Source: a virus. From it: a stretch of 64,000 nucleotides of DNA. The notes under the pieces were generated by a model that saw nothing but the letters and a program-made list of their open reading frames with translations, ran no database searches and had not been told where the DNA came from. The stretch is from positions 48,246 to 112,245 of IMG/VR virus record IMGVR_UViG_3300046314_000148. One strand, written 5' to 3'. Of this stretch, positions 1-64,000 are shown one piece after another. The translations under genes were made by a program, and so were the position numbers. Positions within the stretch are counted from its first letter, which is position 1. Each line of letters begins with the position of its first letter.

Positions 1-2
1 TA

Positions 3-212
3 CTCACTGCCAACGATCGTTGCGATAGTTGTGGAGCACAAGCGTATGTCCAGGTAACAGGAGTTACTGGAGACCTTGTGTTCTGCAACCATCACTATAA
101 CAAGATCATGGACAGTACCACGGGGTATGAAAAGATGATGAACTTTGCCTACAACATTCTTAACGAGAGAGAAAGACTTGTAGAGAATAGGTTAATAGGA
201 AGCGACAGATGA
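3..212 (+). CDS. DUF7455-like small zinc protein (5' partial)
   Basis: The frame is open from the window edge. It reads LTANDRCDSCGAQAYVQV and, further on, FCNHHYNK, which matches the short actinobacterial DUF7455 family (CxxCG pair plus a CxxH pair, likely one zinc site). The molecular role of that family is not known. The C-terminal part (about 30 residues) is a charged helix. The stop overlaps the next start as ATGA, so the two genes are translationally coupled. The true start lies left of the window. Confidence 0.7.
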   Translation, partial: LTANDRCDSCGAQAYVQVTGVTGDLVFCNHHYNKIMDSTTGYEKMMNFAYNILNERERLVENRLIGSDR

Positions 213-964
213 TTATACAGATAATAGGACTACCAGGTAGTGGAAAGACCACCTTGGCTAAAGCTCTAAAGGAACGCACTAACGCTATCCACCTAAATGC
301 AGACGAGGTACGTGCAGATATAAACTCTGACCTTGGATTTTCAGAGGCGGAAAGAGAAGAGCAGTCACGCAGACTGGGAGCAATGGCAAGGTTGTTGTCT
401 AACCAGGGCTACGATGTGATTGTTGATTTTGTATGTCCTACTGCAGACACCAGAACTGTTTTTGGTAGACCAGATATCCTTATTTGGATGAACACCATTA
501 AGCAGGGAAGATTCCTAGATACAAACAAGTTGTGGCAAGATCCAGAGAATGCAGACTACGTGTTCGAAGAGCAGATATCCGTAGATGACATGGCCTCTAC
601 AATCATAGAAGAGTTTGCACTTTTTGACTGGTCTGCACCAACGACACTAATGCTTGGAAGATACCAGCCATGGCACGAGGGCCACCAGATGCTCCGTGAC
701 CACGCTGCAGAACGAACAGATCAGATTCTAATTGGGGTTAGAAACACTTATAACACTTCCGAAAAAGATCCATTGCCATACGACATGGTTGAAAAGCTTA
801 TTTATGATAAAAATTCTGGATATGTAAATCTTATTAAGAGGCTTCCAAACATTACTAATATAGTTTACGGTCGTGATGTGGGGTACAAGATCGAGCAGAT
901 CGACTTGCCTGCTGAAATACAGGCCATCTCAGCTACTCAAAAACGTAAGGAGATGGGCATATGA
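209..964 (+). CDS. APS-kinase-like P-loop kinase fused to HxGH nucleotidyltransferase
   Basis: Residues 1-140 form a P-loop kinase with Walker A GLPGSGKTT at 7-15 and the short lid arrangement of adenylylsulfate kinase-like proteins. Residues 145-251 form a second domain with the HxGH signature (HEGH, 156-159) and a terminal ISATQKRK motif (240-247), as in NMN/cytidylyl-type nucleotidyltransferases. The first domain would phosphorylate APS to PAPS or a similar small substrate. The second would transfer a nucleotide from ATP or CTP, but its substrate cannot be read from the sequence. The gene overlaps the next start (ATGA), which encodes a DUF2061 membrane protein. A sulfotransferase donor role fits the two sulfotransferase genes in the window but is inference. 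Confidence 0.75.
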   Translation: MIIQIIGLPGSGKTTLAKALKERTNAIHLNADEVRADINSDLGFSEAEREEQSRRLGAMARLLSNQGYDVIVDFVCPTADTRTVFGRPDILIWMNTIKQGRFLDTNKLWQDPENADYVFEEQISVDDMASTIIEEFALFDWSAPTTLMLGRYQPWHEGHQMLRDHAAERTDQILIGVRNTYNTSEKDPLPYDMVEKLIYDKNSGYVNLIKRLPNITNIVYGRDVGYKIEQIDLPAEIQAISATQKRKEMGI

Positions 965-1170
965 AAGAAACAAATAAAAGATCAATAGTCAAGGCGTTAA
1001 CTTATAGATTTTGGCAAAGTCTAAACACATTCTTGATTTCTTTGGTTGTTACTGGTAAACTAGATATGGCTGCTGCTATTGTTAGTATTGAAGTTGTAGT
1101 AAAGATAGTTATTTACTTCTTCCATGAACGCATCTGGAGCAAAATTAAATGGGGTTTAAAAAATGTTTGA
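961..1170 (+). CDS. DUF2061 family membrane protein
   Basis: This 69-residue protein has the DUF2061 pattern: a basic N-terminus with KALTYRFWQSL, two hydrophobic helices (about 20-33 and 37-53) and the end motif FFHERIWSKIKWG. DUF2061 proteins are small inner-membrane proteins of unknown activity. Here the gene is coupled to the APS-kinase-like gene by ATGA and overlaps the following nuclease start by 8 nt, so it is mid-operon. Confidence 0.8.
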   Translation: MKETNKRSIVKALTYRFWQSLNTFLISLVVTGKLDMAAAIVSIEVVVKIVIYFFHERIWSKIKWGLKNV

Positions 1171-1567
1171 GTATTATGTAAAAGAAGTAACCAACGTAGT
1201 AGATGGAGATACCATTGACGTTGTAATCGATCTAGGGTTTGACATTAGCTTTAGTTCACGTGTTCGCCTGGCTGGTATTGATACCCCAGAGTCACGCACA
1301 ACTGACAAGGCTGAGAAGGCCCTAGGCCTAGAGTCCAAGGAATATCTTAAGAAGGCCATCAAAGCTGCCAAGACTGTCGTAATCAAGACTGAGAAGATGG
1401 ATTCCTCGGAGAAGTACGGTCGCATTCTTGGCTGGGTATATCTAGATGGATCTGGAAACTCTATCAATAACGAAATGATTGAGAAGGGCTACGCCTGGGG
1501 ATACCTGGGTGACACCAAGGTAAAAGATTTTGATGCCCTAGCAAAGCAACGTGCACTCCATAAGTAG
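1163..1567 (+). CDS. Staphylococcal nuclease-like (SNase/thermonuclease) protein
   Basis: The SNase fold signatures are in order: DGDT (14-17), RLAGIDTPE (35-43, with the catalytic Arg and Asp of the Ca site) and EKYGRILGWV (83-92, carrying the second catalytic Glu/Arg region). At 134 residues it is a minimal single domain without a signal peptide, so it probably acts inside the cell or is released at lysis. The family cleaves DNA and RNA in a Ca-dependent way. In a phage it could degrade host nucleic acid; that role is inferred. Confidence 0.85.
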   Translation: MFEYYVKEVTNVVDGDTIDVVIDLGFDISFSSRVRLAGIDTPESRTTDKAEKALGLESKEYLKKAIKAAKTVVIKTEKMDSSEKYGRILGWVYLDGSGNSINNEMIEKGYAWGYLGDTKVKDFDALAKQRALHK

Positions 1568-1579
1568 TATAATATATTT
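1568..1579 (+). promoter_or_regulatory. -10 TATAAT placed for a leaderless transcript
   Basis: TATAAT lies at 1568-1573, exactly 6 nt before the ATG at 1580. The expected transcription start coincides with the start codon, and there is no Shine-Dalgarno sequence. Confidence 0.6.
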
Positions 1580-2017
1580 ATGGAATACGTTATAGGAGCA
1601 ACGCTCACACTAATTACTGTTGCAGTCTGTAACATATTGCTTAGAAAAAATGTTTCTAGGTCTATAAAGGTAAACGTAAACTCTAGCCAGTCTAGAACAT
1701 ACCAGCTAATGAGACCATTAGTCTTCTTCGAAGACCTGCTTTCTTCTAAGCTAGAGCCGAGGATGCCAACACAAAGCAGTAGGCACCACGATAAGGTTCA
1801 CGTCAAGGTTATCATTTCAGATACCGAAGCGTATTGGATTGCTAATAGTAAATTCTACGTTGCCGAGGTAAAAGACGAGATGATAGTTCAGGAAACAACC
1901 CGAGAGGTTGACACGATGGCCATGGATGATGTACAATTGAAAAAGATTATAGATATCGTAGACATGTTAGGAGAAGAAAATGATCGTGGTAGTTCAGGGA
2001 ACAAAGAGATTCGATGA
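1580..2017 (+). CDS. Membrane-anchored hypothetical protein
   Basis: The 145-residue protein has one N-terminal transmembrane helix (about 3-21, IGATLTLITVAVCNILL) followed by a basic stretch, giving a probable N-out/C-in anchor. The cytoplasmic part alternates strand-like and acidic segments and ends in a charged tail. No family is recognised. The 3' end overlaps the next gene by 38 nt. Confidence 0.65.
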   Translation: MEYVIGATLTLITVAVCNILLRKNVSRSIKVNVNSSQSRTYQLMRPLVFFEDLLSSKLEPRMPTQSSRHHDKVHVKVIISDTEAYWIANSKFYVAEVKDEMIVQETTREVDTMAMDDVQLKKIIDIVDMLGEENDRGSSGNKEIR

Positions 2018-2330
2018 CTATTCAGTCTTCTTAACTGGCATGAGGTCTGCCCTAATTAATCTAACAGACAATGATAAGTCATTCACAGTATTTAGTGCAG
2101 GACCAGCAAACATCAATGCTATGGCAATGGAGTTTGTGAATGTTACAGAGAGAAGCCTAAAGGCAAGAGGGATCAAGTCAAAGCTTGTCAAGGTTCCACC
2201 TAGCTGGATTGAAAATAATGTTGATGACATAGATCTGTTTGCATACTATGCATTGCCTAAAGAGCCAATTCCAGAGATGGTTACATCTGTAAGTAACAAA
2301 GGTGTAAACGTTCAGTTTTACAGATTTTAA
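1980..2330 (+). CDS. Small SLOG-like hypothetical protein
   Basis: The start follows a good ribosome site (TTAGGAGAAG) inside the end of the previous gene. The protein begins MIVVVQGTKRFDDY and continues with FSAGPANINAMAMEF. This resembles a short Rossmann-like YpsA/SLOG module in which a first strand is followed by a glycine turn and a later GP.N segment. I can see the resemblance but not a catalytic site, and the function is unknown. Confidence 0.6.
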   Translation: MIVVVQGTKRFDDYSVFLTGMRSALINLTDNDKSFTVFSAGPANINAMAMEFVNVTERSLKARGIKSKLVKVPPSWIENNVDDIDLFAYYALPKEPIPEMVTSVSNKGVNVQFYRF

Positions 2331-2405
2331 ATACTGACATAGAGGTATTTAAAAGTCCCGTAGATATTCGGGACACAAATAAACAAAATATAAGGAGAAG
2401 AGACG

Positions 2406-2618
2406 ATGAAAATCATTACGTCTCTAGAGCAAATGGACAAAATTGTCCGATCAGAAAAGTCTTTGCGTTGGAATGGCTGGGATGTAGAACATACAACCCC
2501 CAACCCAACTGCCTGGAGTAAGCCAAACGGTGTTTTTGTCAGGGGCAGATGGTATGTGAAAGAAACATTTCCTATCACTGAGTCTGGGTGGGAGATCCCT
2601 GGCAAGTTTGTGAGGTAG
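2406..2618 (+). CDS. Hypothetical protein rich in Trp and Gly
   Basis: The 70-residue protein is preceded by AAGGAGAAG at normal spacing. It has six tryptophans and a compact beta-like pattern (WNGWDVEH, FVRGRWYVKE, GWEIPGKFV). It ends 3 nt before the WhiB gene, so both are probably on one transcript. No family is recognised. Confidence 0.6.
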   Translation: MKIITSLEQMDKIVRSEKSLRWNGWDVEHTTPNPTAWSKPNGVFVRGRWYVKETFPITESGWEIPGKFVR

Positions 2619-2621
2619 CTC

Positions 2622-2912
2622 ATGGACATATCCAGAGATAAGTGGAAAGACGATGCCAAGTGCATTAAGTTTGACACAAATCTATTCTTCGATACATATG
2701 AAGAAGACCCAGAAATCAGAGCCGATGTAGATGAGATGTGCTTTGGCTGCCCCGTAGCAAGAAAATGTTTTGCTATCGGTGTTTCTCAGAAATCCTGGGG
2801 AGTATGGGGTGGCATATACTTGGAGGATGGCGAAATATCTAAAGAGTTTAACAGACACAAGACAAAGGCTCAGTGGGGTAACACTTGGCAAAAGCTAACC
2901 AATGATAGATAG
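2622..2912 (+). CDS. whiB: WhiB-like iron-sulfur transcription factor
   Basis: Four conserved cysteines (C14, C40, C43, C49; the last three as CFGCPVARKC) would bind a [4Fe-4S] cluster, and the GVWGG turn follows at 60-64. This is the WhiB family signature, found only in actinobacteria and their phages, and it is the best host marker in the window. WhiB proteins work with the primary sigma factor. A phage copy could redirect host transcription or mimic superinfection-exclusion WhiBs such as that of mycobacteriophage TM4. The C-terminal basic tail (79-91) is the usual DNA contact. Confidence 0.93.
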   Translation: MDISRDKWKDDAKCIKFDTNLFFDTYEEDPEIRADVDEMCFGCPVARKCFAIGVSQKSWGVWGGIYLEDGEISKEFNRHKTKAQWGNTWQKLTNDR

Positions 2913-2920
2913 GATGATTG

Positions 2921-3157
2921 ATGTATACAGACGCAATGAAAGTAGCATTCCATTCTATTCCAGCACCTAAAAACTTTGGAGTTCGCCTAGAAGACAATGA
3001 CACGTTCCTAACCATTAGGGCAAAAGAAGACGTATTTATGAGACTATACGATGACGAAAAGCGTCAGGCTGTGGAGTACATGATTCGACTGAAGAAGGCC
3101 CTAGAGGATAACGGAGCCATTGTGCTCATCGTTCGAGAAGGTGGCAAAGAAGAATGA
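2921..3157 (+). CDS. Hypothetical protein
   Basis: The ATG at 2921 was chosen over an upstream TTG at 2918. The 78-residue alpha/beta protein has no recognisable motif. The stop is overlapped by the next gene (ATGA), which puts it in the 2.4-3.9 kb operon. Confidence 0.55.
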   Translation: MYTDAMKVAFHSIPAPKNFGVRLEDNDTFLTIRAKEDVFMRLYDDEKRQAVEYMIRLKKALEDNGAIVLIVREGGKEE

Positions 3158-3546
3158 TAAATTGGATAGATATTCTAGCCTTGATTCCGATGCTTGGATT
3201 AATATTTGTGGCATATCAGTATCTAGTCATAAAGAGACAAAACACGAATCTGGCAAAGATGTTTATGCAGTCTGAAGTAGACAAGAATCTACTTGGACAG
3301 CAGATCTTACAGATCAGAGAAGACAAGAGGCTGCTAGAGTCTGATGAGTTCATGATGTTTTTAAACAATAGCCGTCAGGCAGCGTTTGACTACATCGAGG
3401 ATGCACAGGCTGGAATTAAAAAGTTCGACGAGGATGTTCGTCTAATTCTTTTAGAAGAAAACTCATCTGCAGCCACGCTGGTAAAGATTCTAGAAGCTAA
3501 TAAGCAGCTTCAAAAGCTATTGCCAGATAGTATAAATAAACAATAA
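3154..3546 (+). CDS. Membrane-anchored coiled-coil hypothetical protein
   Basis: An N-terminal transmembrane helix (about 5-24, IDILALIPMLGLIFVAYQYL) is followed by basic residues and about 100 residues of charged helix, a likely coiled coil. It precedes a holin-like gene by 10 nt. A lysis-accessory role (spanin- or antiholin-like) is possible from position only. Confidence 0.6.
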   Translation: MINWIDILALIPMLGLIFVAYQYLVIKRQNTNLAKMFMQSEVDKNLLGQQILQIREDKRLLESDEFMMFLNNSRQAAFDYIEDAQAGIKKFDEDVRLILLEENSSAATLVKILEANKQLQKLLPDSINKQ

Positions 3547-3556
3547 GGAGAAATAA

Positions 3557-3922
3557 ATGAATAAGCAACTAAAAGCAGCATCAGCATCGTACGCAAGATC
3601 AGTTCTTGCTGCAGCATCTGCCCTATACCTAGCTGGGGTAACTGACCCAGGACAGCTACTAAACGCACTAATCGCAGGTATCCTACCAGTAGCACTACGT
3701 GCATTAAACAAGAACGATCCAGCATTCGGTATAATCGAGAAGCTTGCACAGCCACACCTGGCAAAGCTATCGGATGGTGAGCCTGTAATCTCTAAGGAAT
3801 ATCTGGAGAAGAACAGGGAAGCCATCGAGAAGCTCGCTTCTGAATACCAGAAGGCTAGCAAGGCTCAGGCAGCTAAGGCAGCTGCTAAGCCAACCACTAA
3901 GCCAACACCGAAGAAGAAGTAA
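3557..3922 (+). CDS. Candidate holin (two hydrophobic segments, basic tail)
   Basis: The protein has an Ala/Leu-rich N-terminal half (RSVLAAASALYLAG, then LLNALIAGILPVALRAL) that could form two membrane helices, a helical middle, and an Ala/Lys/Pro tail ending PTPKKK. The layout (121 residues, two N-terminal helices, charged C-terminus) fits small phage holins, and similar genes sit near lysis cassettes of actinophages. The endolysin candidate is far away at 42.7 kb. An alternative is a structural membrane protein. It ends at a strong terminator. Confidence 0.5.
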   Translation: MNKQLKAASASYARSVLAAASALYLAGVTDPGQLLNALIAGILPVALRALNKNDPAFGIIEKLAQPHLAKLSDGEPVISKEYLEKNREAIEKLASEYQKASKAQAAKAAAKPTTKPTPKKK

Positions 3923-3940
3923 TTCTCTTAGTATAGATAG

Positions 3941-3968
3941 GGGGGCCGCAGATGCGGTCCCTCTTTTC
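3941..3968 (+). terminator. Intrinsic terminator after the holin-candidate operon
   Basis: A GC-rich hairpin (GGGCCGCA, short loop, TGCGGTCC) is followed by CTCTTTTCTT. It lies between the rightward gene ending at 3922 and the convergent leftward glycosyltransferase. Confidence 0.75.
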
Positions 3969-3973
3969 TTATG

Positions 3974-4684
3974 CTAGTATACTATCCTATTGTCCCAGGC
4001 ATAGCTCCAGGAGATTCTACCAAGGTCGCTAGACGAAGTATCTGGCCTCTTGCTGAAGTCCTTAAAGTTCGCTACGTGAGCCCCATCGTAATGATACTCT
4101 AGGGTGGTCTTGCCAGACTTGAGATCATCTATTGTGGTAAATGAACTGCCCATCTCCCCAATCCCGATCCTCTCCGTAGCCTGAGTGAACACCCTGCCCA
4201 TCTGAGCAGTGCCACCTATGTATGCTGGGTCCTTGCCATACTCTCTAGCGTTATATATGTTAGATAAGTTTATTATGCACTCTAGAATTTCTGGTTGTCT
4301 CGGCAGAGAATATATAACAGCATTCTGGATAATGCTTTTGTATTTAAATATCTTTTTTAGGGCATTGTCTCTAAATACGATGATGTCTTTTTCTAAAGCT
4401 ATCTTATCTATAAATCTAATTCCCAGGTCAGAGTAGATGCCTCCATGAACATACAGGATGCACAGCCTGGCAAGGTCTGCCTTGTAAGCGTATGGCTTAA
4501 CTGCATTGTAGGCCGTAAGGACAGATGGCCCAAAGTTGCTACTAATCAGATCCTTTATCATTCGGTCATCCCATATTCGGATATCCACACCCTGGGTGCT
4601 GGCAAAGGCCCCGATCTCATCTGAATATGTATCTAGATAAACATCTCGCATGGTTCCAAGGTATATAAGATGTCCTAGATTCAT
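3974..4684 (-). CDS. OCH1-like glycosyltransferase (Gly_transf_sug family)
   Basis: The core motif KADLARLCILYVHGGIYSDLG matches the donor-binding block of the DXD sugar-transferase family (PF04488). The usual YxDxD is here YSDLG, so the second metal-binding aspartate is replaced by glycine. The protein may be altered in metal use or inactive. Length (236 residues) is normal for a single GT domain, and no membrane segment is seen. The gene stands alone on the minus strand, with a -10 AGTATA complement 6 nt upstream of its ATG. Confidence 0.75.
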   Translation of the reverse strand: MNLGHLIYLGTMRDVYLDTYSDEIGAFASTQGVDIRIWDDRMIKDLISSNFGPSVLTAYNAVKPYAYKADLARLCILYVHGGIYSDLGIRFIDKIALEKDIIVFRDNALKKIFKYKSIIQNAVIYSLPRQPEILECIINLSNIYNAREYGKDPAYIGGTAQMGRVFTQATERIGIGEMGSSFTTIDDLKSGKTTLEYHYDGAHVANFKDFSKRPDTSSSDLGRISWSYAWDNRIVY

Positions 4685-4696
4685 GACTAAAGTATA
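4685..4696 (-). promoter_or_regulatory. Leaderless -10 for the minus-strand glycosyltransferase
   Basis: On the minus strand TATACT occupies 4696-4691, leaving 6 nt to the ATG at 4684. Confidence 0.55.
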
Positions 4697-4708
4697 TCAT
4701 AATGGTGA

Positions 4709-4811
4709 TATACTAATACTGTCCCCCACATGGGCCTACGCTTAGGATGGATTAGTTACCTATTTATAAGACCGTGGCCATCGTGCTTGAATTGCCCGTG
4801 TGGGGGCTTTA
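4709..4811 (+). ncRNA. Candidate small structured RNA with 13-bp closing stem
   Basis: TATACT at 4709-4714 predicts a transcript start near 4721. From there CCCCCACATGGGC (4723-4735) pairs with GCCCGTGTGGGGG (4794-4806) across about 58 nt that contain a smaller CCTA/TAGG hairpin. The second arm is followed by CTTTAT. No ORF fits the interval. It could also be an extended terminator shared by the divergent genes. Confidence 0.4.
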
Positions 4812-4814
4812 TGG

Positions 4815-4826
4815 TATACTTTTCAT
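4815..4826 (+). promoter_or_regulatory. Leaderless -10 for the Dps-like gene
   Basis: TATACT at 4815-4820 is 6 nt before the ATG at 4827. This decides the start: the in-frame GTG at 4800 would lie upstream of the promoter. Confidence 0.6.
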
Positions 4827-5285
4827 ATGGAACAATTACTTATTCAGCTCAAGCAGCTACTGGCAGACAACATTGCCCTTGCATTTAAGGCACAGGGATA
4901 CCACTGGAACGTAGAGAGCGACGATTTCCCACAGTTGCACGAATTCTTCGGAAAAATATATGAAAACTTTGGTGGTGCAACAGACGGCTATGCAGAGTGG
5001 ATGCGTATGCTTAAGGTCTACGCACCATATCGCCTAGTTGACTTCTTTGACCAGACAACCGTAGGTGAGCCATATATTATCGGGGAGCCAGAGCCAATGC
5101 TCGCTGACCTATACACATCAATTGAAAAGCACATTGCAGATCTTGTCGTCGCAGGAAAGCTAGCTAACACATCTAGCGAATTCGGACTAGCAAACTTCTT
5201 TGCCGAGCGTCAGACAGCTTCTCAGAAGCTTTGCTGGCAACTACGTGCATCTATCGAGATAGAGGAACCAGACACCAATGAATAA
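4827..5285 (+). CDS. Dps-like ferritin-family protein
   Basis: The helical protein begins with the Dps first-helix pattern (LLADNIALAFKAQGYHWNVES), followed by the second-helix pattern DFPQLHEFFGKIYENFGGATDGYAEWMRML. These carry the His/Asp/Glu residues of the interfacial ferroxidase site. At 152 residues it is Dps-sized. Dps dodecamers oxidise iron and can coat DNA. In phages such genes often sit near virion or DNA-protection genes. It overlaps the next gene by 8 nt. Confidence 0.75.
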   Translation: MEQLLIQLKQLLADNIALAFKAQGYHWNVESDDFPQLHEFFGKIYENFGGATDGYAEWMRMLKVYAPYRLVDFFDQTTVGEPYIIGEPEPMLADLYTSIEKHIADLVVAGKLANTSSEFGLANFFAERQTASQKLCWQLRASIEIEEPDTNE

Positions 5286-5823
5286 TGATTTAATCACAAA
5301 GCAATCACCTTGCTGGGACGGATACGTTCAGCGTGGCATGAAGCCAGGAGAAGGTGGGGCCATGGTTCCTAACTGCGTTCCTGCAGAAAAGGCAGACGAC
5401 CTATTCGAAGACTCAGACGATGTCGAATACGATACAGACTCTATGGCAAAGGCCGAAGGCTATTCTCCTCCAGCTGGTGCAAGAGCAGCAGCACGTAGAG
5501 CTATCAAGTTTAAGGAAGATGGCAAGGCTAATGGGGCTGGAACATCTGTAGGCTGGACTCGTGCAGGGCAGCTGGCAAGAGGGGAGACCATCTCTCTTAG
5601 TACTGTTAAGCGTATGTACTCATACTTCTCACGCCACGAGGTAGACAAGAAGGGCAAGGACTGGGGAAACTCTGCTAACCCATCTAATGGATACATCATG
5701 TGGCTTGCCTGGGGTGGAGATGCAGGGTACTCTTGGTCACGTAAGATAGCCCAGAAGGCTTCGGACAAGGCCCTATTCTCTGACTTCGGCAAAGATTACA
5801 CAAAGTCTTCTAAGATAGTTTAG
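5278..5823 (+). CDS. Phage protein with GWxRAxQLxxGExxSxxTVxRMxxxFxRHE domain
   Basis: The segment GWTRAGQLARGETISLSTVK, then RMYSYFSRHEVDKKGKDW and later YIMWLAWGGDAGYSWSRK, is a recurrent domain in proteins of many large phages, where it is often linked to head or protease polypeptides. The N-terminal half holds a CWDGY...NCVP segment and an acidic linker. The biochemical role is unknown. Coupling to the Dps-like gene suggests packaging or protection of DNA, but this is inference. Confidence 0.6.
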   Translation: MNNDLITKQSPCWDGYVQRGMKPGEGGAMVPNCVPAEKADDLFEDSDDVEYDTDSMAKAEGYSPPAGARAAARRAIKFKEDGKANGAGTSVGWTRAGQLARGETISLSTVKRMYSYFSRHEVDKKGKDWGNSANPSNGYIMWLAWGGDAGYSWSRKIAQKASDKALFSDFGKDYTKSSKIV

Positions 5824-5834
5824 GTAGCTATAGT

Positions 5835-6773
5835 ATGGGTCAGCCCACTATATTCATAACCATACCAGCATACGAGGATCCTCAGCTCCTGGAGACCATA
5901 GAGGGGGCACTGGACAATGCCTTATATCCAGAAAGACTATTCTTTTGTATTGGTATGCAATACAGAGTTCTGCCAGATATATCTAAATACCTAAGTAATC
6001 CAAATTTCAAATTTTTATTTTATGATGTAGATACTAGACCAGGTGTGTACCAGATCAGAAAAGAGATGGCAGACGAGCACAGCGGCCAGGACTATTTTAT
6101 GATGATCGACTCACACATGACATTTGTCAAGTATTGGGACTCTATGTTGGTAAATGACTATAAAAATTTGGTGGCAACTCACGGAGAAAAGACCGTGATG
6201 TCTAAGCCAGTGACACACAAGATAGGCTTGACCCTAAACAATGGGCATATAAACGATTATCCATGTTGGGAGATAAATCGCAATGTCAGCCCTAAAGAGA
6301 TCAATAGGTTTTTAATTCCAGCAGTTCGCAACATCCCATGGAATGGTGATAGATTTATAAAGATATACTACGCCTGTAGCCATTTCTTTTTTACTAGCAA
6401 AAAGTTTCTAGAGGACCTTGGATTTTTCTCAGGTATAAGATTCTATTGCGAGGAACTAATAACTAGCGTCCTAATTTACATATCTGGTTGGGACATATAC
6501 ATGAATCCATCTCATATATTAGTTGGCCACGATGATAAAAAAACCATGAGAAGCCTATACAATAGAGATAGCTACTCTCTGGCCGATGGCAAGACCTTTA
6601 CGGCAATAGAAGATGACGGGGGTACCAAGTTGGAGATTGCAAGGTTTGTGCTAACTGGAAAGTCTAAGCTCATAGATGTGAACGCTAGCAGATCAGTAGA
6701 AGATTATTACACGGTGTCTGGCCTAGCTGACGTATATCGTGAGCTAAAGGTCGAAAATCTAATATTAGATTAA
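5835..6773 (+). CDS. GlcNAc-transferase-like glycosyltransferase (PF11397/GT60-like)
   Basis: The N-terminus IFITIPAYEDPQLLETIEGAL and the MIDSHMTF motif (DSH at 92-94) match the family that includes Skp1-hydroxyproline GlcNAc transferases, in which the DxH/DxD triad binds UDP-sugar and metal. Length (312 residues) fits a soluble catalytic domain. TATAGT directly precedes the ATG. The acceptor is unknown. The family link to hydroxyproline is interesting because the window also has prolyl-hydroxylase-like genes and a collagen-repeat virion protein. Confidence 0.8.
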   Translation: MGQPTIFITIPAYEDPQLLETIEGALDNALYPERLFFCIGMQYRVLPDISKYLSNPNFKFLFYDVDTRPGVYQIRKEMADEHSGQDYFMMIDSHMTFVKYWDSMLVNDYKNLVATHGEKTVMSKPVTHKIGLTLNNGHINDYPCWEINRNVSPKEINRFLIPAVRNIPWNGDRFIKIYYACSHFFFTSKKFLEDLGFFSGIRFYCEELITSVLIYISGWDIYMNPSHILVGHDDKKTMRSLYNRDSYSLADGKTFTAIEDDGGTKLEIARFVLTGKSKLIDVNASRSVEDYYTVSGLADVYRELKVENLILD

Positions 6774-7010
6774 GTCGTGCTCTCTTAGGTATGTTCTGGC
6801 TTTATGGCAGTTCGAGCAAACGACATCGCACTTTCTGACCTCTTTCCAGGCAGCGTCTCTACCAAACTTCTTTAGGACCCTGTATACTATGTCAACCTTC
6901 TTGACACCTGGACGATGATCAAACTCTAGGATGTAGTGGGGGTACTTAACCTTACAGTCAAGGCAGCCCATCTTTTCCTTATGCGTCTGAAACTCAAGAA
7001 AGCTTGTCAT
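6765..7010 (-). CDS. Small HNH-type endonuclease-like protein
   Basis: Residues CLDCKVKYPHYILEFDHRP and CSNCHKARTYLREHD give the two CxxC zinc knuckles and the central DH of an HNH finger. Length (81 residues) is a minimal HNH. It could be a free-standing homing-type endonuclease or a packaging-associated HNH. It lies between convergent and divergent neighbours and overlaps the previous stop by 9 nt. TATAAT on the minus strand lies 7 nt upstream of the ATG. Confidence 0.75.
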   Translation of the reverse strand: MTSFLEFQTHKEKMGCLDCKVKYPHYILEFDHRPGVKKVDIVYRVLKKFGRDAAWKEVRKCDVVCSNCHKARTYLREHDLI

Positions 7011-7036
7011 CTATTAAATTATAACATTATTGGTTG

Positions 7037-7048
7037 TATAATTATTGT
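7037..7048 (+). promoter_or_regulatory. Leaderless -10 TATAAT
   Basis: TATAAT at 7037-7042 is followed by 6 nt and the ATG at 7049, which excludes the upstream TTG at 7034 as start. Confidence 0.6.
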
Positions 7049-7276
7049 ATGGATTTGAACATTGAAAACATTGACGATATCGAGATGCGTTCTCGACAGC
7101 TATTGCAAAAGATAGATGATGTTACAGCAGACCTTTATAGCCTGGGTGGCCTAGAGGAGCGTCTTGTGTTTATGTCTAACCTTCGTAGCCTTATCGCAGA
7201 AAAAGATCTTATCGGTGATCAGTTGGCTGTAGATGTTTTAAATTGGGCTTGGCAAAGACTTGCGGAATCAGACTGA
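7049..7276 (+). CDS. Hypothetical helical protein
   Basis: The 75-residue acidic, all-helical protein (MRSRQLLQKIDDVTADLYSL) has no recognised family. The start is set by the leaderless promoter. Confidence 0.6.
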   Translation: MDLNIENIDDIEMRSRQLLQKIDDVTADLYSLGGLEERLVFMSNLRSLIAEKDLIGDQLAVDVLNWAWQRLAESD

Positions 7277-7304
7277 GTCTGCTAGAATAGTATAGCTAAT
7301 AATC

Positions 7305-7377
7305 GGCCCCATCGTTTAGAGGCCTAGGACACCGCCCTTTCACGGCGGCAGCACGGGTTCGAATCCCGTTGGGGTCA
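7305..7377 (+). tRNA. tRNA-Glu (TTC)
   Basis: The acceptor stem is GGCCCCA/TGGGGTC, the anticodon stem CCGCC/GGCGG encloses loop CTTTCAC (anticodon TTC), and the T arm is ACGGG-TTCGAAT-CCCGT. The discriminator is A and no CCA is encoded. Confidence 0.95.
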
Positions 7378-7397
7378 CTCATAGAGAGAAGATCGGT

Positions 7398-8291
7398 ATG
7401 ATACTAGTCACAGGTGGTGCAGGATTTATTGGATCCCATCTGGTCGATAAGCTAATCAGTGATGGCTTCACCGTGCGAGTAATTGATAACGAGTCTGCCA
7501 CAGAGAATGATGCCTTCTACTGGAACCCAGAGGCAGACAACCACAAGCTAGACGTGGCTAACTATGAAGCAACTAGGCATCTCTATGATGGAATAGAGGT
7601 TGTCTACCATCTGGCAGCAATCTCCAGAATACAGCCAGCAATTGCCAGCCCACATTCTGTAGTAGAAACAAACATTGTTGGTACAGAAAATGTCCTTCGC
7701 TGTTCCGCAGAGGCAGGGGTGCAAAGGTTTGTATTCTCATCATCCTCATCTATTTATGGTAATAACGATATTCCAAATGTGGAATCTCAGAATGCAGACT
7801 GCCTAAACGCATACTCATCAAGCAAGCTCTCTGGCGAGCTCATGTGCAATGCAATGCATGGTGTATCTGGAATGGAAACAATCTCTCTTAGATTTTTTAA
7901 TGTTTATGGTGAGCGTCAGCCGTTACGAGGTAAGTACGCAACAGTAATTGGCCTATTCCTTCTCCAGGCCAAAAGAAATTTGCCGCTTACCATAGTGGGT
8001 GACGGGCATCAGACAAGAAGCTTTACTCATGTCTCGGATGTTGTAGATGCATGCTACAGAGCAGGATTCTCTGTTCCCTGGGATGGGGCATTCGGGGATA
8101 CCTATAACGTAGGCTATGAAACCTCGTACTCCATAAATGATGTTGCCAAAATGATATCAGATAACACTGCCAGCATCCCAGAAAGAATAGGGGAAGCTAG
8201 GCACACACTATCTGACTCCTCTAAGTTTAAGGATGTCTTTGGGTGGAAGCCAAATGTATCTCTAGAGGATTGGGTAGCCCAGAATGTCTAA
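7398..8291 (+). CDS. NAD-dependent sugar epimerase/dehydratase (UDP-glucose 4-epimerase type)
   Basis: This extended SDR carries the NAD motif GGAGFIGS (6-13), catalytic serines (SSSSS 114-118) and YSSSK (139-143). It is 297 residues, slightly short of a full GalE, but catalytic and binding parts are present. It would interconvert UDP-hexoses. It overlaps the UDP-glucose dehydrogenase gene by 8 nt, which suggests a two-step UDP-uronic-acid/epimer pathway feeding the glycosyltransferases. Confidence 0.88.
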   Translation: MILVTGGAGFIGSHLVDKLISDGFTVRVIDNESATENDAFYWNPEADNHKLDVANYEATRHLYDGIEVVYHLAAISRIQPAIASPHSVVETNIVGTENVLRCSAEAGVQRFVFSSSSSIYGNNDIPNVESQNADCLNAYSSSKLSGELMCNAMHGVSGMETISLRFFNVYGERQPLRGKYATVIGLFLLQAKRNLPLTIVGDGHQTRSFTHVSDVVDACYRAGFSVPWDGAFGDTYNVGYETSYSINDVAKMISDNTASIPERIGEARHTLSDSSKFKDVFGWKPNVSLEDWVAQNV

Positions 8292-9039
8292 CATGCTAAT
8301 TATTGGCAAAGGAAAAGTAGGCCAGGCAACAGCAAGAAGCTTACCCTCAGCGACCATAGACTTTCACGATCCATACATGGGTATGGTAATCGATGACCCA
8401 AGTAGCTATAGCCATGTGATTATCTGTGTAGATACTCTTCAGCAAGGGCCGAGAGATTACAGAGATCTGGACTCTGTCCTAGAATATCTAAGCTCCTACA
8501 AGAACCTTGTGATAGTCAGAAGCACTATCGATCCAGATAAGGCCAGGGAGCTGGGCCACCTCTTTGGAGATAACCTAATTATTTTCCCAGAGTTCATGGA
8601 CCATCATGACTTTAAAAATCAGCGTGACCCAGCCTCTAGGATTGTGCTAGGGGGAGCCATCAGCATGACTAATGCCTTCTTCGAATTGCTGGGAGATCTC
8701 GGGTATCCATGGATTAGAGACACGTTCTTCGTATCTCATGAAGAAGCATCAATAATAAAACTATCATCTAACGCAGCATTAGCCACTAAGGTAATCATGT
8801 TTAATGCAATATACGAGATCTGCAATAATTATGGAGTACCCTACGATGAGGTCAGGAAGGCTATAGGTGCTGATTCTAGAATTGGTCTTGGACATACCCT
8901 GGTGCCAAGTCCAGATGATGGCCAGCTAGGGTTTGGTGGCCATTGCTTGCCAAAAGACATAAAGGCAATAGCAGACATTGACAGCCTTGGATTCTTTAGT
9001 TTCGTAAACAATTTAAATAAAAGGCTTGGCAGATCCTAA
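8284..9039 (+). CDS. UDP-glucose/GDP-mannose 6-dehydrogenase-like, lacking the C-terminal domain
   Basis: The Rossmann start (LIIGKGKVGQA), the helix bearing K159, N163 and K169, and GFGGHCLPKD with catalytic Cys221 match the NDP-sugar 6-dehydrogenase family, which performs two-step NAD oxidation to a uronic acid. The protein has 251 residues against 400-450 for typical enzymes. It stops after the central dimerisation region, so the UDP-binding C-terminal domain is missing. It may still work as a dimer with altered specificity, or be degenerate. Confidence 0.8.
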   Translation: MSNMLIIGKGKVGQATARSLPSATIDFHDPYMGMVIDDPSSYSHVIICVDTLQQGPRDYRDLDSVLEYLSSYKNLVIVRSTIDPDKARELGHLFGDNLIIFPEFMDHHDFKNQRDPASRIVLGGAISMTNAFFELLGDLGYPWIRDTFFVSHEEASIIKLSSNAALATKVIMFNAIYEICNNYGVPYDEVRKAIGADSRIGLGHTLVPSPDDGQLGFGGHCLPKDIKAIADIDSLGFFSFVNNLNKRLGRS

Positions 9040-9060
9040 ATTGTATGCTACAATATATCC

Positions 9061-9162
9061 ATGGAGATAACTATGAAGTCAAACCAGCATCCGCATCAGC
9101 GATATAGCTTGGCCTACTCGTGGCAACAGCATGCCAGCCTCCAGAGCATTCGCTCACTATAA
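9061..9162 (+). CDS. 33-residue peptide at head of tRNA cluster
   Basis: An ATG at 9061 lies after TACAAT-like sequence (GCTACAATATATCC) and opens a 33-codon frame rich in His, Gln and Ser (HPHQRYSLAYSWQQHASL), ending in TAA. It is the only ORF before the tRNA block. It could be a real micro-gene or a leader of the tRNA transcript. Confidence 0.4.
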   Translation: MEITMKSNQHPHQRYSLAYSWQQHASLQSIRSL

Positions 9163-9194
9163 ATCAAACAATCTATAACTTAATAAACATATAA

Positions 9195-9265
9195 TCCTCA
9201 CTGGTGTAGTGGTAGCACAACAGCTTCCAAACCTGTTGGTCTGAGTTCGATTCTTAGGTGGGGGG
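9195..9265 (+). tRNA. tRNA, probably Trp (CCA); Gly (TCC) less likely
   Basis: Acceptor TCCTCAC/GTGGGGG (two G-U), D arm GTGT/GCAC, T arm CTGAG-TTCGATT-CTTAG, discriminator G. With base 26 kept, the stem is ACAGC/CCTGT around loop TTCCAAA, giving CCA and a C-C mismatch at 31-39. Reading CTTCCAA as the loop would give TCC (Gly), but then no five-pair stem forms. G73 also favours Trp. Confidence 0.6.
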
Positions 9266-9270
9266 CGTAA

Positions 9271-9342
9271 ACCAATATAGCTCAACGGAAGAGCATTTGC
9301 CTACGAAGCAAAGGGTTAAAGGTTCGAATCCTTTTATTGGTA
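9271..9342 (+). tRNA. tRNA-Arg (ACG)
   Basis: Perfect acceptor ACCAATA/TATTGGT, anticodon stem TTTGC/GCAAA, loop CTACGAA (anticodon ACG), T loop TTCGAAT, discriminator A. A34 would need conversion to inosine by host TadA. Confidence 0.93.
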
Positions 9343-9367
9343 CTGATAACTAAATATAGAAATGCAA

Positions 9368-9450
9368 GGAAGTGCGTCGCAGTTGGAGAGGCGAGGCGGT
9401 CTGTAAAACCGTTGGGTGCACCTAAGTCAGTTCGAATCTGACCACTTCCA
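9368..9450 (+). tRNA. tRNA-Tyr (GTA)
   Basis: Acceptor GGAAGTG/CACTTCC, anticodon loop CTGTAAA (GTA), long variable arm (TTGGGTGCACCTAA) as expected for bacterial tRNA-Tyr, T arm GTCAG-TTCGAAT-CTGAC, discriminator A. Confidence 0.93.
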
Positions 9451-9452
9451 CT

Positions 9453-9523
9453 GTGTACGTAGTTCAATGGTAGAACGCTTGGTTGTGGTCCAAGGAATGG
9501 GGGTTCAATTCCCCTCGTGCACC
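9453..9523 (+). tRNA. tRNA-His (GTG)
   Basis: Acceptor GTGTACG/CGTGCAC, anticodon stem CTTGG/CCAAG with loop TTGTGGT (GTG), T arm GGGGG-TTCAATT-CCCCT. Discriminator C73 is characteristic of bacterial tRNA-His. The encoded base at -1 is T rather than G. Confidence 0.9.
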
Positions 9524-9526
9524 CCA

Positions 9527-9599
9527 GCTCTTCTAGCCCAATGGCAGAGGCAACGGCTTCAAAACCCGTTTAGTGTAAGTTCGAATCTTACGAGGAGCA
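9527..9599 (+). tRNA. tRNA of ambiguous identity (CAA or TCA anticodon)
   Basis: Acceptor GCTCTTC/GAGGAGC and T arm GTAAG-TTCGAAT-CTTAC are good. The anticodon region ACGGC-TTCAAAA-CCCGT has a C-C clash at 31-39 and reads CAA (Leu), but the variable loop is only 4 nt, unlike class II tRNA-Leu. Reading CTTCAAA gives TCA, an opal-decoding anticodon, but then the stem fails. Identity is left open. Confidence 0.6.
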
Positions 9600-9601
9600 C
9601 A

Positions 9602-9694
9602 AGTTACATAGTATAGTAGGCAGTACGCCATAGTCTATAAACTGTATGCAGCAGATGGCTAGGGGAAGCATGGGTTCGAGTCCCATTGTAACTA
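9602..9694 (+). tRNA. Atypical tRNA-like gene with long variable arm
   Basis: Acceptor AGTTACA/TGTAACT is perfect, the T arm is ATGGG-TTCGAGT-CCCAT and the discriminator is A. The anticodon arm ATAGT/ACTGT leaves a 6-nt loop CTATAA, so the anticodon is unclear (ATA or CTA). The variable region is about 24 nt and the D region is over-long. It may be a decayed class II tRNA, a suppressor or a regulatory tRNA-like RNA. Confidence 0.5.
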
Positions 9695-9718
9695 GGTAAG
9701 GTAATGATCTGCCTTACC
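9695..9718 (+). repeat. Hairpin between tRNA genes
   Basis: A perfect 7-bp inverted repeat GGTAAGG (9695-9701)/CCTTACC (9712-9718) separates the tRNA-like gene from tRNA-Gln. No T tract follows, so it is more likely a processing signal than a terminator. Confidence 0.5.
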
Positions 9719-9723
9719 GATCT

Positions 9724-9795
9724 ACTCCTATGGTGTAATTGGCAACACTACGGTTTTTGGTACCGTCATTTTTGGTTCGAGTCCAGATAGGAGTG
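9724..9795 (+). tRNA. tRNA-Gln (TTG)
   Basis: Acceptor ACTCCTA/TAGGAGT, anticodon stem ACGGT/ACCGT with loop TTTTGGT (TTG), T arm TTTGG-TTCGAGT-CCAGA, discriminator G as in bacterial tRNA-Gln. Confidence 0.9.
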
Positions 9796-9878
9796 CTTTG
9801 TTACACAATTGTAATACAAATAAAAATATTCTATTAAACAAATCTGTATAATAGATCTACAACTATAGAGGAGATAAT

Positions 9879-10100
9879 ATGACAACGGTTTATACTAAGC
9901 CAGCATGCGTCCAATGTGACCAGACAAAGAAGCTATTGGATAAGAACGGGGTAGAGTACACAACCATTGATATCTCTAAGGACCAGGAAGCATTCGACAA
10001 GATTGTTGCCATGGGATTCATGTCAGCACCAGTAGTTATTTCTGGAAATGATAGCTGGGCAGGGTTCCAGCCAGATAAAATTAATTCAATAACTGCTTGA
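9879..10100 (+). CDS. nrdH: NrdH-type glutaredoxin
   Basis: The 73-residue thioredoxin-fold protein has redox motif CVQC (10-13), SAPVV (the cis-proline loop) and a C-terminal GFQPDKI. It is the NrdH form that delivers electrons from thioredoxin reductase to class Ib ribonucleotide reductase. No reductase gene is in this window, so it would serve a phage enzyme outside it or the host enzyme. TATAAT (about 9851) and a GAGGAG ribosome site precede it. Confidence 0.88.
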   Translation: MTTVYTKPACVQCDQTKKLLDKNGVEYTTIDISKDQEAFDKIVAMGFMSAPVVISGNDSWAGFQPDKINSITA

Positions 10101-10125
10101 CAACTAGCCTCCACCTAAGTATAAT
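10097..10125 (+). promoter_or_regulatory. Canonical promoter TTGACA-N17-TATAAT
   Basis: TTGACA at 10097-10102 and TATAAT at 10120-10125 are exactly 17 nt apart. It overlaps the end of nrdH and drives the 10.15-12.5 kb operon. Confidence 0.8.
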
Positions 10126-10153
10126 AGATATACAAAAGGTATGAGAGGACCCG

Positions 10154-10330
10154 ATGCACGAAGATATCCTAGGCGTAGTGTTTGGCATTGACCACATTAT
10201 TGCAGAGTTCTTTTGGAATGCCATATTCGCAATAGCAGTATTTGCATTTTCAAAAGCCAAGGCTAAGCGTAGCCTACACAAATACATTGATGATAAGCAC
10301 GGTGTAACACACCAGAAGGATGAGTACTAA
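10154..10330 (+). CDS. Small membrane protein (58 aa)
   Basis: The ATG follows GAGAGGA. A single hydrophobic segment (about 17-35, EFFWNAIFAIAVFAF) is followed by a basic KAKAKRSLHKY stretch and a polar tail. It ends just inside the GroES start region, so it is co-transcribed with it. Confidence 0.6.
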   Translation: MHEDILGVVFGIDHIIAEFFWNAIFAIAVFAFSKAKAKRSLHKYIDDKHGVTHQKDEY

Positions 10331-10331
10331 T

Positions 10332-10622
10332 ATGAGCATTAGACCACTAGAAGATAAGGTAGTCCTAGAGCTGCCAAAGGCAGAAGAAAAGACAACTCAG
10401 TTTGGCCTTATCATTGCAGGAACAGCAGATGAGAAGCCACAGGAGGCAATTGTAGTGGCTGTAGGTCCAGGAGCCAAGTTTGCAGACGGTAGTACCATGG
10501 AAATGGCAGTAGAGCCAGGAGATAAGGTTATCTTTTCTAAGTACCAGGGTACAGAGGTAGAACACGAAGGCAAGAAGTATCTAATCGTTGCCTACCGAGA
10601 CATCTTTGCAGTGATTGGATAG
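10332..10622 (+). CDS. groES: GroES-like co-chaperonin
   Basis: The 96-residue protein starts MSIRPLEDKVVLE and contains the mobile loop region (about 16-32), VVAVGPG, the GDKVIFSKYQGTEVEHEGKKYLIV core and the AYRDIFAVI end of GroES. It would cap host GroEL, like gp31 of T4, to fold phage proteins such as the capsid protein. The second ATG (10332) fits the family start better than the one at 10320. No GroEL gene is present in the window. Confidence 0.9.
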   Translation: MSIRPLEDKVVLELPKAEEKTTQFGLIIAGTADEKPQEAIVVAVGPGAKFADGSTMEMAVEPGDKVIFSKYQGTEVEHEGKKYLIVAYRDIFAVIG

Positions 10623-10626
10623 TATA

Positions 10627-10824
10627 ATGGGAAGAATTCCAGACATCAACTACGCAGATGAATATGAGCGTGGTTATGAGGCTGCACTACACGCACTGCA
10701 TGATGAATTTGAAAAGGAATACTTTAAGATTGCCGATGAAGATCCGTACTATGCGTACTACATCAAGCATGTTCTAAATGTTATTCGTAAAAAGATTAAT
10801 CCACTTATCGCCATCGATGAGTAG
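10627..10824 (+). CDS. Hypothetical acidic helical protein
   Basis: The 65-residue protein contains YERGYEAALHALHDEFEKEY, an amphipathic helix. The ATG at 10627 was preferred over the TTG at 10615. It overlaps the next gene by 8 nt. Family unknown. Confidence 0.55.
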   Translation: MGRIPDINYADEYERGYEAALHALHDEFEKEYFKIADEDPYYAYYIKHVLNVIRKKINPLIAIDE

Positions 10825-10996
10825 GCATAGAGCAACCAGCCACTGGTCCTACCTGTGGGGCATTCTTGATTACCCTATTCCAGTTTATAAGCATTGGCTT
10901 CTGAATAGCTGGAACTACTTTACAAAACCAAAGATATCTGCTAAGGTAGCAGAGTACACAAAAAGACTTAGGAGACTCCATGACAGAGCCAATTGA
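10817..10996 (+). CDS. Small basic hypothetical protein
   Basis: The ATG at 10817 overlaps the previous stop. The 59-residue product is Trp/Tyr rich (SHWSYLWGILDYPIPVYKHW) with a basic C-terminal helix (YTKRLRRLHDR). It overlaps the following start by 17 nt. No family is recognised. Confidence 0.5.
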   Translation: MSRHRATSHWSYLWGILDYPIPVYKHWLLNSWNYFTKPKISAKVAEYTKRLRRLHDRAN

Positions 10997-11273
10997 GGGC
11001 CAGCTAAAAGGCATAGGACTTCGTTTAGACCCACAAGAGATACTAATCGCACCGCATGAAGAAGGTGGTCTCAAGTGGGGCTATACGATTATTGATAAGA
11101 CCCACATTCCTACCATGTATATGGGTGGTGAGTGGAAGAATGTTGTCCCAGAGGGTGTCTGGCTGCAAATGCTAGACAACTGGGATGCCATTGCCAAGAC
11201 TGCAAAAGAAGTTTTGGCAGAATATCCAGAGTATCTAGAGTATCCAGAATTGAAGGCACTTGTAAATGACTAA
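10980..11273 (+). CDS. Hypothetical protein upstream of thyX
   Basis: The 97-residue alpha/beta protein has segment APHEEGGLKWGYTIIDKTHIPTMYM and an acidic C-terminal helix. It overlaps thyX by 8 nt, which suggests translational coupling. Function is not recognisable. Confidence 0.6.
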   Translation: MTEPIEGQLKGIGLRLDPQEILIAPHEEGGLKWGYTIIDKTHIPTMYMGGEWKNVVPEGVWLQMLDNWDAIAKTAKEVLAEYPEYLEYPELKALVND

Positions 11274-11955
11274 TATTAAAGTTCTAGACGAAGGGTACGT
11301 AAGACTAGTAGACACTTTGGGTGACGATCTTTCAGTAGTAAATGCTGCTAGAGTATCTTACGATAAAGAGTCATCAGAGTTTGAGCCACGTGATGAGAAG
11401 CTAATCAACTTCCTGGTACGTGAAGGTCATACCAGTCCATTCAGACACGCAGCACTGACTTTCGAAGTCTATGCTCCGCTGTTCGTTGCACGTCAGTGGT
11501 GGAAGTATGCTGTTTCATCTAGTCACGTAGACGATCAGAACGGATGGAATGAATCATCTCGCCGCTACATCACAGAAGATGAGCAGTTCTACATTCCTGG
11601 ACCAGACGAGTGGCGTAGCAAGCCAGAGAATAGCAAGCAGGGTAGCGGTGAGCCAATCAACGAAAATTTGGGGCAGTTCTACTTCAAGAAGCTAATCGAA
11701 ACTGTAGCTAGCGGTACCAGCCTATATCACCAGGCAATGGATGACAACGTTGCTCCAGAGATTGCACGACTATTCTTGCCAGCATACGGAATGTATGTAC
11801 GTTGGCGTTGGACCGCATCTCTACAGAGCGTAATGACTTTCCTAGACCAGCGACTCGGACATGATGCCCAGGTTGAAATCCAGGAGTATGCAAAGGCAGT
11901 AGAGAAGTTGACAGCAGAAGTATTCCCACAGACCATGAAGGCAGCAAGACAGTGA
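11266..11955 (+). CDS. thyX: FAD-dependent thymidylate synthase ThyX
   Basis: The protein follows ThyX order: N-terminal VVNAARVSYDK, then GHTSPFRHAALTFEV, the substrate/FAD motif with RQWWKYAVSS and NESSRRY, and the C-terminal MYVRWRWTASLQSVMTFLDQRL. ThyX makes dTMP from dUMP with methylene-THF and FADH2. The classical RHR is RQW here, a variant seen in phage ThyX. It is followed directly by a dNMP kinase, making a dTTP supply pair. Confidence 0.92.
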   Translation: MTNIKVLDEGYVRLVDTLGDDLSVVNAARVSYDKESSEFEPRDEKLINFLVREGHTSPFRHAALTFEVYAPLFVARQWWKYAVSSSHVDDQNGWNESSRRYITEDEQFYIPGPDEWRSKPENSKQGSGEPINENLGQFYFKKLIETVASGTSLYHQAMDDNVAPEIARLFLPAYGMYVRWRWTASLQSVMTFLDQRLGHDAQVEIQEYAKAVEKLTAEVFPQTMKAARQ

Positions 11956-12491
11956 TTATTGGATTAAGCGGATATGCCCAGTCGGGCAAGGACACCGTTG
12001 CTGACTACCTAGTTAAGCAGCATGGCTTTACCAAGGTATCTTTTGCAGATCCTATTAGACAGGCACTAATTCTTCTAGATCCAAAAGTAACTATCGCTGA
12101 CATGCAGGGGGTTCCTTTATCTACTGCCGTTGCTGGCTTGGGTTGGGAGAATGTAAAGGTTGATAGTCCAGACGTTCGTGGCCTGATGCAGCGTATGGGC
12201 ACAGAAGTTGGTCGCCAACTATTTGGTGAAAATTTCTGGGTTAATCAAGCTATGGCAAAAGCCGCAGAATACCCAAGAGTAGTTTTTGCAGATGTCCGCT
12301 TCGAGAACGAGGCAAAATCGATTCTCGAGGCATCTGGGGCCGTCTGGAGGGTATCTAAGCCAGGTGTTTATGCAGCAAATGGACACATATCGGAGACTTC
12401 TTTAGATAATTATTCATTTACTAAAGAGGTAAATAATATTGGTTCTTTGGAGGACCTATATGAGACTGTAGATTATCTTATTAGTCATTAG
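11952..12491 (+). CDS. Deoxynucleoside monophosphate kinase (T4 gp1-like)
   Basis: The GTG start overlaps the thyX stop. The P-loop GYAQSGKDT (7-15), the FADPIR segment, MGTEVGRQLFGENFWV and the FADVRFENEA motif identify a phage dNMP kinase, which phosphorylates dNMPs (typically dTMP, dGMP and modified dCMP) to diphosphates. Length (179 residues) is somewhat shorter than T4 gp1. Confidence 0.88.
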   Translation: MIIGLSGYAQSGKDTVADYLVKQHGFTKVSFADPIRQALILLDPKVTIADMQGVPLSTAVAGLGWENVKVDSPDVRGLMQRMGTEVGRQLFGENFWVNQAMAKAAEYPRVVFADVRFENEAKSILEASGAVWRVSKPGVYAANGHISETSLDNYSFTKEVNNIGSLEDLYETVDYLISH

Positions 12492-12496
12492 TCTTA

Positions 12497-12570
12497 GGGG
12501 TGTTAGCTCAGCTGGTTAGAGCAGCGGACTCATAATCCGTCGGTCGTGGGTTCAAGTCCCACACACCCCA
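12497..12570 (+). tRNA. tRNA-Met (CAT)
   Basis: Acceptor GGGGTGT/ACACCCC, anticodon stem CGGA/TCCG with loop CTCATAA (CAT), T arm GTGGG-TTCAAGT-CCCAC, discriminator A. The C34 could alternatively be lysidine-modified for Ile AUA; a tRNA-Ile(TAT) next door makes Met more likely. Confidence 0.92.
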
Positions 12571-12574
12571 CTCT

Positions 12575-12648
12575 GCTCCAGTAGCTCAGTAGGTAAGAGC
12601 ATCAGACTTATAAACTGAAGGCCGATGGTTCAATCCCATCCTGGAGTA
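12575..12648 (+). tRNA. tRNA-Ile (TAT)
   Basis: Acceptor GCTCCAG/CTGGAGT (first pair G-U), anticodon arm TCAGA/ACTGA with an A-A mismatch at 31-39, loop CTTATAA (TAT), T arm GATGG-TTCAATC-CCATC. It would read the AUA codon, used in this phage but rare in high-GC actinobacteria. Confidence 0.85.
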
Positions 12649-12691
12649 CTTATGGTGTATTATAGTTATTAGACTATAGAAAGAAGAAGAT

Positions 12692-13219
12692 GTGGACATA
12701 TCTATAAACAGTTTTCCAAGAAGTGGATCACAGTTTCTTAAGTTTAATCTAGATAATATGATTGGACATCGAAGAGTTGCCAAAAATCCACCGAATCTTC
12801 ATAAGATACTTAAAGATAGAAGCTACTTTCAGGTTGTTGTTGTCAGAAATCCGAGGGACACTGTAATATCCTGCATCGCTCATTCGGAATACCTTAGACA
12901 CGGGAGCAGCAAGAACATAAAACAGGTGCTAGTAGACACCTTGCGAGAGTACTGTAATGCAATAGATAACTTTTTGGAAAATGTACAGCATATAAATCTT
13001 TACGATTTTGAATATCTGGATTGGGCAGTAATTGATATTGCAAACAAGGCAAAGATTGATATTCCAGACAGCTTTGTCCTTACTCCAAAGCACTACAGTG
13101 TGAGCGACACAGATTTTTATCAGGACCTATTGGATGCAGACATAGATGACTCTTTATTTGAAGAGGCAAATAAGAAGTACGAGTCAATCCTAAGCTTCTG
13201 CCAGAGACCTGCAGATTAA
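12692..13219 (+). CDS. Sulfotransferase-like protein
   Basis: The PAPS-binding 5' loop FPRSGSQFL (8-16) and the 3'-phosphate motif VVVRNPRDTVIS (48-59) are both intact, as in P-loop sulfotransferases. At 175 residues it is shorter than cellular enzymes (about 250-300). It would transfer sulfate from PAPS to a hydroxyl or amine on a glycan, lipid or protein. GTG start. It sits between tRNAs and the convergent glycan gene block, and a second homologue is at 23.4 kb. Confidence 0.82.
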   Translation: MDISINSFPRSGSQFLKFNLDNMIGHRRVAKNPPNLHKILKDRSYFQVVVVRNPRDTVISCIAHSEYLRHGSSKNIKQVLVDTLREYCNAIDNFLENVQHINLYDFEYLDWAVIDIANKAKIDIPDSFVLTPKHYSVSDTDFYQDLLDADIDDSLFEEANKKYESILSFCQRPAD

Positions 13220-13914
13220 TTAGAGCTAGCAGTACTTTCATATATAGATGGTTCTGGAAACATCTCCATCAGCATATCAAGAATCTTTTCAAACGAGCTG
13301 TCTTCTGTGGACAGGAAGTAGGATTCCCCACTCAGGAAGTCGTATGACCTAGAGCTCATCCTTCCCTTAGAGTATACCTTTACATCATTGCTTATCGATC
13401 CACCGATACCAAAGATGTTTCCATAGTTTGATCTTTCTAAGTATGGCATAGTGAGCACCTTGTCAAGCAGTATCTTATTCATGACCATCGGTACGTGGAT
13501 GTCATAGTCTAGTGGATTTGGAATGCCAAGCTTAACCAGTCTCTTGTGAGTGCTTGCCAGCAGCCTAGTGTACACTGAGCTTGGGGTTAGCTTCTGATAC
13601 AGGGACACACGATCTTCCAGCAGTCCACCATGCAGCACTGGAATAGAGTCTATCTTTTTAGTGATAAAGAAATCATCGTGCATTGAAACAAAGTCATCAG
13701 ATATTTCATCGCTGCTCACTATGGCAGACATGCACTTCTTTATATTATCAAACTTATACTGGGTATCTCGAATTGGAATAAAGTTTCCAGTGTACCACTT
13801 AGGCTTATAGCCAATGACCCATATGTTTCCAGGTGGTAGGTTTTCAACAACAGATCGAATCGAGTATCGAAGCTCTTCGTTATCACCTTTACGACAGATG
13901 TAAACGTAATCCAT
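13216..13914 (-). CDS. Stealth-like hexose-1-phosphate transferase
   Basis: ELRYSIRSV (14-22), the strand-rich IWVIGYKPKWY region and FVSMHDDFFITKKID (HDDFF 79-83) are the conserved regions of Stealth proteins (CpsY/GNPTAB relatives), which move sugar-1-phosphate onto glycans. The later HVPMVMNKILLDKVL fits the third conserved region. Start and stop abut the GDP-mannose dehydratase gene, so the two share a leftward operon. Confidence 0.75.
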   Translation of the reverse strand: MDYVYICRKGDNEELRYSIRSVVENLPPGNIWVIGYKPKWYTGNFIPIRDTQYKFDNIKKCMSAIVSSDEISDDFVSMHDDFFITKKIDSIPVLHGGLLEDRVSLYQKLTPSSVYTRLLASTHKRLVKLGIPNPLDYDIHVPMVMNKILLDKVLTMPYLERSNYGNIFGIGGSISNDVKVYSKGRMSSRSYDFLSGESYFLSTEDSSFEKILDMLMEMFPEPSIYESTASSN

Positions 13915-14948
13915 TATTCTCCGTGGTGATTAGGAAAAACCTTCGCAGTGTTCTCACACATATCATCTACAAGATCAACGAAGGAACGCTTTCTAACCCA
14001 TCCAAGCTTGGTAGAAGCCTTTGTGCAGTCTCCTAGAAGGGTCTCTACCTCTGCTGGTCTAAAGAACTTAGGGTTAATTCTAATAACAGTCTTGCCAGAA
14101 ATGGTGTCAACACCAACCTCATCTAGGCCTTCACCCTGCCACTCGATCTTCATTCCGAAATAGTCTCCAGCCTTCTCAACAAACTCTCTGACCGAGTGCT
14201 GCTCTCCAGTAGAGATTACATAGTCATCGGGGGCATCCTGCTGTAGCATTAGCCACATTGCGTATACGAAATCTTTTGCATGCCCCCAGTCTCGCATGGC
14301 ATCTAGGTTGCCCAGCTCTAGGACATCCTGTCTTCCAACACTAATGTTGTTTAAACCAAGAACGATTTTGCTTGTAACAAAGTTTACTCCACGTCTCGGG
14401 CTCTCGTGATTGAAGAGAATGCCGCTAGACGCATGCATACCGTAAGACTCTCTATAGTTCTTGGTAATCCAGTGGCCATATAGCTTTGCTACACCGTAAG
14501 GAGAGCGAGGGTAGAAGTCTGTAGTTTCTTTCTGAGGTACTTCTTGGACAAGGCCAAACATCTCAGAGGTGCTTGCCTGATAGAAGCGAGTCTTATCCTT
14601 TAGTCCTAGAACTCGGATTGCCTCTAAGATTCTTAGTGGCCCAAGGGCATCTGTCTCAGCAGTAAACTCTGCGGTATCAAACGATACCTGGACATGGCTC
14701 TGAGCACCCAGGTTATAGACCTCATCTGGCTCAATGATCTTAATAAGATTAGTTATTGACGCAGAGTCTGTCAAGTCTCCTTGGTGGAGAAATAGGCTGT
14801 CATTATCAAGAATGTTCTTGATTCGTGTAAAGTTATCAGTCGATGATCTACGAACAAGTCCGTGTACTTCGTATCCGATGTTTAGCAGTAGTTCTGCCAA
14901 GTATGAACCATCTTGTCCAGTGATTCCCGTGATGAGAGCTTTCTTCAT
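13914..14948 (-). CDS. gmd: GDP-mannose 4,6-dehydratase
   Basis: The SDR enzyme is full length (344 residues) with NADP motif [10 protein letters not shown] (8-17), RRSS (33-36), [17 protein letters not shown] and catalytic YGVAK (151-155), all typical of Gmd. It converts GDP-mannose to GDP-4-keto-6-deoxymannose, the precursor of fucose, rhamnose and perosamine. No reductase or aminotransferase partner is visible, so the host or another window would complete the path. Confidence 0.93.
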
Positions 14949-15015
14949 TTATAATCCTATCTTATAAAAAGTATAGCATAAGAGACTATGGTACACTTGT
15001 TGTTAGGAGTTCACA

Positions 15016-16944
15016 TTGTCAAGAGTATTAGTATTATCTTCAACCCCAGACCCGTTCTCAGAAAATCATGGGGGTAAGCAGCGACTAGTAAAGTTACTGA
15101 GATCGCTTTCAACCAGGCATTCCGTCACCCTATTATCCCTTAGCTGGGAAGGGCAGGAGTTTCGCAAAGAGATATCCGAAAGACTTATCCACATATCAGT
15201 TGCAGTAGAGCCAGAGGTTATTCGTGCAGCCAGGGGAAGAACGACCCTTAAGAAGCCAAACAACGACACAAGAATTGCATACTTTAAAAGATACTTCAAG
15301 AGCTATAAGGCCAAGCTAAAGGACCTAGCAGAGGTTCACGACATCATTGTTGTAGACCACTATGCAACAGCACCACTAGTTCATTCAGTCAAGACAGACA
15401 TTCCAGTTTTCTATTCCTCTCAGAACTTTGAAACAGACCTTGCTAACCAGGTTTTCCCAAAAAGATCTGAAGATATCCGCATAGTAAATGAAACTGAGAA
15501 AGATATCATAGATCGATCATCTGCCATAGGATACTGTTCCGTAGATGACTTCGAGGCAATGAGGTCTCATTTCATTATTGATAAGCCAGCATATTACATT
15601 CCAAATGGAAATGATATGGTTCCTGGCATATCTGCTGGGGCAGGTCAGAAGTCAAAGAGAATTATCTTTATTGGAAGCGGTCACCCACCAAACATTATTG
15701 CAGCAGAAAGAGTTATAGAGTTGGCAAAGATGGTTCCAGACTATGACTTCGTAATAGCTGGCTCCTGTGTCGGTGGTGTTGACCACCTACCAGCTCCAAA
15801 GAACCTTATTAAGATAAGGGAGATTAGCAATGACGAAGTAGAGGACCTATTCTCTAATGCCTTTGCCTTTATCAACCCAATGAAGTCTGGTTCTGGAACA
15901 CACCTCAAGATGATGAAGGCTCTTAGCTATGGGCTGCCCATCATTTCATCACCAGTAGGGGCTAGAGGATTCTCTCAGGCAGAGAAGGATAGCTGCATGG
16001 TTATCTCTGAAACTCCAGAGGAAATGGTAAAGGCTATAAAGCTTATTACCGATTCTGCAGTATACAACAAGATGTCTGAAAGATCGCTAGAGCTTTCAAA
16101 AGACTACGACTGGAAAAAGATCGGGGAGTCCTTTATCTCTGCGATTGAACAAACGATAGCAAACAAAAGAGAAGGCCTACCCATGATACAGGTTGAAACT
16201 AACAATGATCCAAAGAAGGAAAAGATTCTTCTATATTCGATCATTAGAAATGAAAGTAAATATATAGATTCATACCACAAGAAGCTAAACAATATTGTTA
16301 AGAACTTCCCCAACTATGAATTCTATCTATCTATCTATGAGAACGACTCTACTGATGACACTAAGCAAAAGCTTCAGGGCAAGGACTGGTCATCATTTTC
16401 TCGTGTATCTCTAATCTTAGAGGATGTTCAGACCAAGTTCTATGGCTCAGTCAAGGATGGCGATCGAGTAAAGAACCTGTCAATAGCCAGGAACAAGGCC
16501 ATAGAGGCTGGCGGATTTATCAACGATGTTGACTACGTCATGATGGTAGAGGCTGACGTAGAGTTTGACATGAACACTGTTTCCAGAATCCTCAACTTCA
16601 AGAATGTTGTGCCAGACTTCGACATCGTATCTGGAATAACCATTCGTAATAAGAGATTATATGATCAGTGGGCTACCAGAAAGAAACCAGTCTACGACGA
16701 GGGCATCTATCCAATTGATGACGACTACAAGATGAAGGCTTACGATAGGTACTACTCTACATCTAATGGTATCTGCCTGTACAGGGCCAAGCCATTCCAA
16801 GAGGGCATCCGTTATGGATGGATAAACAATGTCACCAATGAATTTGATTGTGAGATGGTTGTTGTCTGCCAAAGCTTCCATGACAACGGTTACGAGAATG
16901 TCTATATAATCCATGATGCAGAGATATATCACGAACACAAATAG
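15016..16944 (+). CDS. Two-domain glycosyltransferase (GT4-like + GT69/CAP59-like)
   Basis: The first ~380 residues form a GT-B fold: N-terminal SSTPDPFSENHGGKQRL, then IIFIGSGHPPNI and FINPMKSGSGTHLKMMKALSYGLPIISSPVGARGF, where the E/G-rich nucleotide-sugar motif is expected. Residues ~400-642 resemble the alpha-mannosyltransferase family of fungal CAP59/CMT1 (LYSIIRNESKYIDSY, YENDSTDDT, VEADVEFD). A single enzyme may add two sugars in turn. The TTG start is supported by TAGGAG 7 nt upstream; no methionine start fits the conserved N-terminus. Confidence 0.78.
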   Translation: MSRVLVLSSTPDPFSENHGGKQRLVKLLRSLSTRHSVTLLSLSWEGQEFRKEISERLIHISVAVEPEVIRAARGRTTLKKPNNDTRIAYFKRYFKSYKAKLKDLAEVHDIIVVDHYATAPLVHSVKTDIPVFYSSQNFETDLANQVFPKRSEDIRIVNETEKDIIDRSSAIGYCSVDDFEAMRSHFIIDKPAYYIPNGNDMVPGISAGAGQKSKRIIFIGSGHPPNIIAAERVIELAKMVPDYDFVIAGSCVGGVDHLPAPKNLIKIREISNDEVEDLFSNAFAFINPMKSGSGTHLKMMKALSYGLPIISSPVGARGFSQAEKDSCMVISETPEEMVKAIKLITDSAVYNKMSERSLELSKDYDWKKIGESFISAIEQTIANKREGLPMIQVETNNDPKKEKILLYSIIRNESKYIDSYHKKLNNIVKNFPNYEFYLSIYENDSTDDTKQKLQGKDWSSFSRVSLILEDVQTKFYGSVKDGDRVKNLSIARNKAIEAGGFINDVDYVMMVEADVEFDMNTVSRILNFKNVVPDFDIVSGITIRNKRLYDQWATRKKPVYDEGIYPIDDDYKMKAYDRYYSTSNGICLYRAKPFQEGIRYGWINNVTNEFDCEMVVVCQSFHDNGYENVYIIHDAEIYHEHK

Positions 16945-16947
16945 TGC

Positions 16948-16976
16948 TTGACACGTTAATCCACCGATGGTATACT
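16948..16976 (+). promoter_or_regulatory. Promoter TTGACA-N17-TATACT
   Basis: TTGACA 16948-16953 and TATACT 16971-16976 with exactly 17 nt between. It starts just after the stop of the two-domain glycosyltransferase and serves the following small gene and tRNAs. Confidence 0.8.
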
Positions 16977-16993
16977 TTATACAAGGAGAAAAT

Positions 16994-17242
16994 ATGTCTA
17001 AAGAATTTAAAGAAAAAGCACTGAAGTATGTAGAGAACTACAAGCTAAAGCGTCCATGTGTGGGCTGTAACCAGATGCTCCACTCTAGCCAACTAGATCC
17101 AGTTGATGGAACTAATGTAGATGCTATCATCAAGGGCATTACAGATAAAGAAACTTACGAGAAGTCTAAGCTAAAGATTGCCCAGCTCTTGTTTATCTGT
17201 GCAAACTGCAACAGGCTCAAGAAGTTCAAAGAGTCCAGATAG
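16994..17242 (+). CDS. Small four-cysteine (HNH-like) protein
   Basis: CVGCNQML and CANCNRLKKF give two CxxC knuckles as in HNH nucleases, but the central DH pair is missing (LDPVDG instead), so nuclease activity is doubtful. The 82-residue protein starts at the ATG after AAGGAG. It may be a degenerate HNH or zinc-binding adaptor. Confidence 0.6.
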   Translation: MSKEFKEKALKYVENYKLKRPCVGCNQMLHSSQLDPVDGTNVDAIIKGITDKETYEKSKLKIAQLLFICANCNRLKKFKESR

Positions 17243-17248
17243 CAGTAT

Positions 17249-17329
17249 CTCTTGGTGGCGGAATGGTAGACGCACTAGACTTAAAATCTGGGTCCGCAAG
17301 GAGTGTGGGTTCGAGTCCCACCTGAGAGA
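17249..17329 (+). tRNA. tRNA-Leu (TAA)
   Basis: Acceptor CTCTTGG/CTGAGAG, anticodon stem CTAGA/TCTGG, loop CTTAAAA (TAA), class II variable arm, T arm GTGGG-TTCGAGT-CCCAC, discriminator A, followed by a genome-encoded CCA (17330-17332). Confidence 0.93.
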
Positions 17330-17333
17330 CCAC

Positions 17334-17406
17334 CCCTCCATAGCTCAGTGGATAGAGCAAGAGCCTTCTAATCTCTTGGTCGTAGGTTCGATTCCTACTG
17401 GGGGGA
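17334..17406 (+). tRNA. tRNA-Arg (TCT)
   Basis: Acceptor CCCTCCA/TGGGGGG, anticodon arm AGAGC/TCTCT with a C-U mismatch at 31-39, loop CTTCTAA (TCT), T arm GTAGG-TTCGATT-CCTAC, discriminator A. It reads AGA, a codon common in this phage. Confidence 0.9.
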
Positions 17407-17427
17407 CTTATGTTAAAATAGGATACA

Positions 17428-17973
17428 ATGTCAATTCAAATTATAAAGAACTTTATCTCAGCCAAGGAAGCTGAACCAATCATCTCGTTCATAGATGACA
17501 ACCTGTCTAGATTTGTATACAACGCTGATCGTAGCAGATGGATGATGAGATTCGGTTACGATGAAGAGCTTCCTCACCAGGCGATACACAGCATTGAGCC
17601 AGCAGCAGAGATTAGAGATAATCTTATTAGTATCTTTGAGAAGACCAACAAGATGCTTGACGGCGAGACATATCTTACGTCGTGGTTTCTTTCTAAGCAA
17701 CACTCTGGTGGCAGACTTATGTCTCATAAGGATGGAGTTCCTGGCGGAATCAATGATCAGCTGGAGTATACCGCCATGCTGTATTTAAATACTTTAGATG
17801 GTAACGGAATGATCTCGTTTCCAGATGCTGGCTTCGGGGTAACTCCAGAAGTGGGGGACCTAATAATCTTTAAGTCCAAGGAAGACAGGCACGAAGTCTT
17901 CCCCATCACAGAGGATAGGTACTCGCTGCCTATGTGGTTTACAAAAAATAAAAAGTTTGAGTTTATGCAATAA
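17428..17973 (+). CDS. 2OG-Fe(II) dioxygenase (prolyl-4-hydroxylase type)
   Basis: The jelly-roll core has the iron triad H100-x-D102 (SHKDGV) and H155 (DRHEVFPI), with R164 for 2-oxoglutarate. YTAMLYLN and GDLIIF are the usual flanking strands. Length (181 residues) fits phage P4H-like hydroxylases. Such enzymes hydroxylate proline, lysine or nucleobases; the substrate is not evident. It follows tRNA-Arg directly. Confidence 0.85.
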   Translation: MSIQIIKNFISAKEAEPIISFIDDNLSRFVYNADRSRWMMRFGYDEELPHQAIHSIEPAAEIRDNLISIFEKTNKMLDGETYLTSWFLSKQHSGGRLMSHKDGVPGGINDQLEYTAMLYLNTLDGNGMISFPDAGFGVTPEVGDLIIFKSKEDRHEVFPITEDRYSLPMWFTKNKKFEFMQ

Positions 17974-17977
17974 TTGC

Positions 17978-18006
17978 TTGCCTATTCATTCTTTTTCTGA
18001 TATACT
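17978..18006 (+). promoter_or_regulatory. Promoter TTGCCT-N17-TATACT (leaderless)
   Basis: The -35-like TTGCCT (17978-17983) lies 17 nt before TATACT (18001-18006), which is 6 nt before the ATG at 18013. Confidence 0.7.
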
Positions 18007-18012
18007 AGATAA

Positions 18013-18198
18013 ATGATTAATTGTTCAGTATGTAATAACGAGCTGGTAAAGGTAGTTTATGGCTACCCTACACCCACTATGATCCAGAGAGCAAGGAATG
18101 AGGAGATTGCTCTCGGGGGACTGGACAATCAAGGGTATTCACACTACTGCTATACCTGTAATGAAACCGTTCCGCCAACCATTTGGCCAACAGACTAA
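18013..18198 (+). CDS. Zinc-ribbon-like small protein
   Basis: Two CxxC knuckles (CSVC near residue 4 and CYTC near residue 46) in 61 residues predict one zinc site. The middle region GYPTPTMIQRARNEEIALGG is conserved-looking. It resembles short actinobacterial and phage zinc proteins of unknown role. Confidence 0.65.
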   Translation: MINCSVCNNELVKVVYGYPTPTMIQRARNEEIALGGLDNQGYSHYCYTCNETVPPTIWPTD

Positions 18199-18208
18199 CA
18201 CATACCCA

Positions 18209-18237
18209 TTGACAAAACTCCTCGATCGGAGTATACT
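18209..18237 (+). promoter_or_regulatory. Promoter TTGACA-N17-TATACT (leaderless)
   Basis: TTGACA 18209-18214, 17-nt spacer, TATACT 18232-18237, then 6 nt to the ATG at 18244. Confidence 0.85.
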
Positions 18238-18243
18238 TATATT

Positions 18244-18447
18244 ATGACTAAAAGATATACATATGGCTGCAGCTGTGGCTTTTCAACTAAGAGCTATGCT
18301 GCAATTAACGAACACTTTAAGAATAGCCTAGATAGCCATGGCCCAAAGAAAACATCTACTGGTGCGTTTCTACATGTCCCAGATTCTATTGTGAGTAGAC
18401 AGACATTCATGGAGCACTTCTTTAACTATGTTGTGGGCAAGAATTAA
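18244..18447 (+). CDS. Hypothetical small protein with C2H-type start
   Basis: The N-terminus has YGCSCGFSTKSYAAINEHFKNSLDSHG, which looks like a C2H2-like finger (two Cys, then two His about 12 and 20 residues on). The rest is a short alpha/beta region. It overlaps the next gene (TAATGA). Confidence 0.55.
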   Translation: MTKRYTYGCSCGFSTKSYAAINEHFKNSLDSHGPKKTSTGAFLHVPDSIVSRQTFMEHFFNYVVGKN

Positions 18448-18680
18448 TGATATCAAACAAGAAGAATTTAGAGCTGGTTCAGAAGGCATATGACATGGGT
18501 TATGCCCATGGCCTTGCTGACGGCAAAGATGAGAAGCATATGGAGATTATTCGTATGCTTACTGTCAAGCTGGATGGCACTGACTGGCTACAAGAAGATC
18601 CGTTGCATATCCGTGACATCGTTCCGCTTGTCGAAGGACAGGCCAAGAAGCCTGCTCCAAGCGAAAATGTCTGGGGATAG
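18447..18680 (+). CDS. Hypothetical helical protein
   Basis: The N-terminal 30 residues (AYDMGYAHGLADGKDEKHMEII) resemble the repeated GYxxGxxDG helix found in many small actinophage proteins. The 77-residue C-terminus is Pro-rich. Function unknown. Confidence 0.55.
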   Translation: MISNKKNLELVQKAYDMGYAHGLADGKDEKHMEIIRMLTVKLDGTDWLQEDPLHIRDIVPLVEGQAKKPAPSENVWG

Positions 18681-18682
18681 AC

Positions 18683-18711
18683 TTGACATGTGGGCTACTA
18701 GCCTATATAAT
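18683..18711 (+). promoter_or_regulatory. Promoter TTGACA-N17-TATAAT (leaderless)
   Basis: TTGACA 18683-18688, TATAAT 18706-18711, 17-nt spacer. The ATG at 18718 is 6 nt downstream. Confidence 0.85.
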
Positions 18712-18717
18712 TAATAC

Positions 18718-18969
18718 ATGCAGTTACTTAAAAGAAATAAGCCAACCACCTTGGCATGCACAGGCAACCCAGACCATGAGATGGAATGGGATAGCGATGA
18801 GCCACTATTCCTAGTGCAGTATGACGATAAGATAGTTAAACAGCTAGAGCAGTTTGGCTATCGTATGCACCCACTAGTGCCAGAAATCATTGTGTGGAGC
18901 AAGTCCCTAGACTTCGAGACTACCTATGTTGCACGTAAAGAAGATTTTGACTATATGGAGATGTTCTAA
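18718..18969 (+). CDS. Hypothetical protein
   Basis: The 83-residue protein is leaderless by promoter position. It contains a C...H pattern (TLACTGNPDHEMEW) that could start a zinc site and an acidic end (DFDYMEMF). It overlaps the methyltransferase start by 1 nt. Confidence 0.55.
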   Translation: MQLLKRNKPTTLACTGNPDHEMEWDSDEPLFLVQYDDKIVKQLEQFGYRMHPLVPEIIVWSKSLDFETTYVARKEDFDYMEMF

Positions 18970-19694
18970 TGCCATCATTACAAGAAAACCTTGACACATG
19001 GAGTGACCCATCTGTTTGGCTAGACCACGATCTTGGGGAAGCCTGGTCTAAGGAATTTGGCGGTACCGATATTTTATGGTACTCATACATATACCCTAGA
19101 ATCTATAGCATGCTAAACGGTGCAGACCTGCTAGAGATTGCTCCTGGCCGAGGCAGGATAACAAAGTACTTATTGCAAAGCTGTAAGTCCTATGTAGGAT
19201 ATGACCTATCACCATACTGCATTGAGTATCTCAAGTCTGCCTATGATGAAGAGTTCTTCCTTAATGATGGCAAGAACTTTGCAAATACGGCAGATGATTC
19301 TATAGACTTTATCTTTTCCTGGGACTCACTGGTACATGCAGATGAGCCTGTCCTATTTGATTATGCAAAAGAATCACTGCGAGTACTTAGAGACAATGGC
19401 GTAGCCTTCATCCACCACTCGAACAATGACTCCATCAACTATGCAGGCAATCCTCACTGGAGGGGACATCTGAAGGCAAATAGCCTTAAGAAGCATGTCG
19501 AGGAGCTGGGTGGTCACGTAATTCTGCAGGAGTTTATTACTTGGGATGATGATCTTAGGGAGTATTCAGACTGTATTACTCTGTTTTCTAAGCACGGCAA
19601 TGATAAGTTTGTTGGGCTAAACAACAACCTATTCTCAGTCATACGTTCCGAGAATAAAAGAATTCTACAATCCTATCAGAAAGAGGAATACTAA
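18969..19694 (+). CDS. Class I SAM-dependent methyltransferase
   Basis: LLEIAPGRGRITKYL (54-68; motif I), YVGYDLSPYCIEYL (motif II) and SIDFIFSWDSLVHAD (motif IV) with LRVLRDNGVAFIHHS define a Rossmann methyltransferase. The methylated group cannot be told; small-molecule or sugar methyltransferases are closest in style. It is in an operon of short hypothetical genes. Confidence 0.8.
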   Translation: MPSLQENLDTWSDPSVWLDHDLGEAWSKEFGGTDILWYSYIYPRIYSMLNGADLLEIAPGRGRITKYLLQSCKSYVGYDLSPYCIEYLKSAYDEEFFLNDGKNFANTADDSIDFIFSWDSLVHADEPVLFDYAKESLRVLRDNGVAFIHHSNNDSINYAGNPHWRGHLKANSLKKHVEELGGHVILQEFITWDDDLREYSDCITLFSKHGNDKFVGLNNNLFSVIRSENKRILQSYQKEEY

Positions 19695-19915
19695 TGGCTG
19701 GATTTGACTTAAACATGAAGCTAAGCGACTTTGAAAAGCTTGGGGAGTCTGGTTACAACAAGGGCTTTGTCGAAGCCCTGACTATTGTAATTAAGATATT
19801 GAATGATAGGATCTGCTTTGACTTTAAGGCAGATAGTGCATGTGAGCATGCTGTATGTCATCAGAACTTTGAGCTGGCAGAAGGCCTAGAGACGGTCAAG
19901 AGGAGTAAGCAATAG
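19694..19915 (+). CDS. Hypothetical protein
   Basis: The 73-residue protein contains GYNKGFVEALTIVIKILNDRI, again the GYxxG-type helix, and three Cys in its C-terminal half. Starts at TAATG with the methyltransferase and overlaps the next GTG by 1 nt. Confidence 0.55.
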   Translation: MAGFDLNMKLSDFEKLGESGYNKGFVEALTIVIKILNDRICFDFKADSACEHAVCHQNFELAEGLETVKRSKQ

Positions 19916-20022
19916 TGACAAAAAGATTTGGCTGGTGTATCACTGGCCATCACAGCGAATGTGCGGTAGTCACATCGGATAACTGGCAGTGCGACTGCCC
20001 ATGCCACGGGAAGATAAAATGA
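19915..20022 (+). CDS. 35-residue Cys/His-rich peptide
   Basis: A GTG start overlaps the previous TAG. The peptide has GWCITGHHSEC and WQCDCPCHGK: four Cys and three His in a pattern suited to zinc binding, ending ATGA into the next gene. Such peptides recur in actinophages. Function unknown. Confidence 0.55.
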   Translation: MTKRFGWCITGHHSECAVVTSDNWQCDCPCHGKIK

Positions 20023-20207
20023 TTAGTACATTCTTTGGTCCAGACTGGATCTGGATTGATATATATTTTGCAGGAATTATTGAGTTCATGCTAATCATAG
20101 GTATCCTGTATTCAGCATCTTATTTATTTAGTTGGATATCTGACTTTAACGGAGCAATGAGAGTCTATCGTCAGATGAAAGAATCTAGTAAGGGTGGGGT
20201 AAAATGA
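20019..20207 (+). CDS. Small membrane protein
   Basis: The ATG at 20019 overlaps the previous TGA. The 62-residue protein has one clear helix (about 11-33, IYFAGIIEFMLIIGILYSASYLF) and an amphipathic C-terminus. No family is recognised. Confidence 0.6.
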   Translation: MISTFFGPDWIWIDIYFAGIIEFMLIIGILYSASYLFSWISDFNGAMRVYRQMKESSKGGVK

Positions 20208-20296
20208 TGCCAACCTGGATTGAAATTATGCTAACGGTCAACGGCATTGTCTGGATCTTTATCTGGATTTATCGGATTATTAATGGAGAAATGTAA
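20204..20296 (+). CDS. 30-residue single-span membrane peptide
   Basis: The start overlaps the previous stop (ATGATG). Almost the whole peptide is one hydrophobic helix rich in Trp and Ile (IVWIFIWIYRII). It ends directly before the next ATG (TAAATG). Confidence 0.5.
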   Translation: MMPTWIEIMLTVNGIVWIFIWIYRIINGEM

Positions 20297-20719
20297 ATGA
20301 GCCTATACTATGTAAAACAAGATGACACCATCTGGGGATGTGGAGATCCAGATTGCTGTGGCGAATACTTTGAAAATATTACCGAGTCCTTCGTAAAGTG
20401 TGAAGACAATATTCCAGAACAGGATATGACTGCTGATCACTTACATGTATGTAATGCTGGGGGGCCTGTTCTTAAATGGCGTAAGGCTAAGAAGAAGGAA
20501 GTCCAGGCATACGAAGATGGTAAGACTCAGGGATTCCAGGAAGGGTCTGACTGGGGTATTGAATGGCAAAAGAACAAGGCTGATGATGAAGCCATGAGAC
20601 TATTTAGACCAGTAGAGGACCAAACCCTAAGACAGCTTATCAAGATGGGCTATGTTGTTACTCTTGATGGTGAGGCGATTGGAAGACCTATAAGCGTACA
20701 TCGATACGAGGAAGTGTAA
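20297..20719 (+). CDS. Cys-rich hypothetical protein
   Basis: The N-terminal half has WGCGDPDCCGEYFENI and HVCNAGG, which may bind metal. The middle has YEDGKTQGFQEGSDWGIEWQ, related to the GYxxG helix motif, and the C-terminal 35 residues are a predicted alpha/beta unit. No known family. Confidence 0.6.
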   Translation: MSLYYVKQDDTIWGCGDPDCCGEYFENITESFVKCEDNIPEQDMTADHLHVCNAGGPVLKWRKAKKKEVQAYEDGKTQGFQEGSDWGIEWQKNKADDEAMRLFRPVEDQTLRQLIKMGYVVTLDGEAIGRPISVHRYEEV

Positions 20720-20886
20720 TGACCGAACTAACCTATGAGAATTTAATGAAGGCACTAAAAGATGCTACTGATGACATATTAAAGAAGCAGCCACTTCAGG
20801 GTCCTATCTATAATGAACAACAAAAAGAATTACTAAAAAAGCACGGTATCGATCCAACTTTTACAATTATTGATGAGGTAAAATAA
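20719..20886 (+). CDS. Small hypothetical protein (55 aa)
   Basis: It starts at TAATG and ends at TAATG with its neighbours, so coupling is tight. The product has a helical N-terminal half (LTYENLMKALKDATDDIL) and a QKELLKKHGI segment. Function unknown. Confidence 0.55.
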   Translation: MTELTYENLMKALKDATDDILKKQPLQGPIYNEQQKELLKKHGIDPTFTIIDEVK

Positions 20887-21143
20887 TGAAGAATCAAATA
20901 TCTATTAGGACTGTAAACCACATAAATGAATTTGAATTGACTTTTACTAAAATAAAAAGACTAGATTTAGAATATATTCTATGCGTTAATGGCGAAGAGA
21001 TTACCATATCTAAGGATATGGCTTTTGGTATAGCTACGGCACTTGATGAGTACAAGCAAGAAGTTTGTAATGAATTTGAAGACAAGAGATTCCCATACAC
21101 TTTTCACAAAACTTTTGGGGAACACAAAGGAACAGACAAATGA
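20886..21143 (+). CDS. Hypothetical protein
   Basis: The 85-residue alpha/beta protein has an N-terminal strand-rich half and C-terminal acidic helix. Overlaps the next gene by 4 nt (ATGA). Unrecognised. Confidence 0.55.
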   Translation: MKNQISIRTVNHINEFELTFTKIKRLDLEYILCVNGEEITISKDMAFGIATALDEYKQEVCNEFEDKRFPYTFHKTFGEHKGTDK

Positions 21144-21307
21144 AACTAGATAACTATACAATTAGCAAGGTCAAAGATCGAATTAGTGAGTTTCTTTTTA
21201 TCAAGTGGCTTGAGGGTGCACTATGGGATAGCAATCATCCAGAGATTAAAGAGTTATATGAGAACTACCACAACATCATGATTAAGCAGGTAGAGATAAT
21301 TGATTAA
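21140..21307 (+). CDS. Small hypothetical protein (55 aa)
   Basis: ATGA-coupled to the previous gene. The product is helical and acidic (FIKWLEGALWDSNHPEIKELYENYH) and ends the operon before a new promoter. Function unknown. Confidence 0.55.
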   Translation: MKLDNYTISKVKDRISEFLFIKWLEGALWDSNHPEIKELYENYHNIMIKQVEIID

Positions 21308-21312
21308 CACTA

Positions 21313-21341
21313 TTGACAATTAGCGGTATTGAGAGTAGAAT
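21313..21341 (+). promoter_or_regulatory. Promoter TTGACA-N17-TAGAAT (leaderless)
   Basis: TTGACA 21313-21318, TAGAAT 21336-21341 with 17 nt between, 6 nt to the ATG at 21348. Confidence 0.75.
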
Positions 21342-21347
21342 ATACTT

Positions 21348-21758
21348 ATGAATACAGGAGAAAAACTAATATCACGAATGCCAAAAGGATGGTTTCCGTC
21401 TATTGACTGCAGCTCTGGATGGGATCGTATCCTAGATGAAGTAGAAGAACGACTAAACTATCTAGATCCAAACTATGAAGTACACCAAGTAAAAGAAAAG
21501 TTTGGGACTCTACGCTTTTATTACACACCCACTATTGGTGGCGTAGTCCAGGATATCATGGATGATGTTGTTCGTATGGCTGAAGCCTTGTCTGGAAAAA
21601 CATGTGAGCTTTGTGGAAATTCTAGCGGTAGAGCTAATGCTACGACTAAGTTTGATGATACTGTAGATACCAAGAATCGTAATGGATGGTATAAGACACT
21701 ATGCAATACCTGTGCAGGTGAGAATGGCTATCCATTGACTAAGGATGAAGATGATTAA
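21348..21758 (+). CDS. Phage-conserved protein with QVKEKFGTLRFYY motif and zinc knuckles
   Basis: The block DRILDEVEERLNYLDPNY then QVKEKFGTLRFYY recurs in phage and prophage proteins of unknown function. The C-terminal half has CELCG and CNTCAG pairs for one zinc ion. 136 residues. A nucleic-acid-related role is likely but not shown. Confidence 0.65.
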   Translation: MNTGEKLISRMPKGWFPSIDCSSGWDRILDEVEERLNYLDPNYEVHQVKEKFGTLRFYYTPTIGGVVQDIMDDVVRMAEALSGKTCELCGNSSGRANATTKFDDTVDTKNRNGWYKTLCNTCAGENGYPLTKDEDD

Positions 21759-21894
21759 GTATAAACATACTATTAACAGGATAGATCCTGCTAAGCTTTT
21801 TGGCATTGTTATTGAGAGACACTATAAATATAAAAGTGTTATAGTTTTCTTTGGACACCATACCTTTGATTTTTGGACAGGATATCGTAAGTGA
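21745..21894 (+). CDS. Small basic hypothetical protein (49 aa)
   Basis: It overlaps the previous gene by 14 nt and the next GTG by 4 nt. The product is basic and aromatic (LFGIVIERHYKYKSVIVFFGHHTFDFW). It is too short for classification. Confidence 0.45.
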   Translation: MKMIKYKHTINRIDPAKLFGIVIERHYKYKSVIVFFGHHTFDFWTGYRK

Positions 21895-22085
21895 GCAAGA
21901 TCAACGACTTTGAAAAATTACCTGAGCCTAGGGGTTCACACTTTGCAGCATTTGATGAGTTAGTTACGATGGAGCCACAAATTTTCAAGGTATCTCCAGA
22001 AGAGTATGCCCACTTAGAAAAACTTCTAGCTGAACCACCAAAGGTAAATGAAAGACTAAAAAGATTATTAATGGGCAAAGAGTAA
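21891..22085 (+). CDS. Hypothetical protein (64 aa)
   Basis: A GTG start overlaps the previous TGA. The last third (SPEEYAHLEKLLAEPPKVNERLKRLL) resembles the DUF1778-like antitoxin C-terminal tail (EEYxxLxxLLxxPPxxNxxLxxLL). That places it near ribbon-helix-helix antitoxin families, but the DNA-binding part is not evident and no toxin partner is seen. Confidence 0.5.
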   Translation: MSKINDFEKLPEPRGSHFAAFDELVTMEPQIFKVSPEEYAHLEKLLAEPPKVNERLKRLLMGKE

Positions 22086-22276
22086 TGATTGAGATTCCAG
22101 TTGTTGGGCTTGTAACCGTCCTGGGCATCTTCATTTTTGTGGCTATCTCTATGTGGGTTATCTATGTAAGTGGAGAACTAAAAGATCGTGGAGCCTTGGC
22201 AGACCGCAACACCGAGAAGATTAGCCAGGAACTTAGAGACATCAAGAAGCGTCTACACGCCCTGGAGAAGAAATGA
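22085..22276 (+). CDS. Small membrane-anchored coiled-coil protein
   Basis: N-terminal transmembrane helix (about 7-28, GLVTVLGIFIFVAISMWVIYV) and a charged coiled coil (EKISQELRDIKKRLHALEKK). Overlaps both neighbours. Unknown function. Confidence 0.6.
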   Translation: MIEIPVVGLVTVLGIFIFVAISMWVIYVSGELKDRGALADRNTEKISQELRDIKKRLHALEKK

Positions 22277-22632
22277 CACCACTAGAACAAGAGATATGTA
22301 AACTAAACCAGATTTGGTGCAACTATGTAAACCTTGATCATTCTAAGACTAAGGATAGATTGTGGTATGTCACTCAGCAATTCAGCTATGGGGAGATGTA
22401 TTACCAGGCAAGTCACTGGGGTTACATTGCCAACGACTTCGAGGGTACCAAGTGTACAACCCTAGAAGAGGCACAAGAAGAGCTAAGAGACACACTACTA
22501 CTAGAAATACACAAGCATAAGCAATATGCTATTCGTAACATAGAATCCTATAAGGAAGATGAATTGAATATGTATGAGATAGATGAGTATCGCAGGTGGC
22601 TACAGGTGCTGAATGGAGAAGACAATGGATGA
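22273..22632 (+). CDS. Hypothetical protein
   Basis: The 119-residue protein shows NQIWCNYVNLDHSKTKDRLWYVTQQFSYG, a beta-like start, then a long acidic helix. ATGA-coupled to the preceding membrane protein. No family is recognised. Confidence 0.6.
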   Translation: MTPLEQEICKLNQIWCNYVNLDHSKTKDRLWYVTQQFSYGEMYYQASHWGYIANDFEGTKCTTLEEAQEELRDTLLLEIHKHKQYAIRNIESYKEDELNMYEIDEYRRWLQVLNGEDNG

Positions 22633-22870
22633 ATTAGACTACTCAGATCAAGTAACCATTATCATTACCAAGGTAAAGTATGATGGAAAGCCTAGTCACT
22701 GGGACTTGACTGTAGAAAAGTCTGGAGAGTCTGAAGAGCTTGGTGGTGGCACTGCTCCAACTTTTGCTGGTATCTACGACATGGCCTACAGTATCATTGC
22801 AGGTGGAGACAAGCACAGTAACTACGAATATAACGATTGGGTTTTCCTCGACGCAAATAAAATAGATTAA
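22625..22870 (+). CDS. Hypothetical protein
   Basis: The ATG at 22625 is preceded by GGAGAAG and preferred to the ATG at 22613. The 81-residue product is a beta-rich acidic protein (QVTIIITKVKYDGKPSHWDLTV). No family is recognised. Confidence 0.55.
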   Translation: MDELDYSDQVTIIITKVKYDGKPSHWDLTVEKSGESEELGGGTAPTFAGIYDMAYSIIAGGDKHSNYEYNDWVFLDANKID

Positions 22871-22923
22871 GTTTGGGCGTAAAAGCTCGGCGGTAAATAA
22901 GAGGCCCATCCAAGACTAACGTC

Positions 22924-22952
22924 TTGACATTCTCTAGTATCCAGGATAAACT
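22924..22952 (+). promoter_or_regulatory. Promoter TTGACA-N17-TAAACT (leaderless)
   Basis: TTGACA 22924-22929, 17-nt spacer, TAAACT 22947-22952, 6 nt to the ATG at 22959. Confidence 0.75.
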
Positions 22953-22958
22953 ATACAT

Positions 22959-23432
22959 ATGAAGATAACACTAAGTCTAGAAGAAATAGCTATGGCAGCT
23001 GCTGTAGCGGTACATAGGGGTATTGATGCTATTAAGCATAACCGCAAGAACCAGCATGGCTTTACAGGTAATGGCTGGACAGAGAACATCGAAGGCTACG
23101 GAGCAGAATTAGCTGTCTCCAAGGCATTGAACCTATATTACAGTGCAGGGGCTGGCAAAGGTTTTAAAGGGGCAGATGTGTCTGAAAAGATCCAGGTACG
23201 ATGGGCAAGCCAAGACAACTATAGACTTATCGTAAGAGCACCAGACCAGACAGACCATACCTATGTCCTAGTAACAGGTGAAGCACCTACCTATGACATA
23301 AAGGGATTCATTCCTGGACAGTATGCTAAGCAAGATAAGTACTACAGTAACCCAGGTAATGGCAGACCAGATGCCTGGTGGGTCCCACAGGGGGACCTAA
23401 AGTCTATTGAGTTTATCTCTGAGTACCTATAG
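22959..23432 (+). CDS. PD-(D/E)XK nuclease-like phage protein
   Basis: The order EGYGAELAVSKAL (Glu helix), KGADVSEKIQVRW (Asp, then the QVR in the position of the ExK strand) and YVLVTGEAPTYDIKGFIPG, ending in PDAWWVPQGDL, matches small phage proteins of restriction-endonuclease-like fold. The acidic residue of ExK is replaced by Gln, so catalysis is uncertain. 157 residues. Possible role in recombination or host DNA degradation. Confidence 0.55.
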   Translation: MKITLSLEEIAMAAAVAVHRGIDAIKHNRKNQHGFTGNGWTENIEGYGAELAVSKALNLYYSAGAGKGFKGADVSEKIQVRWASQDNYRLIVRAPDQTDHTYVLVTGEAPTYDIKGFIPGQYAKQDKYYSNPGNGRPDAWWVPQGDLKSIEFISEYL

Positions 23433-23979
23433 CCTTAGACATTACAAGCCTATAGATTTCATTAGCTTCCTCTGATACACCCATTGTAGACATAAGCTGC
23501 TTTACTCTTTCGTAAATGGGAATCTCCTTTGCAGAGATAACAAAATTTGGACTACCATATTGCATAGTCTGCTCTTCGATCTCTATGTCTCTGCTCTCTT
23601 GATTTACTGGGACATCCACGATCTTAGCTATAGCAATTGCTGTGCCTTCTGGATCGGAAACAAGGTCGTTGAAGTCTATGATGGTATCTGCTTTCTTATA
23701 TATTTCTTTTAAAGTTTTTATGTATGTCCAAGTCATAAAGTTAACTACATTCCATAGTCCAGTTTCTGGATCGAAACCCTTGTGGTACATTCCAATAGCT
23801 GCGTCTGAAGTAATGCAGTCGAGAGGGTTTCTGACTACAGAGATTAGGTGCTGGCCCTTCTTGTAGTGTTCAAGGTCATGGGACCTTACTGTATCTGTAC
23901 CTAGTCTGGTAGTAAGTAGGGCCTTAAGGTAGTGGCTGCCTGAACGAGGATAAGCGTATATGTAGAATGATTTAGTCAC
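23413..23979 (-). CDS. Second sulfotransferase-like protein
   Basis: YPRSGSHYL (10-18) is the 5'-phosphosulfate loop and SVVRNPLDCI (47-56) the 3'-phosphate motif of PAPS sulfotransferases. The rest (188 residues) is helical, with a C-terminal basic end. It is diverged from the copy at 12.7 kb, so it probably has a different acceptor. It converges on the preceding gene with a 20-nt overlap. Confidence 0.8.
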   Translation of the reverse strand: MTKSFYIYAYPRSGSHYLKALLTTRLGTDTVRSHDLEHYKKGQHLISVVRNPLDCITSDAAIGMYHKGFDPETGLWNVVNFMTWTYIKTLKEIYKKADTIIDFNDLVSDPEGTAIAIAKIVDVPVNQESRDIEIEEQTMQYGSPNFVISAKEIPIYERVKQLMSTMGVSEEANEIYRLVMSKAIGTQR

Positions 23980-24040
23980 CTAGCAAGTATATCAAATTTT
24001 CGGGGGATAAGAAGTGATACCCATAACCCCTAGTATAAGA

Positions 24041-24053
24041 TATACTTAGTAGT
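24041..24053 (+). promoter_or_regulatory. Leaderless -10 TATACT
   Basis: TATACT at 24041-24046 precedes the ATG at 24054 by 7 nt. Confidence 0.5.
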
Positions 24054-24143
24054 ATGAACACAACCGATTATGTAATGTCTTTCTTAGCTATAGGATATGC
24101 TGTATGTATTGCTATAGTGGTATGGCTTGAGAATAAGAAGTAA
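24054..24143 (+). CDS. 29-residue membrane peptide
   Basis: A short ORF with its own -10. Most of the peptide is one hydrophobic helix (SFLAIGYAVCIAIVVWL) followed by ENKK. It looks like the other single-span peptides of this phage. Confidence 0.45.
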   Translation: MNTTDYVMSFLAIGYAVCIAIVVWLENKK

Positions 24144-24152
24144 CTTCCATAC

Positions 24153-24176
24153 GATTGTTTAGCTCAATAAACAATC
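24153..24176. terminator. Hairpin between convergent small genes
   Basis: A perfect 9-bp inverted repeat GATTGTTTA (24153-24161)/TAAACAATC (24168-24176) with a 6-nt loop lies between stop codons at 24143 (+) and 24190 (-). It is symmetric, so it could stop transcripts from both sides. There is no long T tract. Confidence 0.5.
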
Positions 24177-24189
24177 ATAAGGGATATGC

Positions 24190-24351
24190 TTACGATTGTT
24201 TAAGATCTATGTTGCAATAGAGACAGAACCCTTTATCCGTTTTCCATATACCCACATAGAAGTGCTTTCCCCTTGAGCATCTTATCTTTGATCTCAAAGC
24301 ATAGATATACCAGAAGTAGCTAATTAGAAAGAGTTTGAATTTAATTTTCAT
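24190..24351 (-). CDS. Small basic Cys-containing protein (53 aa)
   Basis: The minus-strand ORF has TATACT exactly 6 nt upstream of its ATG (24351). The product has a hydrophobic start (FKLFLISYFWYIYAL), a basic centre and a CxxC-like end (GFCLYCNIDL). It looks like a genuine leaderless micro-gene. Confidence 0.5.
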   Translation of the reverse strand: MKIKFKLFLISYFWYIYALRSKIRCSRGKHFYVGIWKTDKGFCLYCNIDLKQS

Positions 24352-24682
24352 AGCTCAAGTATAGCCTATATCGCCTCAAAGAGTGGATCTAAATACCCCT
24401 GAATATTTAAAAGATACTTTAAGAAATTCTTAAAATTACTTTTAAGTTATACACATTTATACACAGATTTATCCACATATTGATGATAAAGATGTTACTG
24501 ATTATATATGGATATAGCGTATAAGTGAGATTTGGTAGAGAGATATGGATAATGGAGCGTATATAATGCGGCAATCGTAATACTTTTCCGCAGATTCTTC
24601 GGTCTATCTATTCAAATCCGCATATCCTTCTATGCACATAACTATCCAAATGTCAATACTTGTTACCAAAATGTTATATATA

Positions 24683-24711
24683 AATCTGGAAAAATATAGC
24701 CATATCGTAAT
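24683..24711 (-). repeat. Bipartite promoter-like repeat, copy 1
   Basis: AATCTGGAAAAATA at 24683-24696, then 7 nt, then ATCGTAAT at 24704-24711. On the minus strand: ATTACGAT-N7-TATTTTTCCAGATT. Confidence 0.65.
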
Positions 24712-24833
24712 GTTATTTAAATAAACATACATGCTTTATATCAAAACATATAACAAATTGGGGATAACTTTATATCAGGATATCAGAGCTATGTGTTATT
24801 ACTACTAGGGGGAAAGTTGCTATAGATCGTAAT

Positions 24834-25028
24834 CTATTTTGTACCCTGGACTTTGTCCAGATCCTTAACAGGATGAGTAGTAATTATATCTGGGGTATAA
24901 GAGAACAGTCTAGCTATACCAGTAACACTAGTAAAGGCAAACCATAGAGAGGTATGACCTTCTATCTTCTTTACTACGTCTTTATGTATAGGTAGGTTAT
25001 TTGCATTGGCAAAATGTCTTGGACTCAT
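24834..25028 (-). CDS. Hypothetical protein
   Basis: TATAAT on the minus strand lies 6 nt upstream of the ATG. The 64-residue protein is basic and mixed alpha/beta, with no recognised family. It is the only plausible gene within the AT-rich region and is flanked by repeat copies. Confidence 0.5.
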   Translation of the reverse strand: MSPRHFANANNLPIHKDVVKKIEGHTSLWFAFTSVTGIARLFSYTPDIITTHPVKDLDKVQGTK

Positions 25029-25046
25029 ATATATATTATACCCTTG

Positions 25047-25075
25047 AATCTGGAAAAATAATGATCTATCGTAAT
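25047..25075 (-). repeat. Bipartite promoter-like repeat, copy 2
   Basis: The same 14-mer AATCTGGAAAAATA (25047-25060), 7 nt, ATCGTAAT (25068-25075). On the minus strand a TATAAT follows 6 nt after the 14-mer and drives the gene at 25028. Confidence 0.7.
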
Positions 25076-25104
25076 ACTATTTGACAAATAGGATATCTGC
25101 CATG

Positions 25105-25209
25105 AATCTGGAAAAATATTTGATCTTCGTAATGTCTTTGTATATAGTACATGCTTGACAAAGCTTGAAATATGTGGTCGCCCCCAGAAAAGCCCTCTTG
25201 TCAAGGGCT
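25105..25209 (-). promoter_or_regulatory. Leftward boundary module 1
   Basis: Contains repeat copy 3 (AATCTGGAAAAATA 25105-25118, N7, TTCGTAAT 25126-25133), the G/C palindrome GGTCGCCCCC (25176-25185) and hairpin AGCCCT/AGGGCT (25191-25209) whose loop is CTTGTCA. It follows the stop of the gene at 25230 and probably ends that operon. Confidence 0.6.
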
Positions 25210-25229
25210 AATCCAGTTTCTTTTATAGA

Positions 25230-25493
25230 TTACTCATCAAGGCTACCGAGCAACTCGTCTAAGTCCTCGAATGTCAAGTCCTCGTAGCCAAGACCAGCAA
25301 GCAATAGGTCAAACGATTCCTCGATAAAGCGAGTAGCAACGGGTGTAGTCTTGACAATGTCGTTTGCGATAGCGTAGGCAAGTGGCAAGCCAATGTCGTT
25401 GTATTCTACAAAGTCAGCAAACTCCTCGTCTTGACGATAGTTGAGCCATAGGTCAGCAAGGATACTTGCCTTGTTATCGAATGTAGTTGCCAT
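25230..25493 (-). CDS. Acidic hypothetical protein
   Basis: The 87-residue protein is strongly acidic at the C-terminus (LTFEDLDELLGSLDE) and helical. Preceded by AAAAGGAAC at the start. Family unknown. Last gene of a two-gene leftward operon. Confidence 0.6.
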   Translation of the reverse strand: MATTFDNKASILADLWLNYRQDEEFADFVEYNDIGLPLAYAIANDIVKTTPVATRFIEESFDLLLAGLGYEDLTFEDLDELLGSLDE

Positions 25494-25665
25494 TTTGTTC
25501 CTTTTCGTATTTAGCGGATTCTGCGATTTCTTGTAGTCTGCGGTATGTTATGTTATTTGTTCTGGCGAAATAGATTCCTAGTTGCTCAATGTCTATCGTT
25601 AGGTCATTTATCAACTTACTTATTCTCTCTGCCAGTTTTTCCTCTACCGATTCTTTTCTGGGCAT
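25474..25665 (-). CDS. Hypothetical helical protein
   Basis: A charged all-helical 63-residue protein (VEEKLAERISKLINDLTIDIEQLGI) that overlaps the next gene by 20 nt. Its promoter is the TTGACT-N17-TACAAT element just upstream. Function unknown. Confidence 0.6.
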   Translation of the reverse strand: MPRKESVEEKLAERISKLINDLTIDIEQLGIYFARTNNITYRRLQEIAESAKYEKEQNGNYIR

Positions 25666-25691
25666 TATGTTTCCTATTCAGTTATGCTCTT

Positions 25692-25720
25692 ATTGTATCA
25701 AAACTAGAGGGGGAAGTCAA
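25692..25720 (-). promoter_or_regulatory. Leftward promoter TTGACT-N17-TACAAT
   Basis: On the minus strand the -35 is at 25720-25715 and the -10 at 25697-25692, 17 nt apart. Confidence 0.7.
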
Positions 25721-25751
25721 GAGTATTACGTCCTAACTTCCCCCCTGCTTT

Positions 25752-25782
25752 GCACAGACAACCAACCCCTTAGTCTCTGTGC
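25752..25782 (-). terminator. Hairpin after the 25.9-28.1 kb operon
   Basis: GCACAGA/TCTGTGC, 7 bp, in the gap after the last gene of the operon (stop at 25858). The interval 25721-25857 holds no other gene. Confidence 0.4.
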
Positions 25783-25857
25783 TATGGCGAGGAGTAGTCT
25801 CAACCCACCAAATCTATTAAGTTATATATTAATTATATCTCAAAACGGAGGTGCCCG

Positions 25858-26208
25858 TTAGAACAAGACTTCTTCAGCGTACGTAGGCAGGCCATAGAAG
25901 ATGGCACGGAGCCTGTCGCTTAGCATGTCATCCTTATCAGCAATGAAGCCATTCAGGCCATACCATAGGTCTGGTTCGTGGTCCTGAAAGTATGGGTCAT
26001 TAAGAATAAGATTATTAGTCTCAGCTTGTGTTAGCTCGATCGGTTCTCCCAACTCTTCGTGGGTAGTTGCTCCTTGGTATTCATTCACCTGATAGATATG
26101 AATGTACCATGGACCACTGTGCTCGTAGATAGGGAATGCATCTGCATCTAGGCCTACCTCCAACTCACGCTGGAAGATGTTTAGGTCATAGTCAATCTCA
26201 TTACTCAT
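25858..26208 (-). CDS. Hypothetical protein
   Basis: The internal methionine (26208) was chosen because the upstream extension overlaps the previous gene. The 116-residue protein is acidic, with GPWYIHIYQVNEYQG and a helical acidic C-terminal half. No family is recognised. Confidence 0.6.
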   Translation of the reverse strand: MSNEIDYDLNIFQRELEVGLDADAFPIYEHSGPWYIHIYQVNEYQGATTHEELGEPIELTQAETNNLILNDPYFQDHEPDLWYGLNGFIADKDDMLSDRLRAIFYGLPTYAEEVLF

Positions 26209-26389
26209 TTGATTCCTTCTTAGCACCGATGGTAACATTGGTATGTACGTGGTAGTACTTCTCTACAAGTAGTCTGGCATTCTCCCAGTACTCTAGTTCG
26301 ATGGCGGTATCCTTATGCATTTGGACTAGGTCATCCACTAGTGCACGGACAATGCGTTCCTTGCTGTGCAAATCAAAACCATTAGACAT
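26201..26389 (-). CDS. Hypothetical protein (62 aa)
   Basis: The ATG at 26389 has AGAAGAAGG in front. The product is a helical protein (KERIVRALVDDLVQMHKDTAIELEYW) of unknown role and overlaps both neighbours by 8 nt. Confidence 0.6.
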   Translation of the reverse strand: MSNGFDLHSKERIVRALVDDLVQMHKDTAIELEYWENARLLVEKYYHVHTNVTIGAKKESNE

Positions 26390-26669
26390 AGTGCAAACCT
26401 TCTTCTTCAGTCTCGTGCTCTGGACATCCACAGCAGTTCAAGCAAAACTCTTTCTGGTCAGGACATCTAAACACGTCCATGATTACTTCGCTATCTGAAG
26501 TTAGATAAACCTGACAGTCATCACAGATTTCTACTTCATCCTCGTCTAGCAGTTGGAAGACTTCTCCAGCCTCTACGTGGTTGTAGAACTTCTCAATCAG
26601 TTCTTTCTCCCACTGTGGGTCAATTAGCAGGGTGTATTTCTTAACTAACAATTGGGGCCTCTTCTCCAT
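26382..26669 (-). CDS. Cys-rich hypothetical protein
   Basis: CDDC and CLNCCGC in a 95-residue acidic protein suggest metal binding. The start at 26669 overlaps the upstream gene by 29 nt; a later TTG is possible. Unknown function. Confidence 0.6.
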   Translation of the reverse strand: MEKRPQLLVKKYTLLIDPQWEKELIEKFYNHVEAGEVFQLLDEDEVEICDDCQVYLTSDSEVIMDVFRCPDQKEFCLNCCGCPEHETEEEGLHYV

Positions 26670-27060
26670 AGATGTCCTTCAATGCTACCACAGAGTCACA
26701 GTCAATGTCAATCATGCCTTCATCGCATTCTTCACAGGCAGGGTCTGCTTCCCAATCTGTCTCTTCAGTACGGCAGTCGCAGTCACGGTATACCCAAGTA
26801 GGAATCTCGGTGTACTCATCTTCCCAAGGATTCTCGGTGATGTAGTACTGGATACGGTTTACAAAACTATAGCCAGCGACAATGTAAGTGCCACCGTCGC
26901 CATCAATCTCAGTCCAGATAAACTTAGGGTCATAGTTGCGAATGAACTCCTGCTCTTCTCCATAGGTCTCGAAGGCAAAGAAATCTAAATCATTCTTAAA
27001 TTTATTATTGATTGGCTTGAAGGTATCTACCCAAGATTGGTAGGTATAAAACTTTGACAT
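26641..27060 (-). CDS. Acidic hypothetical protein with Cys cluster
   Basis: The start follows AAGGAGACCCC. The N-terminal half is aromatic (YTYQSWVDTF, FIWTEIDGDGGTYIVAGYSF); the C-terminal third has CDCRTEE and CEECDEG clusters that could bind zinc. 139 residues. Unknown family. Confidence 0.6.
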   Translation of the reverse strand: MSKFYTYQSWVDTFKPINNKFKNDLDFFAFETYGEEQEFIRNYDPKFIWTEIDGDGGTYIVAGYSFVNRIQYYITENPWEDEYTEIPTWVYRDCDCRTEETDWEADPACEECDEGMIDIDCDSVVALKDIYGEEAPIVS

Positions 27061-27069
27061 GGGGTCTCC

Positions 27070-27576
27070 TTAGAAGTGGAAGTCTACAGGTATAAGATAC
27101 CATGAATCATCAAGTTTGTCAAGCATATACTGGAAATTAGTTGAGCCAGTTTCTGCGTCGTAGAAGTATGAGTTGAAGTCCCAGTTACCAGCCAGCATGT
27201 CAATACACTTAGACAAAGAATAAAGACTGAAAGCATAATCAGTGTTACCCTGATACTTATCTAACTCAGTATTGATATCTAGAGTTGATAGGTTTTTGCG
27301 GTATACGTCAAACTCTTGCTTCCGTGCCTCAATGGCCCAATCAATCTTTTCCTGAATGCCTTCACGGCCATGCTTAGTAAAACTAATAATGTGATTAGGT
27401 GAACTCTTATAAGGGTCACCGTCTACAAAACGACCTCCGCCAATAACGAACCAGTCATACCATGAATTATGTGCATACTCATTGCCACCCATTTCTGAGT
27501 TTAGAGTATCTTCGGCTACTCGCATAGCCATGTCTTCATCTTCTGCTCTTACAGCAATGTATTGTAAAACGTGCAT
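27070..27576 (-). CDS. Phage/plasmid protein with WYDWFVIGGGRF motif
   Basis: The N-terminus (VLQYIAVRAEDEDMAMRVAED) is followed by SWYDWFVIGGGRFVDGD, a sequence known from phage and plasmid proteins of unknown function. 168 residues, with a C-terminal WYLIPVDFHF. Its leader carries the shared ACCCC-AAAGAAAG motif. Confidence 0.6.
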   Translation of the reverse strand: MHVLQYIAVRAEDEDMAMRVAEDTLNSEMGGNEYAHNSWYDWFVIGGGRFVDGDPYKSSPNHIISFTKHGREGIQEKIDWAIEARKQEFDVYRKNLSTLDINTELDKYQGNTDYAFSLYSLSKCIDMLAGNWDFNSYFYDAETGSTNFQYMLDKLDDSWYLIPVDFHF

Positions 27577-27600
27577 TGGGGTTCTTTCTTTTGGGGTATA
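27577..27600 (-). promoter_or_regulatory. Shared leftward leader motif (ACCCC-AAAGAAAG)
   Basis: On the minus strand ACCCCAAAAGAAAGAACCCC precedes the ATG. Similar leaders occur before the starts at 28117, 29285, 31566, 32897 and 33432. It contains the GAAAG ribosome site flanked by C4 tracts. Confidence 0.55.
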
Positions 27601-27605
27601 TATAT

Positions 27606-27634
27606 ATTATGACATGTGGCTAGGCATTTGTCAA
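27606..27634 (-). promoter_or_regulatory. Leftward promoter TTGACA-N17-CATAAT
   Basis: -35 complement TGTCAA at 27629-27634, -10 complement ATTATG at 27606-27611, spacing 17. It overlaps the end of the upstream gene. Confidence 0.7.
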
Positions 27635-28117
27635 GTCTTTTTCAAAAGAATTTAGATAGTCGTCTAGCATAGGCAACCCGAAGATCGAATACTCTTCCGT
27701 AATGCCATTGTACTTGCTAATAAACTTATTAGTCTGGAAGTCAATCTCATAATACCCCTCGCAGAATAGGTCATCCGCTGCGAAGTCAATGGAGTTTACA
27801 AGTGGCACGTTAGTCTTGTCACGAACTACCTCTAGGATTTCACATCCAGTATCCCTGGTGAGCGACGGGTATGACTCTTTGAAAGCGTCTACGCCAGCTC
27901 GGTTAGTAACCTCATTATAAATGGAATCAACTTCCTCATCCGTAATGAAACGGGTAAACTCAATGCCAGCCTTTAGGTAGTTCACATTCTGTGAGTCAGA
28001 CAGGAAGTGCAGAATCCATGCACCTGTGTGTGAAGGGTAGCCATCCCATTGGCCATACTGTGCAATCTTAATCTCGCCTAGTTCATTCTTTACAACTGTT
28101 AGGTTACGTGTACCCAT
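27620..28117 (-). CDS. Phage protein of the MGTRNLTVV...AQYGQWDGYP family
   Basis: The conserved start (MGTRNLTVVKNELGEIKIAQYGQWDGYPSHTG) fixes the ATG at 28117. This family is common in large phages with no assigned function. Its Gly/Trp-rich N-terminal block suggests ligand binding. 165 residues. GAAAGGA lies in front of the start. Confidence 0.7.
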   Translation of the reverse strand: MGTRNLTVVKNELGEIKIAQYGQWDGYPSHTGAWILHFLSDSQNVNYLKAGIEFTRFITDEEVDSIYNEVTNRAGVDAFKESYPSLTRDTGCEILEVVRDKTNVPLVNSIDFAADDLFCEGYYEIDFQTNKFISKYNGITEEYSIFGLPMLDDYLNSFEKDLTNA

Positions 28118-28151
28118 GCTGGGTCCTTTCGTTGGGGTTATCGAATACTCT

Positions 28152-28180
28152 ATTCTCTCACAGAACTGGGGAAAAGTCAA
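28152..28180 (-). promoter_or_regulatory. Leftward promoter TTGACT-N17-GAGAAT
   Basis: AGTCAA 28175-28180 and ATTCTC 28152-28157 on the plus strand, 17 nt apart. It lies inside the bipartite element of module 2. Confidence 0.6.
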
Positions 28181-28264
28181 GCCTATCGTAATTGAATTTA
28201 TAATGAGTTGCTATACTAGTTAGTTTGTGGCCGCCCCAGATCCCCAGCTTTGTCAAGCCAGGGA
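28164..28264 (-). promoter_or_regulatory. Leftward boundary module 2
   Basis: AACTGGGGAAAAGT (28164-28177), N7, ATCGTAAT (28185-28192), palindrome GGCCGCCCC (28229-28237) and an imperfect hairpin TCCC...GGGA with TTTGTCAA in its loop (28241-28264). Confidence 0.6.
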
Positions 28265-28277
28265 CCAGGCGTGTCGC

Positions 28278-29285
28278 TTATGCCATAGCGACTTGCTGAA
28301 CAATCTTTAGCAGACGGTTCTTCTCGGCGTTCACCATTGGGTCAAAGCCTGAAGCCGAAGCCAAGATAGATTCGTTAGAGCCACCACGAGAGTTGCGATA
28401 CCAGTCAAGACGCTCGGTTAGTCCGTTCAAAGCACCCCAAGCAGTTCCAGCAATCATGCCGTTTTGGTTGCCACGATAGATAGACTGAATCAAGTCAATC
28501 TTGCCGTCATACTTCTTCTGTGAACCCTTAGCGTCCTTAGCAGGGGCAGGGTAGGCAAGGGCAACAATCTCCTCGAACTGACGCTCGGTGATAGTCTTTT
28601 CAATCATAGCCTGTGCCATCTTGTCGAACTCGTCCATGTATTTGTTAGCCAAGCCAAGAGCCTCACGAGCAACGGCAATCTTGCCTTCTGCTGTCTGAGT
28701 GTGGCGAATCTTGAAAGACTGCTTAGGACCTTTTCGGTTAGCACCAAGAGCAAGGTTTAGAGTGTTAGCACATACAACACGAACAGGGGTAATGCTTGCC
28801 TGAATAGCAACTGAACCATCGTGAGAGGTGTTGATTAGCAGATAGGTGTTGATTTTGTCACTAACGCCAGTAGGGTCTAGGATAGTCTCACGCTCAAGAG
28901 CAAGTGAACCGAATACCTGACGACCACCCTTGATAGAGCCAGCAGTCTCCCAGCGTCCTCCGCCATCGAGAATGTTGTCACCAAAAGCAAACAGGTCTTC
29001 GTTCTGAAGCACCTTGTAACGCTCGCCAACAACACCAAGAATGTCGTTCTGGGTCTTGTCGAATGGGTTAGTTCGGGTAACGAAAGAATAGGTCTTGTCT
29101 GAGTTGAAGCCATCAGGGGTAGCAACATCTTCTAGACGAACATTCCAGTTGTCAAGGTGTGCCAACTTTAGCATTTTCTGAGTAGTGACTTCTTCGGTAA
29201 AGACTGTTCCAAGTCCATGCCATGCTGGCTCTCGCAATGAAGCGAAAGCGGTCTGTCCATCTACTGATTCTAGTTCGTGAGCCAT
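28278..29285 (-). CDS. DUF932 / phage-plasmid-like protein (TIGR03299 type)
   Basis: The 335-residue protein starts with WHGLGTVF and carries LGVVGERYKVLQNEDLFAFGD, then FGSLALERE, YLLINTSHDGSVAIQASITPVRVVCANTLNLAL and IRHT. These are the blocks of the DUF932 family found on phages and plasmids. The fold resembles nothing catalytic that I can see. It is the largest gene in the leftward region and probably highly expressed. Its own promoter and shared leader are immediately upstream. Confidence 0.85.
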   Translation of the reverse strand: MAHELESVDGQTAFASLREPAWHGLGTVFTEEVTTQKMLKLAHLDNWNVRLEDVATPDGFNSDKTYSFVTRTNPFDKTQNDILGVVGERYKVLQNEDLFAFGDNILDGGGRWETAGSIKGGRQVFGSLALERETILDPTGVSDKINTYLLINTSHDGSVAIQASITPVRVVCANTLNLALGANRKGPKQSFKIRHTQTAEGKIAVAREALGLANKYMDEFDKMAQAMIEKTITERQFEEIVALAYPAPAKDAKGSQKKYDGKIDLIQSIYRGNQNGMIAGTAWGALNGLTERLDWYRNSRGGSNESILASASGFDPMVNAEKNRLLKIVQQVAMA

Positions 29286-29325
29286 GGGGAGCCAACTTTC
29301 TTTAGGGGTGATTAGTTATAGTATT

Positions 29326-29354
29326 ATTTTACAGGATACCACCGACAATGTCAA
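29326..29354 (-). promoter_or_regulatory. Leftward promoter TTGACA-N17-TAAAAT
   Basis: TGTCAA 29349-29354 and ATTTTA 29326-29331 on the plus strand, 17 nt apart. It drives the DUF932 gene. Confidence 0.7.
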
Positions 29355-29370
29355 CTCTATTTAGCAAACA

Positions 29371-29463
29371 TTTTGGGGACATCTTAAAGCTATCGTAAAT
29401 AGTTGACTTTTGATCTCGGATGGGGGCGGCCCAGAAAAGTGGCCAGTTTTTCGTCATGGCCAG
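29371..29463 (-). promoter_or_regulatory. Leftward boundary module 3
   Basis: TTTTGGGGACATCT (29371-29384), N7, ATCGTAAA (29392-29399), palindrome GGGGGCGGCCC (29422-29432) and hairpin TGGCCA/TGGCCA (29440-29463), whose loop carries CGTCA in place of TGTCA. Confidence 0.6.
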
Positions 29464-29477
29464 GACGTTTCATACCC

Positions 29478-29651
29478 CTATGAAAACATGCGACGTGATT
29501 CTCTCTCGAGCACATCTAGTTTGTCAATTAGCTCCGACAGTAGGTCCCTGTAGTAGCCTGCATCAAAGTTATATTTATGAGACTCAAGATATTCATCATG
29601 CAGTTCAACAGTGTACTGTCTGATTAGTTTATTTAGTTTACTCTTCGTCAT
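29478..29651 (-). CDS. Small helical hypothetical protein (57 aa)
   Basis: A charged amphipathic protein (LIRQYTVELHDEYLESHKY, LLSELIDKLDVLERESRRM), probably a coiled coil. It overlaps the next upstream gene by 14 nt. Unknown. Confidence 0.55.
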   Translation of the reverse strand: MTKSKLNKLIRQYTVELHDEYLESHKYNFDAGYYRDLLSELIDKLDVLERESRRMFS

Positions 29652-29769
29652 CGTGTCCCCAAAAGTTATTAGAGCAGTCTAGGCAAAGGCCTAGTTCTTC
29701 TGCATGGATGTCTGCGTCAACCATTGTTCCACAATCAACGCAAGGTAGTTCACTCGTCTTCTTCGTCAT
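29638..29769 (-). CDS. Zinc-ribbon micro-protein (43 aa)
   Basis: Two CxxC pairs (CVDC and CLDC) separated by 16 residues make a rubredoxin-like knuckle in a 43-residue acidic protein. Overlaps both neighbours. Confidence 0.55.
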   Translation of the reverse strand: MTKKTSELPCVDCGTMVDADIHAEELGLCLDCSNNFWGHDDEE

Positions 29770-29932
29770 CTTCATCCTCTTCTTCTGGCAGTTCTTCTAC
29801 GGTAATTTCATCTACCTCTGCAGAATGGCTCCAGTTCTCATAGTTCCAGCCTGCCTTCTCGGCTTCTTCCTCGTTTTCGAACTCATCTTCAGTCCAGTAT
29901 TCAACGACGGTCTTTACATAAAACTTTGGCAT
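29750..29932 (-). CDS. Small very acidic protein (60 aa)
   Basis: An N-terminal strand (KFYVKTVVEYWTEDEF) is followed by helix and a 13-residue acidic tail (EEEDEDDEEDE). Could be a DNA mimic or an interaction tail; nothing more can be read. Confidence 0.55.
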   Translation of the reverse strand: MPKFYVKTVVEYWTEDEFENEEEAEKAGWNYENWSHSAEVDEITVEELPEEEDEDDEEDE

Positions 29933-29936
29933 TCGC

Positions 29937-30065
29937 TTATCCTAACATCATCATCTCGAATTGTAGCCAGTCATCAAACTCATACTGGCAATCATTACAT
30001 AGGGAGTGAACCGAGTCTACTGGGTCATAGTCTAGGGTTTCTTCGCATTGATAGCATTTGTTCAT
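29937..30065 (-). CDS. Zinc-ribbon micro-protein (42 aa)
   Basis: CYQC and CNDC pairs separated by 15 residues, with an acidic C-terminal helix. TAAAGT lies 7 nt upstream of the ATG, the -10 of the TGTCCGA-type promoter. Confidence 0.55.
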   Translation of the reverse strand: MNKCYQCEETLDYDPVDSVHSLCNDCQYEFDDWLQFEMMMLG

Positions 30066-30072
30066 AGTGTCT

Positions 30073-30094
30073 ACTTTAGCATTACCCTCGGACA
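30073..30094 (-). promoter_or_regulatory. TGTCYGA-N9-TANNNT promoter (TAAAGT)
   Basis: TGTCCGA, exactly 9 nt, TAAAGT on the minus strand, following the stop of the gene at 30096. Confidence 0.7.
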
Positions 30095-30095
30095 T

Positions 30096-30281
30096 TTAGC
30101 AACTCCCATCGGTAGGAATCTGCTCTTCTGGCACACCCATCATTCTTAGGACAGACTGGCTTCTGTTGATGAGTCCCTCGAGGTAGTCACCAAACGAATC
30201 GTTGATGTCTAGACCCTCTTTCTCATCGATGAACATAGCGGTATCACTAAGTAGATAGTTGATAATCTCTTCGTTAGTCAT
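30096..30281 (-). CDS. Hypothetical acidic helical protein (61 aa)
   Basis: The ATG at 30281 was preferred to 30326, which would overlap the upstream gene by 41 nt. The product begins MTNEEIINYLLSDTAMF. Function unknown. Confidence 0.55.
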   Translation of the reverse strand: MTNEEIINYLLSDTAMFIDEKEGLDINDSFGDYLEGLINRSQSVLRMMGVPEEQIPTDGSC

Positions 30282-30285
30282 TGCC

Positions 30286-30444
30286 TTAGCCAACTGTTTC
30301 CTCCTCGACCTGAATTGACCAGTCACCGTTAGGCAGCCATTCGTGCTGGGCGATGGCTTGTGAGATTACTTCATCTTCACTTAGTTTCTCATCTGACTCA
30401 ACTTCATACCAAGCAGAGTATTCAATCTCGTAGCGGTATCCCAT
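30286..30444 (-). CDS. Small hypothetical protein (52 aa)
   Basis: The protein has strand YRYEIEYSAWYEVE then helix DEVISQAIAQ and NGDWSIQVEEE. It looks like a small alpha/beta domain. GAGGAGAAC precedes its start and it overlaps the upstream stop by 1 nt. Confidence 0.55.
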   Translation of the reverse strand: MGYRYEIEYSAWYEVESDEKLSEDEVISQAIAQHEWLPNGDWSIQVEEETVG

Positions 30445-30569
30445 TAGTTGTTCTCCTCTTCATACTGGCATAGGCAAGGTGTAACACGGATAAGTCCCCT
30501 GCTTTGGTGAACAAGGGCATAACCCTCGCATGCTTCACAGAAATAGGTTGTGTCTTTGGTCAAGGTCAT
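30444..30569 (-). CDS. Zinc-ribbon micro-protein (41 aa)
   Basis: CEAC and CLC pairs separated by 17 residues. GAAAGGA lies upstream of the ATG. First gene of a five- to six-gene operon driven by the promoter at 30595. Confidence 0.55.
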   Translation of the reverse strand: MTLTKDTTYFCEACEGYALVHQSRGLIRVTPCLCQYEEENN

Positions 30570-30594
30570 AGGGGTTTCCTTTCGTTGTGCTTCC

Positions 30595-30616
30595 ATTATA
30601 GGGGTAGGGTCAGACA
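30595..30616 (-). promoter_or_regulatory. TGTCYGA-N9-TANNNT promoter (TATAAT)
   Basis: Minus strand TGTCTGA, 9 nt, TATAAT, directly after the TAA of the gene ending at 30618. Confidence 0.75.
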
Positions 30617-30617
30617 T

Positions 30618-30818
30618 TTAGTCAAGCCACTTAGAAACATCTTGTCCATTTAGAACTGCTTCCATGAACGGGAACTTCTGGTAGTCTGGTAGGTCTTCCA
30701 AAACCTCAAGGTACTCTTCTGGGAACTCGTTGATGTCGGTAACAATAATGTCATCTCCACCCCAGTTGCCATCACGAGATACGTATAGAGCGTGTGGTGC
30801 AAACTTGGTGTAAGCCAT
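30618..30818 (-). CDS. Hypothetical acidic protein (66 aa)
   Basis: Starts MAYTKFAPHALYVSRDGNWGGDD, ends with an acidic helix region. GGAGAAATC lies before the start. Its promoter is the TGTCCGA-type site at 30845. No known family. Confidence 0.6.
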   Translation of the reverse strand: MAYTKFAPHALYVSRDGNWGGDDIIVTDINEFPEEYLEVLEDLPDYQKFPFMEAVLNGQDVSKWLD

Positions 30819-30844
30819 GATTTCTCCTTTGATTGATTACTATA

Positions 30845-30866
30845 ACTATACAGCTACCCTCGGACA
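30845..30866 (-). promoter_or_regulatory. TGTCYGA-N9-TANNNT promoter (TATAGT)
   Basis: TGTCCGA, 9 nt, TATAGT on the minus strand. Confidence 0.75.
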
Positions 30867-30962
30867 TTATGGGGATTTAATCGGCGTGTCGTAAATAAAA
30901 GTTTTTCTGGCCAGGAGGGGGCGACCCCAGATCACCACAAATGTCAAGCTTGGTTTTTGACA
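30867..30962 (-). promoter_or_regulatory. Leftward boundary module 4
   Basis: ATTATGGGGATTTAA next to N7 and GTCGTAAA (30888-30895), palindrome GGGGGCGACCCC (30917-30928) and hairpin TGTCAA/TTGACA (30942-30962). Confidence 0.6.
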
Positions 30963-31110
30963 GATGCGGTGTGGGGTGCCAAGAGTCCTTGCGGTTGTTC
31001 CTGACTTGCTTCGTTATCGTGTTAGCCCTCACGCTTGTAAGCCGTTGCCTAGGACACTTACAAGAGGTTTGCTGTGAGCAGTTTACCTAGACTTGCTCAG
31101 GTCTTAGTTC
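30963..31110 (-). ncRNA. Structured 150-nt intergenic region
   Basis: No ORF is evident. Two clean inverted repeats are CTTGTAAG (31034-31041)/CTTACAAG (31057-31064) and TGAGCA (31075-31080)/TGCTCA (31094-31099). It follows the gene at 31117 on the leftward transcript, so it is either a long 3' UTR or a small RNA. Confidence 0.35.
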
Positions 31111-31116
31111 ATCTTG

Positions 31117-31566
31117 TTAGATGAGGTCAATAATGGAGGAGTAGGTGCTTGCGTTTACTTCCTCCTGAGTAGTCATACGCAAGATGCGTAGGTTCTGCTC
31201 TAGGACTGCCTTGCGGTTTAGGTGCTTGTTGCCAATCCACTCAGACTGGTTAGGCTTGACTGGTGCTTCAGGTCGTTTAGGGAAGCCAGCAATCTTGTCA
31301 GCATCAAAGTTTAGTTCCATACGACCAGAGTGTCCAAAGTTTAGTCGAATGTCTGAGTTGTAGTCATAGCCAATCTTATTAGCGTTCTTAGCAACAAACT
31401 CTGAAACAAACTTAGCAACCTTCTTCTTGTATGCTTCAGTTTCCTTTTCATACTTCTCAAAGTCAGCAGGGTAGGAAGCGACATCAGCGTCAATCTTAGC
31501 GATAGCAGCCTCAATCTGAGAAATGATAGCGGAGGTAGGAACTTTTACAGAGATAGCACGAGCCAT
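31117..31566 (-). CDS. Hypothetical coiled-coil protein (149 aa)
   Basis: The N-terminal 65 residues are a Lys/Glu coiled coil (IEAAIAKIDADVASYPADFEKYE). A beta-like block (SDIRLNFGHSGRMELNFD) follows. The leader has the shared ACCCC-AAAGAAAG motif. No family is recognised. Confidence 0.6.
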   Translation of the reverse strand: MARAISVKVPTSAIISQIEAAIAKIDADVASYPADFEKYEKETEAYKKKVAKFVSEFVAKNANKIGYDYNSDIRLNFGHSGRMELNFDADKIAGFPKRPEAPVKPNQSEWIGNKHLNRKAVLEQNLRILRMTTQEEVNASTYSSIIDLI

Positions 31567-31592
31567 TAGGGGTATTCTTTCTTTAGGGGTTG

Positions 31593-31650
31593 TTTAGTTA
31601 GTTGGGCAGTTTTTCCAAAAGACATACCCAGGTCTTTATCTCTAACTAAA
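31593..31650 (-). repeat. Inverted repeat between leftward genes
   Basis: TTTAGTTAG (31593-31601) pairs perfectly with CTAACTAAA (31642-31650), enclosing a smaller AGAC/GTCT hairpin. It lies between coding regions and may modulate read-through or RNA processing. Confidence 0.45.
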
Positions 31651-31656
31651 TAGAGT

Positions 31657-31812
31657 TTACTTGTCTGCCTTTACGGTAGACCAACGAGGTGAACCATTCA
31701 CATCAAGACGAACTCGGAACGAGCCGTTCTTGTTTGCTACTACTTCCTGAATAACGCCAGATACCTTTGACTTGGCGGTGGTGAACTGTGAGCCAACAGT
31801 TAGAGTGTTCAT
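31657..31812 (-). CDS. Small beta-rich protein (51 aa)
   Basis: The product has a compact beta pattern (MNTLTVGSQFTTAKSKVSGVI, SFRVRLDVNGSPRWSTV), like a small barrel. Two tandem promoters precede it. Unknown function. Confidence 0.6.
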   Translation of the reverse strand: MNTLTVGSQFTTAKSKVSGVIQEVVANKNGSFRVRLDVNGSPRWSTVKADK

Positions 31813-31877
31813 TTTGCTTCCATTCCGATACGGGTGTATCTGTGTGTTTTGTGATTTACAACTTTTGTTGTATTACT

Positions 31878-31906
31878 ATTATGACAGAAAGAATAGAGAA
31901 TGTCAA
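31878..31906 (-). promoter_or_regulatory. Leftward promoter TTGACA-N17-CATAAT (proximal)
   Basis: TGTCAA 31901-31906 and ATTATG 31878-31883 on the plus strand; 17-nt spacer. Confidence 0.75.
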
Positions 31907-31984
31907 GCACATTTGATAACTAAATGATAACAACATTTCTTTTTTATTCTTCGTGTTTCGTTCTCTGTTCTTCTGTATGTATCT

Positions 31985-32013
31985 ATTATGGGGCATAATG
32001 GTGTGATTGTCAA
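31985..32013 (-). promoter_or_regulatory. Leftward promoter TTGACA-N17-CATAAT (distal)
   Basis: TGTCAA 32008-32013 and ATTATG 31985-31990; 17-nt spacer. It is a second, identical hexamer pair 107 nt upstream of the first. Confidence 0.75.
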
Positions 32014-32049
32014 GTCTAAATGCCCCTTTTTGTTTGTGGGTTTTCACAA

Positions 32050-32134
32050 AATCTGGGGAAAAAGATTGTTCATCTTAAACTTGACAAGACTGATCGTTTG
32101 GGGTCGCCCCCTTTCGGGGGACGTGTCAAACACG
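32050..32134 (-). promoter_or_regulatory. Leftward boundary module 5
   Basis: AATCTGGGGAAAAAG (32050-32064), N7, ATCTTAAA (32072-32079), palindrome GGGGTCGCCCC (32100-32110), hairpin CCCCC-TTTC-GGGGG and a second hairpin CGTGT-CAA-ACACG (32122-32134). Confidence 0.65.
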
Positions 32135-32251
32135 CCAGTCAAAAACAACAGCTAGAATCATCCATGCAACCATTAAAGCAAACGGACCTGCGAATAGGAA
32201 ACATCCCAATAGCATTGGGTCACCGTTTACTTCTTGTTCTTGTTCTGCCAT
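32126..32251 (-). CDS. Small membrane protein (41 aa)
   Basis: One strong hydrophobic helix (LGCFLFAGPFALMVAWMILAVV). It starts inside the upstream gene (25-nt overlap) and its TGA lies within the terminator hairpin. Confidence 0.5.
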   Translation of the reverse strand: MAEQEQEVNGDPMLLGCFLFAGPFALMVAWMILAVVFDWRV

Positions 32252-32376
32252 TTCTCTATTGTCCCTCCAAAGATACCGTCAAAAATCATTAGTACAGCGA
32301 GAATAATCGGGAATAGCAAGTATAACGCAAAAAGGCCTAAGATAGCAAAGATAAATAGCCATAGGATTATTTCCAT
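32227..32376 (-). CDS. Small membrane protein (49 aa)
   Basis: A long hydrophobic stretch (ILWLFIFAILGLFALYLLFP) and a second one (IILAVLMIF) followed by a basic tail. It overlaps the stop of the upstream gene by 1 nt. Confidence 0.5.
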   Translation of the reverse strand: MEIILWLFIFAILGLFALYLLFPIILAVLMIFDGIFGGTIEKWQNKNKK

Positions 32377-32897
32377 TATTGGGCAGACCCCCTAACAACA
32401 ATCCAGATTAGAGCCTGCATTGAGCGTGGCGTCATCCCATACTTAGCTGCAACTGTAGTTACAGCGTCTGCCATAACCTTATACTGGGCTTGAGTAGGTG
32501 ACTTCTTTTCAATACCTAGGGCACGTAACATCCATACGTCAATAACAACGGCATTCTCATTGCCTGCAATAGCACGTGCAAAGGCGTTAGTCTTCTGACC
32601 CTTGAGAGCGTCAAATCCCATAGTGAGAGCATTGTTAGCCATTACGATATTGTTCTTTAGGCAAGTTACTGGTTCCCCTAGTGAGAATTGAATAGCACGT
32701 GCAACATTTACTGACCAACGTTCACGTGGTGAGAATGCCGAGACAACACTTGCCCCGACGTCAAGGGTAGTGTCAAGGTTACGTGCAACCTGTTCTGCAA
32801 TACGTTCAGCGTCAACATACCATTTACTGGCTTGTTCAACCTGACCGAATGTAGCCTTCTTAGCAATATCCGAATAAATCTTTACGTAGTTAGTCAT
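32376..32897 (-). CDS. DUF7178-like phage protein (HhH glycosylase-like)
   Basis: Blocks ASVVSAFSPRERWSVNVARA, KTNAFARAIAGNENAVVIDVWMLRALG and GMTPRSMQALIWIVVRG are shared by a family of phage and bacterial proteins. The W-x-R-A and helix pattern resemble HhH-GPD folds, so a DNA or nucleotide role is possible. 173 residues; leader carries the shared motif. Confidence 0.6.
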   Translation of the reverse strand: MTNYVKIYSDIAKKATFGQVEQASKWYVDAERIAEQVARNLDTTLDVGASVVSAFSPRERWSVNVARAIQFSLGEPVTCLKNNIVMANNALTMGFDALKGQKTNAFARAIAGNENAVVIDVWMLRALGIEKKSPTQAQYKVMADAVTTVAAKYGMTPRSMQALIWIVVRGSAQ

Positions 32898-32930
32898 TGG
32901 GGTATTTCTTTCTCTTGGGGTTGTTAGATT

Positions 32931-32959
32931 AGTTTAGCAAACTTATTAGATAAAGTCAA
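32931..32959 (-). promoter_or_regulatory. Leftward promoter TTGACT-N17-TAAACT
   Basis: AGTCAA 32954-32959 and AGTTTA 32931-32936; it overlaps the stop of the upstream micro-gene. Confidence 0.65.
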
Positions 32960-33068
32960 ACACATCGCCATCGAATCCGCCAATATCTAGATCCGCCATT
33001 AGTTCGCTTGGGCTGATCTCACCCTCGGCCATCATTGCGAATAGTTCCCTTACGTACTCTTCATCCAT
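32946..33068 (-). CDS. Acidic micro-protein (40 aa)
   Basis: Helical acidic peptide (EYVRELFAMMAEGEISPSELMADLDI). Starts at TAATG with its neighbour. Unknown. Confidence 0.5.
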   Translation of the reverse strand: MDEEYVRELFAMMAEGEISPSELMADLDIGGFDGDVFDFI

Positions 33069-33160
33069 TATTTTACCTTATCTAGAATTATCATTAGTTC
33101 TACCAACTGTTCATCAGTTAGTTTATCTATTGCATCATTATTGATTACATTATCAAACAT
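33068..33160 (-). CDS. Micro-protein (30 aa)
   Basis: Short helical peptide (DKLTDEQLVELMIILDKVK) between two TAATG-like junctions. Coupling to both neighbours supports it; length argues caution. Confidence 0.4.
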   Translation of the reverse strand: MFDNVINNDAIDKLTDEQLVELMIILDKVK

Positions 33161-33432
33161 TAGTCTTCCTCTTCCATGCACCATGCGTCTAGGCGGTATG
33201 AATTGATTACATCAATAGCAGATACCTTATCGCTGCCACGGAATGATACGCCATCGGGAAGGGTAATCGTGCGGTTGTAGTCATCTTCCCAGTAAGCGTC
33301 AATTGCTTCAACGGCAGTAGGAATCATGCCTAGTGGAATCGGTGGATAGCAATTGCTTCTAAAGTGCATTGCCAACTGAGTTTCTAGTGTTTCGTTTAGT
33401 CCTGCAATATCCATTGCGGTTGCCATGCCCAT
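33160..33432 (-). CDS. Hypothetical protein (90 aa)
   Basis: Alpha/beta protein starting MGMATAMDIAGLNETLETQL with a Pro-rich centre and acidic end. Its leader has GAAAGG and the shared C-tract motif. Unknown family. Confidence 0.6.
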   Translation of the reverse strand: MGMATAMDIAGLNETLETQLAMHFRSNCYPPIPLGMIPTAVEAIDAYWEDDYNRTITLPDGVSFRGSDKVSAIDVINSYRLDAWCMEEED

Positions 33433-33462
33433 AGTGAGCCTTTCTTTTGGGGTTATAGAATA

Positions 33463-33491
33463 AGTTTACAGGATTAGTTACTCATTGTCAA
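33463..33491 (-). promoter_or_regulatory. Leftward promoter TTGACA-N17-TAAACT
   Basis: TGTCAA 33486-33491 and AGTTTA 33463-33468; the -35 lies within the end of the upstream gene. Confidence 0.7.
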
Positions 33492-33630
33492 GGGCTTTAC
33501 GCAACTTTTCTTGGCGTGTCCCCTTGTATTTTTTAGGCGTGACGACTTGCTTCTTGCCTGCCTTTAGCATATTGTGGAATAAGGCTTGCGACTCAGCCTT
33601 GCGTCTCGCTTCATTTCTTTTACCTAACAT
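33478..33630 (-). CDS. Small basic protein (50 aa)
   Basis: Lys/Arg-rich throughout (KRNEARRKAESQ, KAGKKQVVTPKKYKG), suggesting nucleic-acid binding. Leaderless by position: TAAAGT is 6 nt before the ATG. Confidence 0.55.
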   Translation of the reverse strand: MLGKRNEARRKAESQALFHNMLKAGKKQVVTPKKYKGTRQEKLRKALDNE

Positions 33631-33636
33631 ACTAAA

Positions 33637-33658
33637 ACTTTATCACGAACCTCAGACA
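33637..33658 (-). promoter_or_regulatory. TGTCYGA-N9-TANNNT promoter (TAAAGT)
   Basis: TGTCTGA, 9 nt, TAAAGT on the minus strand. Confidence 0.75.
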
Positions 33659-33667
33659 TTTTGGGGA

Positions 33668-33752
33668 ATTCGGGGAAACTTTCTTAACTATCTTAAACTT
33701 GACAAATAGGGTAAAAAGGGGCGGCCAGATCCAGGAGCCTTTGTCAAGCTCC
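33668..33752 (-). promoter_or_regulatory. Leftward boundary module 6
   Basis: Element with CGGGGAAACTTT, N7 (33683-33689), ATCTTAAA (33690-33697); palindrome GGGGCGGCC (33718-33726); hairpin GGAGC/GCTCC (33734-33752) with TTTGTCAA in the loop. Confidence 0.6.
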
Positions 33753-33767
33753 CAGTCTGGCGTGTCG

Positions 33768-33938
33768 CTAAAGTCCCTTTACGGCATTACGAAAACGAAT
33801 CTCATCAAAGCGAGGATTGTCACTCTTGAACATAGAAACGAAATCGCCAACCATCTTTGTGAATAGGGCAGGGTGGGTCTTGTCGCTTGCGTAGTGTAGA
33901 ATCTTTGCGGTTTCAACATAGTCTTTACGGGTCATCAT
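33768..33938 (-). CDS. Small hypothetical protein (56 aa)
   Basis: Two start codons in tandem (ATGATG). Contains TRKDYVETAKILHYASD, DFVSMFKSDNPRFDEIRFRNAV. Helical. Function unknown; recurrent type in actinophages. Confidence 0.55.
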   Translation of the reverse strand: MMTRKDYVETAKILHYASDKTHPALFTKMVGDFVSMFKSDNPRFDEIRFRNAVKGL

Positions 33939-33940
33939 TA

Positions 33941-34117
33941 TTAGTTACCACGGTTTTCTGCTAGGCGTAGGATAAACTGGGCAGTCTTTAGGTCAACTGC
34001 GGCTGAGGCATAGCCAACCATCGTGGCTAGGGCTAGGTCATTACGGTCACCAAACTCTGCGTTTAGAATAGCAAGAGCCTTGTCCATTAGTTCTAGTGAG
34101 TTCTTTTCCATTTTCAT
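33941..34117 (-). CDS. Hypothetical helical protein (58 aa)
   Basis: The first in-frame ATG (34162) lies inside the TGTCTGA promoter motif, upstream of the -10, so it cannot be the start. The ATG at 34117 follows AGCAGGA. The product is helical (SLELMDKALAILNAEFGD). Function unknown. Confidence 0.6.
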   Translation of the reverse strand: MKMEKNSLELMDKALAILNAEFGDRNDLALATMVGYASAAVDLKTAQFILRLAENRGN

Positions 34118-34139
34118 TTCCTGCTCTTTAGATGTTTTT

Positions 34140-34161
34140 AGTTTAGCAGTAGGGTCAGACA
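34140..34161 (-). promoter_or_regulatory. TGTCYGA-N9-TANNNT promoter (TAAACT)
   Basis: TGTCTGA, 9 nt, TAAACT on the minus strand, right after the stop at 34163. Confidence 0.75.
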
Positions 34162-34162
34162 T

Positions 34163-34294
34163 TTATTTGAATGACTCAACCATTATGATTGGGTATTCCA
34201 GTCCAAACTTGAAAAGGTCACGGGTATCGACAGCGGACACGGTCATTACTCCGTCAAGTAGGAATGTAACCTTTAGCATTTCTGACTTTGGCAT
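34163..34294 (-). CDS. Small hypothetical protein (43 aa)
   Basis: Beta-like (MLKVTFLLDGVMTVSAVDTRDLF). It resembles the product at 35338-35472 in its opening (KVT.LLDG), so these may be paralogues. Unknown function. Confidence 0.5.
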   Translation of the reverse strand: MPKSEMLKVTFLLDGVMTVSAVDTRDLFKFGLEYPIIMVESFK

Positions 34295-34324
34295 TAGTTG
34301 CCCTTTCTTTTTGATTATAGATTT

Positions 34325-34346
34325 ATCTTAGCATGGGGGTCAGACA
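34325..34346 (-). promoter_or_regulatory. TGTCYGA-N9-TANNNT promoter (TAAGAT)
   Basis: TGTCTGA, 9 nt, TAAGAT on the minus strand. Confidence 0.7.
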
Positions 34347-34347
34347 T

Positions 34348-34488
34348 TTAAATAAAGTCTTCGACATCCAAACCAAGATAGACAATGGCTTTTGCTAGAG
34401 GTAGCAGTCCATCAAGTTCATCGCAGTTTGGGCAAACAACTGTGTCGCTAGTGAAAACACCCTCGCAGTATACGCACATCTTGTCCAT
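34348..34488 (-). CDS. Zinc-ribbon micro-protein (46 aa)
   Basis: CVYC and CPNC separated by 11 residues, then a hydrophobic/acidic helix. No ribosome site stands out beyond GGAAAAC. Confidence 0.55.
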   Translation of the reverse strand: MDKMCVYCEGVFTSDTVVCPNCDELDGLLPLAKAIVYLGLDVEDFI

Positions 34489-34515
34489 TTAGTTTTCCTT
34501 TCTTCTGATACTAAA

Positions 34516-34537
34516 AGACTAGCACAAGCCACAGACA
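34516..34537 (-). promoter_or_regulatory. TGTCYGA-N9-TANNNT promoter (TAGTCT)
   Basis: TGTCTGT (last base differs), 9 nt, TAGTCT on the minus strand. Confidence 0.6.
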
Positions 34538-34582
34538 TTTATAGCCAAAACACGACTTTTTTCTTTGTAAGTTTCTACAAGC

Positions 34583-34667
34583 TTTTGGGGGATCTTTTGT
34601 AGACTACGTAAGTTATCCACAGAGTTATCCACAGGGGGCGACCCCGAAGGGGCCGATTTGTCAAATC
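34583..34667 (-). promoter_or_regulatory. Leftward boundary module 7 with two DnaA boxes
   Basis: TTTTGGGGGATCTTT, N7, TACGTAAG (34605-34612), then TTATCCACA twice (34613-34621 and 34625-34633), palindrome GGGGGCGACCCC (34634-34645) with adjoining CCCCGAAGGGG hairpin, and GATTTG-T-CAAATC (34655-34667). Confidence 0.6.
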
Positions 34668-34860
34668 AATCGAATGACCATTGGGAAGCATACATCTCCC
34701 CGATAGCCTCGTCACGAAGGTGGCGGTCTTCCGCCTGTCGCAGATACTCCTTCTGCTCAGGGGTCATGGCTGCGTCAAGGGCAGCCTGCTCCTCCTGCCA
34801 AGCGAGGAAAGCCTCGAACTCAGCCTGGACTTCTTCTTGGGTCATCTCTGATAGAAACAT
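34666..34860 (-). CDS. Acidic helical protein (64 aa)
   Basis: Gln/Glu/Ala-rich helices (EEVQAEFEAFLAWQEEQAALDAAM). The second methionine (MTQEEV) is an alternative start. Unknown role. Confidence 0.6.
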   Translation of the reverse strand: MFLSEMTQEEVQAEFEAFLAWQEEQAALDAAMTPEQKEYLRQAEDRHLRDEAIGEMYASQWSFD

Positions 34861-34883
34861 AGTTTACCTTTCGTTATAAGATA

Positions 34884-34905
34884 AATCTAGCATAGGGGTC
34901 AGACA
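34884..34905 (-). promoter_or_regulatory. TGTCYGA-N9-TANNNT promoter combined with TTGACA
   Basis: TGTCTGA, 9 nt, TAGATT. This copy also has a canonical TTGACA 17 nt before the -10, so both promoter types coincide. Confidence 0.75.
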
Positions 34906-34928
34906 TTGTCAAATCCAACACGCCAACA

Positions 34929-35007
34929 TTCGGGGGGAAGATCTCGATCATCTTAACTTGACAGCTTGGATCTTTTGGGGCCGCCCCTTTCGGGGTAGTT
35001 TGTCAAA
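34929..35007 (-). promoter_or_regulatory. Leftward boundary module 8
   Basis: Element with CGGGGGGAAGAT, N7 (34943-34949), ATCTTAAC (34950-34957); palindrome GGGGCCGCCCC (34977-34987), CCCCTTTCGGGG hairpin and TTTGTCAAA (34999-35007). Confidence 0.6.
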
Positions 35008-35019
35008 TCGGACACGCTG

Positions 35020-35241
35020 TTAGGCTAGAACCTTATCTAGAACCTTGGCAATCTGAGGGTAGAACACTAGGGCAACCGCTAGAGTGATACCAATCTTTAC
35101 ACCAGCAAAGAAAACATTTTCAACGGTATCGCTAGGCTCTGCCCCTGCTAGCAGAATGAACAGATACAGGGCTAGATAAGTGCCAGCAACAACAGGGATA
35201 GCAACAACACCAGCGATTAGGCGACGGATAGCAAACTTCAT
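35020..35241 (-). CDS. Membrane protein with two or three spans (73 aa)
   Basis: Basic N-terminus, helix at about 9-33 (IAGVVAIPVVAGTYLALYLFILLAG), a polar turn, then a second segment at 45-62 (VKIGITLAVALVFYPQI). The size and topology fit a small holin-like or pore protein, but no family is recognised. Confidence 0.55.
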   Translation of the reverse strand: MKFAIRRLIAGVVAIPVVAGTYLALYLFILLAGAEPSDTVENVFFAGVKIGITLAVALVFYPQIAKVLDKVLA

Positions 35242-35245
35242 TGGG

Positions 35246-35338
35246 TTACTCGCTCTCAGGGGTAGTGAATAGGTCAGACGGGTTAGATAGCATTATGTCA
35301 ATCTGATAAATCAGGGTTTCCATTTCTTCGATAGTCAT
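35246..35338 (-). CDS. Micro-protein (30 aa)
   Basis: Acidic helical peptide (MTIEEMETLIYQIDIML). Starts at TAATG with its upstream neighbour. Unknown. Confidence 0.45.
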   Translation of the reverse strand: MTIEEMETLIYQIDIMLSNPSDLFTTPESE

Positions 35339-35472
35339 TAGATAACCTCGAACTCTAGGATTTCGTTAGCAAAGAACTTGTCGCTGTAAAACTTCATTAG
35401 CATTTCAGCGTGGATTGGGTCATAGGATGGGGTGATGATTGAGCCGTCTAGTAGGGTTACTTTGATTGTCAT
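35338..35472 (-). CDS. Small hypothetical protein (44 aa)
   Basis: Opening MTIKVTLLDGSIITPSYDP resembles the product at 34163-34294. Driven by the TGTCTGA-type promoter at 35501. Unknown. Confidence 0.5.
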   Translation of the reverse strand: MTIKVTLLDGSIITPSYDPIHAEMLMKFYSDKFFANEILEFEVI

Positions 35473-35500
35473 TTCTTTTTCCTTTTCTCTTTATGCTATA

Positions 35501-35522
35501 AGTCTAGGGTATGGGTCAGACA
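35501..35522 (-). promoter_or_regulatory. TGTCYGA-N9-TANNNT promoter (TAGACT)
   Basis: TGTCTGA, 9 nt, TAGACT on the minus strand, after the stop at 35527. Confidence 0.75.
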
Positions 35523-35526
35523 ATGT

Positions 35527-35643
35527 CTAGTTAGACACGCCGTATTGTGCTACGCAAGACTCGCAAGCCTTTTCGTTGTTGTAGAGGTTACCCTCGCAGA
35601 TTACACAGTGTCCTGTTGCTACATTTACCTTTAGTGAGTTCAT
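35527..35643 (-). CDS. Zinc-ribbon micro-protein (38 aa)
   Basis: CVIC and CESC pairs separated by 11 residues. GGAG precedes its start. First gene of the leftmost-reading cluster, with the promoter at 35688. Confidence 0.55.
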   Translation of the reverse strand: MNSLKVNVATGHCVICEGNLYNNEKACESCVAQYGVSN

Positions 35644-35687
35644 CTCGAACTCCTTTCTTTTTTATTTCTTTTTCTTTATCTATATAT

Positions 35688-35716
35688 ATTCAAACATACA
35701 TTAGGGGATTTGTCAA
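35688..35716 (-). promoter_or_regulatory. Leftward promoter TTGACA-N17-TTGAAT
   Basis: TGTCAA 35711-35716 and ATTCAA 35688-35693; 17 nt between. It is the rightmost leftward promoter. Confidence 0.6.
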
Positions 35717-35745
35717 GTCTATTTAGGTAAACATTAGGTTAACAA

Positions 35746-35807
35746 CTATCCACAGATCGATCAAGTTATCCACAGGGGGCGACCCTAAAAATAGCTATTT
35801 GTCAAAT
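35746..35807. promoter_or_regulatory. DnaA boxes with palindrome (module 9) at the divergent switch
   Basis: CTATCCACA (35746-35754), TTATCCACA (35766-35774), palindrome GGGGGCGACCC (35775-35785), ATTTGTCAAAT (35797-35807). It sits between the leftward block and the first rightward gene at 35951. The interval 35717-35950 has no gene. Confidence 0.55.
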
Positions 35808-35950
35808 CAGACACACCCATAGGGTCAAGATCCCGTTACAAAAACGTTATAAAAAACTTTTGCGACACGCCGAGGGAAAATTTGACAAATGGTTATTAGT
35901 ATGATTAACTATATATAGATAAAGATAGTTACTAAAAGAAAGGAGCCAAC

Positions 35951-36148
35951 ATGATTGGTTCACTAGAAAAGATGGTTATGTTCCCTAACGCTCAGCGTGG
36001 ATTCTCAGCAGTTATCGTTGAGACAGGAACAATCGCTCAGGCAAGAGAGATTGCTTACAAATGGGTTGCTCAGGGTTGCCCTCTAGGCGAGGGACTAATG
36101 GAATCCTTCCCAGAAATCAAAAGGTTCATTAGAGAACGCAAGTTCTAA
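35951..36148 (+). CDS. Hypothetical protein (65 aa)
   Basis: AAAGGAG precedes the ATG, and TTGACA at about 35881 gives a plausible promoter. The product is an alpha/beta protein (VIVETGTIAQAREIAYKWVAQGCPLGEGLM) with a basic end. Unknown. Confidence 0.6.
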   Translation: MIGSLEKMVMFPNAQRGFSAVIVETGTIAQAREIAYKWVAQGCPLGEGLMESFPEIKRFIRERKF

Positions 36149-36149
36149 A

Positions 36150-36171
36150 TGTCCGAGGTATGAAATACAAT
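36150..36171 (+). promoter_or_regulatory. Rightward TGTCYGA-N9-TANNNT promoter (TACAAT)
   Basis: TGTCCGA 36150-36156, 9 nt, TACAAT 36166-36171. It is the only plus-strand copy and precedes a plus-strand gene, so the motif follows transcription direction. Confidence 0.75.
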
Positions 36172-36196
36172 AAGTTTAGATAGATAAGGATAGATT

Positions 36197-36397
36197 ATGA
36201 AACAGACACTAGGTCAGATTACAGATGAGATTATGAAGGCTGTCAAGGCTTATCACGTTGCGTCAATGGGTAACGACACTCGAGAGATAGCATACGCTCA
36301 AGGCGAGTATCAGCGAATGATTCGTGAACACGGTGCTAAGGCTGTTGATACTGCTGTTCGCTACTACAACGAAAACGTTATCGGAAAGGCTAAGTAA
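36197..36397 (+). CDS. Hypothetical helical protein (66 aa)
   Basis: Contains LGQITDEIMKAVKAYHVASMGND then YAQGEYQRMIREHGAKAVDTAVRYYNENV. AAGGA lies before the start. The reading frame stays open after the TAA (see findings). Unknown. Confidence 0.6.
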   Translation: MKQTLGQITDEIMKAVKAYHVASMGNDTREIAYAQGEYQRMIREHGAKAVDTAVRYYNENVIGKAK

Positions 36398-36700
36398 ATA
36401 ATTACACTCACTTTTGAGACTTGGGAAGAATTCGATCAAGCCCTGGCAGGGATAGTTTCTTTAGAGGTGGCACTAGTCCAAAACGATTAGCAGGCACCAG
36501 TGCCAGACAAAAGTTAACCCTATCAGTGTGCTCACTAATGGATGGTTGACTTTTTTGTTTAAATGTGTATCATACACAAGCTAGAAATATTCAGATTTTG
36601 CCAAATATGAAATTTTTCAGATTTTTCAGATCTATAATTATAACAATTTGGTAACGAAATGGTAAAAACGTAGAAAATACTTCTGATGTATAATAATACT

Positions 36701-36835
36701 ATGACATGTAACTGGGCACTTCGTATCTTTTTAGATAAATTTTGCTCTGCATGCAAACAGAAGGACAAAATGGACGTGCCAGAAGAGATCAAAAAAGAAT
36801 GCAAATGCGAAAACTGCAAATGCAAGAACAATTAA
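36701..36835 (+). CDS. Cys-rich micro-protein (44 aa)
   Basis: Six or more cysteines: CNW at the start, CSAC in the middle and KCKCENCKCKNN at the end, metallothionein-like density. Leaderless: TATAAT 36689-36694 is 6 nt before the ATG. Confidence 0.55.
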   Translation: MTCNWALRIFLDKFCSACKQKDKMDVPEEIKKECKCENCKCKNN

Positions 36836-36924
36836 GCTACCAAATAGCTAATTATTGAGTAAAAAGCTAGTATCCACAGGTATGCGAGGGTAACTGCCGC
36901 AATAACGTATCCTGTTTTCTTCAT
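36832..36924 (-). CDS. 30-residue membrane peptide
   Basis: One hydrophobic helix (VIAAVTLAYLWILAFYSIISYLV) after a basic MKKTG start. Overlaps the next ORF by ATGA and the convergent gene by 4 nt. Confidence 0.45.
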   Translation of the reverse strand: MKKTGYVIAAVTLAYLWILAFYSIISYLVA

Positions 36925-36986
36925 TTGTAATACCAAATCCATAAACAAACAGCAGCAACTAAACAAACTATACCTAAGATAGTCAT
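36921..36986 (-). CDS. 21-residue membrane peptide
   Basis: A single hydrophobic helix ending WIWYYK, coupled by ATGA to the 30-residue membrane peptide. Length makes it uncertain. Confidence 0.35.
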   Translation of the reverse strand: MTILGIVCLVAAVCLWIWYYK

Positions 36987-36987
36987 A

Positions 36988-37140
36988 TTAGATCAATCCA
37001 TGCTCTTTGAGCTTGATCATAACAAGTTTAGTAGATATATTTAGCTCGTTAGCGATCTCGCCAACTTCTTTTCCTTGAACCAGGTATGCATTTGTCATCC
37101 AATCAAGGCTATTATGTAACTTTGCGTCTTTATCAGTCAT
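36988..37140 (-). CDS. Small HTH protein
   Basis: The C-terminal half, GKEVGEIANELNISTKLVMIKLKEHGLI, is a classic helix-turn-helix as in sigma-70 region 4-like or phage terminase-small-like proteins. The start at 37140 (MTDKDAKL) is preferred. 50 residues. A DNA-binding regulator is likely. Confidence 0.65.
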   Translation of the reverse strand: MTDKDAKLHNSLDWMTNAYLVQGKEVGEIANELNISTKLVMIKLKEHGLI

Positions 37141-37147
37141 GATTGTC

Positions 37148-37342
37148 CTATCGATTGGTATTAATGATGCCATACTCTAGAAGAGTGTCGTACAGTAGAC
37201 CATTTACGTAGTTCAACTGTTCCTTTTGTGTAATAATCTGCTGCTCTAGCACATCTGATGGTACATTGTGCTGGGCACCCATCTCACGATTCATATTATT
37301 GATAACCTCTGTCATCACATTAACAACTTCATCACGTAGCAT
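37148..37342 (-). CDS. Hypothetical helical protein (64 aa)
   Basis: Charged helix with a Gln-rich stretch (LEQQIITQKEQLNYVNGLL). AAAGGAG precedes the start. Upstream partner of the HTH gene (7 nt apart). Confidence 0.6.
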   Translation of the reverse strand: MLRDEVVNVMTEVINNMNREMGAQHNVPSDVLEQQIITQKEQLNYVNGLLYDTLLEYGIINTNR

Positions 37343-37442
37343 TCTGTCTCCTTTTGTAGTGATATATCTATAATATCATAAAATCAAGTTTTAGTAAAGT
37401 TTCGACGGTACATAGAGACCGTAGGTCTGCTCAAAGAGCGTA

Positions 37443-37652
37443 TTACCAATTACCTATAGGACAAGAAGCTTGTTTGAGCGTACTCTTAAGTTTCATAAAA
37501 CATCCACACTTACGACATTTGACCAAACGCTTATCCAACCATGGACATTGTCTGCATATATCGAGACGTGCTTCTATTAGTTCTTTATCTGACCTAGGCT
37601 GATTTGGATCAAATAGATCAAAAAACTTGACATCCCCTGGATTTCCTGACAT
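37443..37652 (-). CDS. DUF6171-like four-cysteine protein
   Basis: RLDICRQCPWLDKRLVKCRKCGCFMKLKSTL and ASCPIGNW match a zinc protein common in phages, usually near structural genes. Five or six Cys give a zinc ribbon. Function unknown. Confidence 0.75.
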   Translation of the reverse strand: MSGNPGDVKFFDLFDPNQPRSDKELIEARLDICRQCPWLDKRLVKCRKCGCFMKLKSTLKQASCPIGNW

Positions 37653-37678
37653 ACTAGTTAGTTTACCATAAAAAGTGT

Positions 37679-37690
37679 TATAATAAACCT
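37679..37690 (+). promoter_or_regulatory. Leaderless -10 TATAAT
   Basis: TATAAT 37679-37684, 6 nt, ATG 37691. Confidence 0.6.
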
Positions 37691-38374
37691 ATGACTATTT
37701 CAATTCCGAACTCAACCAAGGTGTCAAAGCCTAATAGCGACAACGTCATTATCGAAATGATAACTGGCCCAGATGTTTATCAGCCACTGCAAGAGACAGC
37801 TCCTGCACTAGAGGTATTCTTCAAGCAATACCGAGACATGGGCACCCCAGAAAACTTCAAGGTTGCAGATTTTGGTTCTGGAACTGGCCAGCTAGGAATT
37901 CTTGTTAAGAGAACCTACCCACAGACCGAAGTTTCTCTATACGAGAACGATGCAAATGCAGAGAAGTACATTCTTGCGAACGCAGAGCTACACAACGTAG
38001 ATGTATCAGTCAACATGGTAGATGTAGCAACTATCGATGCTCCAGCATACTTCGATGCAGTCATCTCATCTCCTCCATTCCTTCCAGAGATCCTAAAGAG
38101 AATCAACTGGCACGGTAACAACAGCGATGCTCCAGAGACAGCTATCTTTGGTGGTCTAAAGGGCCTAGAGGTTATCGATGTTTTCATCCTTAAGGCTGCA
38201 CAAGTTCTAAAGACTGGCGGATACATTGTTCAGCTACACTCTCACCCTCAGACTGCGGATGTTGTTTCTCTACTGGAGAACGCTGGCTTCTCAAACATCG
38301 AGACATTCAGACTAAACTCACCAGAGGAACTGGATCTAGAAGAAGCAGTATTTACTCTAGCTTTCAAGAACTAA
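37691..38374 (+). CDS. HemK/PrmC-like N5-type methyltransferase
   Basis: Motif I is DFGSGTGQLG (60-69). The catalytic SSPPF (127-131) is a variant of the NPPY used by glutamine-N5 or adenine-N6 methyltransferases. A SAM-binding acidic loop (YENDANAEKYI) is present. 227 residues without the N-terminal helical domain of PrmC. The target could be a protein or DNA. It stands alone between a leaderless promoter and a terminator. Confidence 0.8.
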   Translation: MTISIPNSTKVSKPNSDNVIIEMITGPDVYQPLQETAPALEVFFKQYRDMGTPENFKVADFGSGTGQLGILVKRTYPQTEVSLYENDANAEKYILANAELHNVDVSVNMVDVATIDAPAYFDAVISSPPFLPEILKRINWHGNNSDAPETAIFGGLKGLEVIDVFILKAAQVLKTGGYIVQLHSHPQTADVVSLLENAGFSNIETFRLNSPEELDLEEAVFTLAFKN

Positions 38375-38392
38375 TCAATCCATAACGCAATT

Positions 38393-38419
38393 GCTCACTA
38401 GGAAACTAGTGGGCTTTTT
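38393..38419 (+). terminator. Intrinsic terminator
   Basis: GCTCACTAG/CTAGTGGGC hairpin with a GAAA loop, followed by TTTTT (38415-38419), directly after the methyltransferase gene. Confidence 0.85.
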
Positions 38420-38535
38420 GCATATGTGGATGTGGGGACCTCTTATCACGGCGAACTTTACCGCCCGACTCAAAGAGTTATATTTTTCGCTTTGCTCTAA
38501 TTTTTTCGTAAAAACGCATTTATAATTGTATCATC

Positions 38536-38823
38536 ATGACAATTCAAGACTGGCTTGGTTTAATATTAACCTCATTATCAATACTCACAGTAGTAGGCAT
38601 CGGCTTCAGATGGGTGATTAGACATTATCTAAAAGATGTGCTACATGAATTGAAACCTAATGGTGGATCCAGCTTAAAGGATCAGGTCAACAGACTGGAG
38701 AATAATTTGCATGGGCTAGAGAAGGCTCAAGAAGAAGCGGACCAGTTAAGAAAACAAATGAATGTAAAGATTGATCACATGTACGAAGTATTACTAGATT
38801 ATATAGCTAAAACTAATAAGTAA
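38536..38823 (+). CDS. Membrane-anchored coiled-coil protein
   Basis: A transmembrane helix (about 7-28, LGLILTSLSILTVVGIGFRWVI) is followed by HELKPNGGSSLKDQVNRLENN, a phrase that recurs in actinophage proteins close to lysis and tail genes, and a coiled coil. 95 residues. Possibly a lysis accessory protein. Confidence 0.65.
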   Translation: MTIQDWLGLILTSLSILTVVGIGFRWVIRHYLKDVLHELKPNGGSSLKDQVNRLENNLHGLEKAQEEADQLRKQMNVKIDHMYEVLLDYIAKTNK

Positions 38824-39010
38824 TATATAATATATATCTAATATGAGATATCTTAAAAACTAAACTTAAAGATATAATTTATATTTAATAATAATAGATT
38901 GTAGCACCTTTCGGCATTCCTTGAGGTGATTTTGTGTAAATTATTTATAACGATGTTGTAACTATTAAATAAATAAGGTTAAATTATCATTCTATGATAT
39001 AATTTTCCTT

Positions 39011-39066
39011 GACTAGTACTTAGGACTGTCTCTCATACCCACCACTCCTAGGTACTAGTCTTTTTT
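39011..39066 (+). terminator. Strong intrinsic terminator
   Basis: A 15-bp stem (39011-39025 with 39046-39060, one G-U) and TTTTTT separate the small-gene region from the fibre/baseplate block. The gap 38824-39010 is AT-rich with no gene. Confidence 0.9.
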
Positions 39067-39094
39067 ATTTTTTATGAGGTATAATGTAATTACT

Positions 39095-39484
39095 ATGACT
39101 ACTTCTGCATGCTGCCCTGATGAATACTTTGGATCTAATCCCATTACCATTAAATGGAATGTCGTTAGAGGCGATACCGCTAAGCTTCGTGTCCAGTTCT
39201 TTGATAACGACGAGGTAACGGTATTTGATACAGATGGCTGGGAGTACGCTGCCTCGGCATATGATGCTAGAGGAGAATTCCTAGACGAACTAGAGGTATC
39301 TGTTGGCAATGGCTACTTGGATATAATTGCTGCCTCGGATGTCACTAAGAACTGGGGAGAGGGTTCTGGATCAGTGGTAGCAGAGCTAACATTTGATCTC
39401 GAAGTAACCATCGACGATACTGTCTGGACTCCAATTATAGGAACTATTTCTGTTATTGGTGATGTCACTGGAGGAAGCCTCTAA
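39095..39484 (+). CDS. Baseplate upper-protein-like (BppU_N-type) domain protein
   Basis: The pattern IKWNVVRGDTAKLRVQFFDND...WEYAASAYD resembles the BppU N-terminal beta domain of siphophage baseplates. The ATG at 39095 is used since TATAAT overlaps the upstream ATG. Similar proteins at 40310 and 44084 make a family of three. The protein (129 residues) is likely a virion component. Confidence 0.6.
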   Translation: MTTSACCPDEYFGSNPITIKWNVVRGDTAKLRVQFFDNDEVTVFDTDGWEYAASAYDARGEFLDELEVSVGNGYLDIIAASDVTKNWGEGSGSVVAELTFDLEVTIDDTVWTPIIGTISVIGDVTGGSL

Positions 39485-39570
39485 TGCCAGTTATAAAAGT
39501 GACAACTAACAATATATCTATCCCACCAATTATTAAAATTGGCAACAAAGTTTTTAAAACAAATAAGTAA
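39484..39570 (+). CDS. 28-residue micro-protein
   Basis: Starts at TAATG with the BppU-like gene. Very basic C-terminus (KIGNKVFKTNK). The third BppU-like paralogue (44084) is followed in the same way by a small basic protein, so the pairing may be ancestral. Confidence 0.45.
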   Translation: MPVIKVTTNNISIPPIIKIGNKVFKTNK

Positions 39571-39592
39571 TATAGTCTGAGATAATTGTTAT

Positions 39593-40294
39593 ATGGCAAC
39601 CTCATCTAACATTAATTTCCCTACATCGGGATACGCCTCCAAGGTAAAGGCTTCGCAGCAAATCGAAGAGCCACAATTTTTTGCCGTCCCAGGACCACAG
39701 GGGCCTCCTGGACCGCAGGGACCAAAGGGGCTTCCAGGAGTTCCAGGAGAGTCTATAAAAGGCGACAGAGGCGACACAGGCCCTGCAGGACCACAAGGAG
39801 AGGCTGGCAGGTCATATCTCCCATCGTATAATCAAAAAATTGGCTGGGCAAGGTATGTTAGCAAAACTGTTAAGTCAAAACCAATAGGTGCAACACGTGG
39901 AGAAGATGGCTGGGTTAGTTTTTGGATAGACTCTTCTCAGAAAATAGAAGACTATTTGCCAGAAGGATCTGTAAGCCTGTATAGTGATGAAACTAGAAGA
40001 ATAAACTTTAAAGGCCTAGAAATAGGATCTCAGATACAAATAACCTACGATTTTCAAATTGAGACATTTGGTAGCAACACTGAGCTTTGGGTAAGATCAC
40101 TATTTCCAGGAACCGAGAAGGCAGTAACAACCTTTTTTGCTTCTTTTAAGTATCAGCACACATACGATATATCAATAACTCAAAACTTCACTATCGATAG
40201 TCAACTAGAGAAAACAGCTGGAGTAGTTCCACAACTAATGTCAGACCTAGATGCTACAGCGATTCTAAAATCAGTATATATCTCAGTATATTAG
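39593..40294 (+). CDS. Collagen-repeat virion protein
   Basis: Thirteen Gly-X-Y triplets at about 33-72 ([17 protein letters not shown] and on) form a short collagen-like triple helix, preceded by a 32-residue head and followed by a 160-residue beta-rich globular region. Such trimers are used in phage tail fibres. Proline in the Y position could be hydroxylated. Leaderless: GATAAT is 6 nt before the ATG. Confidence 0.85.
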
Positions 40295-40309
40295 TGTATA
40301 ATATAAGTT

Positions 40310-40675
40310 ATGGCATTCCCAGGTACATACAACATTTCATACTACAAAGGAGACACCTTTGAGTTTAGAATTTACCCTAAAGATATCACTGGTGCAGCCT
40401 TCGACTTAACAGATTTCTCTGCAAACGGTTCTGCAAAATTTACAATTGCTACCGCCAGAGGGTCTGGTGCAACTCAGGTAGAGGCTACAGCAGAGATCTC
40501 ATCAGACCTAACCCACATTGCATGCGTTATAACACCATCTCAGGGGTCTACCCTAAGTGCTTCAATACAATATGTCTATGACGTAGAAATCTCAAGAACT
40601 GTATCTGGAAGCTATCCTTATGTTTACACTTTGCTAACTGGTACGCTGTCTGTTACTGATCAGGTTTCTGTATAA
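40310..40675 (+). CDS. BppU_N-like domain protein (second copy)
   Basis: NISYYKGDTFEFRIYPKDITGAAFDLTDF shares the GDT-x-FR core with the products at 39095 and 44084. 121 residues, beta-rich. Probably a baseplate or fibre attachment unit. TATAAT is 7 nt upstream of the ATG. Confidence 0.6.
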   Translation: MAFPGTYNISYYKGDTFEFRIYPKDITGAAFDLTDFSANGSAKFTIATARGSGATQVEATAEISSDLTHIACVITPSQGSTLSASIQYVYDVEISRTVSGSYPYVYTLLTGTLSVTDQVSV

Positions 40676-41259
40676 TGGTAGATATTTCAACAACCATTGC
40701 TTCTGCAAATCTAAACATAATCGGCGGCCCTTCAAATATAGAGGTATCGGTTGACTATGGACAACGAGGCGATAGAGGCAGCTTAATTCTTTATGGTCAG
40801 GGAAAGCCACACCTAGTGAGCTTGCCAGAAACCGCAGCTCTATACGACATGTATATAAATCTTTTGCCATCAGACGACGAATACAGATATGTCTATCAGT
40901 ATATAAATACTCCTACTGGCCTAGAGTGGTCAGCACTTTTTAAGCTAGAGGTAAATACATATAGCAATAACCAGGACCTGTCTTTTGTGGATGGTTCTGT
41001 AGAGGTTTGGATTCCTGTGTCTTCAGTTACTGGATCAGAAGCCCCACTGTCTAGTTTAACTGCTGAAAGTTTTAATATTCAGTATTCCATAGTTTCTCAA
41101 AACCCAATAGCGTCATCATTTTCTATAGGGGATGTTACAACATCTCCAACAGACATTTTGTCTTTACCAATCACGATTAACGCATCAGAGCTAGACTCTG
41201 GAACTTGGTCGCCTCTATCTGGTCAGAAAACGGTTCACCTATTTGTGACTATGGTATAA
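40675..41259 (+). CDS. Putative virion structural protein
   Basis: Beta-rich 194-residue protein with VSVDYGQRGDRGSLILYGQGKP, reminiscent of a collagen-like fragment, and no other motif. Lies within the fibre cluster. Overlaps the previous stop by 1 nt. Confidence 0.55.
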   Translation: MVDISTTIASANLNIIGGPSNIEVSVDYGQRGDRGSLILYGQGKPHLVSLPETAALYDMYINLLPSDDEYRYVYQYINTPTGLEWSALFKLEVNTYSNNQDLSFVDGSVEVWIPVSSVTGSEAPLSSLTAESFNIQYSIVSQNPIASSFSIGDVTTSPTDILSLPITINASELDSGTWSPLSGQKTVHLFVTMV

Positions 41260-41276
41260 TTTAGAAAGGTGATAAG

Positions 41277-41735
41277 ATGACTGCACAAAATATTGATGGT
41301 ACCTCTCTAGGTACTGGCGTTTATAATACAAAAGTTCCTGGATATGACGATCCAGCAGACATTCAAGCAGCTCTAAAACTATTCCTTTATGGATCAACGA
41401 CCTTCGACCCTGCAGCAGCAGGAGCAATCGATAACTTGCCAAATCCGTCTATTGCTAGATATATCAAGGTTATGCAAGATGAGATCGATGCTCTGGAATC
41501 AGCAGGACTTGGATCTTCGTATGGCAATGAGCCTACCTCTCCACCTTCTGGATATATCTGGATGCCAAATACCTCAACTACTACTGTTCCGCTAGTTCAA
41601 GCTGTTATTTACCAGAACTCTGCCCCAGTGTCAAACCTCGTTGACGGCCTACTGTGGGTAGATAAGAATTCGACACCACTAACAATGTATGTGTATGATC
41701 TAGGAACAACTACCTGGAAAGAGATAAGTGCATAA
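41277..41735 (+). CDS. Putative fibre/virion protein
   Basis: Starts with TAQNIDGTSLGTGVYNTKVPGYDDPADIQAALKLFLYG and ends with LWVDKNSTPLTMYVYDLGTTTWKEI, a common end of phage fibre heads. 152 residues. TAATG overlap to the next. Confidence 0.6.
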   Translation: MTAQNIDGTSLGTGVYNTKVPGYDDPADIQAALKLFLYGSTTFDPAAAGAIDNLPNPSIARYIKVMQDEIDALESAGLGSSYGNEPTSPPSGYIWMPNTSTTTVPLVQAVIYQNSAPVSNLVDGLLWVDKNSTPLTMYVYDLGTTTWKEISA

Positions 41736-42379
41736 TGACAACATATCCGATAAGCTCAGAGGCCAAAGTTGCCTACCTATTTGACGGAACAAACTGGAGA
41801 CCAATCTCTGGTGTAGCTAGCCCAAGTGCTGACTATACCTGGACTGGCGATCATGTTTTTAATTCAGAATCAACAGTAACATTGGAGACAGTAGTAAAAA
41901 ATAAGGCTGGTATCAATAATTTTGCTACAGCTACCGCTAGAGATGCTGCACTGCCAAACCCAGTTACTGGCTTGGTTGCCTTTGTTGCATCCGATGCCGA
42001 TGGTACCGTAAATGACATTCAATTTTTCGATGGAACTAGGTGGAGATCATCTAATGATGCTGCTATTCTAAAGTCTCCAGTTGTATCTGCAAATGCTTAT
42101 ACACTTGTTGCAACAGATGCTGGCAACAGTCTAAAGATTACTGCTTCTACTGCAACAACTATCTATATTCCAGAAAATGCATCTAACTCATTTAAGATTG
42201 GTCAGAAGGTAGAGATCTTGAGACTTGGATCTGGTGCAGTATCTATTGCTCCAGTTTCTGGCACAGTAGTCCTTAACAGTAAATCTTCAAACAGAAAGAT
42301 TGCTGCACAATATTCTGGTGCAGTTCTTACAAAGACCAACACAAACGAGTGGCTCCTAATAGGCGATCTGACGGCGTAG
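41735..42379 (+). CDS. Fibre protein with shared capping domain
   Basis: N-terminal LFDGTNWRPISG and DIQFFDGTRWRSS modules, then a C-terminal beta domain (about 115-214) with TTIYIPENASNSF, GQKVEILRLGSGAVSI and WLLIGDLTA. The C-terminal domain matches the end of the 48713-49900 protein. Confidence 0.7.
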   Translation: MTTYPISSEAKVAYLFDGTNWRPISGVASPSADYTWTGDHVFNSESTVTLETVVKNKAGINNFATATARDAALPNPVTGLVAFVASDADGTVNDIQFFDGTRWRSSNDAAILKSPVVSANAYTLVATDAGNSLKITASTATTIYIPENASNSFKIGQKVEILRLGSGAVSIAPVSGTVVLNSKSSNRKIAAQYSGAVLTKTNTNEWLLIGDLTA

Positions 42380-42387
42380 GATAAGTC

Positions 42388-42735
42388 ATGATTGGTTCAT
42401 TTGGTTTGTGGTCATCCTCTAAGGGAATGAAAACTGTATCTGACTTGGTCGGAAAAACTAGGACCGACGCTACTGCTCAGATACTGGCCGATGGGTTTAT
42501 CCAGGGAACAGAAACGAAGTTTGACTCTACAGATGCAGCAGACCTGCTAAAGCATAACACCATTAAGTCACAGGAACCTGTTGCTGGAACTTTGTTTACC
42601 TACGAGTTGCCAGTGAATGTAACCTATATATCGTTTGGCTTTACACCATTTGGAGTGTTTAGCTTTGGCCCATTTTCAGTTTTCAATTTCTTTGGAGTCT
42701 TCAGCTTTGGGTTTTCTGTATTTAGCTTTAGATAG
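42388..42735 (+). CDS. PASTA-like protein with Phe-Gly-rich tail
   Basis: Residues 15-80 (VSDLVGKTRTDATAQILADGF, SQEPVAGTL) look like a PASTA domain, which binds peptidoglycan stem peptides. The last 35 residues are an aromatic repeat (FGFTPFGVFSFGPFSVFNF and on) ending FSFR. The gene ends opposite the convergent NlpC/P60 gene (8-nt overlap). Confidence 0.65.
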   Translation: MIGSFGLWSSSKGMKTVSDLVGKTRTDATAQILADGFIQGTETKFDSTDAADLLKHNTIKSQEPVAGTLFTYELPVNVTYISFGFTPFGVFSFGPFSVFNFFGVFSFGFSVFSFR

Positions 42736-43306
42736 TCTTCACGATTGTTGTATAAGAAACTGCCGAATACTTCCCAGCAAATTTTTCTATATCTTCGACT
42801 CTTGTTAGATGCCCATGCTTGGGTGCATGAATCATTTTTCCATTACCGACATATATACCAACGTGATATGCTGACTTGTTCCCGTTGTATTTGAATACTA
42901 CAAGGTCCCCAGGTTTTGGTGTTTTAGTCTTTGTTCCAAAGTTCTCCTGCTGGGATGCACGGTGCTCTAGTTCAACCCCCAGCTGCTCATAAAACCATAG
43001 GGTTAGCCCAGAGCAGTCCCAACCTTGGGGGGTAGCTCCAGAAAAAACATACCAAGTTTTGTTAACGTGAGCAGACAGTTTATCTATTGCTTTGTCTACT
43101 GCAATTGTGTTTTCTCTAAGCTTTTGAATTCTGGCTTCATTTATAGCGTCTTGTGCCCTGACCTCTAGTCTTTGTAGAGTGGCTACAGAGACATGGTTTC
43201 CACGTTCTGGTCTTTCGGGGGTTGTCGATCCAGAAGAAACTCCAGCTGAAATACTTCCAGTTGCAATTGTAAAAATTGTGGTTCCTATTAGCAATAATTC
43301 TTTCAT
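42728..43306 (-). CDS. NlpC/P60 peptidoglycan hydrolase (endolysin candidate)
   Basis: Catalytic Cys98 in GWDCSGLT, His148 in AYHVGIYVG and a third polar residue (H160 in HAPKHGH) define an NlpC/P60 gamma-D-glutamyl-diaminopimelate endopeptidase. The N-terminus has a hydrophobic signal-like stretch (LLLIGTTIFTIATGSISAG), then a helical linker. It is on the minus strand in the fibre block. It could be an endolysin exported by the host or a cell-wall hydrolase used at entry. AAGGAGG precedes the start. Confidence 0.85.
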   Translation of the reverse strand: MKELLLIGTTIFTIATGSISAGVSSGSTTPERPERGNHVSVATLQRLEVRAQDAINEARIQKLRENTIAVDKAIDKLSAHVNKTWYVFSGATPQGWDCSGLTLWFYEQLGVELEHRASQQENFGTKTKTPKPGDLVVFKYNGNKSAYHVGIYVGNGKMIHAPKHGHLTRVEDIEKFAGKYSAVSYTTIVKTI

Positions 43307-43375
43307 AAATTACTACCTCCTTTTTATTCTTTTCGTAGTTACGACCCTTACACGGTCTTGGCGACAATATTTTTA

Positions 43376-43453
43376 TTAGTGCGATAGCAATAAAAATGTC
43401 TGTTGTTGAGAGTTAGTTAGGATTTCAACATTGTTGTTACTCTGTTTAGTCAT
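43376..43453 (-). CDS. 25-residue leader peptide upstream of the hydrolase
   Basis: Strong AAGGAGGACAA ribosome site, ATG at 43453, Asn/Gln-rich, ends TAA. It lies between an attenuator-like hairpin and the hydrolase gene. Confidence 0.45.
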   Translation of the reverse strand: MTKQSNNNVEILTNSQQQTFLLLSH

Positions 43454-43468
43454 TTGTCCTCCTTAGAA

Positions 43469-43490
43469 CAAAAACTTCCTTTTACGGAAG
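43469..43490 (-). terminator. Attenuator-like hairpin in the hydrolase leader
   Basis: On the minus strand CTTCC-GTAAAA-GGAAG is followed by TTTTTG. It is downstream of TATAAT (about 43505) and upstream of the 25-residue ORF. Confidence 0.6.
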
Positions 43491-43552
43491 TCAGACATCA
43501 ATTATACCACTTTTTAGTCATTTTAAGGAAACAGTCTGATATAATTTAATAT

Positions 43553-44065
43553 ATGGCCACAGGTAGATCCAATATATATGAAATTCCATTCCCACAATCT
43601 GGGGATGCCGTAAACGTTCATGGAGACATCAAGAGCCTTGTAGAAAGGCTAGACCTAGTTCTTCCACAAGCCTCATATGTCGATATTCCAGCAAAGAATA
43701 CATCTGGCTCAACCATACCTGCAGGATCTGCAGTCTACGTGACTGGTCATGATGGAACCAATGTTACGGTTTCTGCAGCAACTGGAAGCACGACTACCCC
43801 AACTTTGGGATTGCTTAGAGCATCAACAACAAACAACTCTGTAGGTGTCGTCGTTGTAGCAGGAGTTATCACAGGAATAAACACCTCTTCTTTCTCGGCT
43901 GGAGATACCCTATTTATCGGTGAATCTGGCGGACTAGTAAAAACATCTACATCAACTACTGGTGTTGCAGTTGCTACTGTAATTTATTCAGCAGTAAGCG
44001 GAACCATTATGGTTGGAACCCGAGGCGACGGAACATGGGGAGCACTAAAAGCTGGCATAGCTTAA
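43553..44065 (+). CDS. Fibre-associated beta protein
   Basis: Starts IYEIPFPQSGDAVNVHGDIKSLVERLDLVL (a short trimer-forming helix) followed by Gly/Thr/Ser-rich beta repeats (VGVVVVAGVITGINTSSFSAGDTLFIGESGG), as in phage adhesin heads. 170 residues. TATAAT is 7 nt upstream of the ATG. Confidence 0.6.
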   Translation: MATGRSNIYEIPFPQSGDAVNVHGDIKSLVERLDLVLPQASYVDIPAKNTSGSTIPAGSAVYVTGHDGTNVTVSAATGSTTTPTLGLLRASTTNNSVGVVVVAGVITGINTSSFSAGDTLFIGESGGLVKTSTSTTGVAVATVIYSAVSGTIMVGTRGDGTWGALKAGIA

Positions 44066-44083
44066 TGGTGGTATAATAATAAA

Positions 44084-44476
44084 ATGGCAAGAGGAAATAA
44101 CTACTCAGTTGGAAACATCCCCCCACAGGTCGCTTGGACAGTTGTGCGTGGAGATACTGCCGCATTCAGAGTCTACCTAACAGACGATACTAAGACAGCG
44201 TTGACCATGGCAGACTGGGACATATCGATGAAGATAAAGCGTCCAAACCTAGCAAAGAATCTTGGCATTATTACTGATGACGCAACCTTGGTACTAACTC
44301 TTACCCCAGCACCAGACGCAGATGATGTAGCTGGAGAGTTTACAGTCTCACTAACCGCAGAAGAATCAGAATCCCTAGAGACTGGAGACATCTTTGACAT
44401 CCAGGTTTCTCAGGTTGGAACTGTTTGGACTGTGGCCCAGGGTAAGATGATTATCCTGGAAGATGTAACTGACTAA
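44084..44476 (+). CDS. BppU_N-like domain protein (third copy)
   Basis: VAWTVVRGDTAAFRVYLTDD...WDISMKIKRP is the best conserved of the three copies, with a GDIFDIQVSQVGTVWTVAQGKM end. Probable baseplate component. TATAAT is 6 nt upstream of the ATG. Confidence 0.65.
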   Translation: MARGNNYSVGNIPPQVAWTVVRGDTAAFRVYLTDDTKTALTMADWDISMKIKRPNLAKNLGIITDDATLVLTLTPAPDADDVAGEFTVSLTAEESESLETGDIFDIQVSQVGTVWTVAQGKMIILEDVTD

Positions 44477-44700
44477 TGTCAAAATCTATAATTGTCGATA
44501 AAGCAAAACGCTCTGTAAGATATATTAAGAACTCTAACTTTTTTACATCCAAGATATCTTATAGATCTGGCACGGTAAAAATAAATCAAACCCTACCTTT
44601 TAGAATTAAATTCACTAATATCGGTATTGCTGGATATGGCCAAGGTGGAGCGGCACCAATTGGAATTGCAGTCATTGGACTGAACAACTACGTTATGTAA
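44476..44700 (+). CDS. Small basic protein after the BppU-like gene
   Basis: 74 residues, basic first half (KAKRSVRYIKN), Gly-rich end (GIAGYGQGGAAPIGIAVIG). Coupled by TAATG. Unknown. Confidence 0.55.
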   Translation: MSKSIIVDKAKRSVRYIKNSNFFTSKISYRSGTVKINQTLPFRIKFTNIGIAGYGQGGAAPIGIAVIGLNNYVM

Positions 44701-44730
44701 TACATTCATAAACGATTGTATAATTAATGT

Positions 44731-45177
44731 ATGTCTAGAACAACCCTCCCCTATGTAAAGACCAGATTTCAAACTGGTGACCGTCCAGAACAACAGGACT
44801 ATGTAGATCTAATTGATACTACATCTGCTCAATCAACTGATCTAGGAAGCTTCGGTAATAACGAAAATACTATTTCTGGAATTGAGAACCCAACAGTAAT
44901 CGATTCATTCGATGCAACTATATGGCGTATGGTTAAGTACATGGTATCTATTTCTAAGGTATCAGATGGAAATAACCTGTTCTACGCAACCGAACTTACC
45001 ATCCTTGTAGACAACACAGACGTGAATGTCTCTGAGTATGGAACAATTGACAATGATGGGAATATTGGCACCGTTAGCGTCTCACGCTCTGGAGATACAG
45101 TCGCACTGACTGTTACCCCAGATGCAATAGTAAAGCCTGTTACTGTGCGATTCGCTCGCATCGGTCTCAAGGCGTAA
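44731..45177 (+). CDS. Virion protein, YLV-type beta domain
   Basis: The segment RMVKYMVSISKVSDGNNLFYATELTILVDNTDVNVSEYGTI is shared with the C-terminal domain of the 45200-48109 fibre and with T4-like cyanophage virion proteins. 148 residues. Probably the capping domain of a fibre. Leaderless TATAAT 6 nt upstream. Confidence 0.65.
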   Translation: MSRTTLPYVKTRFQTGDRPEQQDYVDLIDTTSAQSTDLGSFGNNENTISGIENPTVIDSFDATIWRMVKYMVSISKVSDGNNLFYATELTILVDNTDVNVSEYGTIDNDGNIGTVSVSRSGDTVALTVTPDAIVKPVTVRFARIGLKA

Positions 45178-45199
45178 TTACCCCAACTAGGAGATTAAA

Positions 45200-48109
45200 A
45201 TGGCAACAGTAAACAAGAATTTCAAGATCAAAAGCGGTCTTGTTGTAGAAGGTACCACAGGTACCATTAATGGTGAGAACATTCTTACCGAAGGTGCAAG
45301 CGACCAATATATCATTGATCTTATTGGCGGCGAAACACTAGTTACCTCAGTTGAATCGACTCAGCTTGAGGTAGTCAATGGAGAGCTTAACGTTAAGGCC
45401 AACGTATTCGATGACGCAGGTGCAGCAACCCAGGCATACAACGATGGCGTGGACTACACTAATGGTGAAATCACCACAGCACTAACAGCTGCACAGGGCT
45501 ATGCAACTACCGCAGAAGGTAATGCAAATGACTACACAGACGATGCAATTGCTGGAGAAGTAACAGATCGCAACAACGCAATCGATGGTGCAATCAACAC
45601 CGAAGTTACCAACCGCAACTCAGCAATTGCAACCGCTCAGACCGCTGCCGAAGACTACGCAGATACTGCTATTTCAAACCTTAACCTAGGCACAACCTAT
45701 GACGCATACGGTGCAGCAGCCACAGCAGAGCAGAACGCCATTGCCCACGCAGACTCTTTAACTACAGACGACATTGCAGAAGGTACAAACGAGTACTTTA
45801 CAGCAGATCGTGCTCAGGATGCAGTTGCTACTGCTCTATCTAATGGAACTCACACAAACATCACCGTAGCTTACGATGATGCAGCTAATGCAATTAGCCT
45901 TACTGGTGCAGTAACTTATACAGACGAAGATGCTAGAGACGCAATCGGAACTGCACTAACAGCTGGTGCAAATGCCGTTGTTACAGTAGACGACGCTGCA
46001 AATACCATTACAGTTGCCGTAGACGAAGACATCGTTATTCCATCTACTGGATCTCTAGAAGTTCAGACAAACGACTTTAACGTTGGTGCAGGTTCTGCAG
46101 CCCTTAGAACATCTGATGAGTATGTAAACCCACTTGCAGTGTTCTCTGGAGACTTTGATGACGACTACGCACAGGTAGTTATTAAGAACACTGGTTCTGG
46201 AGTCAACTCGTCATCTGACCTACAGCTTTACTCAAACAACGGAGATGACATCAATGGTGGTTGGGTAGACCTAGGTATCACATCGTCAACCTTCTCTGAC
46301 CCAAACTTTACAATCACATCGCCTAACGATGGTTACATCTTCATGGAGGCTCCAGAAGGAACCGACGGAAACGGTGACTTTGTTATCGCAACTGGATCTA
46401 ACGGTGCTAGAAACGCTATTGTTTTTGCAGCTGGAGGACTACAGTCTGACAACACACAGATGACCATTCTTCCAGATGAGTCAGTAACCATTGCTATCAA
46501 TACCCCATCTACATCTCCATCTACTGGTGCTCTTGTTGTTCAGGGTGGTGTTGGTATCCAAGGTGACGTTAACATCGAGGGTAACATTACATTCGGTGGA
46601 GAAGGAACAAGCCTTACAACTGAAAACCTAGCCGTTACAGACCCAATAATCTACGTTGGTGACCAGAACGCTGGAGACGCAGTAGACATGGGTATCGTTA
46701 CTGAGTACAAGGACGGTGCTACAACTAAGTTTGCTGGTGTTGTTCGTGACGCTTCTGATGGTGTCTTCAAGGTATTCTCTGGTGCAACAACTAAGCCAAC
46801 TTCTACAGTTGACTTTGCTGGTGCTGGCCTAGAGTACGGAGATTTGAAGGTAGACGAGATTGTCGCAGCTAGTGCAACACTTACTAACGTTACCATCGGC
46901 GTAGTTGACCAGGATGAGATTGCCTACCTAAACGGTGTGACATCTAACATTCAGGATCAGCTAGACGCTAAGCAGGCAGAGGTTACAGCTGGAGACGGTC
47001 TATCATTCTCGGGCACAACCCTAAATGTTGACCTAGACCCTACTAGCAACCTAACTCTTGCTGGCGGCCTACTAGCGGTTGATACAACATCGATTGCAAC
47101 TCGTACCTATGCAGATGGTGCTGCAAGCGATGCAGACACTTCAGCAAGAGGATACGCAGACAGCCTTGCCTCTAACTACGACGCAGCAGGAGCAGCCGCA
47201 ACTGCTAAGTCAGAAGCAATTTCTGATGCCGCAGACTATACAAATACTGCCCTAGAGTCATACACAACAGCTGCAAGCCTAGAGACAACAATCGATGGAT
47301 ATGGATTTGCTTACACAAGCGAAATCCCAACATCAACCGATGCACTTTTCGAAGGTGTAAATAATCTATACTACACCGATGCTCGTGTAGATGGAGAAGT
47401 CGTAGGTCTTTTGACAAATGCCACTCTAAACAACATTAGCATTACTGCAGATGGGTATGACCTAACCATTACTGCAGAAAATGGTGTTGGAGACTCTACA
47501 ACCGACGATCTAGTCGAAGGTGAAGATAACCTTTACTACACAACTGGACGTGCAAAGTCAGATGCAGCGAATCTTCTAGTCGGAGCAACCCTCAGCAACA
47601 TAACTATTACTGGTGACGGCGACGGTCTAACCATTACTGCAGAAAATGGTGTAGCTGGTTCAACCACATCCGATCTTACCGAAGGCACAAACCTTTACTT
47701 CACAGACCAGAGAGCTTTGGATGCAATTGCAAATGAAACTATCTATCCAACAGTTGTAGAGATTAATGACTACCGCAAGGAAGAGGCAACGAGAATATCT
47801 GCTGCCTCAGAGTCAACTGTAAACCTACATACCTTTGGCTACCCATACGAATCAGCTAAATACTTGGTTCGTGTAGTTGGCTGGGTTGGTGGAGTAAAGC
47901 ACTCACAGCTTACAGAAATTCTTGTAACAAAGGATGGAAACAATAACATTGCTATCACAGAGTATGGAATGATCTGCACAAACACAGACAACATTGCATC
48001 ATTTACTGCCACAGAGTCATCAGGGGAAATAACCCTGACTGCTACTACTGGAGTAGTAAGCAGCTGTGAAATAGTTACAGCAGCAACCCTACTTTCTTGG
48101 GCAGACTAA
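45200..48109 (+). CDS. Large tail fibre protein
   Basis: 969 residues. The N-terminus MATVNKNFKIKSGLVVEGTTGTI is an anchor shared with the next fibre gene. It is followed by Ala/Thr/Asp-rich coiled and beta-helix repeats (TTDDIAEGTNEYFTADRAQDAVA appears several times in related forms), a jelly-roll region (300-450), YLNGVTSNIQDQLDAKQ, and a C-terminal cap that resembles the 44731 gene product. Host-binding fibre by layout and repeats. GGAG precedes the start. Confidence 0.85.
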   Translation: MATVNKNFKIKSGLVVEGTTGTINGENILTEGASDQYIIDLIGGETLVTSVESTQLEVVNGELNVKANVFDDAGAATQAYNDGVDYTNGEITTALTAAQGYATTAEGNANDYTDDAIAGEVTDRNNAIDGAINTEVTNRNSAIATAQTAAEDYADTAISNLNLGTTYDAYGAAATAEQNAIAHADSLTTDDIAEGTNEYFTADRAQDAVATALSNGTHTNITVAYDDAANAISLTGAVTYTDEDARDAIGTALTAGANAVVTVDDAANTITVAVDEDIVIPSTGSLEVQTNDFNVGAGSAALRTSDEYVNPLAVFSGDFDDDYAQVVIKNTGSGVNSSSDLQLYSNNGDDINGGWVDLGITSSTFSDPNFTITSPNDGYIFMEAPEGTDGNGDFVIATGSNGARNAIVFAAGGLQSDNTQMTILPDESVTIAINTPSTSPSTGALVVQGGVGIQGDVNIEGNITFGGEGTSLTTENLAVTDPIIYVGDQNAGDAVDMGIVTEYKDGATTKFAGVVRDASDGVFKVFSGATTKPTSTVDFAGAGLEYGDLKVDEIVAASATLTNVTIGVVDQDEIAYLNGVTSNIQDQLDAKQAEVTAGDGLSFSGTTLNVDLDPTSNLTLAGGLLAVDTTSIATRTYADGAASDADTSARGYADSLASNYDAAGAAATAKSEAISDAADYTNTALESYTTAASLETTIDGYGFAYTSEIPTSTDALFEGVNNLYYTDARVDGEVVGLLTNATLNNISITADGYDLTITAENGVGDSTTDDLVEGEDNLYYTTGRAKSDAANLLVGATLSNITITGDGDGLTITAENGVAGSTTSDLTEGTNLYFTDQRALDAIANETIYPTVVEINDYRKEEATRISAASESTVNLHTFGYPYESAKYLVRVVGWVGGVKHSQLTEILVTKDGNNNIAITEYGMICTNTDNIASFTATESSGEITLTATTGVVSSCEIVTAATLLSWAD

Positions 48110-48122
48110 TTAAGTAAAAGGT

Positions 48123-48149
48123 TGGGGGGATCCTTTCAAAATCCCCCAC
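48123..48149 (+). terminator. Hairpin after the large fibre gene
   Basis: TGGGGGGAT and ATCCCCCA pair across a 9-nt loop. No T tract follows, so it may be a partial terminator or an RNA stability element. Confidence 0.5.
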
Positions 48150-48175
48150 ACTAAGTTTTAAAATAGGAGAAGCAC

Positions 48176-48637
48176 ATGGCAACAGTCGAAAAAGACTTTA
48201 AGGTTAAAAATGGACTGCTAGTTACATCTGGCGGTAGTTTTGGTGGCACAGTAGTTGTTGCCACTCCAACCGACCCTACCCACGCAGCCACTAAGGCCTA
48301 TGTGGATTCGCTAACCGATAGCCCCCTCGTAAATGTTCAGTCAACTGCACCAGAAGAGCCTGTATCTGGCCAGATGTATGTTAACTCAGAAACTGGAAGA
48401 CTAACAATTTTTGACGGAACAAATTGGATAACCTTTGCAACCTTAACAGATGCAGAGACAATACCAGAGCACATCCACGATACATCAATCGGCGGATCTG
48501 GTCTGATCGTAAGTACTTTTATAGATTCTGGATTCTACAACTCTCCATCAGGAGCAGCTTTAGATGGTGGATTCTATAATGAAACCGTTTGGGATAACAC
48601 CTATGACGGCGGAATAGCAACAGACAACTTTAATTAA
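48176..48637 (+). CDS. Tail fibre protein with shared N-terminal anchor
   Basis: Same start as the large fibre (MATVEKDFKVKNGLLVTSGG), then a THAATKAYVDSL hinge and a Gly/Tyr-rich tip (FIDSGFYNSPSGAALDGGFYN). 153 residues. May be an interchangeable receptor-binding tip. Confidence 0.75.
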   Translation: MATVEKDFKVKNGLLVTSGGSFGGTVVVATPTDPTHAATKAYVDSLTDSPLVNVQSTAPEEPVSGQMYVNSETGRLTIFDGTNWITFATLTDAETIPEHIHDTSIGGSGLIVSTFIDSGFYNSPSGAALDGGFYNETVWDNTYDGGIATDNFN

Positions 48638-48712
48638 ATATTCATATAAATGAATGTTATAATTATAAATAGATACCCAAAGGGTCAGCCCCAATATTAG
48701 GAGATAATTACT

Positions 48713-49900
48713 ATGGCAACAAGAATGCAGCAACGCAGAGGAACTGCGGCTCAATGGACTTCAGCAGATCCAATCCTAGCAGCAGGAGAGATCGGCTTCG
48801 AGTCAGACACAGGCTTCTTCAAGATGGGTGACGGGACCAACCACTGGTCAGACCTATCATACTTCAAGGACCTGGGGGACCTAGCTGGATCATTTGACGA
48901 CTATGTTCCACTTACCCAAAAGGGTGCTGCTAACGGTGTTGCTACCCTAGATGGACAGTCTCAGATTCCTATCGCTCAGCTATCAAATATCATCATGGCC
49001 GCTCCAGAAGCCTTAGACACCCTAAACGAGATAGCAAATGAGATCGATGGAGTTAACGGTATCGTACAGACAAAGATCGATGCAGCCGTAACCACAGTAA
49101 ACTCTACCATTGACAGCTCTATTGTCGAAGGCGTTGATGATGCTCTAGGAAACTTGATCGCAGCTGGCACAGGACTAACAAAGTCATTTGACTCTGAGAC
49201 AAGAATTCTTACAATTTCTGCAGATTCAACTTTAGCTACAGATACCGAGCTATCAACAGCAATCTCTGACCACAACTCAGACAGCACAAATGTTCACGGT
49301 ATTGCAGATACCTCTGTTCTAGTTGTTCAATCAACCATCGATGCCCTAACAACTGACGACATCGCAGAAGGAACTAACGAGTATTACACAGATGCAAAGG
49401 CCCTAGCTGCAAATGCTTCAGCAATCGCTACAGCAAAGTCAGAAGCTATCGCAGATGCTACTAGCCAGGTTAGTGCCATCATTGACTCAGCTCCGTCAGC
49501 ACTGAACACACTGAATGAACTTGCGGCTGCTCTTGGAGACGACGCAAACTTCGCATCTACAGTAACCACAGCTCTTGATGGAAAGGTTGCATCATTTACA
49601 TCAATAAACCAGAAGACCTCAGCCTATACAACAGTGCTCACAGACCGTGACAAGCTTGTAGAGGTCAACTCATCGTCTGGTGTAACCATTACCATCCCTA
49701 CGAATGCATCAGTTGCCTACCCAGTAGGAACCTCGATCGATATCCTTCAGACTGGTTCTGGACAGGTTACAATTGCAGGTTCAGGAGGAGTTACTGTTAA
49801 TGCTACTCCAGGCCTAAAGCTACGCACTCAGTGGTCTTCAGCCACACTATTCAAGCGAGCAACCGACACTTGGGTTGTTTTCGGAGATCTATCAGCTTAA
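48713..49900 (+). CDS. Tail fibre with Mtd-like N-terminus
   Basis: RMQQRRGTAAQWTSADPILAAGEIGFESDTGFFKMGDGTNHWSDL is the N-terminal tropism-determinant-type module common on fibres. A coiled coil (TAKSEAIADATSQVSAIIDSA), then the capping domain ITIPTNASVAYPVGTSIDILQTGSGQVTI follow. 395 residues. The cap matches that of the 41735 product. Confidence 0.82.
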   Translation: MATRMQQRRGTAAQWTSADPILAAGEIGFESDTGFFKMGDGTNHWSDLSYFKDLGDLAGSFDDYVPLTQKGAANGVATLDGQSQIPIAQLSNIIMAAPEALDTLNEIANEIDGVNGIVQTKIDAAVTTVNSTIDSSIVEGVDDALGNLIAAGTGLTKSFDSETRILTISADSTLATDTELSTAISDHNSDSTNVHGIADTSVLVVQSTIDALTTDDIAEGTNEYYTDAKALAANASAIATAKSEAIADATSQVSAIIDSAPSALNTLNELAAALGDDANFASTVTTALDGKVASFTSINQKTSAYTTVLTDRDKLVEVNSSSGVTITIPTNASVAYPVGTSIDILQTGSGQVTIAGSGGVTVNATPGLKLRTQWSSATLFKRATDTWVVFGDLSA

Positions 49901-49922
49901 TCCTAGAAGGGGAATGAATTAA

Positions 49923-50645
49923 ATGGCAGCAAATAAAAGAGCAGGAAAGAAATCTCTTGCACAAAACGATTTCCTAGCACCTTCAGCACCGCTGATTGGA
50001 TCTGGAACTGACGTAGGAACTAGCCGTGCATACAATGATGGTGCAGTCTCTGTAACGTTCACACACCAGGGTGCTCAGGCAGCATCTTCATATACTGTAA
50101 CAGCGTCAACTGGACAAACTGCAACTGGGGCATCGTCTCCAATTGTGGTTTCTGGTATCGCAACTGGTGCAACACCAACATTTACAGTTACAGCAACGAA
50201 CGCTGCTGGTACCTCGGCAGCATCGTCTGCTACTGGTGCTGTTACCGTAACCACCGTTCCAGCTGCCCCAACATCTGTTGGTGCATCATCACCGAGCGGT
50301 GCAAACTACGACACAGTTACCTGGACAGCTCCAGCTAATGGCGGCAAGGCAATCACAAACTACTACGTAACTTCGTCAGATGGAAAGACTGCTAATACTG
50401 CATCAACAAGCGTTAACGTTACTCAGGAACAAGGAACCGCCCAGACATACACCGTATATGCTGACAACGCTAATGGAAGATCAGTTGCATCAGCTCCATC
50501 TGCTAGCGTTACAACATTCTCCTTTGTTCCATTTAGCGTTTTTAGCTTCTTCGGAGTATTTGGTTTTGGTCCATTCGGAGTATTTGGTTTTGGTCCATTC
50601 GGAGTATTTGGTTTTAGTCCATTCGGAGTATTTGGTTTTAGATAG
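49923..50645 (+). CDS. Fibronectin-type-III protein with Phe-Gly repeat tail
   Basis: Two FN3-like domains (about 15-110 and 111-200: AYNDGAVSVTFTHQG, AAPTSVGASSPSGANYDTVTWTAP). The last ~40 residues consist of an FGVFGFGP octapeptide repeated in exact 24-bp DNA units and end FGFR. The same type of tail occurs on the 42388 product. Confidence 0.7.
   Translation: MAANKRAGKKSLAQNDFLAPSAPLIGSGTDVGTSRAYNDGAVSVTFTHQGAQAASSYTVTASTGQTATGASSPIVVSGIATGATPTFTVTATNAAGTSAASSATGAVTVTTVPAAPTSVGASSPSGANYDTVTWTAPANGGKAITNYYVTSSDGKTANTASTSVNVTQEQGTAQTYTVYADNANGRSVASAPSASVTTFSFVPFSVFSFFGVFGFGPFGVFGFGPFGVFGFSPFGVFGFR
50550..50645 (+). repeat. Four 24-bp direct repeats encoding FGVFGFGP
   Basis: Units at 50550, 50574, 50598 and 50622, nearly identical, each encoding one octapeptide. 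The last unit ends in the stop. Confidence 0.85.
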
Positions 50646-50658
50646 TCGGTATCCATTT

Positions 50659-50684
50659 TAGTGTATAATATTTCTTATACACTA
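50659..50684 (+). promoter_or_regulatory. Perfect 10-bp inverted repeat overlapping a -10
   Basis: TAGTGTATAA, 6-nt loop, TTATACACTA. It contains TATAAT (50664-50669) and ends just before the following ATG, so it may be an operator. Confidence 0.6.
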
Positions 50685-50701
50685 GAATGGAGTCCAGCAG
50701 T

Positions 50702-51361
50702 ATGTACAAAGATCAAACACCTCTTCGGAGCATAAGTAAAACCACAAAAGAGCACAAGTTCTTTGAGAGATTTCTCGATAATGATCTAGAGAAGCTTGCT
50801 GCCGAACTTCAGGACAGATATAGCCTTATAGAAGATGCTAAAATTGCTGGGGTAACTCCAGTGACCCCCTTCGAGCTATGGAAAGATTCGAACAGCATCT
50901 CAACAATGAAATGGAGACAGTACAACGTCTTTCAATTCCACATCGATGGAATTTACGAGCTATATAAGTCAGTTGCAGAGATGGTCAGAGAAGCTTGTGA
51001 GTACTACGAACTAGACTTTGATGAGCAAAAGTTTATGATTCAGGGATGGTTTAATATTAACCGTTCTGGTAATGGAAAACTAAACTGGCACGAACATGGT
51101 GGCCCAGGTGCACCAGACTTTCACGGATACTACTCAGTAGCCGCAGAACCATCGTCAACACACTACATAGTCTTTGATAACGAAGTAGAAAATATTAATA
51201 AAAACAACCGTGCAATTCTTTCAGAAATGGGTCATCCACACGCAATGGGCGATTGGGACTGGGACGGTCCAAGAATTACCGTTGCTTACGATGTTACTCC
51301 ACTTGCTACCCTACAAAAAGCAGGCCACAACGCCGAGCAGCACTGGATTCCTCTTAGATAA
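50702..51361 (+). CDS. 2OG-Fe(II) oxygenase-like protein
   Basis: GWFNINRSGNGKLNWHEHGG, YYSVAAEPSSTHYIVFDN and HPHAMGDWDWDGPRITVAYD follow the strand order of 2OG oxygenases, with two HxH/His-rich clusters in place of a clear HxD...H. The ATG at 50702 has GGAG in front; the ATG at 50687 is possible. The activity could be a hydroxylase, but the metal site differs from P4H. Confidence 0.6.
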   Translation: MYKDQTPLRSISKTTKEHKFFERFLDNDLEKLAAELQDRYSLIEDAKIAGVTPVTPFELWKDSNSISTMKWRQYNVFQFHIDGIYELYKSVAEMVREACEYYELDFDEQKFMIQGWFNINRSGNGKLNWHEHGGPGAPDFHGYYSVAAEPSSTHYIVFDNEVENINKNNRAILSEMGHPHAMGDWDWDGPRITVAYDVTPLATLQKAGHNAEQHWIPLR

Positions 51362-51362
51362 C

Positions 51363-51530
51363 ATGTCAAATGTAAAGCAGTGGATACTTGCAAAGAAGTG
51401 CGTTTTTCTCGGGCACTCTGTAGAGTATGGATCGAAATGCCCAGTTACTGGAATAGTCAAGATTACCTGTCTAAAATGTGGAGCATCGAATGTTCCAAAA
51501 CATGAAGACGCTGGTAGTAGGTTTAACTAA
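51363..51530 (+). CDS. Small zinc-binding protein (55 aa)
   Basis: ATG at 51363 just after the previous stop. CVFLGH, KCPVTG and CLKCGASN suggest one zinc site. Similar four-Cys proteins occur elsewhere in the window. Unknown. Confidence 0.55.
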   Translation: MSNVKQWILAKKCVFLGHSVEYGSKCPVTGIVKITCLKCGASNVPKHEDAGSRFN

Positions 51531-51541
51531 AGAGAGATGCA

Positions 51542-52063
51542 ATGAAAGAATTAATTAGGTACGAAAAATCATTTATGCCAAAAGCAGACGCAGAGCTAAT
51601 CTCTGCCTACGCATCTAAGTACGATGACCTGTTTAATCATTTTGGAAATAATGAAAAAGAGTTTACAGTTCATACCCACGAAGAAATATCATCAAGGGAT
51701 CAGTCGGTCCTGGACTTGATAAATTACCACGCAAGAAGAGTGTACGACTTTGTTTGCGAAAACTACCCAGGACCATTTCTAGACTTTGATGAGTCAAAGA
51801 CTCACATAGCTAGGTTTGAAGAGGGCCGTGGCATGCACAAGCACTTTGATGCCAGCAAGCCTAATGATATAGCCACACTAATCTATCTGAATGATAACTA
51901 CTCTGGTGGAGAAGTCTTTTTCCCAGACCATGACATCTCTATTAAGCCAGAGGTTGGAGATTTAGTATGCTTTCCAGATACTCCAGATTTTGTTCATGGA
52001 GTCAACCCAATCATATCTGGAATCAGATATACGACACCTCGCTGGTTTACCCGTATAGTATGA
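51542..52063 (+). CDS. Prolyl 4-hydroxylase-like 2OG-Fe(II) oxygenase
   Basis: Iron triad H101-x-D103 (HKHFDA) and H152 (FVHGV), with R162 for 2-oxoglutarate. YLNDNYSGGEVFFPDHDISIKPEVGDLVCFPD is typical of P4H domains. 173 residues, no signal sequence. It lies directly before a giant tail protein. Its substrate may be a virion protein; this is inferred. Confidence 0.85.
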   Translation: MKELIRYEKSFMPKADAELISAYASKYDDLFNHFGNNEKEFTVHTHEEISSRDQSVLDLINYHARRVYDFVCENYPGPFLDFDESKTHIARFEEGRGMHKHFDASKPNDIATLIYLNDNYSGGEVFFPDHDISIKPEVGDLVCFPDTPDFVHGVNPIISGIRYTTPRWFTRIV

Positions 52064-52078
52064 TAAAATAGACTTATA

Positions 52079-55000
52079 ATGTCTACTCTTTTAAGCCTAT
52101 ACACCTCAAAAATACTGAGCGAACACCCTCTTGCAGTGTGGGCACTAGAAGATAGTGCAGACTACGTATCTCTGATACCGCAGGACAAAAGAGATATGTC
52201 CACCTGGTCATCTGAATCAGAGTCAGTTGTGGTAGAAGAGAGTAGCGATCTCGAAAGTCCTATTAGTAGCGAAGCAGTTTATTCAGTTACAGACACCCCA
52301 TCATCTTCTGGAGAATCAGTAACTTTTAGGCTTTCTGGAGATAGCATCGGTAACTTCGATGGTTTAGACTCTAGCTTGGGAACATTCTGCGTATCATCAT
52401 GGATCTATGTTCCAGTAGGAGAAGTATTGTCGATAACCTTGGGAATCTCCTATACAGATGAAACCTATGGGACATCGGATATCTCAAAAAAAATATCTAG
52501 ACTAGTTAACGATAAATGGATGCTAGCATCAGAAACATTCGATGTTCCGCAGGGACTTTCGGAAAACTATGCAATGTTTTTAGAGGTAGAGTACCTTCCA
52601 ACAGAATCTTTAGATCCCGTAACGGCATTTTTCTCAGGGGCAATGGTTGGTCAGTGGTCAGAAGAGTTTTTCCCAACATCCATGGGGGTTCTCCCAGAAT
52701 TCCTGTCTGACGATATCCACGGCATTGAGAATACCACAAAGGGAATTAGGATCTTAGGATCTCTAGAGTCAACAGAAGATGGATATATTCTTGCTAACGA
52801 CACAAGGCTTTTTGCTAGAAATTTTGGAATGCCCCTTGTGTACGGATCGGAGTCGTCAACCACCATATATCCAAATCCCGACCTACCATCTATGCTAGTT
52901 CCAGGTCTAGGGTTTCTTAACAAAACTGGTCAAAACAAAAACTACAGCCTAGAATTCTGGATGAGAATTAATGCATCAACTAGCGTAGAAAAAAGAATTG
53001 TTGGCCCCGTGGCATCGACAGATGGCCTATACGTAGACGGTCCGTTCTTAAAGATAAAGATCGGTGAGCAGTCTAAGTCTCACTTTGTAGGCGAGTGGGC
53101 TAGGCCAATGCTGGTGCACATAGTCATAGCAGATCAAGAAGTATCTCTGTTGGTAAATGGGGAATCAGTCGCCAAGGTAGTCGTGGACAGATCTACACTT
53201 ACGTTTCCAGAAGAATTCATCGATAATGCTCAGGCAGACTGGATAGGCATTTATTCTTACGCTGACACAACACCATTTGAGATAAGCTCAATATCTATGT
53301 ATTCATACCTAGTCTCAGACATCGTTGCAAAGCGTCGCTGGGTCTATGGCCAGGCAGTAGATAATCCAGAGGCACTAAATACAGCATTCGGTGGTAACAA
53401 CGTATACTTCGACTACGAATTCTCCAAGTATTCTAATGGATATAGCTATCCTAAAACTGGTAGCTGGAATGACGGGGTAAGCAACAACATGGAGATATCC
53501 CGTACAAGGCTTTCTACTCCACAGTTCATGCCACCAGTAATTCTTTCAGAAACAAGCAATGAAAAGCAGATACTGATCGACAACCTAGAGTTGCAAAACG
53601 AGTCCGACAACTTCCTAACTATTCCACAAGACTCTAGCATTTACTTTAAGAAGCTAAACCCCCTAAACGATAAGCTAGAGGCAGTCTCTGCAGTTTTCAA
53701 GGTCACATCTAATGACTTTGAAAATCAAACTCTTTTCCTAATTAAAGATATTGTATCTGGCAACTATCTAGAGGTATTTGTTACTCCAGGAATAATTTGG
53801 TACTCCTTTATGTCATACGGACAGATAACGTCATTTGCAGCATCAGCCTATCCAGGCATAGGAGAGATCTTTGCCGTAGCTCTAGCATTCGATAACCTAG
53901 CATCTTATTTTGGAAATGACATATCTGCATTCCTTTCAAACAGAGACTCTCTAGAATTCTTTGTCGGTGGTGGACCAGATAAAGAAACTTTTTCGGGCAA
54001 GATCTATGACGTATCATTTATGAATTCATTTGCATACGCAAAGTCTTTTCAGCACTTTAGCTCAACAGGGCTTTTGATAAGCTCATCACCAATAAATCAG
54101 GCAGAAGCTTCTGGATATATTCTGCCAGCAAAGCTAACAAAGATTGATTCTGTGAATGGGGTTTGGACCTATGAGCAGCTAGTTGCAGATGGCGTCGTAG
54201 ACGGAGGAGACTACAACACAGATTCCTGGATAACCTCATATGATGGTGGATACGCAATGCAATACCTTGCATCTGGAATTATTTCTAACACCAACACAAG
54301 CTATTCCATGAGGATACTAGAAAAGGATGACACCATGCTCCTTGACGTATATTCTTATGGCTCTTGGACAACATCTTTGCCTATGTCTTATTTCGGAAAG
54401 TATGTGACAGATTCTAGAGGAAACAAGGCGTATGACCTAGACTTTATTCAGTTTAACGTCGGATATCCATCTCCTGGAAGCTTTGTTCGCATAACAGAAA
54501 CAGATGAGTCCTGGACGTATCAAGATTTAAGCCTAAAATTCTCAAGGCCTGTACAGAAGAGATATAGCGACCTTGACAATGGCCTATACACTGGATACAT
54601 CGACTATACAGATTTGCAATATAACGCCAGACAATCATACAGGTATGACACGTCTAGTTCTCTAGTTAGAACTTATGTGTACTTTAAAGAGGTATCTTCT
54701 GGAATGTCTAACTCAGAAAGCTACTACTCAGAAGTAGTCTTGCCACCTAAAGATGGTATCGTTTCTCCAGGGCCAGAGTGGATAAACACCAAGTACGAAG
54801 TGGTTGACGACATGATAGTTTACCCACCGACTGGGGTAGACTTCTCGAAGATGGAAATGTTCGTAGAGGTTGTGGCAAGAGTAGATGGCGTATCAGATAA
54901 GCCAATAGCCATAGACAGATTGCAGCTAGCCTCTATGTCACTCAACAATTCCTATGGAACTCCAATTGGTACAAAATTTGGTACAGACGTTTTCCCTTTT

Positions 55001-55816
55001 ACAAAAAATGGAGTGTATTACGACTTCAAAACAAAGAACCCATTCAGCATCTATAAGGGAAGCACCCCATACCTATATCTGAGCAAGAATAGCGGTATCC
55101 GAGTTAGAGGAGACTTCTCTGCAATAGGAACTCGTGGCATCGAGATCCCAGTAAATCCAGAGAAGTCGTCAAACTATAGAATGATTGCCCTTCAGTTCTT
55201 TGCAAAGTTTGATGATGATTTTTTCCCATACTCTCCTACAGAGATCTTGGAGATACAGTCACCATCAACACACCTGAAGTTCTTCATGGAGGCAGCTCAT
55301 CCAGAAGGTAAGAGAGCAAAGATATACGCAGTAAATGCCAAGACTGGCCAGGTAGAAAATGGAATTGGATTCTATATAAATGGAAAAATAGTAAAAGATG
55401 CTATCCTTACGATCAAGCAGTGGGCATCTGTTGGTATTGGTCTGGCAAGTCCTGTAGACTTTTCCGTATTGGGCGGCTCAGTTAGGATAACTGGCCCACT
55501 GACGATGACAAATATTTCATACTATAATGCTGTTAATCTGCAGCAAATTCAGAGTACATCTGCTAGACCTTGGTCAAAGGTTAAGCAAGACGGAATGCTC
55601 GAGATAGATTGGGCGTACTGGGAAGGACAGTTCAAGTGGTTCGAGGTGCTTGTCCTATCGTCATCAAGCTTCTACGGCATTGATCCATCTGGAATATACA
55701 AAACATATGCAGGAACTGCTCGGGTAGGAATAGACGATAAAACAATTTTACGTGCTGGTCGATACAGATATCGCATGCTAACTAGGGCAACGACGGATCT
55801 GTTTGTAATCAATTAA
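52079..55816 (+). CDS. Giant minor tail protein with LamG-like domains
   Basis: 1245 residues starting LLSLYTSKILSEHPLAVWALED, a start seen in actinophage minor tail proteins. Several concanavalin/LamG-like jelly rolls are visible (YSLEFWMRIN then VHIVIADQEVSLLVNGESV near 300-370, and a later copy), which bind carbohydrates. It is probably at the tail tip or the base of fibres. TAAAAT about 9 nt upstream of the ATG. Confidence 0.75.
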   Translation: MSTLLSLYTSKILSEHPLAVWALEDSADYVSLIPQDKRDMSTWSSESESVVVEESSDLESPISSEAVYSVTDTPSSSGESVTFRLSGDSIGNFDGLDSSLGTFCVSSWIYVPVGEVLSITLGISYTDETYGTSDISKKISRLVNDKWMLASETFDVPQGLSENYAMFLEVEYLPTESLDPVTAFFSGAMVGQWSEEFFPTSMGVLPEFLSDDIHGIENTTKGIRILGSLESTEDGYILANDTRLFARNFGMPLVYGSESSTTIYPNPDLPSMLVPGLGFLNKTGQNKNYSLEFWMRINASTSVEKRIVGPVASTDGLYVDGPFLKIKIGEQSKSHFVGEWARPMLVHIVIADQEVSLLVNGESVAKVVVDRSTLTFPEEFIDNAQADWIGIYSYADTTPFEISSISMYSYLVSDIVAKRRWVYGQAVDNPEALNTAFGGNNVYFDYEFSKYSNGYSYPKTGSWNDGVSNNMEISRTRLSTPQFMPPVILSETSNEKQILIDNLELQNESDNFLTIPQDSSIYFKKLNPLNDKLEAVSAVFKVTSNDFENQTLFLIKDIVSGNYLEVFVTPGIIWYSFMSYGQITSFAASAYPGIGEIFAVALAFDNLASYFGNDISAFLSNRDSLEFFVGGGPDKETFSGKIYDVSFMNSFAYAKSFQHFSSTGLLISSSPINQAEASGYILPAKLTKIDSVNGVWTYEQLVADGVVDGGDYNTDSWITSYDGGYAMQYLASGIISNTNTSYSMRILEKDDTMLLDVYSYGSWTTSLPMSYFGKYVTDSRGNKAYDLDFIQFNVGYPSPGSFVRITETDESWTYQDLSLKFSRPVQKRYSDLDNGLYTGYIDYTDLQYNARQSYRYDTSSSLVRTYVYFKEVSSGMSNSESYYSEVVLPPKDGIVSPGPEWINTKYEVVDDMIVYPPTGVDFSKMEMFVEVVARVDGVSDKPIAIDRLQLASMSLNNSYGTPIGTKFGTDVFPFTKNGVYYDFKTKNPFSIYKGSTPYLYLSKNSGIRVRGDFSAIGTRGIEIPVNPEKSSNYRMIALQFFAKFDDDFFPYSPTEILEIQSPSTHLKFFMEAAHPEGKRAKIYAVNAKTGQVENGIGFYINGKIVKDAILTIKQWASVGIGLASPVDFSVLGGSVRITGPLTMTNISYYNAVNLQQIQSTSARPWSKVKQDGMLEIDWAYWEGQFKWFEVLVLSSSSFYGIDPSGIYKTYAGTARVGIDDKTILRAGRYRYRMLTRATTDLFVIN

Positions 55817-55840
55817 GTATAATATGGTATACTAGTGGTT

Positions 55841-56215
55841 ATGAATGCTGAAAAATTTAAAGCTCCTGGTCAAGTCGGGGAATCAAAAATATCTATTGTT
55901 GACAAAGGATATGACTGGGGAATTTACTTCTGGAAGAAGGCCAACGGCAAGCCTTTTACAGATGGAAACGGTAGTGTCTTGAACATACCGTCTCATAGGG
56001 GTGACGCAATTCAGATTCATAAGCTACAGCAAGAGGCCACAGCCCTAGGTCAGGGTGATGGGTCCTATGAGTTCATGCCAGGAGTGGCAAGAATATCTGA
56101 AGATGAGTACGCAGAGCAAAAGGAGCGTATGAGTCAGGGATTGATCCCAAACCTAAATGACCTTGGAGCGGTAATGGCTGCAAAGCAAACCCTAGCAATG
56201 TACGGGGAAGAGTAA
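55841..56215 (+). CDS. Hypothetical protein before the portal gene
   Basis: The ATG at 55841 follows TATACT by 7 nt. 124 residues: a beta N-terminal half (SISIVDKGYDWGIYFW) and a helical acidic half. May be a small-terminase replacement or portal chaperone by position only. Confidence 0.55.
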   Translation: MNAEKFKAPGQVGESKISIVDKGYDWGIYFWKKANGKPFTDGNGSVLNIPSHRGDAIQIHKLQQEATALGQGDGSYEFMPGVARISEDEYAEQKERMSQGLIPNLNDLGAVMAAKQTLAMYGEE

Positions 56216-56218
56216 GAA

Positions 56219-57862
56219 ATGTCTAATAACGAATACTACATAAGAGATATCGGACTACCAGAATTTGAAAAAGATGCTGACCTATTTAAGGACCAAGATC
56301 CATTCCTTAAGCAATGGGGAGATCTAAAAGAGCTAAACGGTATAGAGAAAAACTTTAAGCGTAGATCAGACAGAATTGAAAAGGCAGACTATGCCATTGA
56401 CACAACCGTTGGATACAACAACGTAGACATTAATGACATTGGTTACCAAGACAGTGCTTTAGCAATTAACCGTGGTATTAATGGTGCAACATCAAAGGAA
56501 ATTAACCCAGGTAGAGTATACCGAAATGGTTACGGTATTTTCGATGTTATAACACCACCATGGAACCTATACGAGCTAGCAAATTACTACGATACATCAT
56601 TCGCTAACCACGCAGCAATTGACGCTAAGGTGGAAAACATCGTTGGATTGGGGCATGACTTCCTTCCGACAAAGCGTACAGAGATGGCCCTAGAGGGCTC
56701 AACAAACTCATCAGCTACAGAGAAGGCTCGCAAGCGTATCGAAAGAGCCAAGTATGAGCTGCACGACTGGTCAGAGTCACTCAACGACGACGACTCATTC
56801 ACCAACACCCTAATGAAGTTTTACACCGATGTTCAGGCAACTGGTAACGGCTACCTAGAAATCGGCAGAACAGTAACTGGAGAAATTGGTTATGTTGGCC
56901 ACATTCCTGCAACGACAATGCGTGTACGCAGACTAAAGGATGGCTACATTCAGATCATTGGAAACAAGGTCGTTTACTTCCGTAACTTCGGGGCAAAGAA
57001 CCAGAACCCAATAACCAATGATCCACGTCCAAATGAGATTATCCACTACAAGGAATACTCTCCACTAAACACTTTTTATGGTGTTCCAGATATTATGTCT
57101 GCAATATCATCACTTCACGGAGATGCTCTGGCATCACAGTACAACATTGACTACTTCACCAACAAGGGTGTCCCACGCTACATCGTGACCTTGAAGGGTG
57201 CAAAGCTCTCTGAGGAAGCAGAGGACAAGATGTTCCGATTCCTACAGACAAGCCTCAAGGGGTCTAACCACAGAACCCTATACATTCCACTTCCTGGAGA
57301 CTCAGACACCAATAAGGTAGAGTTTAAGATGGAGGCTGTTGAGAACGGCACACAAGAAGCCTCATTCAACGAATACCGAATTAGGAACCGTGACGACATT
57401 CTAGTTGCACACCAGGTTCCTCTATCTAAGATCGGTGGCGGAGACTCTTCTGCTATCGCTGCAGCTTTGGCTCAGGATAGAACATTCAAGGAGCAGGTTG
57501 CAAGACCTGCACAGCGTAACCTGGAAAAGGCAATTAATAAAATTATTAAAGAGAAGACAGATCTTCTAGAGTTTAAGCTCAACGAACTAACCCTTACTGA
57601 CGAAATTGCTCAATCTCAGATTATCGAGAGATATGTTAAGAACCAGGTGATCACTAAGAATGAAGCTAGAATTCAGCTTGGCTTGCCACAGCATGAAGAA
57701 GGTGACGAGTTCTTGGATCTATCTCCAAGACAGGCAACAGATGCAAGGGCTAACATGGCAGGTAACCGTGCAAGAGATTCAGAAAGAGCAAACAACTCTT
57801 CTGACAACACTGCTACAATTTCTGGCAGAAATGCTCAGGGAGAGGGCCGCTCCTCACAATAA
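56219..57862 (+). CDS. Portal protein (HK97/PF04860-like)
   Basis: 547 residues. Core blocks: HYKEYSPLNTFYGVPDIMSAISS (crown/wing entry), NIDYFTNKGVPRYIV, GSNHRTLYIP, DDILVAHQVPLSKIGG and EARIQLGLPQ, with a Ser/Asn-rich C-terminal tail. It forms the dodecameric DNA gate of the head. The gene follows the small hypothetical gene and precedes the protease after a TATAAT promoter. Confidence 0.92.
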   Translation: MSNNEYYIRDIGLPEFEKDADLFKDQDPFLKQWGDLKELNGIEKNFKRRSDRIEKADYAIDTTVGYNNVDINDIGYQDSALAINRGINGATSKEINPGRVYRNGYGIFDVITPPWNLYELANYYDTSFANHAAIDAKVENIVGLGHDFLPTKRTEMALEGSTNSSATEKARKRIERAKYELHDWSESLNDDDSFTNTLMKFYTDVQATGNGYLEIGRTVTGEIGYVGHIPATTMRVRRLKDGYIQIIGNKVVYFRNFGAKNQNPITNDPRPNEIIHYKEYSPLNTFYGVPDIMSAISSLHGDALASQYNIDYFTNKGVPRYIVTLKGAKLSEEAEDKMFRFLQTSLKGSNHRTLYIPLPGDSDTNKVEFKMEAVENGTQEASFNEYRIRNRDDILVAHQVPLSKIGGGDSSAIAAALAQDRTFKEQVARPAQRNLEKAINKIIKEKTDLLEFKLNELTLTDEIAQSQIIERYVKNQVITKNEARIQLGLPQHEEGDEFLDLSPRQATDARANMAGNRARDSERANNSSDNTATISGRNAQGEGRSSQ

Positions 57863-57879
57863 AAAAGTTATTAACAGGG

Positions 57880-57888
57880 TTATCCACA
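57880..57888 (+). other. DnaA-box sequence TTATCCACA
   Basis: A single TTATCCACA between portal and protease genes, in AT-rich sequence. Could be chance or part of a regulatory site. Confidence 0.4.
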
Positions 57889-57916
57889 TTTAATAACATT
57901 TTTTAGAAAAAGGGGG

Positions 57917-57931
57917 TATAATTAAACTACC
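57917..57931 (+). promoter_or_regulatory. -10 TATAAT before the protease gene
   Basis: TATAAT 57917-57922 then 9 nt to the ATG at 57932. It starts the head-gene transcript. Confidence 0.55.
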
Positions 57932-59266
57932 ATGACTATCGCTAAAGCACATTGGGATTCAGAGGGTGAGAATGTTCGCCTATCTATGCCCTTCAGTAAA
58001 GTAGACAAAGAACGTCGCATCGTTTCTGGATTTGCTACACTTGACAACGTTGATCGCCAGAAGGACATCGTCACTTCTGAAGCGTCAGTAAAGGCCTTCT
58101 CAAAGTTCCGTGGGAACATCCGAGAAATGCACCAACCACTAGCTGTTGGTAAGATGGTAGCTTTCAAGGAAGACAAGTACTTCGACCCAGAGTCGAAGAA
58201 ATTTTACTCTGGAGTATATGTTTCTGCATATGTTTCCAAGGGTGCACAGGACACCTGGGAGAAGGTACTTGATGGTACCCTTTCAGGTTTTTCAATTGGC
58301 GGTAGAATGAACAAGTGGGATGATGCCTACGACGAGAAGATGGATTCAACCATCCGCATCATTAAAGAGTATGACCTCGTAGAGCTGTCTCTAGTAGACA
58401 CCCCAGCCAACCAGTTCGCAAACATTTTGTCTGTCGAGAAGGTTGACGGCAAGGACACCGTTAAGGGTGTTGACACAGAAATTGAAAACGTATTCTGGGA
58501 CAAAGAGTCTGGCGTAGTAATCCTCTCACAGAATGAAGCTGAGAAGTCTCCAGCTTCTGGGGAGCCAATGCAAAATATAGGTTTCGTTGAAAAAAATGAT
58601 AACGAAAAAACAGATATGATAAAGTTCTTAGTTGATAGTGCTAAAGGCATTAATACAATTGAGATTATTAAGGAGGCAAGTCCTATGACTGAAACAACAA
58701 ATGACATCACAGAAAAGTCTGATGATGTAGTTGAAGAATCACAGGTCGCTCCAGAGGCAGATGCAGCAGTTGAAGCAGCAGATGTGGCAGTAGAGAAGTC
58801 AGCAGACGCTGACGAGGATGACAAGCCTGGTTCTACCGTACCTGAAGAGGCAGACGACATGTCTGGCGAAGAGGACGACAAGAAGGAAACAGAGAAGTCA
58901 GACACTACTGATGCAGAAGTTGAGACAGCTGAGGAAGTATCTAAGTCAGATGACACAGTAGAAGCATCTATCGAAGATGTTAAGACTGTCATCACAAAGG
59001 CCTTTAGCGATCTAACTGCAGTAGTTCAGGCACAAGCTGAGCAAATTGCAGAACTACACAAGTCTATTACTGAAGTAAAGAATGAGGTAACTTCAAGTAA
59101 AGACGTGTTTAACGAGTTTGGAAAGAGAGTGGACGCTGTTGAAGCTGACACTGCTTTCCGTAAATCTGGTGATCTAGGCGAGATCATTCAGGAATCTCAA
59201 CCAGAAAAGGTTGAGAAATCCCTATGGGGCGGTCGTTTCCTCAAAACTGCCGATTTATTCAAATAA
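57932..59266 (+). CDS. Prohead protease with acidic scaffold-like tail
   Basis: The HK97-type S78 protease domain is at 1-170: His67 in REMHQP and catalytic Ser121 in SGFSIGG, with LVDTPANQ. From about 230 the protein is very acidic and Ala/Val-rich (EADAAVEAADVAVEKSAD and on), then coiled coil to the end (QPEKVEKSLWGGRFLKTADLFK). The C-terminal part is the expected scaffold. An in-frame ATG at 58685 with a strong ribosome site may make it separately. Confidence 0.9.
   Translation: MTIAKAHWDSEGENVRLSMPFSKVDKERRIVSGFATLDNVDRQKDIVTSEASVKAFSKFRGNIREMHQPLAVGKMVAFKEDKYFDPESKKFYSGVYVSAYVSKGAQDTWEKVLDGTLSGFSIGGRMNKWDDAYDEKMDSTIRIIKEYDLVELSLVDTPANQFANILSVEKVDGKDTVKGVDTEIENVFWDKESGVVILSQNEAEKSPASGEPMQNIGFVEKNDNEKTDMIKFLVDSAKGINTIEIIKEASPMTETTNDITEKSDDVVEESQVAPEADAAVEAADVAVEKSADADEDDKPGSTVPEEADDMSGEEDDKKETEKSDTTDAEVETAEEVSKSDDTVEASIEDVKTVITKAFSDLTAVVQAQAEQIAELHKSITEVKNEVTSSKDVFNEFGKRVDAVEADTAFRKSGDLGEIIQESQPEKVEKSLWGGRFLKTADLFK
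58685..59266 (+). CDS. Nested in-frame scaffold protein (internal start)
   Basis: AAGGAGG lies 7-8 nt before ATG 58685, codon 252 of the protease ORF. Translation would give a 193-residue acidic coiled-coil protein identical to the protease tail, as in lambda Nu3. Confidence 0.5.
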   Translation: MTETTNDITEKSDDVVEESQVAPEADAAVEAADVAVEKSADADEDDKPGSTVPEEADDMSGEEDDKKETEKSDTTDAEVETAEEVSKSDDTVEASIEDVKTVITKAFSDLTAVVQAQAEQIAELHKSITEVKNEVTSSKDVFNEFGKRVDAVEADTAFRKSGDLGEIIQESQPEKVEKSLWGGRFLKTADLFK

Positions 59267-59293
59267 ATAAAAATCACTTAGGAGGTGACAATT

Positions 59294-60430
59294 ATGTCGG
59301 AAGAAATTAAGAAAAACAATCCAGATTCATCAGGTAATGATTCTGGTCTATTTAATGGAGAAGGTGCGTTTGCATCTGGTTCAGAAGCTGGAGCTAACAT
59401 CCCAGGTAACTATGCTACAGCAGGTGTCCTTGGAAACATTGCTACAGCGAACCTAGGTACAACCTCTGGTCCAAATGCTATTAACCCTTCAGGTGAGGCA
59501 GGTTCAGGTATCCTACGCCCAGAGCAGGCACGTCGTTTTATTGACTACGTGTGGGATGCCACTATTCTCGCCAAGGATGGTCGCAGAGTAACAATGCGAG
59601 CAAACACCATGGAACTCGAGAAGGTTAATGTTGGAGAGCGTGTTATCCGTGCAGCAGCACAGGCTAACGGTGACTACACTAACACTGGAGCAACATTCTC
59701 AAAGGTAGAGCTTACCACCAAGAAGATTCGCTTGGACTGGGAAGTATCTGCTGAATCACTAGAAGACGGAATTGAAGGAGGTGCCCTTGAAGATCACCTA
59801 GTTCGTTTGATGACAAACGCTTTTGCTAATGACATCGAAGATCTAGCTATCAATGGTACTGGAGATTCTGGCGACGGTGCATTCCTTGGAATTATGCAAG
59901 GATTCACTGACAAGGTAACCACCAACGGCGACGCACACGAAGCTGTTGTAACTGTTGCAGACAACGCATGGACAACCGATGCAATGCAGAAGATTATTCT
60001 TGCAATGCCTCGCAAGTACCGTGCACTAAAGTCTAACTTGAAGTTCTACGCTGGAACCGATGCGTTCCAGGGTATCATCAAGAACAACGGTACTTTGGCT
60101 GACGCTATTGCTGAGGCATTTGCAGGTACTCCTGCAGGTACTCCAGCTAACCGCCAGGCATACCTTGACGGTGGAGCTCAAACATTCGGTGGAGCACGTA
60201 CAACCCGTGTTCTAGGCATTGATGTTCAGGAAGTTCCTTACTACCCTGCAGGTTATGTAGACCTTACATTCCCTCAGAACCGTGTATGGGGATTCCAGAG
60301 AGACATCACTGTAAACCGTGAGTACAAGCCAAAGAAGGACACCATTGAGTACACCGTATTCGTACGTTTCGGTATTCAGTGGGAAGAAGAGGACGCCATT
60401 GCGTTCGCTGATGCTGGTGCAGAGAGCTAA
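59294..60430 (+). CDS. Major capsid protein (HK97 fold)
   Basis: 378 residues with the HK97-like order: acidic/helix N-arm, IDYVWDATILAKDGRRVTMRANTMELEKVNVGERVIRAAAQ (E-loop/A-domain), FSKVELTTKKIRLDWEVSAES, and RQYEPKK-type end (REYKPKKDTIEYTVFVRFGIQW). AGGAGG precedes the ATG at 59294. No delta domain is separate, as the protease carries the scaffold. Confidence 0.92.
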   Translation: MSEEIKKNNPDSSGNDSGLFNGEGAFASGSEAGANIPGNYATAGVLGNIATANLGTTSGPNAINPSGEAGSGILRPEQARRFIDYVWDATILAKDGRRVTMRANTMELEKVNVGERVIRAAAQANGDYTNTGATFSKVELTTKKIRLDWEVSAESLEDGIEGGALEDHLVRLMTNAFANDIEDLAINGTGDSGDGAFLGIMQGFTDKVTTNGDAHEAVVTVADNAWTTDAMQKIILAMPRKYRALKSNLKFYAGTDAFQGIIKNNGTLADAIAEAFAGTPAGTPANRQAYLDGGAQTFGGARTTRVLGIDVQEVPYYPAGYVDLTFPQNRVWGFQRDITVNREYKPKKDTIEYTVFVRFGIQWEEEDAIAFADAGAES

Positions 60431-60450
60431 TCTCTAATCAGTACCTTTTA

Positions 60451-60484
60451 GGGGGGCAGGAGTTTCGGCTCCTGCCTCCTTTTT
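60451..60484 (+). terminator. Intrinsic terminator after the capsid gene
   Basis: GGCAGGAG/CTCCTGCC hairpin with TTTCGG loop, followed by TCCTTTTTT. Confidence 0.9.
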
Positions 60485-60520
60485 AATTAGTCTGTTATAA
60501 TTAATATTTAGGAGGTTATT

Positions 60521-61021
60521 ATGTCAGAAGATCTAAATAACAAAGCAAAAGAGGCAAAGATTGCCAAAGAAGAAATCATCGAAGATTCTAAAATTGAAGA
60601 CATTGTTCTAGAAGTAGAAGAAGATGTTGTAGAAGAGCTAGCAGAAGAGCTAGTAGAAGAGCTACAGGAAGAGCTAGAGATTCCTAAGATAGAGGAAGCA
60701 CCAGCTGTCTCTCCAAATGTTATTGCTACACCAAAGCCAGTAGCTTCAGAGAAGCCAGGTCTAGGATACCTAGAGAATGGCGTCATGGGTTCAACTACTG
60801 TCCCAAAGAACTTTGACAAGAAGCCAGCCAAGTCTCCATCTCTAAAGAAGGAGTCAGAGAAGGTAGCCGTTCACTCAACCAAGAATGTAACTTGGAGCGA
60901 AGTTGGTAAGGTGTACCGTGGTTACAATATTGTAACAAAAGAGCAAGCAGATAAGTGGCTTACTCGTGACCACATCAGACTAGCGACCCCAGAAGAGGTT
61001 GCCAAGGAGTTTAAGAACTAA
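60521..61021 (+). CDS. Acidic head-completion-type protein
   Basis: The first 55 residues are an EEL-rich acidic repeat (EELAEELVEELQEEL). A Pro/Ser/Lys linker follows. The C-terminal 50 residues (KVAVHSTKNVTWSEVGKVYRGYNIVTKEQADKWL) are a compact domain common in head-tail region proteins of large actinophages. AGGAGG precedes the start. Confidence 0.65.
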   Translation: MSEDLNNKAKEAKIAKEEIIEDSKIEDIVLEVEEDVVEELAEELVEELQEELEIPKIEEAPAVSPNVIATPKPVASEKPGLGYLENGVMGSTTVPKNFDKKPAKSPSLKKESEKVAVHSTKNVTWSEVGKVYRGYNIVTKEQADKWLTRDHIRLATPEEVAKEFKN

Positions 61022-61929
61022 TGGAAATTTTGAGGGTTCCACCATATCCTATTACGACTACCTGGGATTTGCCAGATGCCAACTACGATTACATCGTCTA
61101 CGTCGAGGATTTGGTGGACCACTCAATTGAAGAAACGACCATTACTTCAAGCTCCACTGGAGTCGTGACATACACTCTTCCAGCATCAAAGGTTCAGTTC
61201 GATAGACAGTTCCTTATCAGATTCTATGATACAGAGCACGAGCACATCATCTACGAGTCAAACTTGGATGTCATTCGTCCATACACCAACCCAAATGAAC
61301 TGGGCACAACAGCCACAGAGATCAGGGAATATAAGAAGTGGGAGCTGATTGCTCGTTCACTTATTGACACATACACCAGCATTGGGTTCTATAACCACAA
61401 GTCAATTTTGCAGGTAGTCGGTAATGGCCTAGACTATATGCCAGTATGGAGAGATGCAAACCGTGTTCTTAAGGTATACGAGAATAACGTTCTAATTTAC
61501 GACATCGATACTCCAGATACCAATGCCTTTAACTATAGAGTAACCCTAGACAACTCTGCAATAGTCAAAGAGTTTACTGGACAGACTAACCTAATTACTA
61601 CCCCATCCCCAACACTTCCAATATCTCGTGGAGACTATGTCTACGACGATAGAAACTATGGAACTTTTGCAAAGGGTGCAGACTACCTATTCGTTCTAGA
61701 CGAGGGCTTTCGTGCTATACCACCAGACATCCAGTATGCTACCGAAATGCTCATGGACGATCTGAAGTGCGGAAAGCTAGACTACTACCAGCGTTACGTG
61801 ACATCCTATAACACTGACCAGTTTAGGCTACAGTTCGACAAGGCAATGCTCAATGGAACAGGGAACGTAATAGTAGACAAGATACTTGATAAGTACATGA
61901 AGTCTATTACTAAAGTCGGAGTTCTATAG
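61021..61929 (+). CDS. Head-tail adaptor-like protein
   Basis: 302 residues: beta N-terminal half with IYESNLDVIRPYTNPNELG and helical core (EYKKWELIARSLIDTYTS), plus YATEMLMDDLKCGKLDYYQRYV, which looks like a gp6-type connector helix set. Coupled by TAATG to the previous gene. Confidence 0.6.
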   Translation: MEILRVPPYPITTTWDLPDANYDYIVYVEDLVDHSIEETTITSSSTGVVTYTLPASKVQFDRQFLIRFYDTEHEHIIYESNLDVIRPYTNPNELGTTATEIREYKKWELIARSLIDTYTSIGFYNHKSILQVVGNGLDYMPVWRDANRVLKVYENNVLIYDIDTPDTNAFNYRVTLDNSAIVKEFTGQTNLITTPSPTLPISRGDYVYDDRNYGTFAKGADYLFVLDEGFRAIPPDIQYATEMLMDDLKCGKLDYYQRYVTSYNTDQFRLQFDKAMLNGTGNVIVDKILDKYMKSITKVGVL

Positions 61930-62384
61930 TGCACACTGCGACCACAGAGACCACAGATTTTACTTTTCCAATGTGCATGGATATCTTTTATCCTACAATT
62001 GAGCAGGGGTCTCTAGGAAACATCAAGAAGCACTGGATCCACGATCGAACTGCTGCATGTTCAGTGTCTACAGCTGGTTCTGCATTCAAGGAGGAAGTGA
62101 CTCCAAATGTTAATATTAAGCAAGAGCTAATAGTCCTTGGAAGATTAAGAACAGATATTAGAATTTCGGCTAGAGAGTCTAACAACGCCATCACCAACGT
62201 TATTGTTAGCAACATCAAGGACAGATCTGGGCAAAGTGTCTACAATGAGACAGCAGGACCAAGAGCTGGCAAGGCGACTATATTTGAAGTGGCAACCGTA
62301 GAACCATTTGTTGGCCCATTTGGATCAATAGAGTATTACAAGATAGTCCTGCGTAGATCAGAGAACCAGGCGGCAGACATTTAA
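61929..62384 (+). CDS. Neck/tail completion protein
   Basis: The GTG start overlaps the previous TAG. 151 residues with MCMDIFYPTIEQGSLGNIKKHWIHDRTAACSV and a beta core. Position (third after capsid) suggests head closure. Confidence 0.55.
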   Translation: MHTATTETTDFTFPMCMDIFYPTIEQGSLGNIKKHWIHDRTAACSVSTAGSAFKEEVTPNVNIKQELIVLGRLRTDIRISARESNNAITNVIVSNIKDRSGQSVYNETAGPRAGKATIFEVATVEPFVGPFGSIEYYKIVLRRSENQAADI

Positions 62385-63052
62385 TGATATCTGTTAAGGT
62401 CAACAATAAAAAGTTTATGAGAGATATGAACAACCTCATGGGATACAGTATTGGGTTTATGACAGGGGTAAAGCGTGGCCAGGGGGTGTTCCTAAAAGGC
62501 TTTGGAGAGACCGTAGTCGAAGCATTAAAGCTTTATGTAGATTCTAACGCTAGAGTGTCTCCACAGCTCCTACACCACGTCTACGAGTGGAATGAGACTG
62601 GCTCTCCAGAAGCTAGACTATTCGATATCAAGTATTTGGTTACTGGTGTTGGGCTATCTGTTAATTCTAAGTTCTCCCAGTCTAAATCTGTAAAAGCTGG
62701 ATCAAAGGTTCCATTTTACGATAAGGCAAGGATTATGGAAGAGGGTATCCCAGTAACCATAGTTCCAAAGAGCAAGGTACTTGCATTTACCGTAGATGGC
62801 CAAGACGTATTTTCGAGCACACCAGTAACCGTATCAAGCCCAGGAGGAGATGTCAAAGGGGAATACGAAAGAGTATTTGACAGCTTCTTTAAGCTTTATT
62901 TTAAACAATCATTTTTAGCATCTACTGGAATTCTGACGTACCTAGAAAATCCTGTTGATTTTGCAAAGAACTTCTCTAGAGGAAAATCTGGTGGGTACAA
63001 TACTGGGCTCAGCGTCGGAGCCCGATGGATCGCAAAGGCAGGAATCTTATAA
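62384..63052 (+). CDS. Neck protein (HK97 gp10-like position)
   Basis: 222 residues: helix LKGFGETVVEALKLYVDSNARVSP, then HVYEWNETGSPEARLFDIKY, as in tail-completion proteins. The C-terminal half is helical/basic. TAATG junctions on both sides. Confidence 0.6.
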   Translation: MISVKVNNKKFMRDMNNLMGYSIGFMTGVKRGQGVFLKGFGETVVEALKLYVDSNARVSPQLLHHVYEWNETGSPEARLFDIKYLVTGVGLSVNSKFSQSKSVKAGSKVPFYDKARIMEEGIPVTIVPKSKVLAFTVDGQDVFSSTPVTVSSPGGDVKGEYERVFDSFFKLYFKQSFLASTGILTYLENPVDFAKNFSRGKSGGYNTGLSVGARWIAKAGIL

Positions 63053-63681
63053 TGGCAATATCTTATCCACCAATTTTTATTAACGCTTATTTAGCAGACA
63101 AGGTGCCTTCGGCTTTGGGCACAGGAAGATTCTCCAGAGACACCATGAGATTCTTTCCAACGCTGCCTACAGATATCAACTCACTGACAGAAACATTCCC
63201 AGACGTTGCAAATGACGTTTTTGCGGTATATGACAGAATGTTTAAGATGCGTAGACGAGCATTCCCACACATAAAGGACGAGCAGTTGCTTTATTATTTC
63301 TACAAGATGCATGGAGATCCTGTTGATCTAATCGAAACATCTCAGGTAGTCCAGGACCTCCTAGATCGTGGAGATGAGTCAGCCCAGGAGTTGAACGAGT
63401 GGCTTAGAGATAAACAGGCTTCCTCAAGCCCATTGGTAGATGATCGTGGAGATAAGTATCCGCTAGTCTACTTCCATGATATCAAGATCTACCAGCTGGA
63501 AGAGACTAGAGACATCATAGACTTTGGTACAGCTAGAACGTTTGCTGGTAACAAGATAATTATTGACTATTGCTATCACTCTGTTGGCTATCCAAAAGGC
63601 AATCCAGTAGAAGATTTTGACCCTGCACGTCCACGCTATGAAGATGCTAGTAACGACACCTACAATGGCACAGCCCTGTAG
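63052..63681 (+). CDS. Tail-completion/structural protein
   Basis: The ATG at 63052 overlaps the previous TAA. 209 residues with LADKVPSALG, FPTLPTDINSLTETFPDVANDVFAVYDRMFKMRRRAFPHIKDEQLLYYFYK and a C-terminal beta part. Likely connects neck and tail. Confidence 0.6.
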   Translation: MAISYPPIFINAYLADKVPSALGTGRFSRDTMRFFPTLPTDINSLTETFPDVANDVFAVYDRMFKMRRRAFPHIKDEQLLYYFYKMHGDPVDLIETSQVVQDLLDRGDESAQELNEWLRDKQASSSPLVDDRGDKYPLVYFHDIKIYQLEETRDIIDFGTARTFAGNKIIIDYCYHSVGYPKGNPVEDFDPARPRYEDASNDTYNGTAL

Positions 63682-63755
63682 TCATAAATGCTGGTATACT
63701 TAGACTTGAGGAAACAACGCTCTCTAATTCCATAAAGAAAAAGAGGTGAATTATT

Positions 63756-64000
63756 ATGGCATATACACGTGGAACAAGTGCTAACATCATTGTTGGTGCA
63801 GCAGCACTTTTTACATACGAAGCAGGTACACTAACTGACTCGGACCTACCAGCGTACGCAACTGGGACTTCTTTCAAGGAGACCTTGTCAAACGACTCTG
63901 ATTTCCGTAACGTTGGTTACACTTCGAACGGTCTAGAACTACAGTTCCAGCCAGACTTCGGTGAAGTCCAGGTTGACCAGGTTCTTGACGTTGCAAAGCT
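63756..64000 (+). CDS. Major tail tube protein (3' partial)
   Basis: Starts MAYTRGTSANIIVGAAALFTYEAG after GAGGTGA, with strand-rich beginning LSNDSDFRNVGYTSNGLELQFQPDFGEVQVDQVLDVAK. This is the start of a phage tail tube protein; the rest is beyond the window. TATACT upstream at about 63696. Confidence 0.8.
   Translation, partial: MAYTRGTSANIIVGAAALFTYEAGTLTDSDLPAYATGTSFKETLSNDSDFRNVGYTSNGLELQFQPDFGEVQVDQVLDVAK

What the first reader, a model, noticed from the sequence alone, without database searches (positions are those of the whole stretch)
30073..36171. A promoter family TGTCYGA-N9-TANNNT with invariant spacing
Ten copies precede small genes (30073, 30595, 30845, 33637, 34140, 34325, 34516, 34884, 35501 on minus; 36150 on plus). 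TGTCTGA/TGTCCGA is always exactly 9 nt from a -10-like hexamer (TATAAT, TAAAGT, TACAAT, etc.). The only plus-strand gene with the motif has it in plus orientation. The box sits nearer the -10 than a normal -35, which suggests an activator or alternative sigma site rather than plain sigma-A.
Basis: seen in the sequence. Interest (0 to 1): 0.85.

Follow-up and report, generated by a model that had tools for sequence, protein, structure and literature searches.

The report
Phage promoters with fixed-distance TGTC box
A large family of uncultured phages, relatives of Streptomyces phages, starts a block of tiny genes from promoters in which a phage-specific DNA box, always exactly 9 bases from the -10 element, mostly takes the place of the usual -35 element, which suggests that these viruses redirect their host's RNA polymerase with a regulator of their own.

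Summary
TGTCYGA-N9-TANNNT occurs 9 times exactly in the window (0.28 expected); the tenth listed copy (34516) is TGTCTGT, and a missed copy (TGTCGGT) lies at 29347-29326. Across 154 related loci the general element is WAAATGTCNGW(CC/GG), usually followed by TGN before the -10. Of 801 distinct boxes found without looking at the -10, 732 have TANNNT exactly 9 nt away, none at 8 and one at 10. An initiator-like TA, and 178 leaderless ATGs, sit at the predicted start 7 nt after the -10. In 13 near-complete genomes nearly all sites form one 3-14 kb block of small genes. The Streptomyces relatives Samisti12 and Wakanda have none, and a strict form matched only 3 contigs in 257 Gb of bacterial and archaeal genomes, all with several sites and so probably viral. 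The box mostly replaces the -35; about 11% keep a TTGACA-like hexamer just before it. No phage sigma factor was found. Best reading: an activator-dependent class using host sigma-A holoenzyme, working like T4 middle promoters but with another box and spacing. The binding protein is not identified: WhiB is universal in the group; the HTH at 36988 heads the block in about a quarter of relatives.

The parts
30073..30094 (-). Box promoter TGTCCGA-N9-TAAAGT; predicted start 30066 coincides with ATG of a 42-aa gene (leaderless)
30595..30616 (-). Box promoter TGTCTGA-N9-TATAAT; predicted start 30588; serves gene 30444-30569
30845..30866 (-). Box promoter TGTCCGA-N9-TATAGT; serves gene 30618-30818
33637..33658 (-). 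Box promoter TGTCTGA-N9-TAAAGT; predicted start 33630 is the ATG of gene 33478-33630 (leaderless)
34140..34161 (-). Box promoter TGTCTGA-N9-TAAACT with TGC extended -10; serves gene 33941-34111
34325..34346 (-). Box promoter TGTCTGA-N9-TAAGAT with TGC extended -10; serves gene 34163-34294
34516..34537 (-). Variant box promoter TGTCTGT-N9-TAGTCT with TGC extended -10; serves gene 34348-34488
34884..34905 (-). Composite promoter TTGACA-A-TGTCTGA-N9-TAGATT (-35 and box together); serves gene 34666-34860
35501..35522 (-). Box promoter TGTCTGA-N9-TAGACT (TAGACA at -35 spacing 17); serves gene 35338-35472
36150..36171 (+). Box promoter TGTCCGA-N9-TACAAT, plus strand; serves gene 36197-36397
29326..29347 (-).
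28278..29285 (-). 335-aa phrog_1221 protein gene at the downstream side of the block; query used to collect relatives
36988..37173 (-). Small HTH protein (61 aa) at the head of the block on the block's strand; candidate regulator in part of the family
37148..37342 (-). 64-aa protein gene directly before the HTH gene; its family lies at the head of the block in 41 related genomes or loci; TTTACT-N17-TATTAT (TG) before it, no box
2622..2912 (+). WhiB-like protein (four Cys, GVWGG); present in all 24 near-complete relatives; candidate sigma-A region 4 partner
33463..33491 (-). Sigma-A-type promoter TTGACA-N17-TAAACT without box, inside the block; serves gene 33160-33432

Best explanation
The element is a phage-specific promoter class read by the host sigma-A RNA polymerase together with a box-binding factor, probably phage-encoded. 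Sigma region 2 (and region 3 at TGN promoters) reads the -10 (inferred from the sequence). The factor binds WAAATGTCNGW(CC/GG) at about -32 to -20, immediately downstream of where sigma region 4 would read a -35, and must touch the polymerase, because its distance to the -10 never changes (contact inferred). Most of these promoters lack a recognisable -35 and would therefore need the factor; composite ones keep TTGACA and could fire both with and without it. The block of tiny genes would thus be switched on as a set once the factor is made from box-less sigma-A promoters, as T4 middle genes are by MotA and AsiA. Shown: architecture, fixed spacing, start-site signals, confinement to one block, near-restriction to viruses. 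Inferred: activation, timing, phage origin of the factor.
For: Fixed gap: 732/801 boxes at 9, 0 at 8, 1 at 10. 1307 distinct sites against 9 in the reversed-sequence control. Start signals at the predicted +1. TGN at 62%; 84% of sites have 3 or more mismatches to TTGACA at spacing 17, whereas many box-less promoters of the same genome are near-consensus TTGACA-N17-TANNNT. Sites cluster in one block in each of 13 genomes with little or nothing elsewhere. None in Samisti12 or Wakanda. Strict motif: 3 hits in 257 Gb of bacterial and archaeal genomes against 120 or more viral stretches; the 3 stretches hold 3, 5 and 2 sites each, as viral pieces would. No sigma region 2 in 13 genomes.
Against: No expression or binding data. 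About 11% of sites keep a good -35 with a near-consensus promoter, which would not obviously need an activator and fits repression too. No protein was found that is universal in box-bearing phages, absent from box-less relatives and DNA-binding. Extended -10 promoters may work without any activator, so the box might modulate rather than activate.
Confidence: 0.6

Rival explanations
1. Operator of a phage repressor. The box lies in the promoter spacer, and a phage protein bound there shuts the block off later in infection or in a superinfecting genome; promoters fire by host sigma-A through the (extended) -10 alone.
For: Composite promoters combine near-consensus -35 and -10 with a conserved box. 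Known actinophage multi-site elements include repressor sites (cluster A stoperators, PMC9283540). An HTH gene heads the block in part of the family.
Against: A repressor does not need a one-base-exact distance to the -10, yet 0 of 801 boxes are at gap 8 and 1 at gap 10, also where no -35 constrains the spacer. Only 37 of 801 have TANNNT solely at other gaps and 32 none within 21 nt. The -35 is missing at most sites.
Confidence: 0.17
2. A host regulator present before infection binds the box, so that the block is the earliest transcribed set and no phage factor is needed.
For: The homologous leftmost region of Streptomyces relatives lies in the terminal repeats (phrog_1221 twice per record), a typical place for early genes.
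Against: The strict motif had only 3 matches in one genome for each of 84,980 bacterial and archaeal species, all in multi-site stretches from MAGs; a host regulator would be expected to have its own promoters. Looser versions in host genomes were not tested and the host is not identified.
Confidence: 0.12
3. The box is a DNA feature read by RNA polymerase itself (sigma-A or lineage-specific RbpA/CarD-like partners), i.e. a strong variant of an extended -10 promoter with no dedicated regulator.
For: Exact spacing and TGN are what direct polymerase contact would give.
Against: Such an element should also occur in host promoters; the strict form was not found there. The box is confined to one block of the phage genome although the phage has many other promoters without it.
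Confidence: 0.09

Closest known systems
T4 middle promoters (MotA box with AsiA, sigma appropriation)
   Same: A phage box replaces the -35 in a promoter that keeps the sigma -10; extended -10 TGN in about half (62% here); tens of promoters for a defined set of genes (PMC2988021).
   Different: Consensus WAAATGTCNGW(CC/GG), not wwwTGCTTtA; gap exactly 9 here against 12 +/- 1; box can coexist with a full TTGACA; no MotA or AsiA match found, though that search had no positive control.
WhiB7/WhiB promoters and WhiA GACAC sites of Actinobacteria
   Same: The phages encode a WhiB-like protein; WhiB-family proteins bind sigma-A region 4; the reverse complement of ATGTC is GACAT, near the WhiA motif GACAC (PMC3781837, PMC10245118).
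   Different: WhiB7 uses an AT-rich site upstream of the -35; the WhiA site has C where most of these have T (A at -1 of the box 85%, G 4%) and no fixed orientation in Streptomyces, while here orientation and distance are fixed.
Actinophage repeated elements: cluster K SAS/ESAS, cluster O 17-bp palindrome, cluster A stoperators
   Same: Many copies of a short element per phage genome.
   Different: SAS elements are tied to translation starts, the cluster O repeats are palindromic and mostly not at promoters, and stoperators are repressor and terminator sites; in what I read none is described as having a fixed distance to a -10.
Stanwilliamsviridae phages of Streptomyces (Samisti12, Wakanda)
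   Same: Homologous portal, capsid protease, replication genes, WhiB; phrog_1221 at 55-56% identity in Samisti12-type phages.
   Different: No box promoter anywhere in the two genomes; Samisti12 shows TTGACA-type promoters.

Membership tests
T4-type middle promoter (MotA/AsiA) | Phage box replaces the -35 while the -10 is kept | tested here: met
   84% of 1307 sites have 3 or more mismatches to TTGACA at spacing 17; 732/801 boxes found without using the -10 have one at gap 9
T4-type middle promoter (MotA/AsiA) | MotA box consensus (a/t)3TGCTTtA | tested here: not met
   Consensus is WAAATGTCNGW(CC/GG) (MotA consensus from PMC2988021)
T4-type middle promoter (MotA/AsiA) | Box 12 +/- 1 bp from the -10 | tested here: not met
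   Gap 9, essentially no variation
T4-type middle promoter (MotA/AsiA) | Phage encodes MotA and AsiA | tested here: inconclusive
   PF09114 and PF09010: 0 of 13 genomes, but no control genome rang either
Alternative (phage) sigma factor promoter | Phage encodes a sigma factor with region 2 | tested here: not met
   PF04542: 0 of 13 at E<=0.1, with 10 of 14 controls positive
Plain sigma-A -35/-10 promoter | TTGACA-like -35 at 16-18 nt | tested here: not met
   Only 220 of 1307 sites have at most one mismatch at any of the three spacings
WhiA/WhiB-dependent promoter | GACAC (GTGTC) site | tested here: not met
   Base before TGTC is A in 85% and G in 4% of TGTCY-type sites
WhiA/WhiB-dependent promoter | WhiB bound to sigma-A region 4 at the promoter | not testable with these tools
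   WhiB gene is universal in the group; binding needs an experiment

The most novel reading that the evidence does not exclude
Actinophage sigma appropriation of a new type: a phage protein, either the universal phage WhiB held on sigma-A region 4 or one of the tiny sigma-region-4-like HTH proteins these phages encode (weak Sigma70_r4_2 matches), takes over upstream promoter recognition and reads a box shifted just downstream of the -35, compatible with a -35 in composite promoters.
Probability: 0.25. Interest if true: 0.85.

Novelty: new variant of a known kind. Interest (0 to 1): 0.62.

Why it matters
In the papers that could be searched I found no description of a phage-specific, box-dependent promoter class in actinophages. 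Here one is defined by more than a thousand natural examples in uncultured phages, with a one-base-exact geometry that predicts contact with RNA polymerase. It gives a concrete test of how phages with no detectable sigma factor redirect actinobacterial transcription, and a possible role for the WhiB proteins that actinophages commonly carry. It also gives start sites and leaderless genes that gene callers miss: the ATG inside the box (ATGTCTGACC...) makes ORFs appear to begin in the promoter.

Tried and rejected
WhiA GACAC site: the key base differs and its orientation is not fixed in Streptomyces. Phage sigma factor: none found (region 4 matches are small HTH proteins, none with a region 2). 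The HTH at 36988 as sole activator: my first search found it in 9 of 26; an iterative profile then gave 13 of 13, but that mixed in a paralogous core HTH that Samisti12 and Wakanda also carry; the near-block HTH alone is in 23 of 89 loci. Search for a protein universal in box-bearing and absent in box-less phages: g054 and g062 come out, neither looks DNA-binding by eye. Fold comparison of the HTH: low-confidence model (mean pLDDT 70), no significant match. Promoter of phrog_1221 as a conserved test case: many relatives keep a composite -35/box promoter, which weakened a pure replacement model. Rfam: nothing in the region.

Full report
Check of the observation. The exact pattern TGTCYGA-N9-TANNNT occurs nine times in the window, 0.28 expected, and nowhere else in the 112,245-base virus record in which the window lies. 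The tenth listed copy has TGTCTGT. An independent weight matrix, built from relatives with the six loci from the contigs closest to the window left out, finds these ten and one more at 29347-29326; the reversed controls give no hit of 10 bits or more. Three isolated hits elsewhere in the record, two of them weak, may be chance.

Relatives. Two proteins of the region, the 335-aa phrog_1221 protein and the 173-aa phrog_3842 protein, gave 154 loci from IMG/VR. The virus is related to the Stanwilliamsviridae of Streptomyces (Samisti12, Wakanda). It encodes a WhiB-like protein, which points to an actinobacterial host; the host itself is not identified. Habitat is not shown by any tool result; that the group is aquatic is my guess.

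What the element is. In the relatives the core is WAAATGTCNGW followed by CC or GG (603 and 521 of 1307 sites; the mixed GC and CG are rare), TGN in 62%, TANNNT, and T-A at the sixth and seventh base after the -10. 1307 distinct sites score above 12 bits against 9 in reversed sequence. These sites are not all independent, since many phages are close relatives and some loci overlap; identical site sequences were counted once. The spacing claim was tested without using the -10 to find boxes: of 801 distinct AWTGTCNGW(CC|GG) boxes, 732 have TANNNT at gap 9, none at 8, one at 10, and 32 have no TANNNT within 21 nt. The start site is supported twice: by the T-A, and by ATG at exactly that base in 178 sites against 1 at the base before and 59 at the base after. 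In the window, 30073 and 33637 are such leaderless cases.

Where it is. In each of 13 near-complete genomes the sites make one block of about 3-14 kb of very small genes, nearly all on one strand, with at most a few isolated sites elsewhere. Samisti12 and Wakanda have none. A strict form of the motif matched three stretches in 257 Gb of bacterial and archaeal genomes and at least 120 in viral contigs. The three stretches hold 3, 5 and 2 sites and are probably viral contigs in metagenome bins, though only one has a detectable protein match to the window's virus.

Relation to the -35. Many box-less promoters of the same virus are near-consensus TTGACA-N17-TANNNT. Box promoters mostly lack this: 60 of 1307 have TTGACA exactly at spacing 17 and 87 more have one mismatch. 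When present, TTGACA ends one base before TGTC, so -35 and box are neighbours, not overlapping alternatives. The promoter of phrog_1221 is such a composite in many relatives. In the block of the window, box-only, composite and sigma-A-only promoters are interleaved.

Who binds it. No sigma region 2 was found in 13 genomes. WhiB is in all 24 near-complete relatives and also in the box-less Streptomyces phages. Its C-terminal part differs between the two groups, but G019 has box promoters with a Samisti-like WhiB. A small HTH protein heads the block, on the block's strand and without box promoters upstream, wherever its near-block family was found (one weak match, L097, overlaps the head). It has a conserved recognition helix [VI]SxKL[VI], but is in only 23 of 89 loci with at least 3 kb upstream. 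The gene before it, a 64-aa protein, heads the block in 41 related genomes or loci, several of them overlapping. In the window the best promoter-like sequence before this pair is TTTACT-N17-TATTAT with TG and no box, as expected if it is made before the block is switched on. The factor therefore remains open.

Mechanism and rivals. A one-base-exact distance to the -10 in hundreds of diverged promoters, most without a -35, is best explained by a box-bound factor that touches the polymerase: an activator. A repressor site would tolerate other positions; composite promoters are the best argument for it. A host factor or direct polymerase reading is disfavoured by the near absence of the strict motif from bacterial genomes. 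The closest working analogue is the T4 middle promoter (PMC2988021, PMC6755090), but consensus and spacing fail, so it works like one without being one.

Limits. All evidence is from sequence. Start sites, timing and binding are predictions. The genomes are metagenomic and may be incomplete. The literature search covered open-licence PubMed Central papers only; the WhiA/WhiB polymerase structure (PNAS 2023) was not held and was not used as evidence.

Noticed in passing
window 34613-34633 and 35766-35774: Three DnaA-box-like TTATCCACA copies, all on the plus strand, in intergenic stretches of the block next to G+C-rich GGGGGCGACCC sequences; possible replication origin region (6 in the window, 0.8 expected).
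   Followed up: partly
window 28268, 30883, 33513, 33759 (+) and 35534, 35864 (-): A second repeated element, GGCGTGTC, with near-copies such as GCGTGTCCGATTTGACA, in or near intergenic stretches of the same region (6, 0.72 expected).
   Followed up: partly
window 29937-30095, 30444-30617, 33941-34162: ORF lists begin these genes at the ATG inside the box (ATGTCTGACC...), so the promoter would be read as coding; the real starts are probably further downstream.
   Followed up: yes
window 25230-25493 (-): An acidic 87-aa protein conserved in 12 of 13 related genomes, encoded downstream of the block in most of them and not found in Samisti12 and Wakanda.
   Followed up: partly
G000 29495-29665 (outside the window, record coordinates): A strongly conserved tiny HTH protein in all box-bearing genomes and in Samisti12 and Wakanda; weak match to sigma-70 region 4.
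   Followed up: partly
L195 (G020:48449-48805) and L222 (G019:29043-29318): A second WhiB-like protein encoded inside the promoter block in some relatives.
   Followed up: no
window 7305-17407: Twelve tRNA genes or tRNA-like predictions, one with an unclear anticodon.
   Followed up: no
window 37443-37652 (-): DUF6171 protein gene next to the head of the block, with homologs in 10 of 12 related genomes.
   Followed up: no

Follow-up and report, generated by a model that had tools for sequence, protein, structure and literature searches.

The window, the 64-kb stretch of DNA analysed here, is the right end of a 112-kb record of an uncultured phage (112,245 bases). It carries two small genes with aromatic C-terminal tails, each directly behind a fibre-like gene. 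The features, in positions of the window, are:

41735–42379, + strand: fibre-like protein 1 (214 aa), similar to minor tail protein families over its C-terminal ~120 aa
42388–42735, + strand: PASTA-type small protein with an aromatic tail (115 aa), with a weak Pfam PASTA match
42634–42732, + strand: diverged aromatic tract FGFTPFGVFSFGPFSVFNFFGVFSFGFSVFSFR at the C-terminus, read from the sequence and kept in relatives, with no DNA-level tandem array
48713–49900, + strand: fibre-like protein 2 (395 aa) with an Mtd_N-type N-terminus (PF18454 Mtd_N, E 5.5e-12; phrog_8780, E 4.6e-19)
49923–50645, + strand: FN3-type small protein with an aromatic tail (240 aa)
50517–50642, + strand: aromatic tract FSFVPFSVFSFFGVFGFGPFGVFGFGPFGVFGFSPFGVFGFR, read from the sequence and of low confidence in the AF2 model
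50550–50645, + strand: four 24-bp tandem units (Tandem Repeats Finder score 163, period 24)
50687–51361, + strand: gene of a family often found after FN3-type genes, a possible modifying enzyme that resembles 2OG-Fe(II) oxygenases by motif only
51542–52063, + strand: 2OG-Fe(II) oxygenase family protein (PF13640, E 4e-11)

The end of the FN3-type gene is made of four in-frame 24-bp units (50550–50573, 50574–50597, 50598–50621 and 50622–50645), which encode FGVFGFGP twice, FGVFGFSP and FGVFGFR. This array is the top one of the 11 rows returned by Tandem Repeats Finder (TRF) for the 64-kb window, with 3.8 copies, and the next row scores 82. A first-pass annotation had described exact 24-bp repeats encoding four FGVFGFGP octapeptides and FR. 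The tail is real, but only three of its octapeptides are complete, the last unit being FGVFGFR, and the repeats are near-identical and not strictly exact: the DNA of unit 2 equals that of unit 1, unit 3 differs by one change from GGT to AGT (G to S), and unit 4 matches the others over 18 bp and then ends with AGA TAG (R and stop).

No fn3 match was obtained when the window FN3 protein was searched against Pfam, and its homologues pass the cut-off of 25 bits (L241 with 35.4, L209 with 30 and L261 with 34.8 bits); the protein is 45–77% identical to the members of an alignment of relatives (A6). Its AF2 model contains confident tandem β domains at residues 21–200, and the pLDDT is under 50 at residues 207–240. 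The top viral match of the modelled β domains is a 'Fibronectin type III' protein of 58% identity; proteins of this kind from uncultured Caudovirales phages (UniProt A0A6J5NYB8 and others) are the top match in both structure and sequence, and are annotated by domain name only. For the PASTA-type protein, Pfam PF03793 gives E 5.3e-4 and 20.3 bits, just below the cut-off of 23.2, and its homologues reach 23.6 to 40 bits (L210, 40 bits; L508, 35.9 bits). As the annotation had stated, this protein ends in a diverged version of the tail, starting from 42634. TRF finds no array at this place in the window, and hence its units have diverged at the DNA level. A comparable tract is absent from all other ORFs of the window and of the remaining 48 kb of the record.

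Both tails recur, with the same copy number, in separate contigs, namely L002 for the FN3 type (whose unit 3 has G where the window has S) and L323 for the PASTA type. Therefore, the concern that the repeats might be an assembly artefact can be set aside. The suggestion of a recent expansion holds for the FN3 array of the window, since its units are codon-identical. It fails as a general explanation, given that units outside this array are scrambled at synonymous sites and that the tract is retained and constrained among relatives as described below.

The FN3-type gene starts 22 nt after fibre-like gene 2, and the PASTA-type gene starts 8 nt after fibre-like gene 1. Fibre-like protein 1 matches phrog_8780 with E 1.1e-17 over residues 88–212, and the C-terminal ~100 aa of fibre-like protein 2 are 54% identical to minor tail proteins of Gordonia phages. 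The C-terminal domain is thus common to both fibres of the window and to minor tail proteins of cultured Gordonia phages; it belongs to the minor tail proteins of cultured actinobacteriophages, and in Wizard and Reyja the minor tail protein is directly followed by a protein of ~199 aa. A regular expression for the ending of the upstream fibre domain was positive in 157/181 FN3-type and 21/36 PASTA-type entries. Both counts are undercounts, because in the PASTA-type examples inspected the same fibre domain was visible upstream even where the expression failed (endings such as GDLIA). The annotation regarded both small proteins as surface proteins; judged from gene position and the conserved domain upstream, they very likely belong to the fibre apparatus, and the same two observations suggest that they are fibre-tip adhesins.

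More than 500 relatives of the FN3 protein were found in IMG/VR. Loss of the tail in close relatives, which the annotation had set as a refuting test, was looked for and not found: all of the 71 FN3-type relatives in a set that was collected independently of the tail keep an aromatic tract. It comes in several flavours (FGVFGFSP, PFFPPFFP, YSFTP and NFYN), and 218 tracts together contain 39.8% Phe, 27.6% Pro and 6.5% Gly, with 42.6% aromatic and 1.3% charged residues. The copy-number variation for which it had advised a search was also seen, with tract length differing in 17 of 27 pairs in which the rest of the protein is identical. In 12 close pairs, the number left after those with unequal tract length were dropped, pN/pS is 0.04 for the tract and 0.15 for the rest of the protein. 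Hence the tract is selected for, and it is under strong purifying selection despite its variation in length. Before counting, identical proteins had been removed, as had the duplicate pairs L355, L350 and L505 and, for analyses that relied on the protein end, open ORFs (2/36 pairs). As a separate observation, the pattern was found in unrelated ORFs at 24 of 80 loci listed.

Many relatives extend beyond the tract, with a Hint (intein-like) domain encoded before the stop codon. A profile of 25 such domains (A1), whose rows were chosen for an initial Cys, matches a bacterial intein-like domain in the PDB (2lwy, E 4.3e-9) plus many inteins, and with an E limit of 0.1 PF14890 matches 15 of the 25 members (best E 4.3e-8). 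Among 65 Hint-bearing relatives, 51 have Cys1, 31 of the 65 also end in HN, and by eye 13 of the other 14 have Ser in the first position; a TxxH block is present in some. In the window's own 112,245-base record, a search at E up to 1 gave no Hint domain. A Foldseek search with the model of a Hint-bearing protein returned FN3 matches only, among the matches listed, so the Hint fold itself was not probed by it. The tract has no structure in either AlphaFold model, so that a binding site cannot be seen. A Cys-rich end follows the tract in 46 of 164 rows of relatives; the tract is therefore not always the last element, and in these proteins it could be a stalk. Mapped on the FN3 tree, module swapping amounts to 47 changes among the 164 rows (shuffled mean 79.5; many forks are weak).

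The FN3 and PASTA proteins of one genome usually match in tract and end module. The same end module is found on both in 29 of 34 genomes (0 of 20000 permutations as high), and the k-mer similarity of the tracts in 31 genomes is 0.204 within versus 0.071 between genomes (none of 20000 permutations). The phylogenetically independent support for this agreement is thin, with about 3 independent contrasts that all point the same way (p 0.25 in a sign test). The window's own partner tail ranks third of 15 by 4-mers. In L350 the codons differ between the two proteins and the unit series is G,T,N,N,R in one of them and G,T,N,N,R,R in its partner; matching terminal caps occur in paired proteins (FNFAPWG, GCPPRC and PPRFGFRY, each twice). 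A matching tract is not required, however, because in 9 of 36 genomes the FN3 protein has a recognised aromatic flavour and the PASTA protein has none, several of the latter bearing T/P-, NTQ- or NTI-type linkers instead.

How did the two tails come to match? At identical residues of FN3 and PASTA tracts, codons agree at 779 of 1501 positions against 742.7 expected (about 2 sd), which indicates little recent copying between the tails, and gene conversion as the sole cause was rejected. One case does look like gene conversion: L226 (PASTA type) and L209 (FN3 type), two different contigs presumed to be of one phage species, have Hint domains identical in protein and codons, and their tract codons agree at 40 of 48 positions against 31.9 expected. 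An old conversion followed by purifying selection is a possible origin of the matching tails.

We propose that the FN3 and PASTA proteins may be the aromatic adhesive tips of two co-evolving tail fibres, a reading to which we give an even chance. It is supported by the gene arrangement, the retention of the tract in all 71 relatives, the low pN/pS, the Hint domains and the agreement within genomes; together these suggest a conserved, little-known kind of sticky fibre tip across hundreds of related viruses. The FN3 or PASTA part would sit at the end of the fibre whose gene immediately precedes its own. Where a Hint domain is present, it would cut itself off, leaving the aromatic tract as the mature C-terminus there too. 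The exposed tract would give the fibre an adhesive, multivalent tip for a site on the host envelope that is hydrophobic or binds aromatic groups; the two tips would share one kind of tract because the host surface that they encounter is the same. Duplication and loss of units, together with exchange of end modules, would allow the tip to change quickly. If this is true, the fibres in a large group of phages, uncultured and probably actinobacterial, terminate in one of the sequences richest in Phe that have been seen in nature; it is under strong selection, its length changes rapidly, and self-cleaving or Cys-rich end modules accompany it. It would mean a new chemistry for phage host recognition and a first clue to what Hint domains do on fibre proteins, and it would open to experiment the question of how abundant uncultured bacteria are found by their phages.

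A known counterpart of such an arrangement is the T2/S16-type gp38. According to PMC12892980, this receptor-binding adhesin is a small protein of its own, placed at the tip of the fibre trimer and made of an unusual low-complexity repeat with variable parts. Like gp38, a small protein is encoded here beside each fibre, both in the window and in relatives, and would occupy the tip. No sequence relation to gp38 adhesins was detected with Pfam and PHROGs. Unlike gp38, with its glycine-rich motifs and poly-Gly II lattice, the tract is a Phe/Pro repeat poor in Gly, it stands on FN3 or PASTA base domains, and the protein may continue into an end module of the Hint or Cys-rich type. In Cys1, in the TxxH of some members and in the terminal HN, the relatives' Hint domain resembles bacterial intein-like (BIL) domains; different from known BIL/Hint domains, it comes last, behind an aromatic tract, in a phage protein associated with fibres. 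Phage Hint domains, in the parts consulted of PMC3556154 and PMC5259590, are those in inteins of terminase or ribonucleotide reductase. The annotation had also likened the tails to FG-nucleoporins, with which they share Phe-Gly-rich repeats and low predicted structure. In FG-nucleoporins, FG motifs are separated by polar spacers. The likeness is superficial, because the composition (about 40% Phe, 28% Pro and 1.3% charged) leaves no polar spacers; the tract is far more aromatic, it terminates a phage protein, and the PFFPPFFP and NFYN flavours lack FG.

Could the tract act inside the virion instead? As an assembly or docking tag, the two tracts would bind each other or a common virion part, such as the shared fibre domain, and would match in each genome for that reason, being a glue rather than a host-binding tip. 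The same C-terminal domain in both fibres, the matching of tracts with different codons, sometimes unit by unit as in L350, and the matching caps all fit with this. On the other hand, the fibre domain stays similar while the flavour shifts from FGVFGFSP to PFFPPFFP, tract length is free to vary even with an identical N-part, and some PASTA proteins do without an aromatic tract; we consider a docking role rather unlikely. An anchor to the tail, one of the roles offered by the annotation, is conceivable as well. The matching of two unrelated proteins per genome makes the question of a shared partner directly testable. It is also conceivable that the tract, 43% aromatic and nearly free of charge, inserts into the membrane of the host, or into a lipid-rich layer of its envelope, once the phage has adsorbed. 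This is improbable, for Pro at ~28% and the short units appear unlike a transmembrane helix or a normal transmembrane strand, and the PASTA and FN3 parts suggest a cell-wall target rather than a membrane. Slippage without function, or an artefact, would account for the codon-identical array of the window and for the varying lengths, but is hardly credible given the retention, the constraint on the tract and the same tails in separate contigs.

The genes downstream raise a further alternative, in which phage enzymes (2OG-Fe(II) oxygenases and sulfotransferases) would decorate Pro, Tyr, Asn or Phe of the tract. A same-strand gene lies downstream of 174 FN3-type genes; in 91 cases it belongs to one of two clusters, and 76 of these downstream genes carry a 2OG-like motif. 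The representative of the larger cluster matches PF13640 (E 1.5e-9), as does the window's protein at 51542, and that of a third cluster matches Sulfotransfer_2 (E 1.9e-7). The second cluster, that of L285 (43 downstream genes, 30 with the 2OG-like motif by regular expression), includes the window's gene at 50687 by similarity, and Pfam has no match for this gene or for that of L285. Adjacency is no substrate test, and 2OG-Fe(II) oxygenases are common in aquatic phages. Such modification seems doubtful to us as the main role of the tract, and it could be compatible with the adhesive-tip reading. A broader version of the latter, quite unlikely in our estimation, is a general aromatic fibre-tip device of aquatic phages: matched, in-register, charge-free Phe tracts on two tip proteins would adhere to themselves as well as to the host. 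A Hedgehog-like Hint domain would, in many lineages, activate the tract end by forming a (thio)ester; the tip would then be set free, or linked covalently to another molecule such as a lipid, a sugar or a protein, either while the virion assembles or once it has reached the host.

A literature search limited to open-licence papers found no paper on such aromatic tracts in phages. Nor did any of 50,697 phage records match in tblastn when the FN3 protein, the PASTA protein or a PFFP-type relative was the query, and hence no cultured relative emerged; the tract alone would escape this search, because the BLAST low-complexity filter was on. A scan of genomes for prophages with the FN3 profile gave 77 loci, with an aromatic tract in one (L428), where it is followed by ~130 aa on a 3.2-kb contig in a Chitinophagaceae MAG; naming a host from this single locus was rejected as too weak. 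The capsid protein of the window phage has its best matches in Streptomyces phages (43%), and from this, the fibre domain shared with Gordonia phages and the PASTA part, our guess would be an actinobacterial host.

The small fibre-associated proteins studied here carry an aromatic tract that is conserved, selected and variable in length, and their end modules are exchangeable. The window covers positions 48,246–112,245 of an IMG/VR virus record of 112,245 bases. Portal, protease-like and capsid genes of the window are preceded by a long series of fibre-like genes, among which lie two small genes whose products have C-termini rich in Phe. The relevant features are as follows.

39593–40294, collagen-like fibre protein (Pfam Collagen, 27.3 bits)
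42388–42735 (+), PASTA-type protein, C-terminus a diverged Phe-rich tract
42728–43306 (−), NlpC/P60 peptidase gene, converging on the PASTA-type gene with an 8-bp overlap of the 3′ ends
49923–50645 (+), FN3-type protein, C-terminus FSFVPFSVFSF-FGVFGFGP-FGVFGFGP-FGVFGFSP-FGVFGFR
50687, 2OG-like type without Pfam confirmation
51542, Pfam-supported 2OG-Fe(II) oxygenase
56219, portal
59285, capsid
protease-like gene, together with the portal and capsid genes

The 24-bp tandem copies described in the first-pass annotation are located at 50550–50645 and constitute the final four units of ORF 49923–50645. No further ORF across the whole 112,245-base record has a comparable tract. The protein of this ORF is of the FN3 type: the window sequence by itself gives no match to Pfam fn3, and its relatives pass the cut-off. 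In its AlphaFold model, two confidently predicted β domains precede a tail whose pLDDT is below 50 from residue 207 on. The PASTA-like domain of ORF 42388–42735 scores 20.3 bits, where the cut-off is 23.2; scores among relatives reach 40 bits.

A scan of IMG/VR found relatives of the FN3-type protein encoded in at least 506 stretches. An aromatic tract is present in 195 of 196 unique FN3-type proteins, many of whose loci had been found via tract patterns, and the one ORF without it is truncated at the end of its locus. A second scan took the tract-free N-part (the portion before the tract) of a relative as query; 80 loci were kept, and all 71 new ones have a tract in the FN3 ORF. Loss of the tail in close relatives was sought and not found. 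Over 218 tracts, the median length is 81 residues and the composition is 39.8% F, 27.6% P, 42.6% total aromatics and 1.3% charged residues. The flavours comprise FGVFGFSP-like, PFFPPFFPFFP and YSFTP tracts as well as NFYN or FCP types. Neither Pfam nor PHROGs has a family covering the tract, and no paper on such tracts in phages was found in the open-licence literature. A family of small proteins with KTFGVFGFPPFFDC (L204, L211, L214 and other loci) is unrelated and was excluded despite fitting the DNA pattern. At L052 (5995–7682), both members of a tandem FN3-type gene pair have NFYNYSNFYN-type tracts and an FSFYWFSR end. In the L403 phage, the FN3-type protein (10001–10966) and a 793-aa protein of a different kind (2895–5276) share the end PPRFGFRY, in both cases after H-containing PPHFPPFF tracts.

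Tract length varies among relatives. Where two N-parts share 93% identity or more (27 pairs), the tracts differ in length in 17 pairs, and identical N-parts are followed by tracts of 125 and 88, 50 and 64, or 131 and 116 residues. For the 12 close pairs whose tracts have the same length, pooling gives a pN/pS of 0.04 for the tract versus 0.15 for the N-part. Taken together, the letters of the tract are held while its length is fluid. The proposed recent expansion fits the FN3 units of the window, which share codons and look recent. The PASTA tract and the tracts of most relatives show synonymous differences between units and appear old.

Among the 164 FN3 N-parts placed on a tree, the protein terminates at or close to the tract in 62, has a Hint (intein-like) domain in 50, a Cys-rich end in 46 and another end in six; these labels require 47 changes. 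The Hint assignment is based on a profile of 25 domains picked for an initial Cys, which matches the bacterial intein-like (BIL) domain 2lwy (4.3e-9) and a series of inteins, and on Intein_splicing matches in 15 of the 25. In a wider set of 65, Cys1 occurs in 51 and HN near the end in 31; by eye, 13 of the 14 lacking Cys1 have Ser at this position. A Ser-for-Cys1 lineage (L219, L261, L272, L241, L426 and others) ends in THDG or TFDN-like motifs rather than HN. The Hint domain directly follows the tract at the C-terminus of fibre-associated proteins (L209 4419–5663, L218 3591–4487, L277 2487–3842 and others). BIL and Hint domains are known to cut themselves off. The tract would become the mature C-terminus of Hint-bearing relatives, if they are cleaved, whereas it is the C-terminus by design in the window phage, in whose 112,245-base record no Hint domain was found.

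Gaps of 8 or 22 nt separate the PASTA-type and FN3-type genes of the window from the preceding fibre-like genes, whose products have a C-terminal domain in common (phrog_8780 and phrog_21978 in each). The same arrangement occurs in relatives, with gaps mostly of 6–40 nt. This domain of the upstream fibres shows 54% identity with the end of Gordonia phage minor tail proteins, and in the two Gordonia phage records examined, Wizard and Reyja, a 198–199-aa protein of different sequence, annotated as a minor tail protein in one of them, directly follows the minor tail protein gene. This arrangement supports a two-gene unit of a fibre and a small tip protein. The closest literature model is T2-type gp38, which forms the tip on the trimer of gp37 (PMC12892980). 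A small adhesin of unusual repeats at the fibre tip is already known from gp38, and our proteins would occupy a similar position; they differ from it in the Phe tract, the FN3/PASTA base domains and the Hint ends.

Both proteins were readable in 36 distinct genomes, and both ends in 34. The end class agrees in 29 of the 34 (14 plain, 11 Hint, 4 Cys-rich; mismatches at L305, L510, L517, L518 and L522), a level reached by 0 of 20,000 permutations. Among the 31 genomes with at least 20 tract residues in both proteins, 4-mer similarity is 0.204 within versus 0.071 between genomes (0 of 20,000 permutations), and the own partner is the top match in 21; in the window phage it ranks third of 15. The tree affords only about four independent contrasts, of which three agree in direction and none runs counter to them (p 0.25). 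Codons agree at 779 of 1,501 aligned identical residues (742.7 expected), so the likeness lies mostly at the protein level. We propose that the tract is exposed at the fibre tip, is freed by cleavage where a Hint domain is present, and may adhere to the host surface. Docking, in which the tract binds the other tract or the fibre, accounts for the within-genome match equally well. In 9 of the 36 genomes, a recognised aromatic flavour is present in the FN3 protein and absent from its PASTA partner; such PASTA proteins often have T/P-, NTQ- or NTI-type repeats instead. In the PASTA-type proteins of L505–L518, long simple linkers (VTP, PT, NTQ, NTI, ATT repeats) alternating with Cys-rich knobs replace the tract. 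Those of L210, L230 and L508 have Trp-rich segments (WSEWSAW...WGPW), presumably reminiscent of thrombospondin type 1 repeats, flanked by two aromatic tracts.

A downstream gene is present for 174 FN3-type genes. In 91 of these cases it belongs to one of two clusters, and 76 genes of these clusters contain a 2OG-oxygenase-like motif by regular expression. Pfam supports 2OG for the representative of the larger cluster (1.5e-9) and gives no such support for that of the other; for the representative of a third downstream cluster, it gives a sulfotransferase match. As a lead, the tracts may be modified by these neighbouring enzymes. A sulfotransferase-like gene (cluster of L259 1484–2194, 12 genes) directly follows some FN3-tract-Hint genes. 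The collagen-like protein at 39593–40294 lies in the same region as the oxygenase at 51542, and prolyl hydroxylation would be possible.
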